DNA of 64,000 nt. Source: Sporocytophaga myxococcoides DSM 11118. GTDB taxonomy: Bacteria; Bacteroidota; Bacteroidia; Cytophagales; Cytophagaceae. The stretch lies in contig NZ_AUFX01000003.1 of the NCBI RefSeq assembly GCF_000426725.1, forward strand, positions 310,001 to 374,000, written 5' to 3'. The translations under genes were made by a program, and so were the position numbers. Positions 1 to 64,000 of the stretch are shown in pieces; the stretch's first letter is position 1; the number at the start of each line of letters is the position of its first letter. The notes under the pieces were generated by a model that worked only from the letters and a program-made list of their open reading frames with translations, searched no databases and had not been told where the DNA came from.

Positions 1-2114
1 TTATAGTAAACACTTACACTCCTGGCAGACAGAGCAATCCGGCAATAGCCATGGACGATAATGGTAATTTTGTAATTGTCTGGACAAGTAGTGGTCAGGA
101 TGGAAATTCAGGAGGGGTATTTGGACAAAGATTCAATGCAGCTGGACAAGCTATCGGATCTGAGTTTCAGGTAAATACTACTACAACTGGGAACCAATAT
201 TCGTCATCTGTAGCTATGGATAGTGATGGGGACTTTGCTGTTACGTGGAGTAGTCCTAATGATGCAGATCCTTCGTATGGAGTTTATGCAAGGTGTTTTG
301 ATGCCACAGGAGCTGCTAAAACTGGTGAGATACATGTTAACACTTACACAACAGGAGTTCAACGATTCTCAACTATCGCAATGGACAATGATGGGGATTT
401 CGTCGTTGCTTGGCAAAGCGATCAAGATGGTAGTTCCTATGGTATATATGGTCAAAGATTTAACGCCAATGGAGTTCCTCAGGGAGCTGAATTCAGAGCA
501 AATACAATTACCGATAATAGCCAAAAGTCAGTTTCAGTAGCAATGGATCAGGATGGAGATTTTGTAATGGCATGGCAAGGTAGTGGACAGGATGGAAGCG
601 GTGATGGAATTTTTGCTCAAAGATTTAATGCTAATGGAGTTGCACAGGGAACTGAATTCAGAGCTAACACTTACATTACAGCCTCACAAACATTTCCATC
701 AGTTGCAATGAACGATAATGAATTTGTAATTTCCTGGACTAGCTTTGGTCAGGATGGAAGTGATAATGGAATTTATGCTCAACGCTTTAATTCTGCAGGC
801 ATCACCCAGGGAGAAGAATTCAAAGTTAATACTTACACGACAGGTTCACAAAACACTCCTTCTGTCGCAATTGATAATGATAATGACTTTATCATTGCCT
901 GGACCAGTGCCGATCAGGATGGTAGCGCAAATGGAGTATATGCTCAAAGATTTGAGGCAAATAAAGCTCCTTCAGGTATTGCTCTTAGCGAAAACACTGT
1001 AAATGAAAACGTAGCAACCAATACAACTGTTGGCACATTTACAACTGAAGATGTTAATATTAACAACACTTTCACTTATACACTGGCAGTTGGTACAGGT
1101 GATACAGACAATGCATCATTTACAATTGCAGATGATAAACTTCAAATTAAAGTAAGTTCTAATTTTGAAACAAAGAATAGCTATAGCATCCGTGTGCGTT
1201 CTACTGATCAGGGAGGATTGAGTTTTGAAAAAGCATTCACAGTAAGCATTACTAATGTAAACGAAGCTCCAACGGATCTCTCTTTTAGTTCAACTACAGT
1301 TGACGAAAATGTTCCTTTAGATACAGAAGTTGGAACATTCACAACTACTGATGCGGATGCTGAAGACACATTTATATATTCGTTAGTTGAAGGAACCGGA
1401 AGCGATAACAATACTTCATTTGCTATCGTTGGAAATAAGCTACTGGTAAAAGAAAGTCCTGATTTTGAAACAATGGATGGCTTCAGTATACGCGTGCGTT
1501 CAACAGATCAAAAAGGGTTAAGCTTTGAAGAAGTATTTACCATTAATATTAATAATGTAAACGAAGCTCCAATTGATTTTTACATAAGCTCAACAACTCT
1601 TGATGAAAATGTGCCTGCCAATTCAGTAGTTGGTACTTTGGCAACAACTGATGTTGATGAGACGGACAATTTCAAATATACACTTGCTGTGGGTGCTGGT
1701 GATGATGATAATTCATCTTTTAGTATAGTGGGAGACAAATTACAAATTGTTGAAAGTCCTGATTTTGAAACGAAGGATATTTATACTATTCGGGTAAGAT
1801 CAACGGATCAGGGAGGATTAAGCTTGGAAAGGATTTTTGACATTACTATAGAAAATGTTGAGGAAACCGGAATTGCTGACAAAAACGAATTCTCTTCTGC
1901 TATTCAGTTGTACCCTAACCCTGCGAAAGAAACGGTGATGATGAATCTGGAAGGATCTGTAACGGTTCGCATACTGGATCTTTCAGGACATGTTGTAAGA
2001 CGAAATCAAGTGAATAATCAGATCATCAGTCTTGAAGGACTTACTGCCGGAATTTACATGCTTGAATTCTCTCAGGATGGAAAGATCGGAATGAAAAAGC
2101 TTGTAATTGAATAG
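1..2114 (+). CDS. Secreted cadherin-like repeat protein with T9SS sorting domain (5' end missing)
   Basis: The frame is open to the left edge (codons start at base 3), and the first residues (VNTYTPGRQSNPAIAMDD) match the internal repeat, so the gene continues upstream and the ATG at 51 is internal. Counting from that ATG, residues 1-320 hold about six ~50-residue repeats with motifs like GIYGQRFN and SVAMDQDGDFV. Three ~95-residue cadherin-like units follow (roughly 320-605), each containing IRVRSTDQ and two of them ending in NVNEAP. The last ~75 residues are a T9SS type A sorting domain (LYPNPAKETV ... KKLVIE). Cadherin-like units of this kind are usually extracellular and calcium-dependent in adhesion or matrix proteins. 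No catalytic domain is visible in the part present. A probable adhesin or matrix protein exported by T9SS. Confidence 0.85.
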   Translation, partial: IVNTYTPGRQSNPAIAMDDNGNFVIVWTSSGQDGNSGGVFGQRFNAAGQAIGSEFQVNTTTTGNQYSSSVAMDSDGDFAVTWSSPNDADPSYGVYARCFDATGAAKTGEIHVNTYTTGVQRFSTIAMDNDGDFVVAWQSDQDGSSYGIYGQRFNANGVPQGAEFRANTITDNSQKSVSVAMDQDGDFVMAWQGSGQDGSGDGIFAQRFNANGVAQGTEFRANTYITASQTFPSVAMNDNEFVISWTSFGQDGSDNGIYAQRFNSAGITQGEEFKVNTYTTGSQNTPSVAIDNDNDFIIAWTSADQDGSANGVYAQRFEANKAPSGIALSENTVNENVATNTTVGTFTTEDVNINNTFTYTLAVGTGDTDNASFTIADDKLQIKVSSNFETKNSYSIRVRSTDQGGLSFEKAFTVSITNVNEAPTDLSFSSTTVDENVPLDTEVGTFTTTDADAEDTFIYSLVEGTGSDNNTSFAIVGNKLLVKESPDFETMDGFSIRVRSTDQKGLSFEEVFTININNVNEAPIDFYISSTTLDENVPANSVVGTLATTDVDETDNFKYTLAVGAGDDDNSSFSIVGDKLQIVESPDFETKDIYTIRVRSTDQGGLSLERIFDITIENVEETGIADKNEFSSAIQLYPNPAKETVMMNLEGSVTVRILDLSGHVVRRNQVNNQIISLEGLTAGIYMLEFSQDGKIGMKKLVIE

Positions 2115-2137
2115 ATTTATTTAATATTTAAATATTT

Positions 2138-2174
2138 CAGAAAAGGATGTAGGATAACCTATGTCCTTTTTCTG
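2138..2174 (+). terminator. Hairpin terminator after the cadherin-like gene
   Basis: Arms CAGAAAAGGATGTAG and CTATGTCCTTTTTCTG pair with one bulge and one mismatch, 24 bases after the stop codon and before the next start at 2190. The long T run lies inside the right arm. Confidence 0.6.
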
Positions 2175-2189
2175 TTAAAACATCTTATA

Positions 2190-3251
2190 ATGAACACACA
2201 GTCTTTGCCACCATTCTCCTGCTCGATTTCTTCAAACGTTCCGGAACTTTTATGGAACCTAAAAGGCACCTTAGCTATTACCACCTACCAGGCTGGCAAA
2301 CTTATATTTATCAGTTCAATAAATAATAAAGAAATAATCCAGCTCCCACGCCAGTTCAATAAGGCAATGGGTTTAGCAGTGCACCAGAATAAGCTAGCTG
2401 TAGCTACTCAATATGAAGTGCAAGTATTAGCTAACTCCAATGACCTTGCAAGGAATTACGGAACAAAACCTGGATCTTATGATGGGCTTTATCTTCCTCG
2501 TGCTACATACTATAGTGGAGAGATTGATCTGCATGATATGGCTTGGGGAAATGAAGGATTATGGGCAGTGAATACAAGATTCTCCTGTCTGAGTTTAATC
2601 AATGAAGATTATAGCTTTAAAAGCAAGTGGATTCCATCATTCATCACGGATCTCACTCCTGACGATAGATGTCACTTGAATGGTATGGCAATGGATAAAG
2701 GGAAACCAAAGTATGTAACAGCTTTAGGAACGACCAATAGCCCTAAAGCCTGGAGATCTAATGTCCTAAATGGCGGTGTATTGATAGATGTGGAGTCTAA
2801 AGAAATTATAGTAAAGGGCTTGCCAATGCCACATTCACCAAGACTTTATGATGGAAAGTTGTATGCCTTATGCTCTGCTACGGGTGAATTAATATGTATA
2901 GATACTTCTACAGGCAAGTATGATGTTGTTACTAAATTAAATGGTTTTTTAAGAGGCATGTGTAAAAAAGATGACATACTTTTTATCGGTTTATCAAAGA
3001 TACGTCAGACCTCTAGTACATTTCGGGATTTGCCGATAACCCGGGAGCCTCTCTCCTGTGGCATTGCAGCAATTCACCTTCCAACCGGGAACAAGATTGG
3101 ATATATTAATTATGAAAACAGTGTAGAAGAAATTTATGATGTACAATTCTTAGAAGATCTCCGAAGACCGGCTATTCTCAATACACTCAGAGAAGAACAC
3201 CGCAGAGCTCTTGTAACAGAAACCAATTCTTTCTGGTCAATAAATGATTAG
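2190..3251 (+). CDS. TIGR03032 / DUF4915 family protein
   Basis: 353 residues, near the usual family length, with no signal peptide. The family is recognised from its start (SSNVPELLWNLKGTLAITTYQAGKL), the LHDMAWG and CHLNGMA motifs, YVTALGTTN, and GGVLIDVESKE. The conserved glycines and hydrophobic strands suggest a beta-propeller. The biochemical role of this family is not established as far as I know; members occur in many bacteria, often near glycan or tetratricopeptide genes. It lies alone, 75 bases after the previous gene, with a terminator between them. Family assignment is confident; function is unknown. Confidence 0.8.
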   Translation: MNTQSLPPFSCSISSNVPELLWNLKGTLAITTYQAGKLIFISSINNKEIIQLPRQFNKAMGLAVHQNKLAVATQYEVQVLANSNDLARNYGTKPGSYDGLYLPRATYYSGEIDLHDMAWGNEGLWAVNTRFSCLSLINEDYSFKSKWIPSFITDLTPDDRCHLNGMAMDKGKPKYVTALGTTNSPKAWRSNVLNGGVLIDVESKEIIVKGLPMPHSPRLYDGKLYALCSATGELICIDTSTGKYDVVTKLNGFLRGMCKKDDILFIGLSKIRQTSSTFRDLPITREPLSCGIAAIHLPTGNKIGYINYENSVEEIYDVQFLEDLRRPAILNTLREEHRRALVTETNSFWSIND

Positions 3252-3537
3252 TGATACATCTTTAATGATTTACAATGGGAATTTTAGAAAATCCACAAGC
3301 CAAAACTGATTCATTTATCCATAGCAGAAATTTATACAAAGAAACTCTATAATTGCCACAAAGAAACCTATGCTTCTAAGATTGTAGGACATCCTATATT
3401 ACTCTTTAATTTTCAATAAAATGAAAATCATCACAATGCTGCTATTTTTAAACAGAAAAAAGTAATTGACATTATAACCAATGCTATTGACAAATATAGA
3501 CAGCGATAAAATTAGCCGCCATTATTGCCTTTCTTAT

Positions 3538-3927
3538 TTAGATTAACCGCTCCAGGACACCTTTGCGCTTTACAATATTCTTATAATCCCACTGAATTAC
3601 TTTTGATTTCTCAAGCCAGCGTTTCAGGTCTTTTTTATTAACTTGCTCTACGGATGTATATCGAACTTCTGCAGCTTTAAAACTTCCTTCCACCTGCAAG
3701 CCATCTTCTTCAAATGATTGTCCACTCCAGAACAATAACCGGACACAATTTTTCAACTTACTATAACCAACAATAGGATTTCCGTTTAAAAACCATACAG
3801 GATGTCTATGCCATATTTTATTTTCAGCTTCAGGCAAATTGCGATTAATTTCCTTTGCCAGCAAATCGCTGATCGCTTTATCTTCAGCAGATAATAAATC
3901 ATTGTATTCTTGAGTATCTTTATTCAT
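3538..3927 (-). CDS. DUF1801 domain protein (YdhG-like)
   Basis: 129 residues, soluble, no signal peptide. The DUF1801 pattern is visible: an N-terminal helix (YNDLLSAEDKAISDLLAKEI), then WHRHPVWFLNGNPIVGYSKLK and VRLLFWSGQSFEEDGL, and a C-terminal segment rich in lysine. DUF1801 proteins are small alpha/beta proteins of unclear function; some have been described as frataxin-like iron chaperones, which I cannot confirm here. It is followed on the same strand by the oxidoreductase-side gap, so it is probably a single-gene transcript or the second gene after 4033-5016. Confidence 0.75.
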   Translation of the reverse strand: MNKDTQEYNDLLSAEDKAISDLLAKEINRNLPEAENKIWHRHPVWFLNGNPIVGYSKLKNCVRLLFWSGQSFEEDGLQVEGSFKAAEVRYTSVEQVNKKDLKRWLEKSKVIQWDYKNIVKRKGVLERLI

Positions 3928-4032
3928 ATTTTAAATTTTAATTCATACTTTTCTTTAAGATAAAATGTTCAAGCAGAATTCCTATATAAGGAGAGCTCTC
4001 TAAATAATGGAATCAATAATTATCAACACCAA

Positions 4033-5016
4033 TTAGCCTTCCTCACTCACTTTAATTACAATTTTCCCCAACGCTTTACCATCGCCTAAACGCTGCAATG
4101 CCAGGGGAACATCCTTTAAATTATATTCAGAATCTATAACAGGCTTTACAACACCCTTTTTAATTAGGTCCAACAGAAGGTCCAAGCCTTTATTCGGCTC
4201 ATGTATCAGAATACCCAGCTTCCTGTCATCAATTACAGAAATCAACGCTCCCAGAATACCCACCTGTAATAAACATGGTATAGTTCCTCCTATTACTACC
4301 AGTCTTCCGCCAGGCAATAAAACTCTTTTATATGAAAAGACAGACCGATCAGCAATAACATCAATTATACAATTATAACGAAAACCCTTTTCCACAAAAT
4401 CCTCATATTTATAATCTATCACGTGATCAGCTCCCAGGTTGCACAACATTTCCAGTTTTTGATAACTATCAACGCAAGTCACCTCTGCCCCAAATGATTT
4501 TGCTATCTGTAGCGCAAAAGTCCCCACACCTCCACCGGCACCATTGATCAGTACTTTATCACCTGGCTTAATTGACACATCATTATACAGAGATTGTAAG
4601 GCAAGCACACCTGCCTGAGGTATTGCAGCAGCATGTTCAAAGGACAGATCAGAAGGTTTTAGTGTTAGCAATTTTTCAGGAACACAAGCATATTCCGCAA
4701 AACCGCCCCAACATGCAGATATATCTCCCATCACTTCATCTCCAGCCTTAAGATGTTTAACATTTTTTCCTATTAATTCAATTCTCCCGGCTATATCACA
4801 TCCTATAATCTTATACTTAGGCTTGAATACACCGAATAATAACCTATATAAATACGGCTTACCTCTTAACAAATCCCAGTCCCATGAATTTACAGAAGCC
4901 GCATAAATCTTTACCTGCACTTCATTGTCACCTGGTACAGGTTTTTCTACGTCTTTCATTTGAAGAACTTCCGGATTACCATATCTGGTGTAGGTTATTG
5001 CTTTCATAAAATTCAT
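4033..5016 (-). CDS. NAD(P)-dependent medium-chain (quinone-oxidoreductase-like) dehydrogenase
   Basis: 327 residues. An N-terminal GroES-like fold (residues ~4-125) begins MKAITYTRYGNPEVLQ and carries CDIAGRIE and GDEVMGD. A Rossmann fold follows with the NAD(P)-binding motif GAGGGVG at 159-165. No catalytic zinc ligands are evident, which fits the zinc-free quinone oxidoreductase/zeta-crystallin branch of the MDR superfamily. These enzymes reduce quinones or enones with NADPH; the substrate here is unknown. The family normally starts at MKAITYT, so the fourth codon (base 5007) is an equally good start. It lies about 105 bases upstream of the DUF1801 gene on the same strand. Confidence 0.85.
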   Translation of the reverse strand: MNFMKAITYTRYGNPEVLQMKDVEKPVPGDNEVQVKIYAASVNSWDWDLLRGKPYLYRLLFGVFKPKYKIIGCDIAGRIELIGKNVKHLKAGDEVMGDISACWGGFAEYACVPEKLLTLKPSDLSFEHAAAIPQAGVLALQSLYNDVSIKPGDKVLINGAGGGVGTFALQIAKSFGAEVTCVDSYQKLEMLCNLGADHVIDYKYEDFVEKGFRYNCIIDVIADRSVFSYKRVLLPGGRLVVIGGTIPCLLQVGILGALISVIDDRKLGILIHEPNKGLDLLLDLIKKGVVKPVIDSEYNLKDVPLALQRLGDGKALGKIVIKVSEEG

Positions 5017-5332
5017 GATGGCTTCAGTTAATCATTAATTAAATTTATTGATTCACGGCTTTTAATTGGGAAATAGATGAAAAATTATGATGTTCTGCTA
5101 AGTCTGTAAGATAAGGAATTTAGTTGACTGAACAACACATAAAAATCTAGGACACTGAACAATATATACTAAAAATCTATTGTCTATTGAAATATAACAG
5201 CCCAATCAATCATTTAAAAAATGTGGAAGCAGAATGAATTTAAAATGAACTAATCCTATTTCTCGGAATATGAAAAAGCCCCACCATAAGCAAATGTTAT
5301 GGTGGGGCTTTTTCATATCTTTTTTTAATCTA
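5017..5332. other. Intergenic region (316 bases)
   Basis: AT-rich spacer containing the upstream region of the oxidoreductase gene and, at 5268-5318, the strong hairpin described separately. No coding potential or repeat was seen elsewhere in it. Confidence 0.6.
5268..5318 (-). terminator. Perfect 22-bp hairpin terminator
   Basis: Arms 5268-5289 and 5297-5318 pair perfectly over 22 bases around the 7-base loop GCAAATG. The core is GAAAAAGCCCCACC. It lies 14 bases beyond the stop codon of the minus-strand glycosidase gene and has a T run on both strands. Confidence 0.9.
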
Positions 5333-7201
5333 TTATTCTATTATAAGTTTCTGTGCCCAGGTATTTTTGCCATTAGAAAACTTCAGATAGTATATACCTG
5401 AATTAAGATCTGATATATCTAATGTCTTTTGCAATTGGTGTCCCATATCAATCTTACGAACTAATGATCCGTTTGCTTTTAATAAATCTGCGGATAAATA
5501 TCCTACCTCATTGTTACTTTCAATTGTTAAAGAATCATCTGCTGGATTAGGATAAAATTTAACAGAAGCCTTTAATGCAGTGACATTTAAGCCCGATGTA
5601 ACTGAAGTAAAATCTGCCTTTATTACTATTGGAGATCCTGTTAAGGTAATTATATTGGCAGTAAGCGCTTGCCCTTTGTTAGTAGTAGAATAATCCCAGC
5701 TATATACCATAGCTCCCGCTTCAGGAGTACCAGGAAGTGTATATTGAACAGAAGCAGATTCATTCCTATCTAGTTTTGTTTTCGCCCACAATACATAATA
5801 AGTTTCATTGCCCTTTGTAAATGCAGCTCCATCTGCTCCAGATGCAGACAAGTTAAGTGCTAGTGTTTTATCCGGATCATAAACACTTCCATGTATAAGC
5901 CAGGTAAGCGACTTTGTTGCAACTCCGGCAGGAGTAATTTTAGCTGTTGCAGGTGTTGCTGTATTAAGGTTATAAAACATTCCCATTAAATCCATTCCCT
6001 GCTTCGGAGAAGTACTAGCGGATTCATCAGTATCATCTCCAAGCTTGTATGTATATAATTGCACGATGTTATTCATCTGAGCCTTTACAAATGCTTTTAC
6101 AACAAAATTTCGTTGTGCTTCAGGAGACCCTATCCATGTTGCATCCGAATATGTCTTTCTTGGAATATTGGTTTCAGTGATAATCCATATTTTCTCAGGA
6201 TATGTAGTTCCATTATAACCATACTTATCAAGTACATTATTAAGTTTGTCTTTTTGATCCAACATGGCCTGAACTGCTTTATCTGAATGTCTGAAATAAT
6301 CAAAATCACCTTTCGAATTGTTCCATGTTCTTTGGTTGTATTGTGGATATGAATGATAACTTAATACATCAAAGTAAGCACCGCCTTTTAAAGGATATTC
6401 TGTTGAAACTTTTCCTCCATCAGGATTATCAGTTACTCTGAGCATAGCATCTAAAAAGCCTGCATATCCTATACCACCTGTAGTCACATATAGATTAGGC
6501 TTTAAAGCCTTTACAACTTCATAGGTAATTCTTAACAAACGAACATACTGAGGTAGTGTAGCATTCAGATTGGGCAAATCACAAGGATTAGGATCATTGT
6601 CAAACCAGTTACCAGTCTCCCCTTTGTTTTTATCACCAAGACCGCTATAGGTAAAATCCGGTTCATTCCATACCTCTACAAATCTGATATAATCCCCATA
6701 GGTTTGAATAACTTTATATACAAAATTTGCATAATAGTTATTCTCATTTATCGGAGTTTTATTAGGATCACTAGCATCCCAGATTGGAAGATACATATTC
6801 TTAAACACCTGACTGTTTAAAGTCTTCGTGCCACATGTAATAGTTTCAGTAGATTGATGAGATGCTAAAATATCGCCGTCAAGAAACAAAGTAATATCAT
6901 GCATTTTTTTATTCTCAACATAATATTTAAACTCGCTAAGCCTCACATTTATTCCATAATCTTCAACAAACTTATCATTAAGCTTTGGACGCATGGAATA
7001 TAATCCTGCCTTTTCCATTAAGTCTGATAACAATTTGTCTGTAGGTGCATTATTATTAAATCCGCTGTAATAACCCGGGTTTGTACCATATGCAAAAATT
7101 CCTGAATATGGTTCAACAACATCATTGGCGGTAAATGTCGGTTTCTGGGCATAAGATGTGATTGAAAAAATCACAAATATCCATCGTAGTGTTTTAATCA
7201 T
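5333..7201 (-). CDS. Secreted clan GH-A-like glycosidase with T9SS type A sorting domain
   Basis: 622 residues with a signal peptide (MIKTLRWIFVIFSITSYAQ). The middle has TIM-barrel glycosidase hallmarks: RFVEVWNEPDF with the Asn-Glu pair at 179-180, typical of the acid/base of clan GH-A (families such as GH5 and GH39), FDVLSYHSYP near 278-286, and IWIITETNI with Glu343 at the place expected for the nucleophile. The last ~75 residues are a T9SS type A domain (FYPNPADDSLTI ... KLIIE). It should be an exported hydrolase acting on a polysaccharide or glycoside; I cannot name the substrate or GH family. It is a single gene with its own strong terminator. Identification of both glutamates rests on motif context, not on alignment. 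Confidence 0.75.
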   Translation of the reverse strand: MIKTLRWIFVIFSITSYAQKPTFTANDVVEPYSGIFAYGTNPGYYSGFNNNAPTDKLLSDLMEKAGLYSMRPKLNDKFVEDYGINVRLSEFKYYVENKKMHDITLFLDGDILASHQSTETITCGTKTLNSQVFKNMYLPIWDASDPNKTPINENNYYANFVYKVIQTYGDYIRFVEVWNEPDFTYSGLGDKNKGETGNWFDNDPNPCDLPNLNATLPQYVRLLRITYEVVKALKPNLYVTTGGIGYAGFLDAMLRVTDNPDGGKVSTEYPLKGGAYFDVLSYHSYPQYNQRTWNNSKGDFDYFRHSDKAVQAMLDQKDKLNNVLDKYGYNGTTYPEKIWIITETNIPRKTYSDATWIGSPEAQRNFVVKAFVKAQMNNIVQLYTYKLGDDTDESASTSPKQGMDLMGMFYNLNTATPATAKITPAGVATKSLTWLIHGSVYDPDKTLALNLSASGADGAAFTKGNETYYVLWAKTKLDRNESASVQYTLPGTPEAGAMVYSWDYSTTNKGQALTANIITLTGSPIVIKADFTSVTSGLNVTALKASVKFYPNPADDSLTIESNNEVGYLSADLLKANGSLVRKIDMGHQLQKTLDISDLNSGIYYLKFSNGKNTWAQKLIIE

Positions 7202-7656
7202 GCAATAAAAGATTTAGAAAGAAAAACTAATTCAACTTAATAATCAGAGGAATAAATACAAAAGTGGTAAGGACCAATATTATAAACCCTTTGTAGAGAG
7301 CTTGATACGCCGCTTACATAATCTTAGTTGCCTTCTACATATTTAAGAATGCAATCGAATCTAACATTTGTCTGATTTTCTGGAACTTATAATTTAATAA
7401 TTTTAACAGTGATTTTGCGGATAGTATTATCACCATTATTCTATCTGATTACAAGTTGTTTATTTTTCTCATGATCTCAAAATATTTAACGTAAAGATTT
7501 TCAATACAATACATTAGTTTTCAATTACACATTGTGTATTGCCAGATTCAACCTCTTCATTGGTTTTAACCAAATGCCCAAAACACGGTTTAATATAAGA
7601 CACATAGGATCAATGAATTAATAATACTTAGGATCAAAAGTCTAGCTTATTTATTT
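7202..7656. other. Intergenic region between divergent genes (455 bases)
   Basis: AT-rich region separating the divergent starts at 7201 and 7657, so it should hold both promoters. I could not find a convincing Bacteroidota -7/-33 promoter pair, RNA gene or long repeat. A weak palindrome occurs at about 7524-7543 (CAATTACAC / GTGTATTG). Confidence 0.5.
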
Positions 7657-8616
7657 ATGTATATAAAAGGATTTGCTAAAGACATTCTCTTTGGAATAGC
7701 TGTAGGAGAAGCACTTGGGATACCATTTGAATCTATGGAAAGGATTGATATGTTTAAAAATCCTGTTTTTGATATGGTTGGTTTTAAAGCATATAATCAG
7801 CCTTCGGGCACATGGTCACATAGTAGTGCTCTCACTTTTTGTGTGGCTGAATCCATTGCGAATGGTTATGATCTGGAAACAACAGCTACAAATTTTATAA
7901 GGTGGAAAAATGAATCTTGTAAGAGTGCGAAAGGATATATTTTTAACAATAACAATTCAACTGTTAGAGCAATATCCAGACTAGAAAAGATAATAAATCA
8001 AAGTCAGGAAGGAAATCAATCTTTATTCTCTTACACTTCTGGTATTGACAATAGCAATGGTTCTTTGATGAGAATTCTTCCTTTATTATATGAAATTAGA
8101 GTGAAAAATATTAAAATTCAATTTGATATCATTTGGAACAATTCATCACTTACGCATAACCATATCAGGGCTGCCATGTGTTGTATGATTTATTTAAAAG
8201 TGGCAGAATACATTTTAAACGGTCATGAAAAATCAGATGCTTATCATCGGACAAGGCTTGACATAAAGGAACTTTGGGATGTTATAGGCTTTGATAAAAA
8301 TGAGACAAAATACTTTGAAAGGTTAATTCAATCTGATATCAGTATTTGTTCCATAGAAAATTTAAGATCAGGAGATTATGTTATAGAATCACTGGAAACC
8401 TCACTGTGGTGTTTATTAAAATCTGATTCATACAAAGAGGCTGTGCTAAAATCAATAAATCTTGGTAACAATACCAGCTCTATCGGAGCCATCACAGGAG
8501 GGCTGGCTGGTCTATATTATGGTTATAAATCTATTCCTGACAACTGGATTGAAAAACTCACAAAAAGAAAATATATTCACGATCTTGCTAATCGACTAGA
8601 CTTAATGTACTCATAA
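7657..8616 (+). CDS. ADP-ribosylglycohydrolase-family protein lacking the metal-binding aspartates
   Basis: 319 residues, soluble. The DraG/ARH fold is clear: FGIAVGEALGIPFE (12-25), GTWSHSSALTFCVAES (51-66), SNGSLMRILPL, HNHIRAAMC, and LGNNTSSIGAITGGLAGLYYG (269-289). In active members the first motif reads roughly GTWSDDSSLTFC and the last GNDTDTTGAI; their aspartates bind the two Mg ions needed to cleave ADP-ribose from proteins or nucleosides. Here His55-Ser56 replace Asp-Asp, and Asn272 and Ser274 replace the later pair. The rest of both motifs is kept, so this is unlikely to be a sequencing error. I infer a catalytically dead binder of ADP-ribose-like ligands or an altered enzyme. It is a monocistronic gene convergent with 8642-8866. 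Confidence 0.8.
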   Translation: MYIKGFAKDILFGIAVGEALGIPFESMERIDMFKNPVFDMVGFKAYNQPSGTWSHSSALTFCVAESIANGYDLETTATNFIRWKNESCKSAKGYIFNNNNSTVRAISRLEKIINQSQEGNQSLFSYTSGIDNSNGSLMRILPLLYEIRVKNIKIQFDIIWNNSSLTHNHIRAAMCCMIYLKVAEYILNGHEKSDAYHRTRLDIKELWDVIGFDKNETKYFERLIQSDISICSIENLRSGDYVIESLETSLWCLLKSDSYKEAVLKSINLGNNTSSIGAITGGLAGLYYGYKSIPDNWIEKLTKRKYIHDLANRLDLMYS

Positions 8617-8641
8617 AGCACTAATTCATCTTAAGAAAAAG

Positions 8642-8866
8642 CTATTTCTGTTGTTTGAGACTTTTCAATTCATTTTGAAGTGAATCATTTGCAGCTCGCA
8701 ATAAATGATTTTCTTCTGTTAAATTTTTAATCACACTAAATGAAGTGTTACGGCTACTTTCTTTTTCTTTCTTACATTCTTCCAATTTTAAATGCTCTGT
8801 TACTGCATAAGCAAAGACACCAAGCACTGCAAAAATGATGATTACCAAAAGTGAATTCTTTTTCAT
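8642..8866 (-). CDS. Small membrane-anchored coiled-coil protein
   Basis: 74 residues. Residues 5-22 form one hydrophobic segment (LLVIIIFAVLGVFAYAV). The remainder is highly charged with a heptad-like pattern (LTEENHLLRAANDSLQNELK), suggesting a short coiled coil. No family is recognised. It is the last gene of a minus-strand group, 66 bases after GH97, and ends 25 bases from the convergent ARH-like gene. Confidence 0.6.
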   Translation of the reverse strand: MKKNSLLVIIIFAVLGVFAYAVTEHLKLEECKKEKESSRNTSFSVIKNLTEENHLLRAANDSLQNELKSLKQQK

Positions 8867-8932
8867 AACTTTCTAATTTACTTCAAATGTATTTTAATTT
8901 TATCTAACCAAAAATTAAAAGTTAAGTTACTT

Positions 8933-10831
8933 TCATTTTTCCAGAATTGAATCATTATCCATTATACTCAGAATGCCTGCCATCCCTCCACCTGGCGCCA
9001 TCCATATCATAAGAGTTTTTCCATTTAAGTACGCTCCTTCTTCAACTTCAAGCTTTTCCTGACTAACTTTTGACTCTGGTATATCTTTATATAAAATGTA
9101 ATTGAATAATTTTTCTCCCAATACAGACAAATCAATTTCTAAAAATCGCTCCTCTTCATTTGTCATGGCCCCTATGAACCATTGATTTCTCTTCCTTCTT
9201 GCTAATACAATGTATTGTCCTACCTCACCTTTCAGAAACTTTGTTTCATCCCATGAAGCAGGTACAATCTTTAAAAACTCTGACCCTGGCTGTCCATAAT
9301 AAGCATCCGGATGATCGCATAGACTTTGTAACCCACTTTCATATACAACATACATTGCAAGCTGACTACATCTTGTCCCTATAGCCATTGGCTCCTGCCA
9401 TTCCGACCTATGTTTGTCAGCAGATACATTTCGAAATGCACCAGGAGTAAAATCCATCGCACCTGCAAGCATTCTTGTATATGGTATTGTTACATGATGA
9501 GAAGGCATTGTATTAGCCCACTTGTTATACTCCATTCCCCTAACACCTTCATGAGTAATTAAATTTGGATAAGTTCTGGACAAGCCGGTTGGTTTATGGG
9601 CTCCATGCATATCGACAAGCAAAAAATTCTCAGCAGCAAGCTCCGTTACTTCAATATAAAAACAGACCATCTCCTGATCATCTCTATCCATATAGTCCAT
9701 TTTTATTCCTTTAATTCCCCATTGTCTGTATAGTGGAAATGCTTCCTGCATTTGTCGTTTTACACAATTCCAATTGAGCCATAAAAGAATACCTACATTT
9801 CTTTTCTTTCCATATTCTATTATTTCGTGAAGATTGAGTTCCGGAATAAATTTTGTAATATCTGCATCTGTATCATCATGACTGCCGTACCATCCGGCAT
9901 CTATAAGCATATATTCAAGGTTAAATAAACTTGCAAAATCTATATAATACTTGAAGGTATCTGTATTCATACCTCCGAAAATTCCTTCCTTTTTAACCAC
10001 TGCATTAGACCACCAGTCCCAGGCATATTTACCAGGTTTTATCCACTCTTCAGCATTAGTAATCTTTGAAGGATAATTCAAATGGTTCAGTAGGTTTGAC
10101 TCAATTAATTTACCGCCATGATCTCCCGTCATCACAGCCCTCCAGGGAGATTGAAATGAACCACTTTTTCTCACAGCTATCAGATCATCTGAACGACGAG
10201 ATAATAGGCTATACATAGATTTTGTCTCAATATCCCATTTCAGATAACTTCCGGAATAATCAATGAGAGCAGCTTCTGTAATTGCAATAGCCAGGTGTTC
10301 ATTTTGAGCTAAAAATGGTAAAGCTATTAATCGCTCAGATTCCAATTCAGAAATTCTCTGCTTATGATACAACTCCTCATAATTAGTAGCAAACGAATTA
10401 AGGTACATTGGCCATAAAGTCAGGTCTGAAGCTATTAACGAATAGTTATTGTTCTCATTGATTATATGAAATTCGTGCGTTTCACTTTCAGAAAATTTAT
10501 AGCAGAAGGCCAATCCTTCATTATATGCCCTTACAATTATATCGATATGATATCTGCTTCCTAAACGATCCTGACAATGCAAGATGATTTGATTGTATGT
10601 CCCAACTGCCTTACTGGATTTCCCAGAATATAGATTATAATTCTCCCTTGAAGAAATACGTTCAGTATTTCTTATTTTCAAATGCTCACCTATTTTTCCT
10701 TCAGTAGTATCAAAGCCTCCAAGACTGCATCTAAGGAAATTCTTTCTTTGATATTCACATAAAAGAATCACTCCGTTTTGCGACTCCTCAATATATATAC
10801 TTAATCGCGTATCAGGAGATTCAAGCTTCAT
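8933..10831 (-). CDS. Glycoside hydrolase family 97 protein, retaining (alpha-galactosidase-like) type
   Basis: 632 residues in the GH97 order: N-terminal beta-sandwich (~1-260), (beta/alpha)8 barrel (~265-540) and C-terminal beta domain. The barrel shows KYAWDWWSN, YMLIDAGWYG, GIKGIKMDYMDRDDQ, LLVDMHGAHKPTGL and HEGVRGMEYNKW. The Asp at 379 in KMDYM sits where the retaining branch (described for BtGH97b) has its nucleophile, and Glu428 where it has the acid/base, so a retaining alpha-galactosidase-like activity is inferred. Unlike typical GH97 proteins it has no signal peptide: the protein starts directly with MKLESPDTRLSI, and an in-frame TAA lies three codons upstream. It is therefore predicted cytoplasmic. 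It lies 36 bases after the frameshifted gene. Confidence 0.88.
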   Translation of the reverse strand: MKLESPDTRLSIYIEESQNGVILLCEYQRKNFLRCSLGGFDTTEGKIGEHLKIRNTERISSRENYNLYSGKSSKAVGTYNQIILHCQDRLGSRYHIDIIVRAYNEGLAFCYKFSESETHEFHIINENNNYSLIASDLTLWPMYLNSFATNYEELYHKQRISELESERLIALPFLAQNEHLAIAITEAALIDYSGSYLKWDIETKSMYSLLSRRSDDLIAVRKSGSFQSPWRAVMTGDHGGKLIESNLLNHLNYPSKITNAEEWIKPGKYAWDWWSNAVVKKEGIFGGMNTDTFKYYIDFASLFNLEYMLIDAGWYGSHDDTDADITKFIPELNLHEIIEYGKKRNVGILLWLNWNCVKRQMQEAFPLYRQWGIKGIKMDYMDRDDQEMVCFYIEVTELAAENFLLVDMHGAHKPTGLSRTYPNLITHEGVRGMEYNKWANTMPSHHVTIPYTRMLAGAMDFTPGAFRNVSADKHRSEWQEPMAIGTRCSQLAMYVVYESGLQSLCDHPDAYYGQPGSEFLKIVPASWDETKFLKGEVGQYIVLARRKRNQWFIGAMTNEEERFLEIDLSVLGEKLFNYILYKDIPESKVSQEKLEVEEGAYLNGKTLMIWMAPGGGMAGILSIMDNDSILEK

Positions 10832-10867
10832 ATTAGTTTATTTTAGATTTTAGTATGCATATAAAAT

Positions 10868-12450
10868 TTACTCAAGCTTTAAAACTCCAAACTTAAAAGT
10901 TTCTTCTCTTGTATTGCATTTATATACTATGAATTCTGATTCGCTTTTTTTAATTAATTCAGAAATCTTTATGAGTCCTATATCATCGGTACTATCAACA
11001 ACCTCCCTTTTCTCATTGCTCTGTTCATCAATAGTACAAACTACCGTCATGCCATAGTTGGAGTTTTTAAAATGTAAAATCTTTTTTTGTCCTGGAATAT
11101 TTCTGTTGTCATCTGAAAATATTAATCTGATCTTTCCATTCTTCACCGATTTGAAGTATGAACAAAATGGTATAAGGCTTTCTTTCCCATCCTGCTTTTT
11201 TCTTACTACCATATGACGTTTTATATTTCCATCTTTATCCAACTCTATAATTAAAATATTTCTAAAATAAATTTTTGTCTCTGAAGAACCACCAGCCATA
11301 AAAATACCACTTGACGAATAGTATACAGGAAGCATAGGAGTATTGCTAGGAGAATCAACTGATATATCTTCTGAAAAAATGTAGGAATTGCCATTTTCCA
11401 TTACTGTTATATCCTGCAATAAGAAATCATTTGAGATTGTATAACTGTCCTTCTTTCCTTCAACATCCGTAAACTCAGGACCGAAATCACTTGTTATAAT
11501 TTTTAATTTAAAAGGTTCAGATGTATTTACTCTTCCATAAAAAATTCCAGACTGTTTCTTTTCTATAGTTATTGTTTGCCAATCTTTTGGTCCTGTAACT
11601 ATTCTGTTATTATAAAAACCACTAATTATCAAATCATCTCCCTGAGATGTCAGTTGAATTTGCCTGATTTCTTTTGACTCTGGCTCAATTTTAACCTGCT
11701 GTAAAGATCCTTTCAAAAGAGAATACAAACGATATTCAAACCCTTTCCCAAAATCGCCATTAGTATTTTCTTTCTCCTTTTTGTTCTTAATCAGAAGATG
11801 CCAGTTTTCAAGTCTATCAATTTCACATTTCAGAATCCAGTAAGATTCAGAAGGAAGGTCTAATTTTATTTTATTAGTTACCTCAACCTGAAGATTTTTA
11901 TTCAATACAAAGGTATAGAAGTGGGTAAGGTTCTTTCTGGCCTTAGAATTCTGATTATGAATAAAGAGTTTATCATTCTTTTTAATTATGACCACTTCCA
12001 CAGGATCTTTTCCTTCAAGAAAAATTCTTCCTAATTCTTTATAAGGCTTGACTTCACCTGTCTTAGAAAGCTGAGCAAACAGAAAAATCTGTTCTTCTTT
12101 ATCAACACAAGAGGCAAATAGCAATTCTTTACCATCAAAATTGATAAGCTCTTCTCGCCTTACTTTTTTGCCCTCAAAATATGGAGGAGGCAATTGGCAT
12201 TCAAACTTAACTTTAAATGTAGTATCAAATTTTCCAGGAACTTTTCATGTTTTATATAAGAAAATTCTGGGTAAGGACCAGAACCAGATCCTTTAATAGA
12301 ATATATTCCGTTATCAGTCAGAGTAATTAACTTTCTCAGCATTCCATTTACGGGTTCATGCTGCATATCGCCCCATAAAATTTTTTGACCGAATAAATGA
12401 GACTGTGAAAAAGTAAATAATACAAGAAGTAAAATAATTATACGATTCAT
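10868..12450 (-). pseudogene. Frameshifted secreted protein of unknown function
   Basis: One gene appears as two reading frames. The first (12450 to 12160) has a signal peptide (MNRIIILLLVLFTFSQSHLFGQ) and about 50 plausible residues (GIYSIKGSGSGPYPEF), then a tail unlike a folded protein. The second frame is open from just after the run CTTTTC at 12241-12246 and runs 441 codons from a possible TTG at 12193 to 10868. Adding one A to that run on the coding strand joins them smoothly as HEK-VPGKFDTTFKVKFECQLPPPYF. So there is a single-base loss in a short homopolymer: a real inactivating mutation, a sequencing error or a slippage site. The combined ~520-residue protein is rich in beta strands (FYNNRI, NILIIELDKDGNIK) and matches no family I recognise. 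It probably heads an operon with GH97. Confidence 0.7.
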
Positions 12451-12593
12451 AAACTTTTAAAATGTTTCAAAACTAAGAAGTAATCAATAAATAACCTCTT
12501 AAAACTCCCATCCTGCGTACAAAAATATTTCTATTTTTTCATCCTTTTACAATAAACCCACGTATAAATTCGATGAAGACAAATTCCGGAATT

Positions 12594-12962
12594 ATGAGGA
12601 AAATTTATACTCTTTTAATTTTAATTGCCTTGACTCTTTCATCCTGTATTACAGGAGGTAAAAACAAAATGAGTCATAAAAAAGCATCTTCATCGGGTGC
12701 CGTAGCATCCGAGAGTAAAAATTCATCGAACAAAAAAGTGAGGGCCAATTATCGCTCTAACAAATATCATCCTAGTGCATCAACTTATGAAAAAGTTGAA
12801 GACCCTACACTTCGCGCGCACAAAGATTTAAAGGAATCCAGGAAATACAAGAAATATGAAGCTAAGAGAAAAAACTCTCAAGCTCAATACCTGAATACTT
12901 TAAATAAATCCAATAAATACAAGGATTCCAAAGTAAACAGTGGGAAGTTCAGTTTTTATTAA
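12594..12962 (+). CDS. Small lysine-rich lipoprotein at the head of the adhesin module
   Basis: About 122 residues from the ATG at 12594 (an in-frame ATG at 12573 adds seven polar residues and would delay the signal peptide). MRKIYTLLILIALTLSSC is a lipoprotein signal with the lipidated Cys at 18. The mature part is very basic and polar, with many Lys, Ser and Tyr (KYHPSAST, KKYEAKRKNS), and lacks a recognisable fold. It ends 32 bases before the PorP/SprF start on the same strand, so the two are probably cotranscribed. Function unknown; association with T9SS parts is inferred only from position. Confidence 0.7.
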   Translation: MRKIYTLLILIALTLSSCITGGKNKMSHKKASSSGAVASESKNSSNKKVRANYRSNKYHPSASTYEKVEDPTLRAHKDLKESRKYKKYEAKRKNSQAQYLNTLNKSNKYKDSKVNSGKFSFY

Positions 12963-12993
12963 CAGATTAAATTGGATGAATAAATTTTACAAT

Positions 12994-14025
12994 ATGAAAA
13001 ATAAGTTAACAGTCAGCGGGATTATGCTGTGCCTCTTATTTTTTGCATATACGGGGGTGTTGGCTCAGGACATTCAATTTAGTCAGTTTTATAATGTACC
13101 CCTGTTTATAAGCCCGGCATTTGCAGGAAGTGTGCATCAACCAAGAGCAACGATCCACCAGAGATTACAGTGGCCAAAGCTCGACGGAAAATATATTACA
13201 TCATTTGCTTCATTCGACACTTACTCACCAAAATACAATAGTGGATTTGGTGTTTATGCATTAAAAGACTGGCAAGGATCCAATACCATCAGCTCTACGG
13301 AAATAGGATTTCAATATAGCTATGAGTTACACATCAACAGTCAGCTTGTTTTCAGGCCAGGCTTGCAACTTGCAATGATTTCCAGGTATATAGACTATGC
13401 AGACCTAAGATTTCCCATTCAGTTTAATGATGAGCAGGGATTCTTTGACCCAAATAACAACTATGCAGGTGTTCCAAGAAAATCATTTGCTGACATATCT
13501 GCTGGTGGTGTATTTTATTCTAAAAATTTGTGGTTAGGATTTTCAACACACCACATAAACACACCTAACCAAAGCTTTTACGGAGATATAAGCAGATTAC
13601 CAGCCAAATTTGCTGTGCTAGGAGGTTACAAATTTCTCTTCAGCAATGATAAGAAAAAATATTACACTGATGAGGACAATGAAATAAGTCTTACTCCTAC
13701 TTTCAATTATAAATCTCAAGGTAAATCAGATCAGTTTGATCTTGGTCTTTATGGGGTTTATAACCAGTTTCTCGCAGGTGGATGGTACAGGGGTATACCA
13801 TTTAAAAGGTATGAACACAGGTTCCAGAATAATGAGTCAGTTGTAATATTTCTTGGATTTAAAACAGCTGTCGGATTAAAGTTCGGTTATAGCTATGACT
13901 TTACAGTTTCTAAACTCGCCATAGCCAGAACCGGAGGATCGCATGAGTTTAATCTTACTTATGTATTCACTAAAAAATTAAAGAAGAAAAAACCGATGCG
14001 TCGTATGCCATGCCCAAGTTTCTAA
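12994..14025 (+). CDS. PorP/SprF family type IX secretion outer-membrane protein
   Basis: About 343 residues from the ATG at 12994, which begins a good signal peptide (MKNKLTVSGIMLCLLFFAYTGVLAQ); upstream ATGs at 12940 and 12976 would give an awkward leader, and the first overlaps the previous gene. The mature start DIQFSQFYNVPLFISPAFAGS is the family hallmark, followed by alternating beta strands and SFADISAGGVFYSKNLWLGFS, as in an outer-membrane beta-barrel. PorP/SprF proteins work with PorK/L/M/N in T9SS; SprF is needed for surface delivery of SprB, and copies next to a CHU_C protein gene are thought to handle that protein. Here the CHU_C protein is encoded three genes downstream. Confidence 0.9.
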   Translation: MKNKLTVSGIMLCLLFFAYTGVLAQDIQFSQFYNVPLFISPAFAGSVHQPRATIHQRLQWPKLDGKYITSFASFDTYSPKYNSGFGVYALKDWQGSNTISSTEIGFQYSYELHINSQLVFRPGLQLAMISRYIDYADLRFPIQFNDEQGFFDPNNNYAGVPRKSFADISAGGVFYSKNLWLGFSTHHINTPNQSFYGDISRLPAKFAVLGGYKFLFSNDKKKYYTDEDNEISLTPTFNYKSQGKSDQFDLGLYGVYNQFLAGGWYRGIPFKRYEHRFQNNESVVIFLGFKTAVGLKFGYSYDFTVSKLAIARTGGSHEFNLTYVFTKKLKKKKPMRRMPCPSF

Positions 14026-14052
14026 TACTTGGGCATATTTATTTATTCTCAA

Positions 14053-15675
14053 ATGAAATTCAATTTCGATTTTAAAGAGCTATTACTTGTTGGTTGTTTT
14101 GTTAGCTATCTGTCAACTGGTTTAGCTCAAAAAATTCAGCCTATTGTTTCAGGAAAAGACATACAACTACTCGAACACCAGGCTGGCAGTTATTTTTCAC
14201 TGGAGAAATACAGTCTGGCAGAGCCTTTATACTATAAATTAGATTCCCTTAAGCCAAACACTCCGGACTATGGCTATAAACTTGGGGTCTGTTATATCTA
14301 TAACAACAAGGAAGATAAAGCACTTCCTATATTCGAAGCCGGATTAAAAAAAGCTTCATTATACCCCAAAGCTTTACTCTATTACGTTGCAAGAGCCTAT
14401 CATCTCAATCACAAATTTGATGAAGCCATCAAATATTATGAGCGTTATAAAGGGTTTGTAAATAAAGAAGGGGACAAAAATAAAGTTACTATTATTGCTA
14501 ACCTCAACAGACAGATTGAGATGTGCAGAAACGGAAAAGAGCTGATAAAAGCTCCCCTACCGTTAGAAGTTTTTAATCTTGGACCAGATATTAATTCACC
14601 ATATCCTGATTATGGCCCTGTTGTAACGGCTGACGAAGAACAGGTAATCTTCACCTCCAACAGACCCAATACAACTGGCGGATTGAAAACTGAAGATGGC
14701 ATTTATTACGAGGACATTTATATATCCCAAAAAACGACCAACGGATGGACTTCAGCAGTACAGATGCCAGAACTGAACACGACGGGACATGATGCAAGTA
14801 AAGGTATTAATCCTAATGGTGAAAAGATGATTATATACCGATATGGAAAAGATAAGCTTTTATCTTCTGCCTCCGGAGATTTGTATTTATCAGAACAAAA
14901 AAATGGCCAATGGCAGAAAGCAGAACGAATGGCAGATAATATCAATTCCCCAGGTTGGGAACCTTCTGCAAGTTTGCCAGACGATGACAGGATAATTTAT
15001 TTTGTGAGCAATCGACAGGGCGGTTTGGGAGGTACAGATATTTACAGCATTAAGAGACTTCCAAACGGTGATTGGGCTGAGCCATGGAATCTTGGCCCTG
15101 TAATTAATACACCATATGATGAAGATTCTCCATTTATTTCTCCTGATGGTAAAACATTATACTTCAGTTCTACAGGTCACCATTCTATGGGCGGTTATGA
15201 TATTTTTATAACCAGATTTGATGATATAAAAAAACAATGGACATCCCCGGAAAATGTGGGCTATCCAATAAGCACCGCACAGGACGACCTTTATTTTAGC
15301 TGGTCTGCTGATGGCACCAGAATATATTTCTCAAGTGTAAGGCCGGGAGGATATGGTGACAAGGATATTTATTATGCTTCTATTAAGAAAAACAACAATA
15401 ATGTTCTGATATTAAAGGGTAAAATCTTAGATGCCAAGGATCAGAAACCGTTAGAAGCAATAATCAGAATAAGTGATCCAGAAACCAACGAAACAATTAC
15501 AAACGTAACCACCAATAGCACTACAGGCAAATATATTGCAGTATTGCAGACTGGGAAAAAATATAGAATTACATTTGAATCTAGTAATTTTCAAATAATT
15601 ACCGAAAATATTGATTTATCAGGGTCAAATAATTCAACAGAACTCGAAAAAAATATAATACTTGAAAAGTATTAA
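14053..15675 (+). CDS. TPR / PD40 propeller / carboxypeptidase-regulatory-like protein, PorE-like without OmpA domain (copy 1)
   Basis: About 540 residues from the ATG at 14053, giving the signal peptide MKFNFDFKELLLVGCFVSYL; the upstream ATG at 14029 only adds eight residues. TPR-like helices cover ~30-160 (GVCYIYNNKEDKALPIFEAG), then a PD40/WD40-like propeller ~170-455 (NLGPDINSPYPDYGP, VIFTSNRP, IYFVSNRQGGLGGTDIYS, LYFSSTGHHSMGGYDIF), then a beta domain like carboxypeptidase regulatory domains (~460-535). This is the PorE layout without the terminal OmpA peptidoglycan-binding domain. It is closely similar to the next gene, indicating tandem duplication. A periplasmic T9SS or gliding role is inferred from context. 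Confidence 0.8.
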   Translation: MKFNFDFKELLLVGCFVSYLSTGLAQKIQPIVSGKDIQLLEHQAGSYFSLEKYSLAEPLYYKLDSLKPNTPDYGYKLGVCYIYNNKEDKALPIFEAGLKKASLYPKALLYYVARAYHLNHKFDEAIKYYERYKGFVNKEGDKNKVTIIANLNRQIEMCRNGKELIKAPLPLEVFNLGPDINSPYPDYGPVVTADEEQVIFTSNRPNTTGGLKTEDGIYYEDIYISQKTTNGWTSAVQMPELNTTGHDASKGINPNGEKMIIYRYGKDKLLSSASGDLYLSEQKNGQWQKAERMADNINSPGWEPSASLPDDDRIIYFVSNRQGGLGGTDIYSIKRLPNGDWAEPWNLGPVINTPYDEDSPFISPDGKTLYFSSTGHHSMGGYDIFITRFDDIKKQWTSPENVGYPISTAQDDLYFSWSADGTRIYFSSVRPGGYGDKDIYYASIKKNNNNVLILKGKILDAKDQKPLEAIIRISDPETNETITNVTTNSTTGKYIAVLQTGKKYRITFESSNFQIITENIDLSGSNNSTELEKNIILEKY

Positions 15676-15727
15676 GTTAAATATGTTAAATTTAAGGTAT
15701 TAAAAAAAAACTATCGGAATTTAAGCA

Positions 15728-17350
15728 ATGAAGTGCCGAAAATACATTCTGGGATTAAGCATTTATTTATTTTTATTGGTCCCCTATACTACCAATGGTC
15801 AATACAATCATATTGGAGAAGAGTATAAAGAAGTTGAAGCGCAAGCTAAAGAACTGATGATGAATGAACAGTTTTATCTTGCCCTTCCCATCTATCATTA
15901 TCTTGACAGTCTGCTTCCCAATAATCCAAAATACATTTATCCATTGGGAGTTTGTTATCTGAACAAAGTTGAAGAGACAAAAGCACTTAGCTATTTTGAG
16001 AAATGTCTTAAAGAACCTTCTAAATATCCGGACAGACTTTATTATTATACAGGAAAGGCATATCACTTACAGTTGGAATTTGATAAAGCGCTTACCAATT
16101 ATGAAACCTACAAGTCACTTCTTGTAGCTGCAAAGAAAAAAAGTAATAAGACTCTTTTGAAAGAGGTTTACAGAGATATTGAGATGTGCCACAACGGTAA
16201 AGAACTCATAGCCAAGCCTCTTGATATTAAAATTACTAATCTTGGCAGTGCAATCAACTCTCCTTTTCCTGAGCATGGACCAATTTTATCTGCAGATGAA
16301 AGTGTTTTGATTTTTACCTCTGGAAGGTCAACCACGACAGGCGGAAATATTGACAAGGTAGACGGTCAGTATTTTGAAGATATCTATATATCTCATAAAA
16401 CGGATACAGGCTGGAGTGCTCCAGTAAGCATTGGAGACAGCATCAATACAACTGATCATGATGCCAGTATTTCACTATCAGCAGATGGACAAAAACTTTT
16501 ACTGTACAAATCTGAAAAAGAATATTTTGGTTTAAGCTCACAGGGAAATCTTTACGTAAGTGAATTAAAGGGAATGCACTGGACTAAACCAGTAGTATTG
16601 CCATCACAAATATGTACCAAAAACTGGGAACCAAGCGCAAGTGTTTCCTCGGATGAAAAGTTTATGATTTTCTCTAGCAATCGTCCTGGTGGTTTTGGAG
16701 GTCTTGATTTATACATCGTTAAAAAACTTCCAAACGGACAATGGGCCCTTCCTATGAACCTTGGGGGAGTAATCAATTCACCATATGATGAAGATGCACC
16801 CTTTATCCACCATGATGGTAAAACATTATATTTCAGCTCCAATGGACATAAAAGTATGGGAGGATTTGACATCTTTATGTCCAAATTTGACTTATCAACC
16901 TTTAGCTGGAGTGAGCCAGAGAATATTGGTTATCCTATAAGCACAGCCCATGATGATATGCATTTTTCCTGGACCGCAGATGGTAAAAAAATCTATTTCT
17001 CAACTACTCGTCCTGAAGGTTTTGGAGATCGTGATATTTACTATTCCGAAGTATATAAAGAAGCAGCAAAATTGGTGGTACTAAAAGGAATCATATCAGA
17101 CTCTTTAACATCAATGCCTTTAGATGCAACAATAAAGGTATTGGATAGCAAAAACAATGAAGTAATCGGAATTTTTAATTCTAACAGCTCCACCGGCAAA
17201 TATATCGTCATCCTTCCCGAAGGAAGAAATTATAATTTCTCAATTACAAGTCAAAACTACAATGTATGTGCTGACGTTTTGAATTTTTCTAATCTTGAAA
17301 AATTTGAAGAGATAGAAAAAAATATAAAATTGTGTCCTAAATATAAGTAA
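15728..17350 (+). CDS. TPR / PD40 propeller / carboxypeptidase-regulatory-like protein (copy 2)
   Basis: 540 residues with signal peptide MKCRKYILGLSIYLFLLVPYTTNGQ. Same order as the gene before it: TPR-like ~35-160 (GVCYLNKVEETKALSYFEKC), PD40 propeller ~170-450 (NLGSAINSPFPEHGP, MIFSSNRPGGFGGLDLYI, LYFSSNGHKSMGGFDIF), C-terminal beta domain ~455-535 (LKGIISDSLTSMPLDATI). It too lacks an OmpA domain. The two copies start 52 bases apart and differ at many positions, so the duplication is not recent. Its stop codon lies inside a terminator hairpin. Probable periplasmic partner of the PorP/SprF protein or of the giant adhesin that follows. Confidence 0.8.
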   Translation: MKCRKYILGLSIYLFLLVPYTTNGQYNHIGEEYKEVEAQAKELMMNEQFYLALPIYHYLDSLLPNNPKYIYPLGVCYLNKVEETKALSYFEKCLKEPSKYPDRLYYYTGKAYHLQLEFDKALTNYETYKSLLVAAKKKSNKTLLKEVYRDIEMCHNGKELIAKPLDIKITNLGSAINSPFPEHGPILSADESVLIFTSGRSTTTGGNIDKVDGQYFEDIYISHKTDTGWSAPVSIGDSINTTDHDASISLSADGQKLLLYKSEKEYFGLSSQGNLYVSELKGMHWTKPVVLPSQICTKNWEPSASVSSDEKFMIFSSNRPGGFGGLDLYIVKKLPNGQWALPMNLGGVINSPYDEDAPFIHHDGKTLYFSSNGHKSMGGFDIFMSKFDLSTFSWSEPENIGYPISTAHDDMHFSWTADGKKIYFSTTRPEGFGDRDIYYSEVYKEAAKLVVLKGIISDSLTSMPLDATIKVLDSKNNEVIGIFNSNSSTGKYIVILPEGRNYNFSITSQNYNVCADVLNFSNLEKFEEIEKNIKLCPKYK

Positions 17351-17365
17351 CTAGGGCACAATTTT
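17326..17365 (+). terminator. Terminator overlapping the stop codon of the second TPR/PD40 gene
   Basis: Arms AAAATTGTGTCCT (17326-17338) and AGGGCACAATTTT (17353-17365) pair with one T-G wobble; the TAA stop at 17348-17350 is in the loop. A T-rich run follows. It separates the four-gene PorP/SprF group from the giant adhesin gene, so the latter probably has its own promoter in 17366-17567. Confidence 0.7.
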
Positions 17366-17567
17366 CTTTTACATTTTTTTACCTTTTTTTTTACTTTTCT
17401 CTCCTTTAAGCTCTTAGATTAATTAAATATTTTATTAGACAAAACAACTATAGATTCTGATTTCCGTAAAAGGCTGTAGTAATTGTGTCGAATTTATCCA
17501 TACACATTATTAATTTATTTAAGAGGATATTTGAGGATATATTATTGTCAAACAAAATACTACTAAC

Positions 17568-20500
17568 ATGTTTCCGGGAGATTTTAAATCGAACAAATTG
17601 ATCAAAAAGAGGATTAAATTCTCACTATTGATCTTGTTTTCGTTTATTTTCTTTTCTCAGGGGTTTTCGGAGGGTACAAAAGAGATAAGGCCAGCATCTG
17701 CGGATAATGGATATGTTGTACTTGATCCCGGATGGTCCCCTTTTGCAACTTATGGTTGCCCGACTACCAGCAGGTTAAATATAAGAATCTGTAACATTGG
17801 TGAAATAGTATATTTTGGTTTTAACCAGCCAAATAATGACGTTAGATTCAGAATCAAGGACTCAAGTGGAGTTATTGTAGTTCCTCAGACCACTGTCCCA
17901 AGCGCGGGGGCTGGTTACATTTCCTCATACAATAGGGCAGTTGCTGGTCCTTCAGCCATTGTAGGAACTAGCGGATATAACGCAATGTCATTTACAGCTA
18001 CACAAACCGGAGATTATTATATTGAATTTTTACTTCCAAATGGAAACCCAAGGAGAGAATTTGATTTGTTTGATATTACTGTAGCCTCTGCTGCCAATGT
18101 TCCAATAAAAGGAAGAATCTGGTCTCAGTCCTGGATGATGTCTACCAAAAGCTTTACAAATGCGTTCAAAGGTTTGATGTATATATACGCAGATGATGGT
18201 ATCGTTACCTCTTTGAATTTTAATGGTATGCAGCCTTATGTGTTCGTTTTGAACGCTAACATGACCGGTACAGGAAATACCGGTAATCCTGATTTAGACA
18301 GACAGTCAAAAGTAGGTTCATCTACTTATCCTAAATATAAAGTGTTTCTTAACGATCCGGACCAGTCTTGTTTCCCTACTGGTCAATTTGGTAAAATTAC
18401 AGCCCCAACAACAGTTTCGGGTTGTCCTCCAACAAACTTTTGTCTAAACGTATTTGTGGACAAACCAGGTTTCGCCCAGATCTTCCTTGACCTGAATGGC
18501 ATTCCAGGCCATCAGGCAGGAACAAGAGACCGGGCAATTTCAGCAGTAGTTAACCCACCACGTACTTGTATTCCATGGGATGGAAAAGATGGTTTAGGTA
18601 ATAGAGTAACAACAGCTGTAACCATCAGAACTCGTACCGATTTTTATAATGGACTTACGCATATCCCTTTATATGATGTGGAAGGAACCCCTAATGGTTA
18701 TATTGTTAATCTTGTTCGACCAGTTACTGGTATACCTATAAAATTATATTGGGATGACAGAAATATTCCCGCAGCTAACGGAAGTCAGAACCTGGCAGGA
18801 TGTAACAACCCTTGCCATCAATGGACGTGGTATGGTTCAGATAATACAGCAAGAGATTATGGTAACAGAAATACAGTCAACACCTGGTGGTACGCAGATT
18901 CAACTTCAGATGTAACTGACAATACTGTGCCTCCAGGCATTGTTGTTGATGCTGACACTAGAATTCCGGATTCAAAGGACAATGATTCGACAATTTGCGG
19001 ATCTGTGGGTGCTTATACACTTAGTGGTCTTGTGCAAAATGCTGGTGGAGGTATGTGGACAACAACAGGTACAGGAACATTTTCAGATGTAACAAATATG
19101 AACGGAACCTACACTCCTTCTGCTGCAGATAAAGCGGCAGGATTAGTAAGGATTATTCTTGTTTCTACAGGTAACGGTGCCTGTCCATCTATAAGAGATA
19201 CCTTGACACTGAGGTTTCAGGCAATTCCTTCTGTTATAGCAGGTCCCGCAGTTACAGTATGTTCCAATAACCCTCAGGTTGCCCTGAACGGCTCCGTCCA
19301 AAATGCTACTGGTGTAATTTGGAGCAGCTCAGGAACAGGTACATTTACACCTGCTGCAACCAATCTGGTCGCCACTTACATTCCTTCAACTGCAGATATT
19401 GCTTCAGGAAATGTTTCTTTGACACTTACTTCTACAGGTAATGGTGTTTGTCCTGCGACACAAAGTGTTACAAAAATTGTAACAATAGAACAAGCTCCTA
19501 CAGTAAATGCTGGGCCAGATCAAACTATATGTGCAGGAGGAAATGCAACTTTAGCAGCAAGCGCTACTAATTATACAACTATAGCCTGGTCCGGTGGAAA
19601 TGGTACATTTTCTCCTAACAATTCAAGTTTAAATGCTACATACATTCCACACAATTCAGAAAAATCAGGGTCGGTAACACTTACGTTGACAGCTACTAAA
19701 GTTGGTTGCGCTACAGTTACTGATCAGATAAATGTGATCATTCAACCTGCGCTTACTGTAAATGCAGGTGCAGATATTTCTGTGTGTAAAAACAACCCGA
19801 CTGCAAATCTTTCAGGTACTTCCACCAATGCTACGACCTATACCTGGTCAGGAGGCGCTGGTACATTTTCAAATGCAAATGCATTAACAACTACATATAC
19901 TTCAACTACAGCTGAAACCAATGCTGGCCCTGTAACATTAACACTTACAGCTTCTAGACCAGGTTGTCCATCTGCTACAGACCAAGTGCAGATATCATTC
20001 ACTCCATCACCAATTTCAACTCCTGGTCCAGGAAGTACAGTTTGCGCAAACAATCCAAACGTCACACTTAACGGATCTGTAACAGGAGCTACTGGTGGTA
20101 GATGGACTGGAGGTTGTGGAACATTTATACCAAACGATGTTACGTTAAATGCTACTTATATTCCATGTGCCAATGAAGTGTCTAGTGGTTTAATTTCTCT
20201 TACACTTACCACAACTGGCAATGGAACCTGTAATGCCGTTTCAAATTCAACTCTTATACTTGTAGAGCCGTCTCCTGTAGCTAATGCAGGATCTGACAAA
20301 TCGGTTTGTGAAAACAAGCCGGATATTGCTTTGGCAGGCACTATTACAGATGCTACATCTTCAACTTGGTCAGGAGGAGCAGGTTTATACCAACCAAGTG
20401 CTACTGATTTAAATATTACGTACATTCCAACTTCGAATGAAATTGCTTCAGGATCTGTAGTATTGACTCTAATTGCTAACAGAGCTTCATGTAATTCACA

Positions 20501-23500
20501 TTCAGATCAGGTAACGATCAATTTTACACCTGCACCTGTGGTAAATGCGGGGCCGGATCAATCTGTTTGTGCTAACAATGCTGTTATCAACTTAAACGGT
20601 ACTGCAACAAATGCAGGTGGGACAATCTGGTCTGGAGGAGCGGGAACTTTCACTCCAAATGCTTCTACTTTAAATGCCAAATATACTCCATCTGCAGGCG
20701 AAATTGCTTCTGGAACTGTAACACTTACCTTAAAATCAACACTTAATGGTAACTGTAATGAAGTTGAGGATCAGGTAGTAATAACAATAACAAAAACTCC
20801 AACTATTGATGCTGGCACAAATCAGACTGTTTGTGCTAATAATCCTGCAGTTAACCTAAGCGGAAAAGTAACTATAGCAGCAGGAGGTACATGGTCTGGA
20901 GGAAGTGGAACCATAACACCAAATATAGATTCATTAAATATAAGATATGTTCCGTCTGCTGCTGAAATAGCAGCAGGAACAGCTACACTTACATTTACTA
21001 CAAGAGGGAACGGTAATTGCCTTCCGGTTTCTGATCAGGTTTCTGTAAGCATCACCCCTGCTCCTACTGCAAATGCAGGAGCTGACAAATCTGTTTGTGC
21101 CGATAGTCCAGCTATTTCTTTAGCAGGTTCTGTAACAGTTGCAACGGGTGGTACTTGGTCTGGTGGAATGGGAACATTTACACCTAACAATACTACTTTA
21201 ACTGCAACCTACCAACCAACTGTTTCTGAAATTAATTCCGGTTCGGTAACTCTTACTTTGACAACTTCCGGAAATGGAATTTGTAATCCGGTTTCAGATC
21301 AGATTGTGATATCAATAACTCCCGCTCCAACAGTAAATGCGGGAGCGGATCAAGTCTTATGCGGAGCTGTTTCTTCAGTTACACTTTCTGGCAATGTAAC
21401 AGGATCAACAGGTGGGGCATGGACAACATCCGGAACTGGAACATTTGCTCCGAATGCCAACACACTTAATGCAAGTTATGCTCCCTCTGCAGCTGATAAA
21501 ACTGCTGGAAATGTAACTTTAACATTGACTACAACTGGTAATGGGCTATGCCAGGCGATTAAGGATCAAGTTGTACTTTCCTTTACAACAGTTCCTACTG
21601 TAAATGCGGGGCCGGATCAAGTAGTATGTGCGAATGACCTACCTATAAAATTAGCAGGTTCAGGATCAGCAGCAAATTGGACAGGAGGAAGTGGAACATT
21701 TACTCCGAATACAAATACTTTAAATGGCACCTATATGCCATCTGCATCAGAAATTACCTCTGGTACAGTTACTCTTACTCTTACGACAATCGCTAGCGGT
21801 GCCTGTCCTGTAGTTTCTGATCAGGTTAAAATTACAATTCCGGCTGCACCTACTGCCAATGCAGGCGCTGATTTTATAATGTGCGGAAATTTAACCAATT
21901 ACACACTGAGTGGAACCATAAACAGCGCGGCGACAGGTGGTTTCTGGACAACTACGGGAACAGGCTCCTTTACTCCAAACGCTTCAACATTAAATGCAAC
22001 ATATACACCTTCCACTGCAGATAGAACTGCAGGATCTGTATATTTGATATTATCCACTACAGGAACTGGCATATGTTCAACTACCAGAGATACAATGCAG
22101 TTGACAATATCACCAGTCGTAACAGTAAATGCAGGTCCTGACCAAACCCTTTGTGCAAGCCTTACAGGAATTCAGTTAAATGGTACTGCAAATAATGCAA
22201 CAGGAATAACGTGGACAACTTCCGGAACAGGTTCATTTACTCCAAACGCTACAACATTACTGGCAACATATACTCCGTCATCAGCGGATACAGCAGCCAA
22301 ATCAGTTACATTAACCATTACTTCTTCCAGCACACCTACTTGTGCTTCAGTTACAGATAATGTAACAATCCAGTTTACACCTGCTCCAGTAATAAAAGCT
22401 GGACCAGATCAGACTCTATGCGCGAATGTTGCGACTGTACAATTAGCTGGTTATAAAGCTAACACCACCGGTGCTAGATGGAGTACTTCAGGTAGCGGAA
22501 CGTTCTCTCCTTCCTTTACAACTCTTAATGCTTCATATATTCCATCTGAAGCTGATAAAGGTACTTCAGTTACATTGACACTTAGCAGCACCGGAAGCGG
22601 AATTTGCAACGGAACATCTGATCAAGTAGTTATTAACCTGAATCCAACACCTACTGTAAATGCAGGTTTGGATCAGACAGTTTGTGCTGATACTTCAGCA
22701 ATCAACCTAAATGGTGCAATCACAGTTGCAACGGGAAGCGTCTGGACCTCAGATGGAACAGGTTCATTTGCGAATTCGAATTCTCCAATTACAACTTATA
22801 CTCCATCGGCAGCAGATATAAGTAAGGGAATAGTAGCATTTACGCTTACTACCAATGCCGCAGGTGCTTGTTCACCAGTATCAGATATCGTTGCGGTAAT
22901 TATCACTCCTGCTCCGACAGTTAATGCAGGTACGAACAGGAATGTATGTGCCAATAATGCAACACTTACCCTTAACGGATCTGTAACTATAGCATCAGGC
23001 GGCACATGGTCTGGAGGAACAGGAATATTCATCCCGAACAATTCCGCTCTGAATGCTACGTATAATTTATCTGCTTCTGAAATAAGCAGCGGCAATGTAA
23101 CATTGACTTTAACGACAACCGGGAACGGTTTATGTAAAGCTAAAACCAGCCAAATGACCATCAATGTAGGGGCATCTCCGACTGTAAATGCAGGCCCTGA
23201 TCAATCTATTTGTGAAGACCTTATGGGAGTTACACTTGCAGGCTCATTTACTGGAACTGGCCTGGCAGGCGTTGAATGGACAAGCTCAGGAAGCGGTGCT
23301 TTCTTTCCTAACCAGGTCACTCCAACTGCGACATATGTTCCTTCGGTGTCAGACAGAGCTTCAGGAAAAGTAAGGTTATTATTAACTACAACAGGAAACG
23401 GAAATTGTAATGCTGTTGTGGATACAATGAATATTACAATCGCACCAGCACCTAAAGTAAATGCAGGAGCTGATAAGATTGTGTGCGGAAACAACGCTGA

Positions 23501-26500
23501 AATTAGCCTTCAGGGAACTGTATCTATTGCAACAGGAGGATACTGGAGATCAAGCGGAACAGGAGCCTTTACTCCTGATACAGTTTCTTTAAATGCATCA
23601 TACATTCCTTCCCCATTAGATATTTCAGGAGGAACCGTTACCCTTACACTAATTTCTTCAGGAAATGGTTTGTGTAAGCCTGTTACAGATCAATTAGCGG
23701 TTACCATTACACCTGCACCTACAGTTAATGCAGGAGCAGACAGAACAGTATGCGCTAATAATTCTAAAATTTCACTTAGTGGTGTAGTTAATGTAGCTAC
23801 AGGGGCAACATGGACTACCAATGGAAGTGGCTCGTTCTCACCTGACCCAAACAGTCTGAATGCCACATATACTCCTTCTGTAGCTGATAATACTGCAGGT
23901 TCTGTGAAACTTATCCTTACTTCAACCGGAAATGGTGATTGTAATGCTGTTTCGGATACAGTAAACATAACTATTACACCTGCTCCTACTATTGAAGCAG
24001 GAACAAATCAGACAATTTGCGCTAGTGGTACAGGCGCGCCATTGAATGGAACAATATCAGTTGCAAGTGGTGGATCATGGAAAACTTCAGGATCAGGAAC
24101 ATTCAGTCCGAATGCTTTCAGCACCGTTGCGACCTATGTTCCTTCTGCAAATGACACCATCAAAGGAAAAGTAACATTGACGCTTACTACAACAGGTAAT
24201 GGAAATTGTACTCCTGTTTCAGACAGTTTATCCGTAACAATTCAAAAAACTCCAATAATAAATGCAGGACCAGATGAAACAATATGTGCAGACAAAGAAT
24301 TCCTGCAACAATCAGGTGGAGTAACAAATGCAACAGGTGCAACATGGACTACAAGTGGAAATGGCACATTTACTCCTGACAATAATACACTTAATGCAAT
24401 TTACAACCCTTCTGTTGCTGATCTTTCAGGAACTTCACTGGTACTTACATTAACATCAACTGGTAACGGTGCGTGTCCGCCTGCATCAGATCAAAAAGTT
24501 TATACTATCAATCCGGTACCGACAGTAAATGCAGGTGCGGATCAATCTCTTTGTGCTAATAACTCCAATGTTGTTTTAAATGGAGTTAAAACTATTGCTA
24601 CAGGTATATTATGGACAAGTTCAGGAGATGGAACATTTTCACCTGACAACACATCTCTCAATGCAACTTATATTCCATCTGCAGATGATATTGCCGGAGG
24701 TTCAGTTGCATTAACACTCACAACAACTGGTAATGGAGCTTGTAATGCAACATCGGATCAGTTGAATGTAACTTTAACTCCTGCTCCGACCATAACAGCA
24801 GGTCCTGATCAAACAGTTTGTGCTAACAATTCAAATGTACAGCTTAGCGGAGATTATACAGTAGCTACAGGGGGCACATGGACTACATCAGGCACTGGTA
24901 CTTTCACTCCATCCGCAGACGATAAGAATGCAGTTTATAAACCATCTGCACAAGATAGAACCAATGGAAATGTAACACTTACGTTTACCTCAACGGGAAA
25001 TGGGAATTGCTCAGTAGTATCTGATAATATGACAGTTACTATAACTCCTGCGCCTACGGTAAATGTTGGTCCAACTATCAACATCTGTGCAACTACGACA
25101 GGAGTTCCTTTAAACGGAATCATAACAACTGGTGCAACTGGCGGAATTTGGGCTACTGGTTCAGGAGAAGGTACATTTAGTCCTTCAAACACAGACTTGA
25201 ATGCAACATTTATGCCTTCTGCAAACCAGATTGCAAATGGTAAGGCTAACCTTACACTAACAACAACAGGATTTGGAAATTGTAAAGCGGTTTCAGCTAA
25301 CCTTGTAATTAATATATCTCCACTTGCAATAGTAAATGCAGGACCTGATGTACAGGTATGTGCGGGAGCTCCAGGTATAGCACTTTCCGGAACAGTTAAA
25401 AAAGCTACTGGAGGTACATGGACAACCTCTGGAACAGGAACATTTGTTCCGGATCCTACAGCATTGAATGCAACTTATGTTCCTTCAGCTGCTGAAAATG
25501 TAAACGGAAGTATTATTCAATTAACACTTACCTCAACAGGTAATGGTTTCTGTACACCAGTTACAGATGACATGACTATAAGCTTTAAAATTACTCCAGT
25601 AGATGCAGGACCGGATCAGCAATTCTGTTCAAATATGCTACCAGTGCAGTTAAATGGTTCAGGTAACGGAACCTGGTCAGGGGGCTTGGGTACATTCTCA
25701 GATTCTACTTCATTGAGTGCAACTTATACTCCAACTGCAGCTGAAATAGGCACAAAAGTAGAGTTGATATTAACCGGAGCAGCCTTAGGATCTTGTATCG
25801 CAGGTAAAGATACCATGGTAATTGATTTGCTACGCGGACCGTCAATAGATGTAGGAACTGATCTGTCTATATGCGAAAACAATCCTGTCGCAAATATTAC
25901 TGCAACATATGCAGATGCAGACGGCGTTATCTGGAAAACAGAAGGTAATGGAACATTCTCTAATGCATCTTCTGCATCGACAGTTTATACTGCCTCACCT
26001 CAAGACATTATAACAGGTGTTATAAGATTGTTTGCAACAACAGTCAATACCAATATTTGTAGACCTGAAGCTGATACTCTGACACTTACCTTTACCCCTG
26101 CTCCTGAAGTAGATGCGGGTAGTGATATTACTTCTTGTGCAAATGCAGGTGCTATTAATATTAAGGGTATAATTACAGGAGCTACCGGAGGTTCTTGGAG
26201 TATAATTTCAGGAAGCGGTTCTTTCGCAAATGCAGCAATGGTTTCAACAAGTTATACACCTTCTCCTGCAGATATAAATAATGGAAGTGTTACATTACGT
26301 TTAACATCAAATCCAACAGACAATTGCAGCACTGTTTTTGACGATCTTGTTATTAATATAGGTACTGCTCCTACTGTAGATGCTGGAAATGATGAAACCA
26401 TCTGTGCTGATGCAAATAGTGTTGTATTGAATGGTTCTGTTCAAATCGCATCTGGAGGACACTGGACAACTTCCGGAAACGGTATATTCAGTCCTAATGA

Positions 26501-29500
26501 TAATACTCTGAATGCTACCTACATTCCTTCAGCTGATGATATTAACAACCTAGGTGTAACCTTGACTCTGACATCAACCGGAAATGGTACATGTACCCCA
26601 GTATCGGATAGTAAAGTAGTTACAATTAATCCTGCACCTACAGTAAATGCAGGTCCAAGTCAGATTGTTTGTGCTGACAATACCACAATTACATTGTCAG
26701 GAAGCAGAACTGTGGCACTGGGCTCTATCTGGACCAGCACAAGTGGAGGTTCTTTCGCTGATCCTAACAGCTTGAATACAACCTATACTCCTACAGCAGC
26801 AGAGAAAGCGGCAGGATCAATAAACCTAACATTAACAACAACCAATAATGGATTGTGCCATGAAGTTTCAAGCACAGTTTCCATATTAATTACTCCTATA
26901 CCAGTTGTTAATGCAGGACTGGATCAATCTGCCTGTGTTGATGTTAATACTTACCAGTTAGCCGGAAAAGTTAAAAATGCTCCGGCTGGAATCTGGACAA
27001 CATCCGGATCCGGATCATTTGATGATGCAAATGCTCTTAATGCAATATATACACCGTCTTCAACTGACAAAACTAACGGTAGTGTGACATTAACATTTGC
27101 TTCGGCAGGTAATCCCCTTTGTAATGTAGTAAGTGACCAATTGGTACTAAGCTTTACTAAAGCACCTACTATTACTGCCGGATTGGATCATTCAATCTGC
27201 GCTGACAAAGATACAATTCACATTGCTGGAGCTGTAACAGTAGCCGCAGGTGGAAAATGGAGCAGTAATGGAGATGGCTATTTTGCACCAAGTGCAAATT
27301 CCTTAGGAACAGTTTATTACCTTGGAGATTCCGATAAAGGACAAACTTCTGTAACACTTTCTATTATCTCAACAGACAATGGAACTTGTAATGCAGTTAC
27401 TGATAATCTCCTAATAGATATTGCACCTAAACCTGTGGTAAATGCAGGACCTGATCAGACTATATGCGCAGGTCAGGCCAATGCAATCCTTTCAGCATCT
27501 GTACTAAATGCAACTGGTGGTATTTGGTCTACTACAGGAACAGGTACATTTGCTAATGGAACGTCTTTAAGCACTACTTATATACCTTCACCTGCAGACA
27601 ACGAAGCCGGAGGTGTAATTCTTACTTTGAATTCAACAGGTAACGGATTATGTAATGCTGTTTCAGACTTTATTGTAATCAATGTAATTCCATCTCCATC
27701 TGCTATAGTAAATGCAGGAGCAGATATAATTACATGTAAAGATCTCAGATCAGTAAAATTATCAGGTTATGTATCAAATGCTGGAGGTGGAATATGGTCA
27801 ACTTCAGGTACTGGAACATTTACTCCTGATATCAATACACTAAATGCTTCCTATACTCCATCATTGGCAGATAAAGCAGCTGGAAATTTTGTATTAACCT
27901 TAACAACTGCGAATAACGGCCAATGTAGCGCAGTATCAGATGATATGAGTGTAACATTGACACCTATTCCTGTTGTTACTGCAGGATCATACCCTGACAT
28001 ATGCGGATTACCTCAGGCCTCCATTTCATTAAATGGTAATGTTACAATTGCAACTGGTGGTATATGGAAATCAAGCGGTTCTGGTGTATTTGCAGTAGAT
28101 GCTGCAACACTGACTGCTACCTATTTCCCATCAAAACTGGATATCCAAAATGGTGTTGTAGGTTTAACATTAACCTCAACAGGGAATGGAACTTGTGCTC
28201 CGGTAATGCAGACTACTCAGGTGAAAATTATACAGCCACCAGTCGTAGATGCAGGAACAGACAAATCCTACTGCTCTGACATTGTGACTCTTGTATTAAG
28301 AGGAACATCTCAGTTTGATAATGGAGTTACCTGGACAGGAACTGGATCAGGAACATTTAATCCTAATAACAAAGTAACTTCAATCTATTCTCCTTCGGAT
28401 GTAGATAAAACTGTAGGAAAGGTAGTAGTAACGTTAACTGCTGCAGGAAAAGGAAGCTGTCCTGCAACTTCAAATACTTCGGTAATCACTATACTTCCTG
28501 CTCCACAGGCAGATGCAGGACCTGATCAGACAACTTGTAATATATTGAATTCTTATAGCCTGAATGGAATACATAAAAACTCTACCAGTGGAGCTTGGTT
28601 TACATCTGGTACGGGTTCATTCGACGACTTTAACAAACCTGATGCAATCTATTTCCCTTCTGATGCCGATAAGACATCTGGTGCTGTAGACCTTGTATTT
28701 ATCACAACTGGTAATGGAATATGTAAATTCAGTCAGGATACCATGACACTTTATGTAGACAAATCTCCAATTGTGAATGCTGGAACAGCAATGATTTGTG
28801 CTATTGAAGATGGTTCACAGCTTGCCGGGGATATTAAAAATGCCTCTGGAGGTAAATGGTCTACTTCAGGAACAGGAGTATTTGCAATAAATGCCGCTGA
28901 CCTGAATGCTAAATACTACCCTACTCTGGATGATTTTAATAAAGGACAGGTAGTTCTTAAACTTACCTCATTCATCAATGGCGCTTGTCCTGCTGTATCT
29001 GACAGTACTGTGTTGAAAATTGATCCTCTGCCAATTGCAGATGCGGGAAGAGATCAGTTTGTATGTAGAGGAACAACTATAATCCTTGAAGCTAAAACCA
29101 GTCCAGGTATTACTTATGAGTGGAAAAACAAAGCAGGCACCATTATTAGCACTGATCCTGTCTTTAGTATAACTGCTGCCAGTGATTCATCAATTACTCT
29201 GACAGTTAAAGATTATAAAGGATGTCCTGCACTAGATAGCATCAATGTCGGAGTATTTGATTTCAACAACTCGAAATTTGATATGCTTGATCATTATTGC
29301 TACAGTGATACTTTGATCATTCACTCTCTGGCAAGCGGACTACCTGCTGTTCCTGGTCAATATCAGTGGTATAGAGACGGTATCATTTTAAATAGTGAAA
29401 ACAAATCTGCCATAGCTCCTCAAAGCGATGGTTTGTTCAGAGTAGTTTACGAATATGGTAATTGTTCTACTGAAAAGACAACCAGTGTAACTAACCCTCC

Positions 29501-30494
29501 TGCTCTGACAAGACAGCCGGTTCTTGGATGTATAGGTACTACATTGCCAATTACAATTGTATCTGATGTTAACAATGTTGACTATTCATGGATAACTGGA
29601 GAACAAGGTAGAGATCTTAACTCCATTAATGTTCCGGTGGCTGCTGATACTAATTATTTCAGAGCAACTGTCACAGATATTCTTGGTTGCAATAGTACTG
29701 ACAGTGTTATGGTCATAGGTATAGAAAGACCTGTAATCAATCTTTCTGATATGGTTTCATGTGCAGGTCAGACAGTGACATTAGTTGGTACACCTTCTAA
29801 CATGGATAAATTTGCACCATTCGTTCCAGACTATGCATGGTTTAAAGATAATAATGACATCCATGTTAATAATGATACACTTAATGTAAAAGAGTCTGCA
29901 CTATATGTGGTTTCATTAACCATAGGTCAGTGTACCACCAATGACTCCGCTAAGGTATTCTTCAATGCAGTACCGGAGTCTAAATTACCTGAATTCACTA
30001 AACTTTGTCCTGAATATGGAGCGAAAGTGACACTTGATGCAGGTTATAATGTAAACTACATATACAAATGGACATCAGTAAACCCTGTATCAGACAAAGA
30101 CACTAGTAAAATTGAAGTACCTACACCTGGAACATATTTTGTACTTATAACAAATAAAGAAAACTGTTCTATAACTGATACCATATTAGTAAGAGATCTT
30201 TGCAATCCTCGTCTGGATGTGCCAAATGTGTTCACACCTGGAAAACATGAGACACCCGAAAATGAAAAATTCAGAGCATACGGAAAATATGTAGTCAATT
30301 ACAAGATGATGATTTTCAACAGATGGGGTGAGATAATATTTGAAACAGGAGACAAAGATGAAGCCTGGGATGGGTATTATAAAGGTCAGTTAATGCCTAT
30401 CGGAACATACCCATACATTATCACATATGAAGGGGAAGATCCGGAAAGCAGAGGGCCGTATAAAAAAGAAGGTAAAGTAACTTTATTAAAATAA
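17568..30494 (+). CDS. Giant repeat adhesin (4308 residues) with gliding-motility-associated CHU_C C-terminus
   Basis: A signal sequence lies near the start (KRIKFSLLILFSFIFFSQGF). Residues ~40-460 form a unique N-terminal region with a FlgD-Ig-like piece (CIPWDGKDGLGNRVTTAV). Residues ~461-3822 are about 38 tandem Ig/PKD-like units of 85-90 residues, each opening like TVNAGPDQTVCANN and closing with TLTSTGNGxCxxVSDQ, with a pair of cysteines per unit. A few divergent PKD/Ig-like units follow. The final ~95 residues (VPNVFTPGKHETPENEKF ... IFNRWGEIIFETGD ... PIGTYPYIITYEG) are the CHU_C/type B T9SS sorting domain. By analogy with SprB it should be a cell-surface filamentous adhesin, exported with the PorP/SprF protein encoded upstream. 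It is followed by a strong terminator. Confidence 0.92.
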   Translation: MFPGDFKSNKLIKKRIKFSLLILFSFIFFSQGFSEGTKEIRPASADNGYVVLDPGWSPFATYGCPTTSRLNIRICNIGEIVYFGFNQPNNDVRFRIKDSSGVIVVPQTTVPSAGAGYISSYNRAVAGPSAIVGTSGYNAMSFTATQTGDYYIEFLLPNGNPRREFDLFDITVASAANVPIKGRIWSQSWMMSTKSFTNAFKGLMYIYADDGIVTSLNFNGMQPYVFVLNANMTGTGNTGNPDLDRQSKVGSSTYPKYKVFLNDPDQSCFPTGQFGKITAPTTVSGCPPTNFCLNVFVDKPGFAQIFLDLNGIPGHQAGTRDRAISAVVNPPRTCIPWDGKDGLGNRVTTAVTIRTRTDFYNGLTHIPLYDVEGTPNGYIVNLVRPVTGIPIKLYWDDRNIPAANGSQNLAGCNNPCHQWTWYGSDNTARDYGNRNTVNTWWYADSTSDVTDNTVPPGIVVDADTRIPDSKDNDSTICGSVGAYTLSGLVQNAGGGMWTTTGTGTFSDVTNMNGTYTPSAADKAAGLVRIILVSTGNGACPSIRDTLTLRFQAIPSVIAGPAVTVCSNNPQVALNGSVQNATGVIWSSSGTGTFTPAATNLVATYIPSTADIASGNVSLTLTSTGNGVCPATQSVTKIVTIEQAPTVNAGPDQTICAGGNATLAASATNYTTIAWSGGNGTFSPNNSSLNATYIPHNSEKSGSVTLTLTATKVGCATVTDQINVIIQPALTVNAGADISVCKNNPTANLSGTSTNATTYTWSGGAGTFSNANALTTTYTSTTAETNAGPVTLTLTASRPGCPSATDQVQISFTPSPISTPGPGSTVCANNPNVTLNGSVTGATGGRWTGGCGTFIPNDVTLNATYIPCANEVSSGLISLTLTTTGNGTCNAVSNSTLILVEPSPVANAGSDKSVCENKPDIALAGTITDATSSTWSGGAGLYQPSATDLNITYIPTSNEIASGSVVLTLIANRASCNSHSDQVTINFTPAPVVNAGPDQSVCANNAVINLNGTATNAGGTIWSGGAGTFTPNASTLNAKYTPSAGEIASGTVTLTLKSTLNGNCNEVEDQVVITITKTPTIDAGTNQTVCANNPAVNLSGKVTIAAGGTWSGGSGTITPNIDSLNIRYVPSAAEIAAGTATLTFTTRGNGNCLPVSDQVSVSITPAPTANAGADKSVCADSPAISLAGSVTVATGGTWSGGMGTFTPNNTTLTATYQPTVSEINSGSVTLTLTTSGNGICNPVSDQIVISITPAPTVNAGADQVLCGAVSSVTLSGNVTGSTGGAWTTSGTGTFAPNANTLNASYAPSAADKTAGNVTLTLTTTGNGLCQAIKDQVVLSFTTVPTVNAGPDQVVCANDLPIKLAGSGSAANWTGGSGTFTPNTNTLNGTYMPSASEITSGTVTLTLTTIASGACPVVSDQVKITIPAAPTANAGADFIMCGNLTNYTLSGTINSAATGGFWTTTGTGSFTPNASTLNATYTPSTADRTAGSVYLILSTTGTGICSTTRDTMQLTISPVVTVNAGPDQTLCASLTGIQLNGTANNATGITWTTSGTGSFTPNATTLLATYTPSSADTAAKSVTLTITSSSTPTCASVTDNVTIQFTPAPVIKAGPDQTLCANVATVQLAGYKANTTGARWSTSGSGTFSPSFTTLNASYIPSEADKGTSVTLTLSSTGSGICNGTSDQVVINLNPTPTVNAGLDQTVCADTSAINLNGAITVATGSVWTSDGTGSFANSNSPITTYTPSAADISKGIVAFTLTTNAAGACSPVSDIVAVIITPAPTVNAGTNRNVCANNATLTLNGSVTIASGGTWSGGTGIFIPNNSALNATYNLSASEISSGNVTLTLTTTGNGLCKAKTSQMTINVGASPTVNAGPDQSICEDLMGVTLAGSFTGTGLAGVEWTSSGSGAFFPNQVTPTATYVPSVSDRASGKVRLLLTTTGNGNCNAVVDTMNITIAPAPKVNAGADKIVCGNNAEISLQGTVSIATGGYWRSSGTGAFTPDTVSLNASYIPSPLDISGGTVTLTLISSGNGLCKPVTDQLAVTITPAPTVNAGADRTVCANNSKISLSGVVNVATGATWTTNGSGSFSPDPNSLNATYTPSVADNTAGSVKLILTSTGNGDCNAVSDTVNITITPAPTIEAGTNQTICASGTGAPLNGTISVASGGSWKTSGSGTFSPNAFSTVATYVPSANDTIKGKVTLTLTTTGNGNCTPVSDSLSVTIQKTPIINAGPDETICADKEFLQQSGGVTNATGATWTTSGNGTFTPDNNTLNAIYNPSVADLSGTSLVLTLTSTGNGACPPASDQKVYTINPVPTVNAGADQSLCANNSNVVLNGVKTIATGILWTSSGDGTFSPDNTSLNATYIPSADDIAGGSVALTLTTTGNGACNATSDQLNVTLTPAPTITAGPDQTVCANNSNVQLSGDYTVATGGTWTTSGTGTFTPSADDKNAVYKPSAQDRTNGNVTLTFTSTGNGNCSVVSDNMTVTITPAPTVNVGPTINICATTTGVPLNGIITTGATGGIWATGSGEGTFSPSNTDLNATFMPSANQIANGKANLTLTTTGFGNCKAVSANLVINISPLAIVNAGPDVQVCAGAPGIALSGTVKKATGGTWTTSGTGTFVPDPTALNATYVPSAAENVNGSIIQLTLTSTGNGFCTPVTDDMTISFKITPVDAGPDQQFCSNMLPVQLNGSGNGTWSGGLGTFSDSTSLSATYTPTAAEIGTKVELILTGAALGSCIAGKDTMVIDLLRGPSIDVGTDLSICENNPVANITATYADADGVIWKTEGNGTFSNASSASTVYTASPQDIITGVIRLFATTVNTNICRPEADTLTLTFTPAPEVDAGSDITSCANAGAINIKGIITGATGGSWSIISGSGSFANAAMVSTSYTPSPADINNGSVTLRLTSNPTDNCSTVFDDLVINIGTAPTVDAGNDETICADANSVVLNGSVQIASGGHWTTSGNGIFSPNDNTLNATYIPSADDINNLGVTLTLTSTGNGTCTPVSDSKVVTINPAPTVNAGPSQIVCADNTTITLSGSRTVALGSIWTSTSGGSFADPNSLNTTYTPTAAEKAAGSINLTLTTTNNGLCHEVSSTVSILITPIPVVNAGLDQSACVDVNTYQLAGKVKNAPAGIWTTSGSGSFDDANALNAIYTPSSTDKTNGSVTLTFASAGNPLCNVVSDQLVLSFTKAPTITAGLDHSICADKDTIHIAGAVTVAAGGKWSSNGDGYFAPSANSLGTVYYLGDSDKGQTSVTLSIISTDNGTCNAVTDNLLIDIAPKPVVNAGPDQTICAGQANAILSASVLNATGGIWSTTGTGTFANGTSLSTTYIPSPADNEAGGVILTLNSTGNGLCNAVSDFIVINVIPSPSAIVNAGADIITCKDLRSVKLSGYVSNAGGGIWSTSGTGTFTPDINTLNASYTPSLADKAAGNFVLTLTTANNGQCSAVSDDMSVTLTPIPVVTAGSYPDICGLPQASISLNGNVTIATGGIWKSSGSGVFAVDAATLTATYFPSKLDIQNGVVGLTLTSTGNGTCAPVMQTTQVKIIQPPVVDAGTDKSYCSDIVTLVLRGTSQFDNGVTWTGTGSGTFNPNNKVTSIYSPSDVDKTVGKVVVTLTAAGKGSCPATSNTSVITILPAPQADAGPDQTTCNILNSYSLNGIHKNSTSGAWFTSGTGSFDDFNKPDAIYFPSDADKTSGAVDLVFITTGNGICKFSQDTMTLYVDKSPIVNAGTAMICAIEDGSQLAGDIKNASGGKWSTSGTGVFAINAADLNAKYYPTLDDFNKGQVVLKLTSFINGACPAVSDSTVLKIDPLPIADAGRDQFVCRGTTIILEAKTSPGITYEWKNKAGTIISTDPVFSITAASDSSITLTVKDYKGCPALDSINVGVFDFNNSKFDMLDHYCYSDTLIIHSLASGLPAVPGQYQWYRDGIILNSENKSAIAPQSDGLFRVVYEYGNCSTEKTTSVTNPPALTRQPVLGCIGTTLPITIVSDVNNVDYSWITGEQGRDLNSINVPVAADTNYFRATVTDILGCNSTDSVMVIGIERPVINLSDMVSCAGQTVTLVGTPSNMDKFAPFVPDYAWFKDNNDIHVNNDTLNVKESALYVVSLTIGQCTTNDSAKVFFNAVPESKLPEFTKLCPEYGAKVTLDAGYNVNYIYKWTSVNPVSDKDTSKIEVPTPGTYFVLITNKENCSITDTILVRDLCNPRLDVPNVFTPGKHETPENEKFRAYGKYVVNYKMMIFNRWGEIIFETGDKDEAWDGYYKGQLMPIGTYPYIITYEGEDPESRGPYKKEGKVTLLK
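18950..29035 (+). repeat. Tandem Ig/PKD-like coding repeats, about 38 units
   Basis: Counting units by the NAG(P/A)DQ-x2-C motif gives 38 in series plus a 39th divergent one (IADAGRDQFVCRG). The period is ~85-90 codons. Units have diverged in DNA sequence, so this is an old array and not a recent expansion. Confidence 0.85.
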
Positions 30495-30511
30495 AATTCT
30501 TTAATTGTAAT

Positions 30512-30553
30512 AAAAAAGAGAGGCTGTCTTCAAAAGAACAGCCTCTCTTTTTT
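30512..30553 (+). terminator. Strong perfect hairpin terminator after the giant adhesin gene
   Basis: Arms AAAAAAGAGAGGCTGT (30512-30527) and ACAGCCTCTCTTTTTT (30538-30553) pair perfectly around a 10-base loop, 18 bases after the stop codon, with a T run on either strand. Confidence 0.92.
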
Positions 30554-30800
30554 ATTTGTAGTGTTACTACTCAACGAAACTCTTATAATGAGGATTGATA
30601 ATGAGAAATGGAAATTTGATTCAGATCCACTCAATAGTTACTCTTTTTGCTCAAAAATTCATTCTTTTCATTTAAATGTCGATTCTATCTGCCTGACTAT
30701 TGATTCTATTGATAAGAATCTTGAATCTTCTTCATTAAAATTTCGCTCATTTTATCCGAAAATTGAATTTTTCATACTGAATATTTATTCTTTCTACCCG

Positions 30801-30868
30801 AAAATTCGAGGTATAACTCGAATTTTGACTCTTTTAGAATCAATTGGTAGGTTAAAAGAGTCAAAATT
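30801..30868. repeat. Two overlapping perfect inverted repeats
   Basis: First: AAAATTCGAG (30801-30810) and CTCGAATTTT (30817-30826), 10-bp arms, 6-base loop. Second: AATTTTGACTCTTTTA (30821-30836) and TAAAAGAGTCAAAATT (30853-30868), 16-bp arms, 16-base loop. They share 30821-30826, so only one can form at a time. Confidence 0.85.
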
Positions 30869-30985
30869 GGGGGATATAGATTGAGAATTATAATTAAAAG
30901 CGAAATTCTAGCGGAAATCATATTAGTGTTAATAAAACTCTTCCCTTCTAGAATGCTTTCGGATTAAAACAAGAAGAAAGGCAGA

Positions 30986-33256
30986 TTATTCAACAGACCT
31001 TAACCTCAACATTGCCTTCCCCAATGACCTAAGATCTTCTTTTTGCAATAAGTCATCTTTGACATGGTGATTTCTAAAGCAGTACAAATGAATTAACAAT
31101 GGTTTATTTTCTGTAAACGTTGGTTGATCATCAGAAAATCTGAATAAAAATATAGTTTCAGGATCAGCACCCGGGCTTATTGACTCTTCTGTTATCAATT
31201 TAAACCAGTAAGGATCTTTAAACAAGTTACCGGTACCTGGAACCTTGCAAGTGACAACAAGCCTGTCTATTATCTCCCCATTAATCGGGTGTGGAAAATG
31301 AGTAAGCAACTTAAGATTATTTTTTTCACATGAAAGACTTACTTTGTCTCCGACAAAATGATGAGGAATTATATCTCCTGAAATAAGTCTTACAAAAAAC
31401 AAGCGAAGGTTAAATGCATTGTTCCTCCTTTTGTCTGTAACAGAATGAACTGATATCGTATTCCAATAGCCTTTTACAAGGTCCATATTGGTTAATTTAT
31501 CAGTATAGTAAACAGTAAAAATTCCCCCTATGATAAAAGCTGTAGTAAGAGAATGTCCGGCAATGGAAGGTCCTTTTTCCCAAGCCACTAAAGCATACTG
31601 GAGCACAAAAATTGTGGTTAAAGAAACTGCCATATAAGTTTGCATGTTTTCTGACCTGTACTTCATTTTGTAATTGAAATAAGGAGAATTATTCATGCAG
31701 TTATTAATTATAATGATCCATACTGAAACAGAAATTACAAAGTGTAAAAGAAATACCGGAAAAACCTGTTTAAAAATCCAGAAGTCATACAATCCATGTG
31801 TAATGCTGCCCAACAGGAAAAACACTGGAAAGGAAATCCAGAGTGGGAAATTTTTGAATCTGTATTTACTTAACACAAAGCCATATGCAACTATGGACGA
31901 TGCAATCATATGAGATGGCACGGAGGTCATTCCCCTACCTTGTACAATTCCTGCAAGGTCTCCATCGAAATACAAGATATTTTCAACAAACGCAAATCCT
32001 AATGCGCTGAGACATGCATACAGGATATAATCATACGCTTCATTCAAGTGCTCGGAGAAAAACGCAACTAGCAGGAATAGAGGTATAATCTTAACCAGTT
32101 CCTCAATAGCACCTATTCCGAAAATGCAATACAGTAAATCATTCCAGAAACTTCCTGTTCTGTCAAAAGATAAATAGTATCTGAAAAAGTCATAAAAGAA
32201 GAATGCGAGGAATGTAAACGTCATTCCATATAAGAGCGTCAACAATAAAGGAAACCAATCTTCCTTTTCATAAATATCAATCCTTATAATATAAAACAAC
32301 CAGACAAGCATGATTCCCAAAGCAGCTAAAAAGCCTGTCCATTTAAAATCTTTGAATGAATGGGATAGGACTTTTAAATAGTATTTGAAATAATCCCCAT
32401 TAAGGAAATAGAACTTTGTTGCCATCTGAAAAGGCACAAACTTTTCAGTTTTGGCTGTGTATAGTAATTTTTTTACCCCTTCTTCGTCATTATACTTTTC
32501 GAGAAGTTGGGTATATTCTTCAAATGCTGCATTATAAAAAACATCATTGATCTGAATAGCCTTACTAAAGACCTTCTTAGCCTCAAGGGTGTCACCTATC
32601 TTCAGATAAGTAACAGCTAAATAATAATTCAGATAAGGTAGATTTCTGTTGCTTACGCTATTAAAATAAGATATGGCCGAAGGTAGACTATCTGAAAAGT
32701 ATTTGTATAACCCTATAGATAACCTGGCCTGATCTACATAAGCAGAATCACTAAAATTTAGTCTGTCAGAAAAAAAATTCAATAATGTATAATCATCTCT
32801 TTCATAATACCTGTTATTCTCTTCCCAAGACTGAGGTATTCTGAAATGGTTCTGAATACATTCAAAATTAAGATCCGGATCAGAAAAAGATATTTCAAGT
32901 TTTCTGATATATAAATCCTCCTTTTGATTCAGATCCTTTACCGGCAAATATTCCTCATCAAAAGCTTCTGTCGGACTTTTTATTAAATCAGGTTCTTTTA
33001 TAAAAAAATTGATTGCAAAAAAAGAAAACAACAGCAATATCAGTGACAAGGAAAGTGACCTGACAAAAGGAATTTTGAAAAATTCCTTCTTTTCATTTTT
33101 ATTAATGTGATACAGGTAAAATATATAAACTCCCCCACCTAGCAAAACCCAGAAATACAGTGAACGTCCTACAAAAAAAGTTTTTTTTCCCTCAGCGAAA
33201 AGCAAAAAAGGCCAAAAACACAATGTGATAAACGTAATTATTTTTTTGAAATTCAT
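30986..33256 (-). CDS. PrsW-family intramembrane metalloprotease with TPR-like extension
   Basis: 756 residues. Two N-terminal membrane segments are followed by a soluble TPR-like helical region (~150-300; YLAVTYLKIGDTLEAKKVFSKA) and a multi-pass membrane domain (~305-560). The latter carries PrsW motifs: EELVK at 385-389, FAFVEN at 421-426, His449 (VPSHMIAS) and His487 (SITHGLYD), the glutamates and histidines expected to form the active site. PrsW proteases cleave membrane proteins; in Bacillus subtilis PrsW starts release of a sigma factor. A further ~150-residue C-terminal region is soluble. The target is unknown; no anti-sigma factor gene is nearby. It is divergent from the DnaJ gene, 108 bases away. 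Confidence 0.8.
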   Translation of the reverse strand: MNFKKIITFITLCFWPFLLFAEGKKTFFVGRSLYFWVLLGGGVYIFYLYHINKNEKKEFFKIPFVRSLSLSLILLLFSFFAINFFIKEPDLIKSPTEAFDEEYLPVKDLNQKEDLYIRKLEISFSDPDLNFECIQNHFRIPQSWEENNRYYERDDYTLLNFFSDRLNFSDSAYVDQARLSIGLYKYFSDSLPSAISYFNSVSNRNLPYLNYYLAVTYLKIGDTLEAKKVFSKAIQINDVFYNAAFEEYTQLLEKYNDEEGVKKLLYTAKTEKFVPFQMATKFYFLNGDYFKYYLKVLSHSFKDFKWTGFLAALGIMLVWLFYIIRIDIYEKEDWFPLLLTLLYGMTFTFLAFFFYDFFRYYLSFDRTGSFWNDLLYCIFGIGAIEELVKIIPLFLLVAFFSEHLNEAYDYILYACLSALGFAFVENILYFDGDLAGIVQGRGMTSVPSHMIASSIVAYGFVLSKYRFKNFPLWISFPVFFLLGSITHGLYDFWIFKQVFPVFLLHFVISVSVWIIIINNCMNNSPYFNYKMKYRSENMQTYMAVSLTTIFVLQYALVAWEKGPSIAGHSLTTAFIIGGIFTVYYTDKLTNMDLVKGYWNTISVHSVTDKRRNNAFNLRLFFVRLISGDIIPHHFVGDKVSLSCEKNNLKLLTHFPHPINGEIIDRLVVTCKVPGTGNLFKDPYWFKLITEESISPGADPETIFLFRFSDDQPTFTENKPLLIHLYCFRNHHVKDDLLQKEDLRSLGKAMLRLRSVE

Positions 33257-33364
33257 TAATTAAATCTTCGCTAATTTTCCTAAATTAATACTTTCTTTGG
33301 CTAAATTTTTTCTGAACTCAGAAGAATATTTACATCAAAGGGAAAATATTAAAAACAGGCAAAT

Positions 33365-34165
33365 TTGTTGAAATTGAAGGACTATTACAAAGTTTTACAT
33401 CTTTCATCCACAGCTTCTTCGGAGGAAATTAAAAAAGCATACCGAAAACTTGCTTTGCAATTTCATCCTGACAAAAATTCGTTCCCTCAGGCTAAGGCTG
33501 TATTTCAGGAAATTAACGAAGCATATGATGTACTTAGTGATCCGGTTAAAAAAAATAATTATGATTTCCGGTTAAATCAATCATTTCAGCCAAAGACTAC
33601 CTATTCAGGAGAAAAATCAAATACAGACAACCACAGACCTTTTCATAAATCGCCTGGCAAACAGAAATTTAAAAACAAAGACCCTTATAAAAATTATGCA
33701 CTCAAAGGAAAGTTTTTTTCCTCTTTTGTATTCTTTTTCTGTCTCATCCTTTGTATCGATTATGTGATTTCTCAAAGATATGACAACACAATCGTAGAAG
33801 ACATTTCACGCTTCGAAGCCAAAACTTCAAACTACACGGATCATTACAATCATGAAGTCCAGAGTTCTAAAATCGATTTCAATTTTAACTCTGAAACAGC
33901 TAATTCCATAACTCCTTATGATACAATCAGTGTAGACATCACTCCTATCTTTGGTATTGTAAAATCCTGCCATCCAATTTCAGACGAAAAATTAAATTAT
34001 GCTGATGGCTTTTCAATCTACTACCCTTTTACATTCTTAATTCTTCTAGCCATGGCAGCAAGTTGTGCCTCTTTGTTTGTAAAATCCAATGAAACAGGAT
34101 TTTCCCTGTCAATATTATCTATGATCTTATTTATAATAGTTCAATTCTTACTGGCCAAGAGCTGA
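33365..34165 (+). CDS. Membrane-anchored J-domain (DnaJ-like) protein
   Basis: 266 residues. An N-terminal J domain (~4-65) has the Hsp70-stimulating HPD motif at 34-36 (LQFHPDKN) and the usual YYKVLHL start. A polar stretch is followed by three hydrophobic segments (~118-137, ~218-238, ~245-263). There is no Gly/Phe region or zinc finger, so it is a type C J protein that probably recruits DnaK to the inner membrane. There is no ATG: an in-frame TAA lies at 33350-33352 and the J domain starts at once, so translation must begin at TTG 33365 or 33368. Its stop codon directly abuts that of the convergent msrA gene. Confidence 0.82.
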
Positions 34166-34828
34166 TTATTTTTTTACTTTATCACCAAACACTTTTTTGA
34201 ATTTTTCAACCTTGGGTTTGATTACATAAGTGCAATAAGGTTGTCCTTTATTCAGATTGAAGTAATTCTGATGGTAATCTTCTGCAGCAAAGAATTTGCT
34301 TATAGGTACAATTTCAGTTACAATAGGACTGCTGAATGCTCCTGATTGATCAAGTTCTTTTTTATATTTCTCAGACAATTCTTTTTGTTCTGCATTATGA
34401 TAAAATACCGCTGAACGGTATTGCGTACCTTCATCATTGCCTTGTCTGTTAAGAGTAGTAGGATCATGTGTTTGCCAGAATACCTCCAGCAGGTCTTTAA
34501 AAGAAACTACTGCAGGGTCATAATAAATCTGAATCACTTCAGCATGACCGGTGTTGCCAGTGCAAACTTCTTTATAAGTTGGATTATCAACTTGTCCTCC
34601 TGTATACCCGGATACAACTTTCTGCACACCTTTCATGTCTTGAAAAATTGCCTCAACACACCAGAAGCATCCTGCTCCGAATGTGGCAGTATCTAAATTC
34701 GCCATTGGGTTTATGATTTCTTCTTTAATATTAGAATTATTTGCCGGCACCTTTGATTTTGCACATGATGCCAGACAAAAAGCAAATAGCAGAGATGCAA
34801 ATGAAAGAAATTTTAGTTTGTCCAACAT
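34166..34828 (-). CDS. msrA: Peptide-methionine (S)-S-oxide reductase, lipoprotein form
   Basis: 220 residues with a lipoprotein signal (CLASC, lipidated Cys22) and then the MsrA domain. The catalytic GCFWC motif is at 53-57 (Cys54 catalytic), followed by SGYTGG, GHAEVIQIYYDP and WQTHDPTT, all standard for MsrA. It reduces oxidised methionine in proteins, here probably in the periplasm because of the lipid anchor. It ends with zero bases between its stop codon and that of the convergent DnaJ-like gene. No MsrB is nearby. Confidence 0.95.
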   Translation of the reverse strand: MLDKLKFLSFASLLFAFCLASCAKSKVPANNSNIKEEIINPMANLDTATFGAGCFWCVEAIFQDMKGVQKVVSGYTGGQVDNPTYKEVCTGNTGHAEVIQIYYDPAVVSFKDLLEVFWQTHDPTTLNRQGNDEGTQYRSAVFYHNAEQKELSEKYKKELDQSGAFSSPIVTEIVPISKFFAAEDYHQNYFNLNKGQPYCTYVIKPKVEKFKKVFGDKVKK

Positions 34829-34909
34829 AGTAATTTTTGATTATACTTTGATAAAGTACAGCTAAAAGATAACAATTATCGGACATTTTTTTGTTTCTTT
34901 CAATTGGTT

Positions 34910-35605
34910 TTATTTGGAATGAGTCATTCGTTTGTAGGCCTCACGCATTTTATCCTGAGAGTACTTTAATTTGTACATAATAAACATCAGGAAAAAAGCT
35001 ATCTGAAGCTTGTATATGCCTTTTTCAAGATACTTCTTTGCAGAAATCAGAACATGCTTGCTTACAATCTTGAACTTACCGTTACTTTTGATTCTTTTAA
35101 TCAACTCCAGATCTTCGAGAAAATATAGCCTTTCGTCAAAGCCATTGCAGTTTTTAAACTGTTCTTTAGTTACAAATAAACTTTGATCACCAAATTTTAC
35201 ATAATCAGAGTCAAATCGGGTAAACCAGCAGTTCAGCTGCAAAAACCAGTGATTATGATCAACCTGTAGCCTGAAGCAGCCTGCAGAATAACCATCCTTC
35301 ACTGCAAAAATAATATCGTCGCAGAAACCTTTCGGAGGAAAAGTATTAGCATGTATGAAATAAAGAATACCTCCGGATGCGCGGGCTGCAGCATAATTCA
35401 TTTGTGCCGCCCTTCCTCTTACAGGACATTGCAAAACCCTGACGCCTTGCTGACTGGCAATTGTTACAGTCTCATCATCACTATTGCCATCAGCTATTAT
35501 GATCTCCTGCAAAAGAGAGGTGTTTGCTTGTCTTTTAAGGTACTTGATTAATCGTCCAATATTCTCCTCTTCCTGAAAAGTGGGAATTATTACACTGATT
35601 TTCAT
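34910..35605 (-). CDS. Family 2 glycosyltransferase, TIGR04283 type
   Basis: 231 residues. GT-A start SVIIPTFQEEENIGRLI, IIIADGNSDDET at ~35-46, GRAAQMNYAA at 64-73, then YFIHANTFPP. These match TIGR04283, a family linked by context in some bacteria to arsenosugar biosynthesis. The family normally has HADT where this protein has HANT (Asn87), the place of the metal-binding Asp of GT-A enzymes. Membrane-associated C-terminal helix (IAFFLMFIMYKL). The second acidic motif (FLEDLELIKR) is intact. No arsenic gene is nearby, so the acceptor is unknown. Confidence 0.8.
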   Translation of the reverse strand: MKISVIIPTFQEEENIGRLIKYLKRQANTSLLQEIIIADGNSDDETVTIASQQGVRVLQCPVRGRAAQMNYAAARASGGILYFIHANTFPPKGFCDDIIFAVKDGYSAGCFRLQVDHNHWFLQLNCWFTRFDSDYVKFGDQSLFVTKEQFKNCNGFDERLYFLEDLELIKRIKSNGKFKIVSKHVLISAKKYLEKGIYKLQIAFFLMFIMYKLKYSQDKMREAYKRMTHSK

Positions 35606-35728
35606 AGAGTTTAAAATATCAAAAATAACATTGATCCAATCTCAATGTTTCCAAAAGGTTAACCATTTAGGGAAAAGTGGTTAATGAAAAATAAAAAACA
35701 AAAACAGACTCCAATAGTATAAAAACTC

Positions 35729-36475
35729 TTATCCGAAACGATCAAGTAAATCCTGTTTCTTTGCTGGAGAGACGTCAATTTCAGAACCATCAGACATTAT
35801 AACCTGTCCACCTTTACCCTTCCTGTATCTTTTAATAAATTGAATATTGATCAGATGAGATTTGTGTACACGCATAAAATCATAGTCTTCCAATAATCCT
35901 TCAAAGTGCTTCAGCGTGCGGCAAATAAGCATCTTTTTTCCTTCTGCTAGAATGATATCTGTAAAATTATCATTTGCCTGGCATCTGATGATGTCTTTCA
36001 CCTGAACTACTTCAAACCCCTCCATTGTCGGCAATACAATCTTCTGTAATTGCTTATTTGCAATGTTGATATTTTCAATAAGGATTTTAGTATGAATGAA
36101 TTCTTTTGACTTTTCCCGCTGAGCTTTTATTTTATTAACCGCGGAAACCAGTTCGTCAATATCAATGGGCTTGAGTATATAATAAGCTGCACTGCAATTA
36201 AGAGCTTTCATTGCATAATTGCTGAAAGCAGTTACAAATACAGTTTCAAATGTTATCTCATTTACCTGTTCCAGCAAATCAAAGGCATTACCATATGGCA
36301 TTTCTACATCAAGGAAAAGGATATCCGGTCTACACTTTTCAATAACCTCCAATCCTGATTTTACTGAATCTGCAAAACCTACAATTTCCACATCCTGACA
36401 ATACTTTTGAATATAATGCGACAATGTCTCTCTGCCGGAAACCTCATCATCTACAATAACAGCTTTCAATACCAT
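35729..36475 (-). CDS. LytTR-type response regulator
   Basis: 248 residues: receiver domain (~4-120) with acidic pair Asp9-Asp10, phospho-accepting Asp56 (LFLDVEMP), Thr82 and Lys102 (ILKPID); then a LytTR DNA-binding domain (~145-245; IIRCQANDNFTDI, FMRVHKSHLINIQFI). It starts 8 bases after the kinase stop codon, so the pair is cotranscribed and almost surely cognate. Targets are not evident from the window. Confidence 0.93.
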   Translation of the reverse strand: MVLKAVIVDDEVSGRETLSHYIQKYCQDVEIVGFADSVKSGLEVIEKCRPDILFLDVEMPYGNAFDLLEQVNEITFETVFVTAFSNYAMKALNCSAAYYILKPIDIDELVSAVNKIKAQREKSKEFIHTKILIENINIANKQLQKIVLPTMEGFEVVQVKDIIRCQANDNFTDIILAEGKKMLICRTLKHFEGLLEDYDFMRVHKSHLINIQFIKRYRKGKGGQVIMSDGSEIDVSPAKKQDLLDRFG

Positions 36476-36483
36476 ATCCGACC

Positions 36484-38424
36484 TTATTTTGTGCCGATTG
36501 TGATTATGACCTTCGTACCAGACTGATTGGCTGCATCCAGATCTTCTATCACAACTTTCATTTGTATTTTGTACAATTCATTAATTATTCCAAGTCTGCT
36601 TTCAATATTTTTCATCCCCAGAGAACTGCTTTCTTTTTGATTCTGAGTTTTAAGTTCTTTAGACTTCTTTCTTCCTATACCATTATCTTCAATAACAACC
36701 TCTATCCCACTCTGAACCTGAGAAACTTTAACTTTGAGAAATCCCTTATCCTCTTTATATCTTAATCCATGCCATACTGCATTTTCAATATATGGCTGAA
36801 TTAACATAGGAGGAATTTCAATTTCCCTGTTGATGGATTCATCTATTTCAAAGGTATAATCAAACTTATCCGGAAAGCGTGAATGCTCCAGCTGAAGGTA
36901 TAACTCAAGTATCCTAATCTCTGTGGCCATAGGAACAAAGTCATGCTGACTGTTTTCCATTACAGCTCTCATTAATTTTGAGAAATCTGATAAGTATTTG
37001 TTAGCAGACCTTTCGTCATTTTTTGCAATGAAGTTATTTACTGAATTTAATGCATTAAAAATAAAATGAGGGTTCATCTGACTGCTCAAGGATTTTAATG
37101 CCAGTTGCTGATTAGAAATCCTTCTTTTACGTGAACTGGCAAATACAACCCAGGAACTGCCAAATACCAACAGCAATCCGGATAACAATCCATAGATGAT
37201 CAATTGCTGACGTTTCAATCCTGCCTCTCTGATCTTCTGATCTTTTCTCAACAAGTCAATGGTCTTTTGATTCAGAGCCATATCCTTTTCGAGTATTTCT
37301 AATTTCTTTTGTCTGGAAATAAGATCATCTTTTCCATATAAAAGATGATTCAACTCATGTTCTTTCTTTGAGAGAATAGAATCTTTCAGAGATACATATT
37401 CTTCATACAATGCCATTGACTTCATGATATTTCCGGACTCTTTATACGCTTTTGACAAAGCTTTTAACCCATCAGCTTTTTTTATAAGATCTCCTGATTC
37501 TTCAGATAACTGAATTCCCTTTTCAATATAAGGTACAGCATTAGCAGAGTTTTTTTGTTCAAGATATAAATTACCAACATCCACATATTCTTTAGCCAAA
37601 GCCTCTTTATCGTCCAGCTTTTTATTAGCTTCCAACGACTTCTGTTTAGCAATCAATGCATCATCAAGTCTGTTTTGATTACTGTAGGCGCGGCTAATAT
37701 TACTATACATATCAGCTTTGGTTTTTTCATCTTTGCTTTCTTCAGCTATTTCTTCAAGTTTTTTATAATGTTGAATCGCTTTATTGTTTTTTTCCTGTTC
37801 CAGATAAACCTTTCCTATCCGGTTATTCGCATCAATGATGCCTTCCTTATTTTTATCCTTTTCCTCAATAGAAAGTGCTGCAGTATACTCTGCTAAAGCT
37901 TGCTGAAAGTTACCGAGTAAGAGATACAAATCTCCATTTTTATATCTCCATTTGACCTGTTCTCTTTTATTGGATTTACCAGATGCATCCTTAATCAACT
38001 GATTATTAATTTCAATAGCTTCTTTTATATTGTTACCATTTTCATATGAAAGAGATAAACCTATAAGCGTTTTATTTACAAGATCTGATTCTTGTAAATT
38101 TCTGAAGATATCGAGCGCTTTCAGAAAATTCTCCTGACCTTTTGAATAAATTCCCTGATTTGTATTTATTTCACCAAGCAATTTGTAACATAAACCTTCA
38201 ATTTTTTTATCTCCTTCCTTAAGGTTTAAAGTCAAAGCTTCCTGAATATAATCAATAGCCTTTGCCGGATCTTTAACAGCTATTTTTTCTGCTTTATCTA
38301 TAAGAGAATAAGCAGGATCCGGAGCCATTGAAGATTTACTAATAATTTTCACTTTTTTATCCTGTGCCTGAAGATGCAATCCTCCTGACAGCACAAGAAT
38401 TATCAATGCTAGTTTCCGCATCAC
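36484..38424 (-). CDS. LytS/YehU-type sensor histidine kinase with TPR sensor region
   Basis: 646 residues. Signal peptide (ALIILVLSGGLHLQAQ), six or so periplasmic TPR repeats (~40-350), a coiled coil (~352-405), one membrane segment (~408-430), then a His_kinase domain with the phospho-accepting His453 in QMNPHFIFNALN and an ATP-binding domain (PYIENAVWHGL, EDNGIGRKKS). This TPR-plus-LytS layout is common in Bacteroidota. It forms an operon with the response regulator after it. The signal sensed is unknown. Confidence 0.93.
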   Translation of the reverse strand: MMRKLALIILVLSGGLHLQAQDKKVKIISKSSMAPDPAYSLIDKAEKIAVKDPAKAIDYIQEALTLNLKEGDKKIEGLCYKLLGEINTNQGIYSKGQENFLKALDIFRNLQESDLVNKTLIGLSLSYENGNNIKEAIEINNQLIKDASGKSNKREQVKWRYKNGDLYLLLGNFQQALAEYTAALSIEEKDKNKEGIIDANNRIGKVYLEQEKNNKAIQHYKKLEEIAEESKDEKTKADMYSNISRAYSNQNRLDDALIAKQKSLEANKKLDDKEALAKEYVDVGNLYLEQKNSANAVPYIEKGIQLSEESGDLIKKADGLKALSKAYKESGNIMKSMALYEEYVSLKDSILSKKEHELNHLLYGKDDLISRQKKLEILEKDMALNQKTIDLLRKDQKIREAGLKRQQLIIYGLLSGLLLVFGSSWVVFASSRKRRISNQQLALKSLSSQMNPHFIFNALNSVNNFIAKNDERSANKYLSDFSKLMRAVMENSQHDFVPMATEIRILELYLQLEHSRFPDKFDYTFEIDESINREIEIPPMLIQPYIENAVWHGLRYKEDKGFLKVKVSQVQSGIEVVIEDNGIGRKKSKELKTQNQKESSSLGMKNIESRLGIINELYKIQMKVVIEDLDAANQSGTKVIITIGTK

Positions 38425-38615
38425 AATTCATTTATATCAATCAACGGTAAAATTACAAAATAATTGACTAACAGATTTTTACACAACTATAAATATTTTC
38501 ACTAAGTCCTCTGACAAATTCCCTAAGTGGAACTGTCTGTTGACTCAGTTTAACTTTACGCATGTCTCTATTCCATATACCTTTCAGAAAAAATAAAACT
38601 CTTATGGATATGCTA

Positions 38616-39788
38616 ATGAGAAAAAAGACCATTTTCCTGCTTACTACATTTTGGTTTGCTTTTGCCTGTTCACTTTACGGAAATAACTTTCTTTCGCTGT
38701 TTAAAAAGACAAGTACTAAGGAAGAATTAACTCCTCCCGATCCTTCACCTAAGCAAAAGAAGATTAAGGTAGCTCTACTACTGGATACCAGCAATAGTAT
38801 GGATGGACTGATAGAACAAGCTAAATCACAGCTCTGGACTATTGTCAATGAACTTGCCCAGGCAAAGTGTGATGGCATAAAACCTACAATTCAGATAGCT
38901 TTATATGAATATGGTAATGATAGACTTAGCGCTATGGAAGGTTATATCAAAATGGTTACTCCACTTACTGATGACCTAGATAAAATTTCTGAAGACCTCT
39001 TTAAACTGACAACCAATGGAGGTAGCGAATTTTGTGGTCATGTAATACAGACAGCATGCAATCAACTAGACTGGTCGCCGGACGGTAACGATTTGCAGGT
39101 AATCTTCATAGCAGGAAATGAGCCGTTTAACCAGGGAGGGGTCCCTTATCAAAAGGCTTGTGCACTAGCAAACTCAAGAAATGTAGTAGTCAATACAATT
39201 TATTGCGGCCCATATCAAGAAGGGATTAATGGTTTATGGAAAAATGGAGCAGACATTACCAAAGGGAATTATATGAGTATTGAGCAGGATAGAAAAACAG
39301 TTTATATCCCATCTCCATATGATGATAAAATTTCTGATTTGAACACCCAATTGAATACCACATATATTGAATATGGAAATCTTGGAAAGGAAAAGAAAAT
39401 AAAACAGGTAGAACAAGATGCTAATGCTGAGAAATACGGCAAAGAAAATAAAGTAAACAGAGCAGTGAGTAAGAGCACACATGTTTATAAAAACAAAAGT
39501 TGGGATTTAGTAGATGCTTCAGATGAAAAAGACTTCAAAGTGGAAGAAGTGCAGACCGCGGACCTGCCTCAGGAAATGCAGAACATGACTACAGATCAGA
39601 AGCAGAAATATATTGAGACGAAGAAGGCTGACAGAGAAAAAATCAAGACCGAAATACAACAGTTAAATATCCAAAGAGAAAAATATATTGTTGAACAGAA
39701 AAAATCTGAAACTCCTGAAAAATCGCTTGATAAAGCGATGCTAGAAGCTATAAAAAAACAGGCCGCTCAGAAGAATCTTACTTTTTAA
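38616..39788 (+). CDS. Secreted or lipid-anchored von Willebrand factor A domain protein
   Basis: About 390 residues from the ATG at 38616, which starts a signal peptide (MRKKTIFLLTTFWFAFACS) with a lipobox-like FAC; earlier in-frame ATGs at 38562, 38604 and 38610 give an extended basic leader. The vWA domain (~50-260) has the MIDAS motif DTSNS at 57-61 (ALLLDTSNSMDGL) and IQIALYEYGND. The C-terminal third is lysine/glutamate-rich and likely coiled coil (IKTEIQQLNIQREKYIVEQ). vWA domains bind proteins or metal; the partner is unknown. Divergent from the LytS operon with 137-190 bases between. Confidence 0.8.
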   Translation: MRKKTIFLLTTFWFAFACSLYGNNFLSLFKKTSTKEELTPPDPSPKQKKIKVALLLDTSNSMDGLIEQAKSQLWTIVNELAQAKCDGIKPTIQIALYEYGNDRLSAMEGYIKMVTPLTDDLDKISEDLFKLTTNGGSEFCGHVIQTACNQLDWSPDGNDLQVIFIAGNEPFNQGGVPYQKACALANSRNVVVNTIYCGPYQEGINGLWKNGADITKGNYMSIEQDRKTVYIPSPYDDKISDLNTQLNTTYIEYGNLGKEKKIKQVEQDANAEKYGKENKVNRAVSKSTHVYKNKSWDLVDASDEKDFKVEEVQTADLPQEMQNMTTDQKQKYIETKKADREKIKTEIQQLNIQREKYIVEQKKSETPEKSLDKAMLEAIKKQAAQKNLTF

Positions 39789-39809
39789 GCTTACTATATT
39801 TTTATCTGG

Positions 39810-39837
39810 AAGAGAAAGGTGATTTAACCTTTCTCTT
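39810..39837 (+). terminator. Hairpin terminator after the vWA gene
   Basis: AAGAGAAAGGT (39810-39820) and ACCTTTCTCTT (39827-39837) pair perfectly over 11 bases, followed by a T run, 22 bases after the stop codon. It may also serve the convergent gene that ends at 39892. Confidence 0.9.
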
Positions 39838-39891
39838 TTTTCATTTGAAGAACAAATACTTTATTTAGATAAATATATTTCATTAAGTTTC

Positions 39892-41292
39892 TCACTCAAT
39901 AACCAACCTTGTTTTTTCAATACTACCATCTTTCATTTTTATAACAAGTAAATAAATCCCTGCAGGACATTCAGAGGTAATGCTTGCCCCTGGTGAAAGC
40001 TTCCATAGTTTACCATCTGTCGCATATAAGGTAAGCTCAGATATATCATCCGGATCGTTAAGATAAAATGTACCTGATCCGGGGTTTGGATATATGGCAA
40101 TCATATCACTTGAAAAATGTTCTTTAGACAATGATGTGATATCATAGAAATAAAGGTACTCTGTGTCTTTGCGGTAAAAATAAGTTACAGGATCCCATAT
40201 CTCCCTAAGCGCGCTAACCATTTTACCATTCTCCAGTACGCGTGTATTGAGGTCAGCAGGAACAGCAAGTGATTGGTTGTTCTGAAATTCTTCTCTATAT
40301 TTTTCATAACCTGTTTCATCATAATAAACTTCAAGCCTGTCAATGTTATTAGAAGTTTGCTTAACAGAAAATTCATCATACTCCCACTCTATATGAGAAA
40401 TAGTATCATCTGAAGTTCCAACACTGTAAGATGCAAGTTTCCTGTTTTGCCCGTCATAATTGATCGTTTGAAGTATAGTATCACTTGATGAAAAGATACT
40501 AACAAAGGAAGATAAAAGTATAGAATCAGGAATCAAATCATTATATCTATGAAAGCTTAGCTGGGAACGTCTTTCTCTCAGACTAGCATTTCCATTAAGT
40601 ACACGATAAACTGAAATAGTATCCAATACATTCTGTTTGTATCCAAATTCCGTTATTTCACTAAGAGCAAGATCTCCGGCACTAAATGAATAGGTTTGTT
40701 TTTCAACCCTTACAACTTGTCCTTTATCATTTCTCTGATATTTCCACCTTATTGAAGGATTCTTAATGACTCTTTGTCCCTCTGAGACATCCCAGAAATT
40801 ATGTTCCTTAAGGGCTCCATATGTATCATATATCCACTCTTCATCCTGCCTCCAATTGTCAACATCTGTCTGTTGCTGATTTCTTACAAAATAAACCAGT
40901 CTGTTATTTTCATCATATTCAAAGGAGCATGTAATAGTAACAGGTCTGGGATCAATGATGGATTGAAATATTGGAGGCACATCATCCAGCAATCCTACAT
41001 TGGTTTTAACATGCTTCTTTACCCTTCCTTGTGCGTCAAACTCAATAAAATGATTGTAGTAATGAGCTTTTGTCTGGGTATGATATTCATAATAATACTC
41101 CTCTACCTTTGGAGGATGGCCATATAATGGTAGGTTCTTTTCATAGTAAAATGGTAGATCGGGCTCCTGACTGTAAGCTGAGATGGACAGAACTATAAAG
41201 ATGAGCACAGCAAATAAAGTCTGGATTTTAATCCTATATCTGACAATAATATATGTAATATTTGTAAGGCAGTTGAGGGAGAGAAGTACCAT
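39892..41292 (-). CDS. Secreted YD-repeat-like protein with T9SS type A sorting domain
   Basis: 466 residues. A hydrophobic signal segment lies at ~22-42 (TLFAVLIFIVLSISAYSQ), so the first ~20 residues may not be translated and a later start is possible. The middle has repeated strand phrases such as FEYDENNRLVYFVRNQQ, GALKEHNFWD and WEYDEFSVKQ, similar to RHS/YD-type units of Bacteroidota surface proteins. The last ~75 residues form a T9SS type A domain (IAIYPNPGSGTFYL ... KTRLVIE). Surface or secreted protein of unknown function; single gene. Confidence 0.75.
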   Translation of the reverse strand: MVLLSLNCLTNITYIIVRYRIKIQTLFAVLIFIVLSISAYSQEPDLPFYYEKNLPLYGHPPKVEEYYYEYHTQTKAHYYNHFIEFDAQGRVKKHVKTNVGLLDDVPPIFQSIIDPRPVTITCSFEYDENNRLVYFVRNQQQTDVDNWRQDEEWIYDTYGALKEHNFWDVSEGQRVIKNPSIRWKYQRNDKGQVVRVEKQTYSFSAGDLALSEITEFGYKQNVLDTISVYRVLNGNASLRERRSQLSFHRYNDLIPDSILLSSFVSIFSSSDTILQTINYDGQNRKLASYSVGTSDDTISHIEWEYDEFSVKQTSNNIDRLEVYYDETGYEKYREEFQNNQSLAVPADLNTRVLENGKMVSALREIWDPVTYFYRKDTEYLYFYDITSLSKEHFSSDMIAIYPNPGSGTFYLNDPDDISELTLYATDGKLWKLSPGASITSECPAGIYLLVIKMKDGSIEKTRLVIE

Positions 41293-41459
41293 GATTATAT
41301 GATTTTTATAATTCAGAAGATTCGAAGTTAAATGATTGTAATTGTAATTATAAAATATTTTTTTGGATTTTCTTTGTTTACTAATTTACCCACTATTATA
41401 TTAGCGATCTCATTACTAGTAAAATAGTAAAGAATTTCCCTTCCCTAATTGATGTTTTT

Positions 41460-41516
41460 AAAGAACCTGTAAAGGCTTACGCCTTTGCATGATACTCCTT
41501 TGTACCATGGTTCTTT
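41460..41516 (+). promoter_or_regulatory. Structured leader upstream of the DUF1800 gene
   Basis: Outer arms AAAGAACC (41460-41467) and GGTTCTTT (41509-41516) enclose an inner hairpin AAAGGC-TTAC-GCCTTT (41471-41486). The right outer arm is followed by a short T run (TTTTTGC). It ends 49 bases before the DUF1800 start codon. It could be a leader terminator/attenuator or a terminator of unknown upstream transcripts. Confidence 0.45.
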
Positions 41517-41565
41517 TTGCTTTATTCCCACCAAAAGCAAGATGTTATATTAAACCCATTTTAAC

Positions 41566-43488
41566 ATGAAAAACACATTGTCGAGAAGGTCTTTTTTAAC
41601 CATTGACAAAGATCAGGACCCCCTTTTAAAAAACATCAGCCCCCATGCCAGAAAGAGTAATGATGGCATTGTGAATGCCCGATCACAAGGCGACAATTGC
41701 ACTACCACCACTTCGGGTGTTAGTCCATATACCGGCACATTTGGAAGAGCAGAGCTCATTCATCTGCTTAAGCGCACTATGTATGGGGTAAAAAAATCTG
41801 ATTTGGATTACTTCACCGGAAAGCCTTTAACAGAGGTGGTAAATGAGTTGACAGGCAGCATGCCTACTGCAATTCCCCACTATCCTTTGCGGGAATACGA
41901 TTCTACTGTAGGCAAAAATGGTGATGGTTCTGTAGATTGGGGTGGTGTAGCTCTTGGAAAAGAATGGGGCCGGCCCGAAAACATACTCTCCGGAAGTGGC
42001 GGCCAGCTAGGGATTTCAGATCCTACTGCCGATAATTTCTGGAGAGACAGATCTCTTCAGAAATGGAACATAGGTATTGCATTGAATCAGGGACGAAGTG
42101 TCTATGAAAAACTCGTCCTCTTCTGGCTCAACCATTTTGCCATGAATTCCATTACGCTTAATTACTCCCAACGATCTTTTCTTTACACAAAGCTTATCAG
42201 GGAAAATGTCAATTCTGACTTAAGGGACCTTGTAAAAGGAATCACCAAAGACCCTGCATACCTGATGTATCTTAACGGTCAGGACAATACTGTCAATTAT
42301 CCGGACGAAAACTTTGCCCGGGAAATTCAGGAACTTTTTTGCATAGGTAAAGAAGTACCATTCGACAAAAGGTATACTGAAGATGATGTAAAGATTTTTG
42401 CTCGTTGCCTTACAGGTCACAAAGGCATTATCTTCAGACAAGGTGTCACTTATAACTTTTTGGGTGCTGATTATGGATTTCAGCCCTCCGATCATGACTA
42501 TGGATTAAATAACAATCCTGCAAAGCCCGCAAAAAAACTATCTGCGTTCTACAGTAACAAAACAATAACTGACAGTACCCGGAATTCTGCCACTGCCGGT
42601 GACAGCGAATTAAACCAACTGGTAGATATCATGTTCGATGATACCGACAAAAGCATTGCTACCCTAACAGGTACTGAATTCCAGGGTTGGTCCAGAGCTG
42701 ATATTGTTGCCGACTTTATTGTAAAGAAATTATACAGATGGTTTGTATTCTCATATATAGATGACAATATAAAAGCCAATGTAATTAAGCCTCTGGCTAA
42801 CCTTTACAAGCAGAACAACTTTAAAATACTACCGGTAGTAAAAACACTCCTCTCAAGCCAACATTTCTTTGATATGCGACATAGAGGAGCTATGATAAAA
42901 ACACCTTTTGATGTAGTCATAGGTTTACTGAGAACAACCAACGGAGAATCACTTGTTAATGCAACTGATGTAAAACAACGCTATAATCACTTTAATGCAT
43001 TGCATCAGCAATCATTAGGCATGGCAATGGGTGCGATAGAATCTCCAAATGTTGCAGGATGGTCTCCATATTATCAAATGCCTCAGTTCCATGAACTCTG
43101 GATTAACTCTGATACATTACCAAAACGCCAGGACTTTGCCAAACGCTATTGTGGTAATGGAGGTGGAGGCACATGGTCTTTTGATGCATTTCAACCTACA
43201 CTGAACCAAATAGAATTTTGTAAAACACTGACAGACCCCTCCGATCCAAATGCTCTCATAAATGAGTTGAGTGAATTGTTTTTAGGAATTCCTCTTACTT
43301 CCAATCAGAAAAGCACAATCAAGATGCAAACGCTGCTCACCGGACAGACTACTGATAACTATTGGACTCAAGCCTGGAATGCTGCAGCTGCTTCCGGTGC
43401 TACTACCCAACAGAAAAATGTAGTCACCACAAGACTAAAATCTTTATTTGACGTGCTTGTGAGGCTGGAAGAATTTCAATTAACCTAA
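41566..43488 (+). CDS. DUF1800 family protein
   Basis: 640 residues. A twin-arginine-like start (LSRRSFLTIDK) is present but no clear hydrophobic stretch follows it. DUF1800 features: LIHLLKRTMYGVKKSDLDYF, WLNHFAMN, DPAYLMYLNGQDN, NFAREIQELFCIGK, YTEDDVKIFARCLTGHKG, and AGWSPYYQMPQFHELW. The family's biochemical function is unknown; it is nearly always paired with a DUF1501 gene. Here the DUF1501 gene follows after 25 bases, so the pair is an operon. Complete by length. Confidence 0.9.
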   Translation: MKNTLSRRSFLTIDKDQDPLLKNISPHARKSNDGIVNARSQGDNCTTTTSGVSPYTGTFGRAELIHLLKRTMYGVKKSDLDYFTGKPLTEVVNELTGSMPTAIPHYPLREYDSTVGKNGDGSVDWGGVALGKEWGRPENILSGSGGQLGISDPTADNFWRDRSLQKWNIGIALNQGRSVYEKLVLFWLNHFAMNSITLNYSQRSFLYTKLIRENVNSDLRDLVKGITKDPAYLMYLNGQDNTVNYPDENFAREIQELFCIGKEVPFDKRYTEDDVKIFARCLTGHKGIIFRQGVTYNFLGADYGFQPSDHDYGLNNNPAKPAKKLSAFYSNKTITDSTRNSATAGDSELNQLVDIMFDDTDKSIATLTGTEFQGWSRADIVADFIVKKLYRWFVFSYIDDNIKANVIKPLANLYKQNNFKILPVVKTLLSSQHFFDMRHRGAMIKTPFDVVIGLLRTTNGESLVNATDVKQRYNHFNALHQQSLGMAMGAIESPNVAGWSPYYQMPQFHELWINSDTLPKRQDFAKRYCGNGGGGTWSFDAFQPTLNQIEFCKTLTDPSDPNALINELSELFLGIPLTSNQKSTIKMQTLLTGQTTDNYWTQAWNAAAASGATTQQKNVVTTRLKSLFDVLVRLEEFQLT

Positions 43489-43513
43489 AACATAACATAC
43501 AAATCTATCAACT

Positions 43514-45193
43514 ATGAACCGTAGAAAATTTATAAATAACGGAATAAAGGCTTGTGCTGCAACAATGTTTTTAGAACAAATCATGAGGAGCCAAAGTCTT
43601 TACGCTCAAAGTTCTTTTCTTAATGCTATCTCAGGCTCCTGCACTGACAACATTTTGGTTGTTGTGCAACTATTTGGAGGAAATGACGGCTTGAATACAT
43701 TTATACCATTAGATCAGTACTCAACTTTACAAGGAGTAAGATCAAATGTAATGATTGCAGAAAACAATCTTAGATTTGCTACTGCTGTCAATAACGGTAT
43801 GGCAACTCTTGGGAGTCGTAAAACCACAACGAGTAAATATGCAGACCTTGCATTTCATCCTGCTATGGAAGGGTTATATGATTTGTTTGAAGCGGGGAAA
43901 ATGTCAGTAGTAATGGGATGCAGCTATGACAATCCTGACTTTTCACACTTTAGAGCTACAGATATATGGATGATGGGAGCAGACTCTAATGAGTTTCTAT
44001 CATCAGGATGGATTGGAAGGGAATTGGAAAGTGTATATGGTGGCTATGGATTCCCGGATCCATCAGAACTACTTAAAAACGGATATCAAGATCCTCTATG
44101 TATCAACATGGGTTCAGTATCTCCACTTGCTCTGAATGACCTGACTGGTGTAGCTGCCGGAGTATCAGTTACGTCAATCACAAATGATTATCCCCTTTTA
44201 GGTGGATATGGTGATCTAGCCCCTCAAACTTGCGCAGGAGACGAGTTAACTTATTTAAGAAAGGTTTCAGTAGATACAGATAAATATAATGCACGAATTG
44301 TAAGCGCAGCCAGTAAAGCACCAGACAGCTCATTCCCTAAATCTCTGTTGTACGGAAATGACCGTTTGTCCACTGATTTAAGAAACGTAGCCAGGTTGAT
44401 CAAAGGAGGACTACAAACACGAGTGTATACAGTTTACCAGGGAGGGTTTGATACACATACAGGTCAGGTCGGAGGCAACACATATGATGGTACACATGCA
44501 GGTTTGTTAAATAGCGTATCCAGAGCAATATCGGGTTTTCAACAAGATGTAGAAAAAATGGGTATCGCAGATAAAGTAATAGGGATAGTTTTTACTGAAT
44601 TCGGAAGAACCGTAAGATCAAATGGCGGCAAGGGAACTGACCATGGGCGTTCCACTCCTATCTGGTTGTTTGGTTCCTCGTTAAAAGGTGGACGTTATGG
44701 TTCTAACCCTGTATTGTTAAATCCAGACACCAATAAAGTTGAAACACAAGTACCTATTCAATTTGACTACAGAAGTGTATATTATTCAGTATTGAAAGAC
44801 TGGTTCTGCCTTACAAATTCGCAGCTGGAAGCTGTATTTGGGGGAGCTACTAAGACGGCCAAATATGCAAGTCAATACCATGACTTGTTCCGCACTGGTA
44901 CAGTAACTTCTAATACTGATCCGTCCAATATAGAACGAATAGATAAGCTACATGATGTATTCCCGAACCCTATTGAGCAATCAGGTACCATTTCATTCAA
45001 TACTACAGGTGGATCAATAACATTAGAGGTGATTGATACTAAAGGCAATAAGGTCAGATCATTGATGGATAAAGAAATAAGTCAGGGTTATCACGAAATG
45101 TCTTTTGAAAAGCAGGATTTGAAGCCAGGAGTATACTTGGTGAGAATGCGTAAAGATAATTATCAGTCAACCAAAAAATTAGTGATATATTAA
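43514..45193 (+). CDS. DUF1501 family protein with T9SS type A sorting domain
   Basis: 559 residues. Twin-arginine-like start MNRRKFINNGIKACAATMF. The DUF1501 domain (sulfatase/alkaline-phosphatase-like fold) spans ~45-460: VVVQLFGGNDGLNTFIPL, SHFRATDIWMMG, YQGGFDTHTGQ, FTEFGRTVRSNGGKGTDHG. A T9SS type A domain closes the protein (FPNPIEQSGTISF ... KKLVIY). The family's reaction is not established. The paired DUF1800 protein lacks a sorting domain, so the two may end up on different sides of the outer membrane or travel as a complex; this is inference. Confidence 0.9.
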   Translation: MNRRKFINNGIKACAATMFLEQIMRSQSLYAQSSFLNAISGSCTDNILVVVQLFGGNDGLNTFIPLDQYSTLQGVRSNVMIAENNLRFATAVNNGMATLGSRKTTTSKYADLAFHPAMEGLYDLFEAGKMSVVMGCSYDNPDFSHFRATDIWMMGADSNEFLSSGWIGRELESVYGGYGFPDPSELLKNGYQDPLCINMGSVSPLALNDLTGVAAGVSVTSITNDYPLLGGYGDLAPQTCAGDELTYLRKVSVDTDKYNARIVSAASKAPDSSFPKSLLYGNDRLSTDLRNVARLIKGGLQTRVYTVYQGGFDTHTGQVGGNTYDGTHAGLLNSVSRAISGFQQDVEKMGIADKVIGIVFTEFGRTVRSNGGKGTDHGRSTPIWLFGSSLKGGRYGSNPVLLNPDTNKVETQVPIQFDYRSVYYSVLKDWFCLTNSQLEAVFGGATKTAKYASQYHDLFRTGTVTSNTDPSNIERIDKLHDVFPNPIEQSGTISFNTTGGSITLEVIDTKGNKVRSLMDKEISQGYHEMSFEKQDLKPGVYLVRMRKDNYQSTKKLVIY

Positions 45194-45213
45194 TTAGTGT
45201 GATTACATTTTTT

Positions 45214-45246
45214 GCTGGTGCAATGTTCCGAAGTTGTTGCACCAGC
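45214..45246 (+). terminator. Terminator after the DUF1800/DUF1501 operon
   Basis: GCTGGTGCAA (45214-45223) and TTGCACCAGC (45237-45246) pair perfectly over 10 bases, followed by TTTCTTTT, 21 bases after the stop codon. Confidence 0.9.
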
Positions 45247-45518
45247 TTTCTTTTAAGCTGAAAGCGGAAGGCTTAAAACTTTTTTTAAAACGACCAAGAG
45301 TTCCTCAATACTCACATACCAATTATTCTTAATGACCAATCATAAATTGGAAATCATTTGGTAATAATAAAAATCATACAAATCATATCAATAGTCACAG
45401 AAGAGAGTGCTGTGTTTTCAGGTGCAAATGATTTGATCTACTATCAATGAATGATAGCTGGTTCTAAACAAGGCTTCTTTAGGTGGTTATTTAGGCTAAA
45501 AATACTCTTTACACAAAA

Positions 45519-45548
45519 AAATAGTCCGCACCCAGGTACGGACTATTT
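45519..45548 (-). terminator. Terminator after the SprB-repeat/OmpA gene
   Basis: AAATAGTCCG (45519-45528) and CGGACTATTT (45539-45548) pair perfectly; on the minus strand the hairpin is followed by a run of T residues. It lies 48 bases beyond the minus-strand stop codon. Confidence 0.9.
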
Positions 45549-45595
45549 ACTTCATAAGGATCTCCTAATTTATTCGAATTAAACTTTCATTACAA

Positions 45596-48500
45596 TTATT
45601 TAGCTGAAATTGAAGGCGTAATAAGAACGAATTCAACTCTTCTGTTATTAGACTTTCCTTCCTTAGTAGTATTAGTATCTATAGGCTTAGACTGTCCAAA
45701 ACCTCTTGACTCAAGCCTTTGGCTATCTATACCCATTTTAATCAATGCTTCTTTGATAGCTTTTGATCTGTCATCAGATAAAATTTTGTTCTTCGTCGGA
45801 TCACCATCGCTGTCTGTATGACCTTCAATACTGAACATCAATTCAGGGTGTTCTTTCATAACAGTAGCAATCTTCATGATCTCAGGGAATGACTCCATTT
45901 TAATAGTTGCCTTTCCTACGTCAAACAAAATATTTCTGGTAACGAATTTACCTTGACTCATGATTTGATCATAAAGCGTCATACCTTCTTTAGGTGTACT
46001 TACAGAACAACCATTAACGTCTGTAACAGTAACAGAATATTGCCCCATCTTCAATCCGATTACATCTTCAGTAGTTTTTCCATTGCTCCACTGATAAGAA
46101 TAAGGACCTACACCTCCATTAACTGAAATAAAGATAGCACCGCTGCTGTCACCGCAACATTTAACTGTCCATAGAGAGTCAATTTTAAGTGAAAGCGGAT
46201 TAGGCTGTGTGATATCTACAGATACAGAATTAAGACAACCATTAGCATCACTTATCAAAGCAGAATAGCTTTCTGCAGGAAGATCAAAAAGGTCTCTTCC
46301 GTTAGTAGCATTGCTCCACTGATATTTATAAGGAGGAACTCCACCTTCTACATCAAGAGTAATCGATCCCTTTTTCTCTCCATAACACAATATATCTGTA
46401 ACTTTGGCAATTTTTGTTACAAATAAAGGAGGTTCAGTAACTCCTGCTGTAATAGTGCTTATACAACCATTTCCTTCTGTAATGGTCAGTGAATAATCCC
46501 CTGCAGGGACTCTTATAAGATCCTGAGAAGTAGCTCCATTGTTCCACTGATAGCTATAAGGTGGTACACCTCCACTAACACTAACATGAATTTCACCTGA
46601 AGTATCTGCATTACATTTCAGATTCATGATAGCATCTAATGACTTCACAAGCATTGCAGGTTGCTCAATAGTAGTTTTAAGTGTTTTGCTACATCCTAAA
46701 GCATCAGTGATAGTCACAGAATAGTCTCCACTAAGAACATTCTGTATATTCTGAGAAGTCTCACCATTACTCCATTTAAATTTATATGGAGCAACTCCAC
46801 CTCTTACAGATACGATGACTTCACCTTCACTAAGACCATTACATTTCATATGACGAACACTTTCAATAGCAGTTACTAGTTCTGCAGGTTCAGAAATATC
46901 AGCAGTCAGAGTCTCCATACAGCCATTATGATCTTTGATCTTAACAGTATAATTTCCAGCAGATAAGCCAGATATGTTCTTCACAATAGATCCATTACTC
47001 CAGTTATATACATATGGTTGAGTTCCACCAGTTACGGAAATATTAATAGATCCCTGACGGCTTCCCTGACAAGAGATGTTGCTTACAGAATCCAACTTCA
47101 CGGAAAGTAAAGACGGTTGTTTAACATTTACTTTGATACTATTATTAGTACAACCATTTTTATCAGTAACAGTGAGGTTATAATCACCTGCTTCAATTCC
47201 GGAAATATCCTGAGTTGTAGCTCCATTGCTCCAGTTGTATGAGTATGGTTCAACTCCACCAGCAACAGTAACATTTATTTCACCAGAACTTTCACCAAAA
47301 CACTTAATATCTTTTAGATTATCCAATGTAGCAGAAAGTAATTTAGGTTCCTCTATAGTAGCTTCTGCCTTTGCAGTACATCCTTTCGCATCCGATATCG
47401 CTAAATTATATTTACCCGATTTTAAATTCTGTAAATTCTGAAGTGAATCTCCACTATTCCATTTGAACTTATATGGAGCAGTTCCACCTGATACAGAAAG
47501 GTTAATTGATCCTGATTTTTCACCTGCACACATGTTACTTTTCACTGAAGCGATACTAGCCGTCAATAATTCCGGTTCAGATATTGACTCTGCAACTGTT
47601 TCAGTACATCCGTTAGCATCTATGATTTTTACTGAGTAGTTACCTTTGCTCAAACCAGTAATATCCTGACCCTTAGCGCCATTGCTCCAGCTATAACTAT
47701 AAGGTGCCACCCCACCTTCAACTGAAAGATCAAGGGCTCCTTTATTATCACCAAAACAAGATAGATTCTTAACATCAACTATTTTTGCAGTCAGTACCGA
47801 CGGTTGTTTCACCGTAACTTTCTCTGAATTTATACAGCCATTCTTGTCTGTAATGCTTATTGAATATGTTCCAGCAGCTATACCGCTCAAATCTTGGGTT
47901 CTGGCACCATTATCCCATACAAAATTATATGGAGGAACACCACCAGTGATCGTCGTGGTTATAGATCCTGAATTATTATCAAAACAAGAAAGGTTTTTAA
48001 CTTCAGCTACTTTTAATTTTAAAGTAGAAGGTTGTGTAATATTAGCTTTTAAAGTTTGAGTACTTCCATTTGCATCTTTAATCAATACAGAGTAAGCACC
48101 CACAGGAATATTCGTAAGATCTTCTGTACTAGATCCGTTGCTCCAAGTATAAGAATAAGGAGGGTTACCACCGGTTACTGCAATATTAATTGCACCTGAA
48201 ACTTCCCCAGCACAACGAATATTAGATACTGATTCTATAGTTGCCACCAAAGAAGAAGGTTCTTCGATAACAGCACTTACTGATTTCAAACATCCATTGG
48301 CATCTGTAATTAGACATGTATAATTTCCTGCCGGGGCTGCAGCTAAATTCTGAGCAAAGGTACCATTACTCCAGCTAAACTTGTATGGAGCAACTCCACC
48401 AGAAACTGAAACAGCAATTGCTCCAGTGTTTTCTCCATAGCGGATAATGTTTTTTACAGATTCGACTTTTGCAACTAAGCTTGTTGGTTGGTTTACTGTA

Positions 48501-51500
48501 GCTGAAATAGTTTTACCCAAACAACCATTTGCATCAGAAAGAGTGACAGAATATGAACCGGCCCCTACTTCTGTTAAGTCTTGAGTAGTTGCTCCGTTAC
48601 TCCATTTATAAACATAAGGTCCTGTACCACCAACAACAGTGATGTTTACAATTCCACTTTTTTCGCCATTACACTGAACATGCTTCACAGACTCCAGAGA
48701 TTGAGTTAATACAGCAGGGCTTGAAACCTTAGCAGATAAAGTTTCTATGCAACCTTTAGCATCTGTAATAGTTACAGTATAGCTCCCTGCTGATAATCCT
48801 TTAAGATCTTCAGTAGTTGCTCCATTACTCCATTTGAAATTGTATGGAAGGGATCCACCTTTAACAGAAATATTAATTGAGCCAGTAGTATCTCCATAAC
48901 ATGGAATATTTTTAACGGCATCAACTGAAGCTGTTAACATAGCAGGCTGATTAATCTCCTGATTTAAAGTGGTGATACAACCTTTTGCATCAGAAACCCT
49001 TACAGTATAGTTTCCAGCAGGAACGTCCATAATATCTTCAGTAGTAGCGCCGTTGCTCCAGGTATAAGAATAAGGACCAACACCACCTTTTACTGAAACA
49101 CTGATTGCACCTTTTTTCTCTCCATAACAATTGATATGTTTTGCAGCTTCAAGAGTTACAATAAGAGCAGGAGGCGCTGTGATATTTGCGGTTAAAGACT
49201 TTAAACAACCATTGGCATCTGAAACTTTTACAGAATAATTACCAGCAGAAACGTTTGTCAAGTCTTCCGTTTTAGCACTATTACTCCAGGCATAAGAGTA
49301 AGGACTAGTACCACCCTTAACAGAGATATTTACTATACCAGTATTCTCACCATTACACTCAACATTTGTTATCGATTCGATGGAAGTAATGAGAGTAGTT
49401 GGTTGAGATATATTAGCTGAAATATTTTCAGTACATCCATTCGCATCAGATACTTTCAAAGAGTAAGAGCCAGCTTTTAATTTGGAAATATCTTCAGAAG
49501 TAGCCCCATTAGACCATCTATAAGAGTAAGGCGTTACCCCTCCTTTAGCAGATACCTGAATTGCTCCTGTGCTATCACCATGACATTTAACATCTGTCAC
49601 ACCATCAAGATTAGCTTGAAATAATACAGGCTCTGATATTTTAGAGCTAGTTACTTTTTTACATCCAACAGCATCAGTAACTGTTACTGAATACAAGCCA
49701 GCTGGAACATCTAAAATATTCTGAGTAACCGCACCATTATTCCAAATATATGTATATGGAGTAACACCACCTTTAACTGTAATATTTACAGCTCCTTTAC
49801 TTTCACCAAAACATTTAATGTCTTTAGATGATTCTACAGAAACTTCCATCAAAGAATTTTGATTGATTTTCGCAGATAAAGTATCCTTACATCCATGAGC
49901 ATCTGCAATGCTCACAGAATAGGAACCTGCCTTAACACCCACTAAGTCCTGAGTAGTAGCTCCATTATTCCATTTATATGAATAAGGAAGAACACCACCA
50001 GAAACTGAGATATTAACAGCACCTTTGCTGTCTCCATTACAATTAATATTCGTTACTGCTTCCAAAGTAGAAACTACTTTAGTTGGCTGAGTAATGGTAG
50101 CACTTAGGGAATTAGTACATCCATTAGCGTCTGAAACATTTACAGTATAACTTCCAGCTACCGCATTACTAAGGTCTTTTGAAGTTGTTCCATTGCTCCA
50201 TTTATATGTATATGGAAGAACACCACCTGCTACTGCAATGTTTACTGCTCCATTATTACCACCATTACAGCTAACATCCTTTAACGATTGCTTATCAACA
50301 GTAAGAGGAGTTGGTTGAGCAATACTTGCTTTTACAGTTTTAAAACACCCCTTAGAATCTGTTACTTTAAGAGAATAATCACCGGAACCGATATTAGCAA
50401 GATCTTTTGTTGTAGAACCGTTACTCCATGAATAAGTATATGGAGCTATACCACCATTCACTGAAACATTAATAGCCCCGGATTTATTTCCATGGCATAG
50501 GATATTTTTAACTTCTCCAACCTGCAATGCAATTGCAGGAGATTCAGTAATTGTTGTACTAACAGAAGTTAAACAACCATTGGCATCTTTAATTTCGGCT
50601 GAATAATTTCCAGCAGGAATATTAACCAGATCCTCTGTAATTGTTCCATTACTCCATTTATAAGTATAAGGCTTAACACCACCGCCCACTGATATATTCA
50701 CTGATCCTTTGTAATCACCATTACATAAAATATTTTCCACAGCTTCTACTTTTGATGTAAATGGTTCAGGTTGATTGATAACAAAACTTAAACTTTTAGT
50801 TATGCCATTAGCATCTATTACTTCAACAGAATAATTTCCGGCACCAACTCCTGATAGATTCTGTGTAGTCGCACCATTATTCCATCTAAATTTATAAGGA
50901 GCCACGCCACCATTTACAGCAATCTGAATTTCTCCTTCTTTGTTTCCATTACACTTAACATCTTTCAGATTATCAAGCTTTAAAGAAAGCAATTGAGGCT
51001 GTGTGATATTTACTATAACAGTTTTACCGCATCCGGTAGCATCAGATACTATAACTGAATAACTACCAGCCTGAAGTCCTGAAACATCTTTAGTAGTTGC
51101 GCCATTTGTCCATTTATAAGAATAAGGAGGAACTCCACCATCCACTTTAATATTTATCGATCCATCTTTTCCACCGAAAAAGCTAACATTTTTAAGTTCA
51201 CCTAATGCAGCACTTAACAATGGAGGCTGATTAATTGTAGCAGATATAGTTGTTTTACAACCGTTAAAATCAATTATGTTTAAAGTATAAGAACCTGCAG
51301 TGATACCTGTAATATCTTGTGTTGTTGCACCATTGCTCCACTTGTATTTAAAAGGTCCCACGCCACCATGAACTGAAACATTTATTGCACCGCCTTTATC
51401 TCCATTACATTTGATATGCTTCAATTCATCTATCTTTAAAGTCAGCTTCTCTGGCTCTTTTACATTTGTAGTTGATGCTTCCTGGCAATTATTTGCATCT

Positions 51501-52252
51501 GTTACCACAACATAATATTTGCCGGCTGGCACGTTATGAAGGTCTTCCTTTGTTGATCCATTGTTCCACAAATAACGATATGGTGGAACCCCACCTGAAA
51601 CCGAAATATCAACTTTTCCAGTGCTATCACCACTACATTTTATATTTGAAACATCATCAATAGACCTTACAATTAAAGGTTTTTGCTCAACATTTACTGA
51701 TAAAATCTCCTGACAGTTGTTAGCATCAGAAACCAAAACAGAATAAGTACCAGCTGGTACTTCATGGATATCCTGAGTTGTAGCACCATTACTCCAACTA
51801 TATTTGTATGGTTCAACACCTCCCTTAACTGATATTTCTACCAATCCTTTCTTAAAACCAAAACATAATATATGCGCTACAGAATCTGTTTCTACACTTA
51901 ATTTAGAAGGCTCCGAAACTTCCACTATAATTGAGTCCTTACATTTATAAGAGTCTGCAACATAAAGTTTATATGTTCCTGCTTTAAGACCAGTAATATC
52001 CTGTGTTGTTGCACCATTACTCCATTTGTAAGAATACGGAGGGATACCTCCGGTTACATTTATATCAATGGCACCTTTATTGTCGCCATTACATAAGTTG
52101 TTCTTTAGATAGACTAGTTTAACTTTAGTCAAAGTTGATTGAGTAATCCTCACTCCTGAACTATTTTCATCAGTCTGCCCATATCCATGAGAATACATGA
52201 ATAAAAGCAAGAGAGAAAATAATATATGCTTAATCTGTCGTTTTAAATGCAT
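45596..52252 (-). CDS. Giant SprB-repeat protein (2218 residues) ending in an OmpA peptidoglycan-binding domain
   Basis: A signal peptide (ILFSLLLLFMYSHGYGQ) is followed by 27 tandem 76-residue SprB-type units (~48-2088), consensus CNGDxxGAINISVxGGVxPY then YxWSNGATTQDLxGxxAGSYSVTVTDANGC. A C-terminal OmpA domain follows (~2102-2212): ILFDVGKATI, FSIEGHTDSDGD, ILSDDRSKAIKEAL, GFGQSKPI, NNRRVEFVL, with the acidic and arginine residues that bind peptidoglycan diaminopimelate. SprB repeats normally occur in surface adhesins with a T9SS terminus; here that terminus is absent and the protein should be held to the cell wall. Repeats 5, 6, 17 and 18 each lack one cysteine. A small OmpA protein is encoded just upstream on the same strand. 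Confidence 0.92.
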   Translation of the reverse strand: MHLKRQIKHILFSLLLLFMYSHGYGQTDENSSGVRITQSTLTKVKLVYLKNNLCNGDNKGAIDINVTGGIPPYSYKWSNGATTQDITGLKAGTYKLYVADSYKCKDSIIVEVSEPSKLSVETDSVAHILCFGFKKGLVEISVKGGVEPYKYSWSNGATTQDIHEVPAGTYSVLVSDANNCQEILSVNVEQKPLIVRSIDDVSNIKCSGDSTGKVDISVSGGVPPYRYLWNNGSTKEDLHNVPAGKYYVVVTDANNCQEASTTNVKEPEKLTLKIDELKHIKCNGDKGGAINVSVHGGVGPFKYKWSNGATTQDITGITAGSYTLNIIDFNGCKTTISATINQPPLLSAALGELKNVSFFGGKDGSINIKVDGGVPPYSYKWTNGATTKDVSGLQAGSYSVIVSDATGCGKTVIVNITQPQLLSLKLDNLKDVKCNGNKEGEIQIAVNGGVAPYKFRWNNGATTQNLSGVGAGNYSVEVIDANGITKSLSFVINQPEPFTSKVEAVENILCNGDYKGSVNISVGGGVKPYTYKWSNGTITEDLVNIPAGNYSAEIKDANGCLTSVSTTITESPAIALQVGEVKNILCHGNKSGAINVSVNGGIAPYTYSWSNGSTTKDLANIGSGDYSLKVTDSKGCFKTVKASIAQPTPLTVDKQSLKDVSCNGGNNGAVNIAVAGGVLPYTYKWSNGTTSKDLSNAVAGSYTVNVSDANGCTNSLSATITQPTKVVSTLEAVTNINCNGDSKGAVNISVSGGVLPYSYKWNNGATTQDLVGVKAGSYSVSIADAHGCKDTLSAKINQNSLMEVSVESSKDIKCFGESKGAVNITVKGGVTPYTYIWNNGAVTQNILDVPAGLYSVTVTDAVGCKKVTSSKISEPVLFQANLDGVTDVKCHGDSTGAIQVSAKGGVTPYSYRWSNGATSEDISKLKAGSYSLKVSDANGCTENISANISQPTTLITSIESITNVECNGENTGIVNISVKGGTSPYSYAWSNSAKTEDLTNVSAGNYSVKVSDANGCLKSLTANITAPPALIVTLEAAKHINCYGEKKGAISVSVKGGVGPYSYTWSNGATTEDIMDVPAGNYTVRVSDAKGCITTLNQEINQPAMLTASVDAVKNIPCYGDTTGSINISVKGGSLPYNFKWSNGATTEDLKGLSAGSYTVTITDAKGCIETLSAKVSSPAVLTQSLESVKHVQCNGEKSGIVNITVVGGTGPYVYKWSNGATTQDLTEVGAGSYSVTLSDANGCLGKTISATVNQPTSLVAKVESVKNIIRYGENTGAIAVSVSGGVAPYKFSWSNGTFAQNLAAAPAGNYTCLITDANGCLKSVSAVIEEPSSLVATIESVSNIRCAGEVSGAINIAVTGGNPPYSYTWSNGSSTEDLTNIPVGAYSVLIKDANGSTQTLKANITQPSTLKLKVAEVKNLSCFDNNSGSITTTITGGVPPYNFVWDNGARTQDLSGIAAGTYSISITDKNGCINSEKVTVKQPSVLTAKIVDVKNLSCFGDNKGALDLSVEGGVAPYSYSWSNGAKGQDITGLSKGNYSVKIIDANGCTETVAESISEPELLTASIASVKSNMCAGEKSGSINLSVSGGTAPYKFKWNSGDSLQNLQNLKSGKYNLAISDAKGCTAKAEATIEEPKLLSATLDNLKDIKCFGESSGEINVTVAGGVEPYSYNWSNGATTQDISGIEAGDYNLTVTDKNGCTNNSIKVNVKQPSLLSVKLDSVSNISCQGSRQGSINISVTGGTQPYVYNWSNGSIVKNISGLSAGNYTVKIKDHNGCMETLTADISEPAELVTAIESVRHMKCNGLSEGEVIVSVRGGVAPYKFKWSNGETSQNIQNVLSGDYSVTITDALGCSKTLKTTIEQPAMLVKSLDAIMNLKCNADTSGEIHVSVSGGVPPYSYQWNNGATSQDLIRVPAGDYSLTITEGNGCISTITAGVTEPPLFVTKIAKVTDILCYGEKKGSITLDVEGGVPPYKYQWSNATNGRDLFDLPAESYSALISDANGCLNSVSVDITQPNPLSLKIDSLWTVKCCGDSSGAIFISVNGGVGPYSYQWSNGKTTEDVIGLKMGQYSVTVTDVNGCSVSTPKEGMTLYDQIMSQGKFVTRNILFDVGKATIKMESFPEIMKIATVMKEHPELMFSIEGHTDSDGDPTKNKILSDDRSKAIKEALIKMGIDSQRLESRGFGQSKPIDTNTTKEGKSNNRRVEFVLITPSISAK
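45989..52111 (-). repeat. 27 tandem SprB-type coding repeats, 76 codons each
   Basis: Each unit has a first Cys at unit position 7 and a second in the NGC motif near position 57. Twenty-five units are 76 residues and two (16 and 22) are 77; the first Cys of unit 1 is residue 54 and of unit 27 residue 2032, which fits exactly 27 units. Confidence 0.9.
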
Positions 52253-52661
52253 ATAATTAGGTTATTGATATAATAATTGCTGTTGAAAAATTTGTGATCC
52301 AATAAACCATCTTACTTTCCTATATGTAAACATTCAATATATGGCTATCTCTCCCTCTATTAAAGAGAATGAATCACAAGAATTTTATATTAGGAGTACT
52401 GATTTAAAGTAAATATGCAATACAGGAACTTATCGGATAAAATAATACCTGTATATATTGATTTAGCTGATGATTGACTGAAATAGAAGTTTGTTTACTC
52501 AAATATCTAAATTCATTTTGTCCAAAAAATCAAGCACTATTGATTTGGAAAATTTCCTTTGAACCTGTAAGCATATGTCTATTTGTAAATTTTCTTCGAT
52601 AAAACTATGTTCATATAATTAATAAAATGACCAAATACAATAATGAGTAGAACCAGAATAT
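52253..52661. other. Intergenic region upstream of the SprB-repeat/OmpA gene (409 bases)
   Basis: AT-rich region between two minus-strand genes. It is long enough to hold a separate promoter for the giant gene. I found no convincing promoter boxes, terminator or small frame. Confidence 0.5.
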
Positions 52662-53372
52662 TTATTCAAACATCACTTTTACTTCTGTTCGTCTGTTCTT
52701 ACTTCTACCTTCTGTATTTTCATTAGATGCAATTGGGTAATTCTCCCCATATCCTTTGGCATAGACACGAACCGGATCTACTCCTTTACCTAATAAATAA
52801 TCTCTTATAGCATTTGCTCTTCTTTGAGATAACCTTAGATTATCTGCATCATCTCCAACATTATCTGTATATCCAGCAATCTCAGCAACAAACATTGGAT
52901 TTGTAACAAATGTATTGGCCAATGAATCTAACGAAGGTTGTGATTCACTCTTTATATCCCATTTATTAGGATCAAAATAAATATGCTCAAGTTTATAGGT
53001 CCGTCTGAAATCCATAGTAAAGGTCATCATATAATTCTGAACAATTTCCAGAGGGCCTTTAGCATTGGGCACTTGAGATGTAAAATCATATTCAAAGCCC
53101 ATTTTTGTTACTTTAACATTATATTTCTTTCCTTTGGGTACAATGAGTGTAAACTTTCCATCTTCATCTGTTAGTCCCTTTTTATTGTAAGTTTTATCTT
53201 CACTTTTAATTGTATAGACAATATTTTTTTCCGGTATTTTATTCTTATCTGTAACAATTCCTATTAAAACCGCTTCTGTCTCCTTAGCATTAAGATTGTT
53301 CACAAGGTTCTGCGATTTTAAACCTGATGCTGTAATACATAATGATAAAATGATATAAAATGCGTTTTTCAT
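52662..53372 (-). CDS. OmpA-family protein with N-terminal carboxypeptidase-regulatory-like domain
   Basis: 236 residues: signal peptide (FYIILSLCITASGLKSQ), a beta-sandwich like carboxypeptidase regulatory domains (~35-105; VLIGIVTDKNKIPEKNIVY, TDEDGKFTLIVPKGKKY), and an OmpA domain (~125-235; IYFDPNKWDIKSES, AEIAGYTDNVGDDADN, LSQRRANAIRDYLL, YGENYPIASNENTEGRSKNRR). It should sit in the periplasm bound to peptidoglycan. It lies upstream of the giant SprB-repeat/OmpA gene on the same strand, with a 409-base gap; a link between them is inference. No outer-membrane barrel is present. Confidence 0.9.
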   Translation of the reverse strand: MKNAFYIILSLCITASGLKSQNLVNNLNAKETEAVLIGIVTDKNKIPEKNIVYTIKSEDKTYNKKGLTDEDGKFTLIVPKGKKYNVKVTKMGFEYDFTSQVPNAKGPLEIVQNYMMTFTMDFRRTYKLEHIYFDPNKWDIKSESQPSLDSLANTFVTNPMFVAEIAGYTDNVGDDADNLRLSQRRANAIRDYLLGKGVDPVRVYAKGYGENYPIASNENTEGRSKNRRTEVKVMFE

Positions 53373-53809
53373 AATCGAAGTAATGCTTTACCTATATATA
53401 TAATTATAACATACATATAGCACATCGACACTATACGACAATTCCTTAACGATGTTTTCAAGGGGTGTCCGAAAAAATCTACAGGAAGAAATTTTACTTC
53501 ATAAAAATTCCATCTCTGCCCTTGAAATATTAATGAACAATATATTTTATCGTCAAAAAAATATTTTTAAACAGACACAGTTACTTTCCCTCAAATATTT
53601 TGAAACTATTTTAAGTTGTATCCTTTTACTTAAATATCCGTATTGCAGAAATACTAATAGAGATAGCAAATGTATCCAGGTACATTTGATGGATAAATAT
53701 TAAATCTTAAGAAAAATATCTAACCAAGTAAGATAAAAATCAAAAAAAGGGACAATAAAATGTCCCATGTTAAAGTAATGAAAAAGTGACAAAAGTCTGT
53801 TGTTCTAAT
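53373..53809. other. Intergenic region (437 bases)
   Basis: Promoter side of the OmpA gene and terminator side of the metal-efflux cluster. The hairpin at 53749-53766 is the only structure. An 83-codon plus-strand frame (53452-53703) is present but unconvincing. Confidence 0.55.
53749..53766 (-). terminator. Terminator of the metal-efflux cluster
   Basis: GGGACA (53749-53754) and TGTCCC (53761-53766) form a 6-bp stem; on the minus strand it is followed by a run of seven T. It lies 44 bases past the DUF3703 stop codon. Confidence 0.7.
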
Positions 53810-54181
53810 TTACTTTCCATCATTTAGCGATAGAATTTCTTTAAGATCCTCTGGAATTTCCATGGGTTTAAGAGGAGGAACATTAGAACCACCAGTATTG
53901 CCAACAGGAATTTTCCCTACAAAAGATTTTACGCCACCTACAAGCAAACGTGGAAGTTGCCCCATTACTTCTCTGCTACTTTTTATCCTGATTCCGAACT
54001 TCAACATCAACCAATGTGCATATGAATGCTCTACAGGATAAGCCTGACCAAGTATGTGAGCTCTTTCTAAATGTCGCCATGCAACCTGAAGCTCTCCGGC
54101 AGTGGAAGCCTTTCGATATAAGGTTATTTCTTTATCAAAATAGACCTTTAGTTTCTGAGGAATTTTAAAGTAAAGTTTCAT
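53810..54181 (-). CDS. DUF3703 family protein in metal-efflux cluster
   Basis: 123 residues, soluble, no signal peptide. The DUF3703 pattern is WRHLERAHILGQ at 35-46, HSYAHWLMLKFGI at ~52-64 and EVMGQLPRL at ~71-79, with conserved His42, His52 and His56. Members are small helical proteins often encoded beside heavy-metal resistance genes; their role is unknown. It follows the adaptor gene after 69 bases on the same strand and is the last gene before the terminator, which fits membership of the operon. Confidence 0.82.
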   Translation of the reverse strand: MKLYFKIPQKLKVYFDKEITLYRKASTAGELQVAWRHLERAHILGQAYPVEHSYAHWLMLKFGIRIKSSREVMGQLPRLLVGGVKSFVGKIPVGNTGGSNVPPLKPMEIPEDLKEILSLNDGK

Positions 54182-54250
54182 GACAAAATTTTTTTATAGA
54201 ATTCAATTAATTAGATAAATAGATTTTAATACTCAAATTAAAAACCAATC

Positions 54251-55447
54251 TTACATAGCTGACATATTATGCCCATCCATATTTCCTCCACCCTTTTTCA
54301 GGATATGTTCACTTTGTAAAAGATAAGATCCGGAGATTACAATGGTGTCCCCTTCATTTAATCCATGAAGTATAGAAGCTCTATCTCCTGATATCTCTCC
54401 CAGATGTACCATTTTTGATTCATAAACTCCACCTTTTTTAACCCATACCATTGAGCCTTTACTATCCCTCAAAACAGCGTTAGACGGAACCATAAGTACT
54501 TTTTCATTTGCTTGATGCCAATAAATATTGGCTTGCATTCCTGGCTGTACATTTGGGAAATCTGGTACTATAAGAATTCTTACAATAGTTATTGAAGAAT
54601 TAGAAGAAACCTGAGGCAACACTTCAATAACTTTTCCTTCTATCCTATGATCATGTGTACCCTCTATAGTTACATCAACTAAACTTCCTTTTCTTATCTT
54701 TGCAGTTTCAGTAGAATAAAATTCCGCATCAACCCAAAGGGTTTTATAAGTAGTAAGTTCAATCAAGGGACTTCCTTCCATTACAATAGCGCCTTCTGTA
54801 ATATTAATTTTATTTATATATCCAGAAGATGGACTTTCAATCGGAAATGGTATAGAAGGTTTAGTTTGTTTTTTTACCTTCTCAATTTGTGCTTTAGAAA
54901 TCCCCCATAATTCCAGCTTCTTAATAGCTGCTTCCATAATAGCTTGCATGGCTAAATCATTAGGATTATCCTGAAACTTTTTGTTAGCATTTATTAACTC
55001 ACTTTGAGTAGAAGCCAGCATTTCAGAATAAATTTTATAAACTATGTCTCCTTTTTTAATATATGCACCATTTGTCTTGAAGTTCAGTTGATCAATTCTT
55101 CCATCCATTCTGGCATTGATGAAAATAGTATTGTTTTCGTTTTCTTTAACAACTCCATTGGCATAAACTTTACTGTCAATATAATCATATCCAACGCGCA
55201 AAGTCTTGATGTTTGCCAACCTCTCCTGTTGCTCACTTAGTTTTATACCTTTAGAATTGCTTATTTTAATAGGAGTTAGTTCCATCTTACATATGGGACA
55301 CTTACCTGGCTTCTTCTCCAACACTTGTGGATCCATTGAACAAGTATAATATAGAGAATCATTATCCGAATGATCTGCTTGTTTTGTTTTACTTTCACAG
55401 GAAAATAAAATCATTACTATGAATAATATTGAAATATAGTTTATCAT
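54251..55447 (-). CDS. RND efflux periplasmic adaptor (CusB-like) with N-terminal heavy-metal-binding domain (copy 2)
   Basis: 398 residues. Lipoprotein signal ending LFSC (Cys17). A heavy-metal-binding motif at 34-60 (YTCSMDPQV ... GKCPICKMEL) supplies Cys36, Cys50 and Cys53. The membrane-fusion-protein body follows: INARMDGRIDQL (lipoyl-like domain), a short helical hairpin (NANKKFQDNPNDLAMQAI), FPIESPSSGYI and the beta-barrel and membrane-proximal parts. It links the inner-membrane pump to the TolC-like channel and probably passes Cu(I)/Ag(I) to it. Its first base overlaps the last base of the preceding adaptor gene, so the two are translationally coupled. It is distinct enough from the other adaptor to suggest two roles. 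Confidence 0.9.
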   Translation of the reverse strand: MINYISILFIVMILFSCESKTKQADHSDNDSLYYTCSMDPQVLEKKPGKCPICKMELTPIKISNSKGIKLSEQQERLANIKTLRVGYDYIDSKVYANGVVKENENNTIFINARMDGRIDQLNFKTNGAYIKKGDIVYKIYSEMLASTQSELINANKKFQDNPNDLAMQAIMEAAIKKLELWGISKAQIEKVKKQTKPSIPFPIESPSSGYINKINITEGAIVMEGSPLIELTTYKTLWVDAEFYSTETAKIRKGSLVDVTIEGTHDHRIEGKVIEVLPQVSSNSSITIVRILIVPDFPNVQPGMQANIYWHQANEKVLMVPSNAVLRDSKGSMVWVKKGGVYESKMVHLGEISGDRASILHGLNEGDTIVISGSYLLQSEHILKKGGGNMDGHNMSAM

Positions 55448-56733
55448 TATTGTTTAACTTTTATAAATGCCTCACTATCTATAAAATAAGATGCCACAGG
55501 TGCAATACTATCATTTTCTGATATTCCTGAAAGTACTTCAGTCCATTCATTCATTGTAATTCCAGTAAGAACTTCTTTTGCAATATATCCAACTTCTTGT
55601 TTTACAAATACAGCCGATCGAGACTTACCTAGATGTATAACAGATAAATTAGGAATCCAAAGCTTTTGAGCTTGATCACTTTTAACAGTGATATTTCCTT
55701 CAATAAGCGTACCTATAGTTAGGTTATTACTATTGGTGCAATTTAGGTATACTCTTACTGAGTAAAAATCATTACTTCCATCAAATGACTTTTCTATAAA
55801 ATCAATTTTACCTTCATAGATCTTGTTATTTATATTCACCTCTACTTTCTCTCCTTTTTGGATAAGAGTTATGTCATTAGGGTAAATTTTAAACATCGCC
55901 CATATATCTTTTTCATTGGCAATAGTAAAGAGCAAATCACCTTTTTTAATATAATTACCTTTCTTTAATAAAAGCTCCGCTTCCTTAAGACTATTATCCA
56001 TAGCGCTTGAACCTGATTCAGACGGCCATTCCAATCCATGACTGGCAATCTCACTTGCCAGAGCTAAAAAGTGTATATGTCCTTCGTAAGGAGAATATAT
56101 CGGAACAGTAGCATTTACTTTTCCACTCCTTTCAATTTTCTTAATAGAAGACTCTGTCATCCCTAGATTAATGAGCTTTTGATATAAAGCGTTAATAGTA
56201 CTCTGTTCAGCATCTGACGATGATTTATAAACAAGCAAATACTCATCTTGCGCAATTTGTAACTCAGGACTATAAATATCCATAAGCTGTTGTCCTTTAC
56301 TAATCCTTTCAAAATTAAACTTTACATAGAGCTTTTCTATTCTTCCGGAAACACGAGCTGAAATGCTTTTGGTCTTATTCGGATTATATGTCAAATAACC
56401 CTGAGCTTTAATATGACTCTTTCCTTTATTGAATGATGGAGCAACAGGTATAAGAGAAGAAATAACAATTTGATTCGTAGGTTCGGTAAGATAACTTAAA
56501 GAATCTACTGCCTCAGTCATAAGTTCGAGGTCCATTCCACATTTAGGGCAAGTACCTGGTTTATCCGATACAACTTCAGGATGCATAGGACAATAATACT
56601 TATGGTCAGAATGTATTGTATCATATTTTGTTTCATGGTCTATATGTTTATCAGATTTTGATTTGCATGAAGCAATAAGTAAAACCGATAACATTAAGAT
56701 TACTATATTAAAATAATTGTAATTGCTTCTCAT
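55447..56733 (-). CDS. RND efflux periplasmic adaptor (CusB-like) with N-terminal heavy-metal-binding domain (copy 1)
   Basis: 428 residues. Lipoprotein signal (LSVLLIASC, Cys23), His-rich stretch, then a metal-binding motif at 47-70 (YYCPMHPEV ... GTCPKCGMDLE) with Cys48, His51, Cys62, Cys65 and Met67. The adaptor body follows (SARVSGRIEKLYVKF, PIYSPYEGHIHF, WAMFKIYPNDITLI). This is the MFP of a CusABC-type exporter. It overlaps the TolC gene by 26 bases and the second adaptor by 1 base. Having both adaptors with their own metal-binding domains in one operon suggests that they act together in the same pump. Confidence 0.9.
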   Translation of the reverse strand: MRSNYNYFNIVILMLSVLLIASCKSKSDKHIDHETKYDTIHSDHKYYCPMHPEVVSDKPGTCPKCGMDLELMTEAVDSLSYLTEPTNQIVISSLIPVAPSFNKGKSHIKAQGYLTYNPNKTKSISARVSGRIEKLYVKFNFERISKGQQLMDIYSPELQIAQDEYLLVYKSSSDAEQSTINALYQKLINLGMTESSIKKIERSGKVNATVPIYSPYEGHIHFLALASEIASHGLEWPSESGSSAMDNSLKEAELLLKKGNYIKKGDLLFTIANEKDIWAMFKIYPNDITLIQKGEKVEVNINNKIYEGKIDFIEKSFDGSNDFYSVRVYLNCTNSNNLTIGTLIEGNITVKSDQAQKLWIPNLSVIHLGKSRSAVFVKQEVGYIAKEVLTGITMNEWTEVLSGISENDSIAPVASYFIDSEAFIKVKQ

Positions 56734-57997
56734 ATTCAGCCTGCAAAAGCAGTAGTTTTAACGTTATGTCTTCATATTGAATTTTAGCCATCTGAAAATT
56801 CATTTGCGCATCAAGTGCCACAAAAAGTTCTCCCGTATTTTGAGAGTAAGACAGCATTGCCAGATCATATGATTTCTTTAAAGATGGTAAGATCATTGTC
56901 TTATATAATTCCATCTGATATTTGGCAGAAGAAATTTCACTTTTCAATCCATATATCATACCAACTGATTCATTCATGATGGCTTGTTTCTGACTATAAT
57001 AGGCCTTTAATTGGTAATTATATGCTAATACATTGGATCGATACATCTTCGATGACCATGGAGCAAAAGGAATACTCATCATACCCATAAGAGTAAACTG
57101 ATTAGGATTTTCTCCAAAGGCAAACATGTGGCCAAATTCTATCCCAAAATCAGGACGAGATTTGTAGCGTTCCACTTTTTGCTTTAAGAAAGTAGCTTGT
57201 ATATTTTTATCCAGCACTAGTAAATCACTTCGATTAAATTTTAGAGAAGCTGTATCAATAGCATACTTTTCATAGTCTTTTATCACAAGTTGAGAATCAA
57301 CATGAAAAAGTTCCTCTCCTTTTCTATTCATTAGAGAGTGGAGATAATACAGCTTTTGTTTTCTTTCATTCTCCATCATGATCCTTTCATTCTGTAACTG
57401 GGCTTTTTGAGACCTGGCTTTATAAATACTCGAAAGCATTTCCTGATTATAAGCTATCTTACTTTCACCAAAAGTTATCATAGTTTCCAAAGTGTGCTCC
57501 GCATCCTTCAGAATATCTATTTTTCGATCAATGATTTGTATTTCATTAAATAGCTTTTTCGCATCATATAGCAACTTGTTGGCGGTTGTATTTCCAGATT
57601 CGGTCTCTATTGAAGAAACACTTCGTAAATATTCCCGATTGGCATTCAATCTTGCAGGATTGGGAATCATTTGTTTTCCTTGAATCATAAAATTCCCCAT
57701 ACCGGGCATCTTGGCATTCATCCCATTAAAAGTTTCAACCTGGGGACGCCAATAAGAAGTCTTATAAGGTGTCATAAAAAAGCCTGCACCTATCTGAGGT
57801 GCCTCCCAAGCCTTTGCTCCTTCTGCCATAGCATCCATTGACTTTGCTTGTTGTCTGTACATTTCCAGCTCCGGATTATCGAATAAGATGGACTTCTTAA
57901 CAATATCAAAGTTGAGCACTTGCGCTGATGCATTAAAATACAGCAAGGCTAAAATTAAGGAGAATATATATTTATTCTTTAACATCGAGCAATTCAA
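56708..57997 (-). CDS. TolC-family outer-membrane channel (CusC-like)
   Basis: 429 residues with signal peptide (IFSLILALLYFNASAQ). The body has the long paired helices of outer-membrane efflux proteins: LEMYRQQAKSMDAMAEGAKAWEAPQIG, KLFNEIQIIDRKIDILKDAEHTLETMI, PDFGIEFGHMFAFG, SVGMIYGLKSEISSAKYQMELYK. It forms the exit duct of the tripartite pump. It overlaps the end of the CusA C-terminal gene by 26 bases (57972-57997) and the first adaptor by 26 bases, so all three are coupled. Methionine is frequent (for example GMNAKMPGMGNFM), in keeping with copper or silver transport. Confidence 0.88.
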   Translation of the reverse strand: MNCSMLKNKYIFSLILALLYFNASAQVLNFDIVKKSILFDNPELEMYRQQAKSMDAMAEGAKAWEAPQIGAGFFMTPYKTSYWRPQVETFNGMNAKMPGMGNFMIQGKQMIPNPARLNANREYLRSVSSIETESGNTTANKLLYDAKKLFNEIQIIDRKIDILKDAEHTLETMITFGESKIAYNQEMLSSIYKARSQKAQLQNERIMMENERKQKLYYLHSLMNRKGEELFHVDSQLVIKDYEKYAIDTASLKFNRSDLLVLDKNIQATFLKQKVERYKSRPDFGIEFGHMFAFGENPNQFTLMGMMSIPFAPWSSKMYRSNVLAYNYQLKAYYSQKQAIMNESVGMIYGLKSEISSAKYQMELYKTMILPSLKKSYDLAMLSYSQNTGELFVALDAQMNFQMAKIQYEDITLKLLLLQAEYEKQLQLF

Positions 57998-59909
57998 TTT
58001 TACCGTTTTTATTCAATTCGTGTTCTTTCATCATTTCGAATACAATTGGCGTCACCAGCAATACATAAATTACAGAAGAGATAGTCCCTCCGATGAGAGG
58101 CACAGTAATGGGTAGCATTACATCACTTCCAACTCCGGTCGCCCATAGAATTGGCACAAGACCAAACAAAGAAACTGAGACTGTCATAAGTTTAGGTCTT
58201 AACCTTTTAGCAGCACCTCTGATTACATATTCGCGTAGATCTTCATTTTTAATTAGTCCTCTTGAATTTCCCTTTTCCTCAACCAAGTGCTGCATAGCCT
58301 CATTCAGATAAATAACCATTAGCATCGCTGTTTCAATAGCCATTCCAAATAAAGCTATGAAACCCACTGCGACGGCTACCGAAAGATTGATCCCATAGAA
58401 ATATACCATAAATACACCACCGACCAGTGCAAATGGAACAGTGATCATTGTAGCCATAGCTTCTTTAGCTGATTTGTAAGTATAGTACAAAACCATAAAG
58501 ATGATGAAAATAACTATGGGCATAATCAGCTTTAAAGTTCTGTTGGCATGAATCTGATTTTCCCATTGGCCACTCCACTCTATAAAATAACCTTGTGGCA
58601 TTTGAGCAATCATAGTATTAAGCTTTTCTTGTGTTTCTTGTACTGTACTTCCCAGGTCACGCTCTCGTACGTTAAATAGTACAGTTCCACGCAACATTGC
58701 ATTTTCTGAATTGATCATCGGAGGACCTTCAGAGATTCTAATATTGGCAACATCAGAAAGAAGTATAGTTCCAAACTGCATTGTTTGTACAGGAAGACGT
58801 TTAATATCTTCAAGACTTTCACGATATGCCTGCGCTACTCTGGCGTTGACTGAAAATCTTTGTCTGCCTTCAAATGTATTAGTAAGGTTCATTCCTCCCA
58901 ATGCGCTTTCTACCACCATATTTACATCATCCGTGGTAAGTCCATACCTTCCGATTGCTTCTTTATTTACCTCTATATCAATATATCTTCCTCCAACAAT
59001 TGGCTCTACATACAGATCCTTTACCCCATCCACATCCTTTAATGATTCCTTTATCTTATTTGATAAAGTATAGATAGAATCAATATTTTGTCCATAGACT
59101 TTAATACCAACGTCAGTTCTGATGCCAGTAGACAACATATTGATCCTGTTAATAATAGGCTGCGTCCAACCATTAGTAATACCAGGAATCTGTAATTTTG
59201 CATTTAATTCATTAAGAATATCAGTCTTCGTAATTCCCTGTCTCCACTCATATTTTGGTTTTAGAAGAATGATAGTTTCAATCATGCTTATTGGAGAATT
59301 ATCAGTGGCAGTAGAAGCTCTGCCAGCCTTTCCCAGCACGTGCGTTACTTCCGGAACTGTTTTAATTAATTTATCCTGAATCTGCAATATTCGCTTTGCT
59401 TCTGAATTAGATACATCCGGTAAGGTTACCGGCATAAATAATAAGGATCCCTCATCTAAAGGTGGCATGAACTCTGAGCCTAAGCGTGAAAGCATGATTC
59501 CACCTGAAATCAATAAGATTATATTAATGGCAATAGTCGTTTTCCTCCAATGCAAACAACATGTTAAAATCGGTGTATATATTTTTTCAAGTGTATGTGT
59601 AATCGGATTCTGACTTTCGGGCTTTAATCGACCTTTGAGAAAAAAGGATATAAGCACTGGTGTTAAAGTTATGGCAAGAAATGCATCTACCAAAAGAATA
59701 AATGTCTTTGTCCATGCCAATGGATGAAATAGTTTACCTTCCATCCCTGTGAGAAGAAAAACAGGTAGAAAGGAAGTGATCACCACAATGGTAGAAAAGA
59801 ATACCCCAGGTCCAACTTGCTTTGATGAAGCACTGATGATTTCCATCCGCTCATCTAGTTTAAGTGGATCAGTATTTCGTTTAAACAATTTTTGAAATAT
59901 ATTTTTCAT
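57972..59909 (-). CDS. cusA: CusA-like RND pump, C-terminal half (separate reading frame)
   Basis: 645 residues matching CusA from the loop after TM4 to the end: SKQVGPGVFFSTIVVITSFLPVFLL, WTKTF, the second periplasmic domain and TM8-12. The three copper-binding methionines of CusA (Met573, Met623, Met672) have counterparts at Met159 (LLFMPVTLP), Met209 (PISMIET) and Met258 (NRINMLSTG). The proton-relay glutamate and lysine are at Glu526 and Lys573 (AKRLRPKLMTVSV). It starts with its own ATG (MKNIFQKLFKRNTDPLK), immediately preceded by an in-frame TAA. The N-terminal half is encoded 58 bases upstream. Together they make a complete pump for Cu(I)/Ag(I) if the halves assemble. Confidence 0.85.
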   Translation of the reverse strand: MKNIFQKLFKRNTDPLKLDERMEIISASSKQVGPGVFFSTIVVITSFLPVFLLTGMEGKLFHPLAWTKTFILLVDAFLAITLTPVLISFFLKGRLKPESQNPITHTLEKIYTPILTCCLHWRKTTIAINIILLISGGIMLSRLGSEFMPPLDEGSLLFMPVTLPDVSNSEAKRILQIQDKLIKTVPEVTHVLGKAGRASTATDNSPISMIETIILLKPKYEWRQGITKTDILNELNAKLQIPGITNGWTQPIINRINMLSTGIRTDVGIKVYGQNIDSIYTLSNKIKESLKDVDGVKDLYVEPIVGGRYIDIEVNKEAIGRYGLTTDDVNMVVESALGGMNLTNTFEGRQRFSVNARVAQAYRESLEDIKRLPVQTMQFGTILLSDVANIRISEGPPMINSENAMLRGTVLFNVRERDLGSTVQETQEKLNTMIAQMPQGYFIEWSGQWENQIHANRTLKLIMPIVIFIIFMVLYYTYKSAKEAMATMITVPFALVGGVFMVYFYGINLSVAVAVGFIALFGMAIETAMLMVIYLNEAMQHLVEEKGNSRGLIKNEDLREYVIRGAAKRLRPKLMTVSVSLFGLVPILWATGVGSDVMLPITVPLIGGTISSVIYVLLVTPIVFEMMKEHELNKNGKIELLDVKE

Positions 59910-59967
59910 TTATTTTTCAATGATTAATTCATGATATGAATACACCTAGATGTTTCAATCATTGTAG

Positions 59968-61239
59968 TTAGACTCTTTTTTCATGTTCAACAGAAATATG
60001 TCTGTATGCATTTTCAACCATAACAATTCCATCATCCACCACTACACCTATTGCCAATGCAATACCAGTTAAAGACATAATGTTGGATGATATGCCAAAT
60101 GTTTCTAGCAGAATAAATCCTACAGCTACAGATATTGGTAATTGTATAATAATGATTAATGCACTTCTCCAATTGAACAAGAACAAAATTACGATGATAG
60201 ATACTGTAATCATTTCTTCATAAAGCGTTCCTCTTACAGAATCAATTGCTTCTTCTATAAGTGTACTTCTATCATATGATACCTTAAACTTCACACCTGC
60301 AGGCAATCCTTTTTCAACTTCCTTTATTTTTGCCTTTACATCTTTAATTACCTGATCTGCATTTTCACCGTATCTCATCACTACAATTCCACCGACAACT
60401 TCTCCGGTTCCATCCATATCAAATATGCCAAGTCGAAGATCTCCACCCATTTGTACACTTCCTATATCTTTAATTCTAACAGGTATTGAATTTCTCATAC
60501 TGACAGGCATGTTTTCTATCTCCTTTATGTTCTTAATATACCCCAAACCTCTTATAATGTAGGACATATCGGTCATTTCGAATTTTCGCCCCCCGACATC
60601 ATTATTATTGGCTTTTACAGTTTTTAGCACATCCATCAGTTGAAGGTTATAATAAGTAAGTTTATGAGGATCAATCACGATCTGATATTGTTTTTGAAAT
60701 CCTCCGAATGAGGCGACCTCTGCGACACCCTGTACATTTTGTAAGGCAAACTTTATATACCAATCCTGCAAGGCTCTCTGCTCTCCTAAATCCATATTCG
60801 GAGCATCCAGATGATACCAGAAAATGTGTCCCACTCCTGTTCCATCAGGACCTAAAGAAGGCGATACGTCATTGGGTAATAGCTTCTGTGCGTAGTTCAG
60901 ACGCTCCAGTACTCTAGTCCTTGCCCAGTATATATCTGTATTATCTTCGAATATCACATACACGAAACTCATCCCAAACATAGAAGAACCCCGAATATTT
61001 TTTACTTTAGGAATTCCCTGCAGATTAGAAACAAGTGGATAAGTCACTTGATCTTCGATCACCTGTGGGCTACGTCCCATCCACTCTGTAAAAACTATCA
61101 CCTGATTCTCGGACAAATCCGGGATAGCATCAATCGGGTTCTTTTGTATAGAGTATATTCCCCATGCAAATAGCCCGGCTGCAATGAATAGAACAGTCCA
61201 TCTGTTTTTAAGCGATATTTCTATTATTCTTTCTACCAT
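59968..61239 (-). CDS. cusA: CusA-like RND pump, N-terminal half (separate reading frame)
   Basis: 423 residues covering TM1, the first periplasmic domain and TM2-4 of CusA: WTVLFIAAGLFAWGIYSIQ, FTEWMGRSPQVIEDQVTYPL, GSSMFGMSFVYVIFEDNTDIYW, SLGPDGTGVGHIFWYHL, GGRKFEMTDMSY, SVRGTLYEEMITVSIIVILF. The proton-relay aspartate of TM4 is Asp402 (GIALAIGVVVDDGIVMVENAYRH). The frame stops just after EHEKRV, in the cytoplasmic loop between TM4 and TM5, where intact homologues run on. Several stop codons occur in the next 58 bases. All folds present look intact. Confidence 0.85.
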   Translation of the reverse strand: MVERIIEISLKNRWTVLFIAAGLFAWGIYSIQKNPIDAIPDLSENQVIVFTEWMGRSPQVIEDQVTYPLVSNLQGIPKVKNIRGSSMFGMSFVYVIFEDNTDIYWARTRVLERLNYAQKLLPNDVSPSLGPDGTGVGHIFWYHLDAPNMDLGEQRALQDWYIKFALQNVQGVAEVASFGGFQKQYQIVIDPHKLTYYNLQLMDVLKTVKANNNDVGGRKFEMTDMSYIIRGLGYIKNIKEIENMPVSMRNSIPVRIKDIGSVQMGGDLRLGIFDMDGTGEVVGGIVVMRYGENADQVIKDVKAKIKEVEKGLPAGVKFKVSYDRSTLIEEAIDSVRGTLYEEMITVSIIVILFLFNWRSALIIIIQLPISVAVGFILLETFGISSNIMSLTGIALAIGVVVDDGIVMVENAYRHISVEHEKRV

Positions 61240-61247
61240 AATTTTAG

Positions 61248-61269
61248 GCCTGCCACATATGTGACAGGC
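61248..61269 (-). promoter_or_regulatory. Intercistronic near-palindrome between HMA and cusA genes
   Basis: GCCTGCCACAT (61248-61258) abuts ATGTGACAGGC (61259-61269), an 11-bp inverted repeat with one mismatch (wobble in RNA). It lies 8 bases before the cusA N-terminal start. It could be an RNA processing or attenuation hairpin or a protein-binding site. Confidence 0.55.
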
Positions 61270-61293
61270 TTTATGCTTTACATTTTGTTCCGA

Positions 61294-61650
61294 TTACTTT
61301 TTTCTATCATACTGGCAGCATCCAGGAAGCTTTTTATATGTTACTTCATTGGCTTTAACTTTTTCAGTATCATGTCCTGCTTCAGCTATCAGCTGATGAA
61401 CTTTATCTAAAGTAATTATATGAGGATCGTATACTACTTTAATCATTTTAGTTTTCACATTCCAGTCTGCACTAACAATGGCCGAGTTTCCTTTTAATGA
61501 AGACTCTATTCTCTTTTTACACATTTCACAATTACCATACACTTTGAATGTTACAGTCTCATTATGCAATGGATTAGCAGATGTATTGGCTGAGAATAAT
61601 GTAACTAATATGGCACAAATCAATGCGAAGATTCCTTTTGTAGATTTCAT
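61294..61650 (-). CDS. Secreted heavy-metal-associated (HMA) domain protein
   Basis: 118 residues. Signal peptide (GIFALICAILVTLFSANTSA) then an HMA ferredoxin-like fold (~32-100) with the metal-binding CxxC at 41-44 (YGNCEMCKKRIE), SADWNVKTKMIKVVYDP and LIAEAGHDTEKVKA. A C-terminal CysCys pair (PGCCQY) gives two more thiol ligands. It probably captures Cu(I)/Ag(I) in the periplasm and hands it to the pump encoded next. Likely the second or first gene of the efflux operon; a perfect inverted repeat lies 37 bases upstream of its start. Confidence 0.88.
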   Translation of the reverse strand: MKSTKGIFALICAILVTLFSANTSANPLHNETVTFKVYGNCEMCKKRIESSLKGNSAIVSADWNVKTKMIKVVYDPHIITLDKVHQLIAEAGHDTEKVKANEVTYKKLPGCCQYDRKK

Positions 61651-61686
61651 ATATATTTTGAGTTTATAGTATTATTAATTTTTATT

Positions 61687-61708
61687 CTTTCGAATAATTC
61701 TTCGAAAG
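61687..61708. promoter_or_regulatory. Perfect 8-6-8 inverted repeat upstream of the metal-efflux genes
   Basis: CTTTCGAA (61687-61694), spacer TAATTC, TTCGAAAG (61701-61708). It is centred about 48 bases upstream of the HMA start codon. Size and symmetry suit a dimeric metal-responsive repressor or activator. No regulator gene is seen nearby. Confidence 0.5.
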
Positions 61709-61865
61709 ATGCATGGGAATTATTATGTTCTTGTATAATAAGGAGTATCATCTAATGTTTGACACCGCTAATACACAAAATAACAAGACACCTTCAAATG
61801 CTGCAAATGCAAACATTTAAATTAAGATTGATTAAATTTGATATGCTAGATTAGAAGATAGCACA

Positions 61866-61896
61866 GTAGTATTCCTATTCACTGTAGGAATACTAC
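61866..61896 (-). terminator. Hairpin downstream of the HYC_CC_PP gene
   Basis: GTAGTATTCCT (61866-61876) and AGGAATACTAC (61886-61896) pair perfectly over 11 bases, 22 bases beyond the minus-strand stop codon. No T run follows on the minus strand, so it could be a partial terminator or an RNA end-stabilising hairpin. Confidence 0.55.
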
Positions 61897-61918
61897 CAAT
61901 GAGGAAAATAAAAAATAT

Positions 61919-62311
61919 TTAAATTATAAGGGAGCGTATCTGTATGTATATAGGCGTCTTAGGTGGCCCATTTTTATAAGAGCAAAACCTTACAGAACTT
62001 GAATTTTCAAATGAAAATAGAGGCTGTACTGCACTAATGTATGAAGGTAATATAGCAATGAAATTGGAATAATCAGGAAAGACAAAATTGCTTTTGCTAT
62101 GTATTTGTGAGTCATCCAATGAAAAGTTGAATTGATTATCCTTGCAACATTCTTTTGCTACTTTAATACTACACTGACCACAACCTTTGTTCTTGGGTGT
62201 AAAAAATGAAATCGAAGCTAATTTGCCAGCACAATAATGAGTATACACTGAAAGTCCTGTACTAAAGACCATGTACAACATTAAAATAAATATGGTGGCA
62301 ATTCTTTTCAT
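61919..62311 (-). CDS. HYC_CC_PP family small secreted protein (metal cluster)
   Basis: About 130 residues from the ATG at 62311 (MKRIATIFILMLYMVFSTG, a good signal peptide); an upstream in-frame ATG at 62353 adds 14 residues. The family signature is HYCAGKLASISFF, then CGQCSIKVAKECCKDN, then GPPKTPIY near the end. These cysteine-rich proteins are typical of Bacteroidota and often encoded next to copper or heavy-metal efflux genes; a metal-binding role is inferred. It is encoded upstream of the HMA gene on the same strand, with 268 bases between. Confidence 0.82.
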   Translation of the reverse strand: MKRIATIFILMLYMVFSTGLSVYTHYCAGKLASISFFTPKNKGCGQCSIKVAKECCKDNQFNFSLDDSQIHSKSNFVFPDYSNFIAILPSYISAVQPLFSFENSSSVRFCSYKNGPPKTPIYIQIRSLII

Positions 62312-62567
62312 TTGTACAAATATGAGTTTTTTTCCTCTGATGTTATTACACATTTATGGGTAAGAGTTACAAAATTTTGACTCACTTTAAAACAATCGGA
62401 GCAGCGGTTTGAAATTCCTTTCTATGTATATCAGATTAAATCAATAACTTAAACATTTCAATTTGAATATTTTAGATTGCTTCTTTTTCAAGCTTATATT
62501 AATCCTAACCCCATAAAGTCTTGTTCTATCGGATTCATGAGAAAAAAATCTATATTAGTTATAACAT

Positions 62568-63734
62568 ATGAGAAAAGTTGTCATCATTTTATTACTAGCA
62601 CTTACTATACAATGGAAAAGTACAGTTGCTCAATGCACTACTGATGCATTTGGAATTATACAAATATATCCGACCAAAGCCGGGACAGTTGAATGGAACT
62701 CTGTCCATTGGAATAATGGAATTCCAAGAACAATCAAATATGCAGTAGACTCTTATGACCCGACCGGATGGACTGAAGACCATAGTGGAAGTACAAATGG
62801 ATTCAAAATAGATGGAAACGGAATTATGAACATGTCCGGAGGAAGCCCACGATTTCATGTCAATTCCTTAGTAAATAAAAAAGTACCTGCACAGCAATTT
62901 CTAAATACTGAATTTACAGCTTATTACCGAAGGATTGGAAATACGGGGCCTGCTTACGGAGGCATGGTAGTAGGTGCAAGAAGCGGTCCTCTTGGACATG
63001 CATCTCAAGGTGGAAATGACTGCGATGCTACGACGTATTACGCCCGATTCAGGCACGACGGCAAATGGGACTTTGAGAAAGAGCTTAAACATCCCACAAG
63101 TGATTATTGGTCAGGATCTGGCTTCCACAAACAAGATCCTCTCTGGAAAGGTCTGGCGATGCCTGAAAACAAATGGATAGGAATGAAATACGTTGTCTAT
63201 AATATTGAAAATAATTCAAAAGTAAAATTAGAATTGTATATAGATACATTATCAGATGGAAATCCTGTCAATGGAGGTATTTGGGAAAAAGTCGGTGAAT
63301 TAACAGATGAAGGCAATTGGCCTGCCGCCCCTTTTAATATCACAGGATGCATTTATAGTGATCCAAAAACCCTTATACTGGAAGGACATGGTACTTTTCT
63401 TTTAAGGACAGATGGTGATCAGGCTGAATACAAAATGGTCAGCATCAGAGAAATTATTCCAGGAGAAAAATCCATTAATGAGTGTGTCGCTTCGATAAAC
63501 AGGAATCCACAAAATGATATCAGATTTTATTTTGACAACATCATGAAAAGGCAAATAATTGAAGCTGATGGCTTTTTTTCGTATCAAATACATGACATGA
63601 TGGGAAATAATATCCTAAGCGGAAACTGTGAAAATTCCTGTGTTGTCAGCAGTGATGTGCCTTCAGGCATATATATTATAAGCTTCCAGACAGCATCAAC
63701 CCTAAAACAACTGAAGTTCAATAACAATCACTAA
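62568..63734 (+). CDS. Secreted beta-rich (lectin/lyase-like) protein with T9SS type A-like sorting domain
   Basis: 388 residues. Signal peptide MRKVVIILLLALTIQWKSTVAQ. The body (~23-300) is rich in aromatic and glycine motifs: HSGSTNGFKIDGNG, MSGGSPRFHVNS, FTAYYRR, GGMVVGARSGPLGHAS, YYARFRHDGKWDFEKELKH, WIGMKYVVYNI. These resemble beta-jelly-roll carbohydrate-binding or polysaccharide-lyase-like folds, but I cannot name a family. The last ~70 residues look like a divergent T9SS type A domain (FFSYQIHDMMGNNILSG ... SGIYIISFQTAS). Divergent from the metal cluster across ~250 bases; probably unrelated to it. Confidence 0.7.
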   Translation: MRKVVIILLLALTIQWKSTVAQCTTDAFGIIQIYPTKAGTVEWNSVHWNNGIPRTIKYAVDSYDPTGWTEDHSGSTNGFKIDGNGIMNMSGGSPRFHVNSLVNKKVPAQQFLNTEFTAYYRRIGNTGPAYGGMVVGARSGPLGHASQGGNDCDATTYYARFRHDGKWDFEKELKHPTSDYWSGSGFHKQDPLWKGLAMPENKWIGMKYVVYNIENNSKVKLELYIDTLSDGNPVNGGIWEKVGELTDEGNWPAAPFNITGCIYSDPKTLILEGHGTFLLRTDGDQAEYKMVSIREIIPGEKSINECVASINRNPQNDIRFYFDNIMKRQIIEADGFFSYQIHDMMGNNILSGNCENSCVVSSDVPSGIYIISFQTASTLKQLKFNNNH

Positions 63735-63874
63735 GAATCCATAACTTAATAATTTAACAAATTAATGCCAAGGTTGAAAACTTTATTTTGTTATTTACCC
63801 TTCCCACATTAATTTGGCCCTCTGATCCGGCAAAGAATTTATATACAAGCTAAAAAATCGGATCCGGCTATAAT

Positions 63875-64000
63875 ATGATGAATCAGAAACCTGGCATTTT
63901 CTTTTTATTTTTATCATTCTTAGTTTACTCATTTTCAAGCATTGCCCAACCCAATGAAAAGTACAATGCTGCCGAGATACAACAAGCCATTAAGAAGCTG
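63875..64000 (+). CDS. Probable PIG-L (LmbE-like) deacetylase, N-terminal fragment cut by window edge
   Basis: 42 codons are present. A signal peptide (FFLFLSFLVYSFSSIAQ) is followed by KYNAAEIQQAIKKL, which matches the opening of secreted Bacteroidota PIG-L deacetylases, where it precedes the AHPDDE zinc motif. That motif lies beyond the window, so the call is tentative. Two adjacent ATGs (63875 and 63878) could start it. Confidence 0.5.
   Translation, partial: MMNQKPGIFFLFLSFLVYSFSSIAQPNEKYNAAEIQQAIKKL

What the first reader, a model, noticed from the sequence alone, without database searches (positions are those of the whole stretch)
57972..61239. CusA copper/silver pump split into two intact halves
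The N-terminal half stops in the cytoplasmic loop between TM4 and TM5. The C-terminal half starts 58 bases on with its own ATG directly after an in-frame stop, and with a new basic leader. Three in-frame stops lie between, so no single base change restores one frame. Every key residue I checked is retained: Asp402 in TM4, Glu526 and Lys573 of the relay, and all three copper methionines (Met159, Met209, Met258). That argues the halves are still under selection and may assemble as a split transporter.
Basis: partly seen in the sequence, partly recalled or inferred. Interest (0 to 1): 0.62.

Follow-up and report, generated by a model that had tools for sequence, protein, structure and literature searches.

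The report
Copper pump permanently split in two
A metal-export pump that is normally one long protein is made here as two separate proteins, and many relatives among the Bacteroidota carry the same split, so it looks like an old working two-part pump and not a broken gene.

Summary
It is not a local lesion. Of 127 N/C pairs in related loci, 116 are split in the same TM4/TM5 loop and 11 fused, 7 of those outgroups. In an even draw of 395 genomes of the phylum, 24 carry it, with 29 N-halves and 29 C-halves and no intact copy at 54% identity or more. Trees need three changes of state, read as one old fission and two re-fusions. In three loci the order is reversed; in others unrelated genes lie between. 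Both halves show dN/dS of 0.02-0.04. The copper site and relay Asp are kept in 116 of 116 split pairs. The operon adds TolC and two CusB-like adaptors. Best reading: each protomer of a Cu(I)/Ag(I) pump is built from two chains. Assembly and transport are inferred, not shown. The basic leader is short or missing in 27 of 112 relatives. Nine searches of the open-access library found no split RND efflux pump.

The parts
59968..61239 (-). N-half of CusA-type RND permease (TM1, N-porter, TM2-4; D402 of the proton relay), 423 aa
59910..59967 (-). 58-nt spacer with stops in all three frames; TAA directly before the C-half ATG
57972..59909 (-). C-half of the permease (basic leader, TM5-12, C-porter; copper site M159/M209/E211/M258, relay E526/K573), 645 aa
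56708..57985 (-). TolC-family outer-membrane channel; its first ATG lies inside the C-half end (the listed ORF begins at a TTG at 57997)
55447..56733 (-). CusB-like adaptor 1 (HMBD + HlyD_D23)
54251..55447 (-). CusB-like adaptor 2 (HMBD + HlyD_D23)
61294..61650 (-). HMA-domain (CopZ/MerP-like) protein upstream of the N-half
61919..62353 (-). HYC_CC_PP family protein upstream, found at some related loci too

Best explanation
This is an ancient, functional two-chain CusA. A gene fission in the cytoplasmic TM4/TM5 loop, early in a Bacteroidota lineage of Cu(I)/Ag(I) RND pumps, gave an N-chain (TM1-4 with the PN/DN porter domains) and a C-chain (TM5-12 with the PC/DC domains). Shown by sequence: conservation of the split, one-to-one retention, purifying selection on both halves, intact copper and proton-relay residues, and a conserved operon with TolC and two CusB-like adaptors. 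Inferred: the two chains, in most loci made by overlapping or closely spaced cistrons, insert separately and pack into one RND protomer. Three such heterodimers would form the trimer that docks on the adaptor ring and TolC and exports Cu(I)/Ag(I) from the periplasm by proton antiport, with D405 on one chain and E939/K984 on the other. The split was most likely fixed neutrally at a permissive loop and is kept because each chain needs the other.
For: 116 of 127 N/C pairs are split in the same loop, 11 fused (7 of them outgroups), plus 2 C-halves at contig edges (loci chosen by similarity, near-copies included). 24 of 395 evenly drawn phylum genomes hold 29 C-half and 29 N-half places; all 29 C-half places at 54% identity or more are split, and of 55 at 53% or less 53 lie in open frames of 1031 aa or more, the other two in shorter frames near contig ends (only three or four candidates a genome were scored). 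dN/dS 0.018-0.043 for both halves in five pairs of copies. Three changes of state on 121 and 60 rows; AU tests p 4e-46, 6e-6 and 7e-5 on 33 rows, the last two groups named after seeing the tree. Re-fused linkers are 41-43 aa, as in the one fused outgroup measured. Order reversed in 3 loci; other genes between the halves in L089, L095, L140. M573/M623/E625/M672 and D405 kept in 116 of 116; E939 115, K984 111. Both adaptors in 77 of 78 split loci with enough flank, TolC in 76 of 78. Over 87 loci N and C are far more conserved (mean distance 0.28, 0.30) than TolC and adaptors (about 0.6) and correlate at 0.82. Three plasmid records name both halves 'efflux RND transporter permease subunit' (that collection never shows pseudogene flags).
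Against: No expression, protein or transport data. AlphaFold2 models of the lone halves are only moderate (pLDDT 67 and 66) and I could not fold them together. Five of 116 split pairs lack K984 and one lacks E939. Several TM methionines of E. coli CusA (M271, M403, M486, M501, M755) are mostly not kept, so the transmembrane copper path may differ. The N-C distance correlation (0.82) is hardly above that of TolC with adaptor 1 (0.81), and shared ancestry is not controlled. One congener (G003) has a frameshift in its C-half, though several of its other RND genes are in pieces too, which points to assembly error. A few relatives are fused (3 of 12 places in the family draw; L041), so two chains are not required everywhere.
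Confidence: 0.85

Rival explanations
1. A decaying pseudogene: the gene was recently broken and the halves are remnants.
For: One congener, G003, carries a further frameshift in the C-half.
Against: dN/dS 0.02-0.04; internal stops in the matched stretch of 1 of 116 split pairs, that of G003; same split in many genera and on plasmids; 29:29 halves.
Confidence: 0.02
2. The halves are joined in the cell by programmed frameshifting, readthrough or a split intein, giving one chain.
For: In 87 of 109 closely spaced N-C pairs the open frames overlap in different frames, so a slip could in principle fuse them there.
Against: In the window all frames of the gap hold stops; in 22 of the 109 stops lie between; in 3 loci the C-half gene precedes the N-half gene; Pfam shows no intein in either half and the extra tails are short.
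Confidence: 0.03
3. Sequencing or assembly error at the junction.
For: None found here.
Against: Two congeners with 96% and 91% identical C-halves have the same layout with spacers of 59 and 53 nt, and three complete plasmid records show it too.
Confidence: 0.005
4. The two products work separately or with other partners (for example one as a regulator or a part-pump), not as one protomer.
For: Genes are sometimes apart or reversed.
Against: Each half carries only part of the relay; 1:1 retention on the same contigs in 24 genomes; natural fused relatives; similar divergence of both halves.
Confidence: 0.08
5. The fused nested members are not re-fusions; the split arose many times from a fused ancestor, or recombination with a fused relative restored one frame.
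For: Counts of changes do not tell gain from loss by themselves; the direction rests on the outgroup.
Against: Three changes suffice against many independent splits at one loop; AU tests reject grouping the fused members with the outgroup.
Confidence: 0.1

Closest known systems
E. coli CusA (CusCFBA), HME-type RND pump
   Same: Homology over the whole length of both halves, copper-binding M573/M623/E625/M672 and relay D405/E939/K984 (residue roles from passages of PMC8092243)
   Different: One 1047-aa chain and one adaptor gene in E. coli; here two chains and two adaptors; TM methionine pairs partly lost
SecD/SecF
   Same: RND-superfamily transporter with a SecD and a SecF part; passages of PMC8277102 describe Thermus SecDF as 2 x 6 TM and as one fused chain; that many bacteria make two separate chains is recalled
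   Different: 6+6 TM and protein translocation; here 4+8 TM with copper-site residues; SecF model only 25.7 bits against a cut-off of 160
MdtBC heterotrimer
   Same: RND pump made of two gene products (named as a heterotrimer in PMC8277102)
   Different: MdtB and MdtC models are 1040 and 1025 positions long, so each is full-length; here each product is part of one protomer
TriABC (recalled, not from a call)
   Same: RND pump with two different adaptors
   Different: Its RND subunit TriC is one chain

Membership tests
CusA/CzcA HME-RND transporters (TIGR00914) | One protein over the family model's curated cut-off | tested here: not met
   Each half alone scores 615 and 471 bits, under the cut-off of 701; together they cover profile 1-425 and 427-1043 of 1051
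CusA/CzcA HME-RND transporters (TIGR00914) | One chain of about 1050 aa with 12 TM | tested here: not met
   Two chains of 423 and 645 aa
CusA/CzcA HME-RND transporters (TIGR00914) | Three-methionine plus glutamate copper site (CusA branch) | tested here: met
   In the window and in 116 of 116 split pairs
CusA/CzcA HME-RND transporters (TIGR00914) | Proton relay D405/E939/K984 | tested here: met
   All three in the window; 116, 115 and 111 of 116 split pairs
CusA/CzcA HME-RND transporters (TIGR00914) | Operon with adaptor and outer-membrane channel | tested here: met
CusA/CzcA HME-RND transporters (TIGR00914) | Trimer that exports Cu(I)/Ag(I) | not testable with these tools
   needs biochemistry
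SecD/SecF | Match to the SecF family model over its cut-off | tested here: not met
   25.7 bits against 160

The most novel reading that the evidence does not exclude
The fission is a functional design, not a neutral accident: a trimer of two-chain protomers in which the two different CusB-like adaptors take the two non-equivalent docking sites, and in genomes with two or three split pumps (for example G164, G271, G279) N- and C-chains from different copies can mix into hybrid pumps.
Probability: 0.15. Interest if true: 0.8.

Novelty: new variant of a known kind. Interest (0 to 1): 0.64.

Why it matters
RND efflux pumps are treated as single 12-TM chains. A natural lineage that has run as two chains for a long time, and appears to have re-fused twice, gives a direct way to test how RND protomers fold and assemble and how proton and metal coupling works across a chain break. 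It is also a ready split point for reporters. It warns that annotation counts such pumps as two 'permease subunits' (seen), and that size filters would discard them.

Tried and rejected
AlphaFold2 on each half alone gave moderate models; Foldseek ranks CusA structures first, but with rmsd of about 15-16 A (N-half) and 11 A (C-half), so they say little beyond family and nothing about assembly.

Partial correlations of the two adaptors with each half gave no clear one-adaptor-one-half pairing (adaptor 1: N given C 0.43, C given N 0.12; adaptor 2: 0.35, 0.28). This does not favour the dedicated-adaptor reading, and shared ancestry is not controlled.

The idea that the basic leader is essential was dropped: 27 of 112 split C-halves scored have a short leader, taking the ATG nearest the N-half stop as start. 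For L046 that start is unsure, since a TTG further upstream opens the frame.

A possible half-swap in L061 (Runella limosa) turned out to be a mosaic with breakpoints inside both genes, not an exchange of whole halves.

Chryseobacterium cadmium RNA-seq (PMC13209784, passages) and Mucilaginibacter pedocola (PMC6260751, passages) gave no expression of the two halves as such.

Rows dropped before counts: 16 paralogue loci (L001-L008, L013-L020) and 11 shorter duplicate loci, matches under 48% identity or with 550 (C) or 370 (N) aligned residues or fewer; one pair with internal stops (L143) and 5 identical rows before the 121-row tree; L143 and three pairs without the anchor motif (in L083, L144, L149) before the leader count, while L143 stayed in the residue counts. 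Near-copies from named and unnamed collections remain, so counts are not of independent events. Tree rows were cut by hand to 60 and 33; the long-branch rows L131 and L083_2, flagged, were left out of both.

The named loci are the 80 best of at least 586, so not an even sample; searches are drawn evenly, but there only three or four candidates a genome were scored.

Full report
What is there. On the minus strand, 59968-61239 encodes 423 aa and 57972-59909 encodes 645 aa. They match the first and last parts of one CusA/CzcA-family RND permease: TIGR00914 positions 1-425 and 427-1043 of 1051, Pfam ACR_tran 1-419 and 408-1020. The 58-nt spacer holds stops in all three frames and a TAA directly before the second ATG. 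The 17 other matches to ACR_tran that span the whole family model in this genome are single open frames.

The split is old and shared. In its genus, G001 and G002 show the same layout. G003 does too, with a frameshift in the C-half, and several other RND genes of G003 are also in pieces, which suggests an error-prone assembly. In the family draw, 11 of 19 genomes have a close match: 9 of 12 places are split and 3 are fused. Of 80 named loci, the best 80 of at least 586, there are 78 split pairs, 1 fused gene and 2 loci with only a C-half at a contig edge; one locus holds two pairs. In an even draw of 395 genomes of the phylum, 24 (6%) have the split pump, from several families and more than one class, with 29 C-half and 29 N-half places on the same contigs. 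All 29 C-half places at 54% identity or more are split. Of 55 at 53% or less, 53 lie in open frames of 1031 aa or more, and two in shorter frames near contig ends. Only three (C) or four (N) candidates per genome were scored there. That the phylum is Bacteroidota is inferred: a family member, G005, gives the same match values as the named Cytophaga aurantiaca locus L029.

The halves behave as separate genes. Over 109 scored N-then-C pairs the nearest C-half ATG overlaps the N stop in 41 (26 as a 4-base overlap), lies within 20 nt in 52, at 21-100 nt in 9 and further in 7, one of the last (L046) by an unsure start. L089 has three small ORFs between the halves (one an HMBD protein), L095 and L140 a methyltransferase-type gene. 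In L044, L138 and L139 the C-half comes first and the N-half last, with TolC and two adaptors between.

History. A tree of 121 rows and one of 60 rows both put all split pairs and four fused genes in one clade opposite fused outgroups. Three changes of state are needed, read as one fission and two re-fusions (L041; and L141, L026, L142). On 33 rows, AU tests reject keeping all fused genes together (p 4e-46), the outgroup with the L141 group (6e-6) and the outgroup with L041 (7e-5); the last two groups were named after the tree was seen. One search warned of long branches (L131, L083_2); both rows were left out of the smaller trees. Linkers of the four re-fused proteins are 41-43 residues between fixed marks, as in the one outgroup that my pattern measured (43); six outgroup rows gave no measure. 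L141 lies on a single contig of 4,433,218 bases, which I recall as the size of the Cytophaga hutchinsonii genome; that name comes from memory.

Selection and residues. dN/dS is 0.018-0.043 for both halves in five pairs of copies (one pair, L029/L028, seems to be two copies within one species); a sixth pair was saturated. Aligned to E. coli CusA, D405, M573, M623, E625, M672 and T987 are kept in 116 of 116 split pairs, E939 in 115, K482 in 114, K984 in 111. Three pairs have V and two L at K984. M391, M410 and M1009 are kept in 114-115, but M271, M403, M486, M501 and M755 are mostly replaced. The roles of these residues are from PMC8092243 (passages read). In the same operon N and C differ by 0.28 and 0.30 on average while TolC and the adaptors differ by about 0.60. 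The N-C distance correlation is 0.82 over 87 loci, the highest of ten but hardly above TolC with adaptor 1 (0.81), and ancestry is not controlled.

Operon. N-C-TolC-adaptor1-adaptor2 or a variant with both adaptors is found in 77 of 78 split loci with enough flank, TolC in 76 of 78. The Pelobacter outgroup L154 has a single adaptor upstream, as does E. coli; the six other outgroup loci show one adaptor upstream within short flanks. The re-fused L041, L141 and L142 keep the two-adaptor layout, so the two adaptors do not depend on the split.

Mechanism. Shown: conservation, co-retention, constraint, intact sites. Inferred: separate membrane insertion, pairing into one protomer, trimer formation, Cu(I)/Ag(I) export by proton antiport. 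Why it is kept is not known; neutral fixation at a tolerant loop followed by mutual need is the simplest account.

Print. Searches of the open-access library gave, in the titles and abstracts listed, no paper on an RND efflux pump in two polypeptides. Passages were read in PMC8277102 (the tool holds only its first 300,000 of 747,799 characters), PMC5417439, PMC13209784, PMC8262934, PMC8092243, PMC3637150 and PMC6260751. Subscription papers and preprints were not searchable, so absence is not proven.

Noticed in passing
window 45596-52252 (-): 2218-aa protein with 27 SprB-repeat stretches and a C-terminal OmpA domain, a giant repeat protein.
   Followed up: partly
window 17568-30494 (+): 4308-aa ORF that looks made of many alike repeats.
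   Followed up: no
L061 (Runella limosa): Both halves are mosaics: porter segments resemble other Runella, the stretches at the N-half end, C-half start and C-half end resemble another clade, as if the TM domain had been exchanged across both genes; one record only.
   Followed up: partly
L043, L046, L060, L144, L149; L089: Split pumps that lack the relay lysine K984 (V or L) and one (L089) with E939 changed to Q.
   Followed up: no
G164 C8:366000-410000 (L144, L145): Three split pumps within about 37 kb of one genome.
   Followed up: no
L100: Record titled Williamsia (Actinomycetota) carries a split pump that sits inside the Bacteroidota tree; probably a mislabelled MAG contig.
   Followed up: no
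window 53810-54181 (-): DUF3703 protein directly downstream of the adaptor genes.
   Followed up: no
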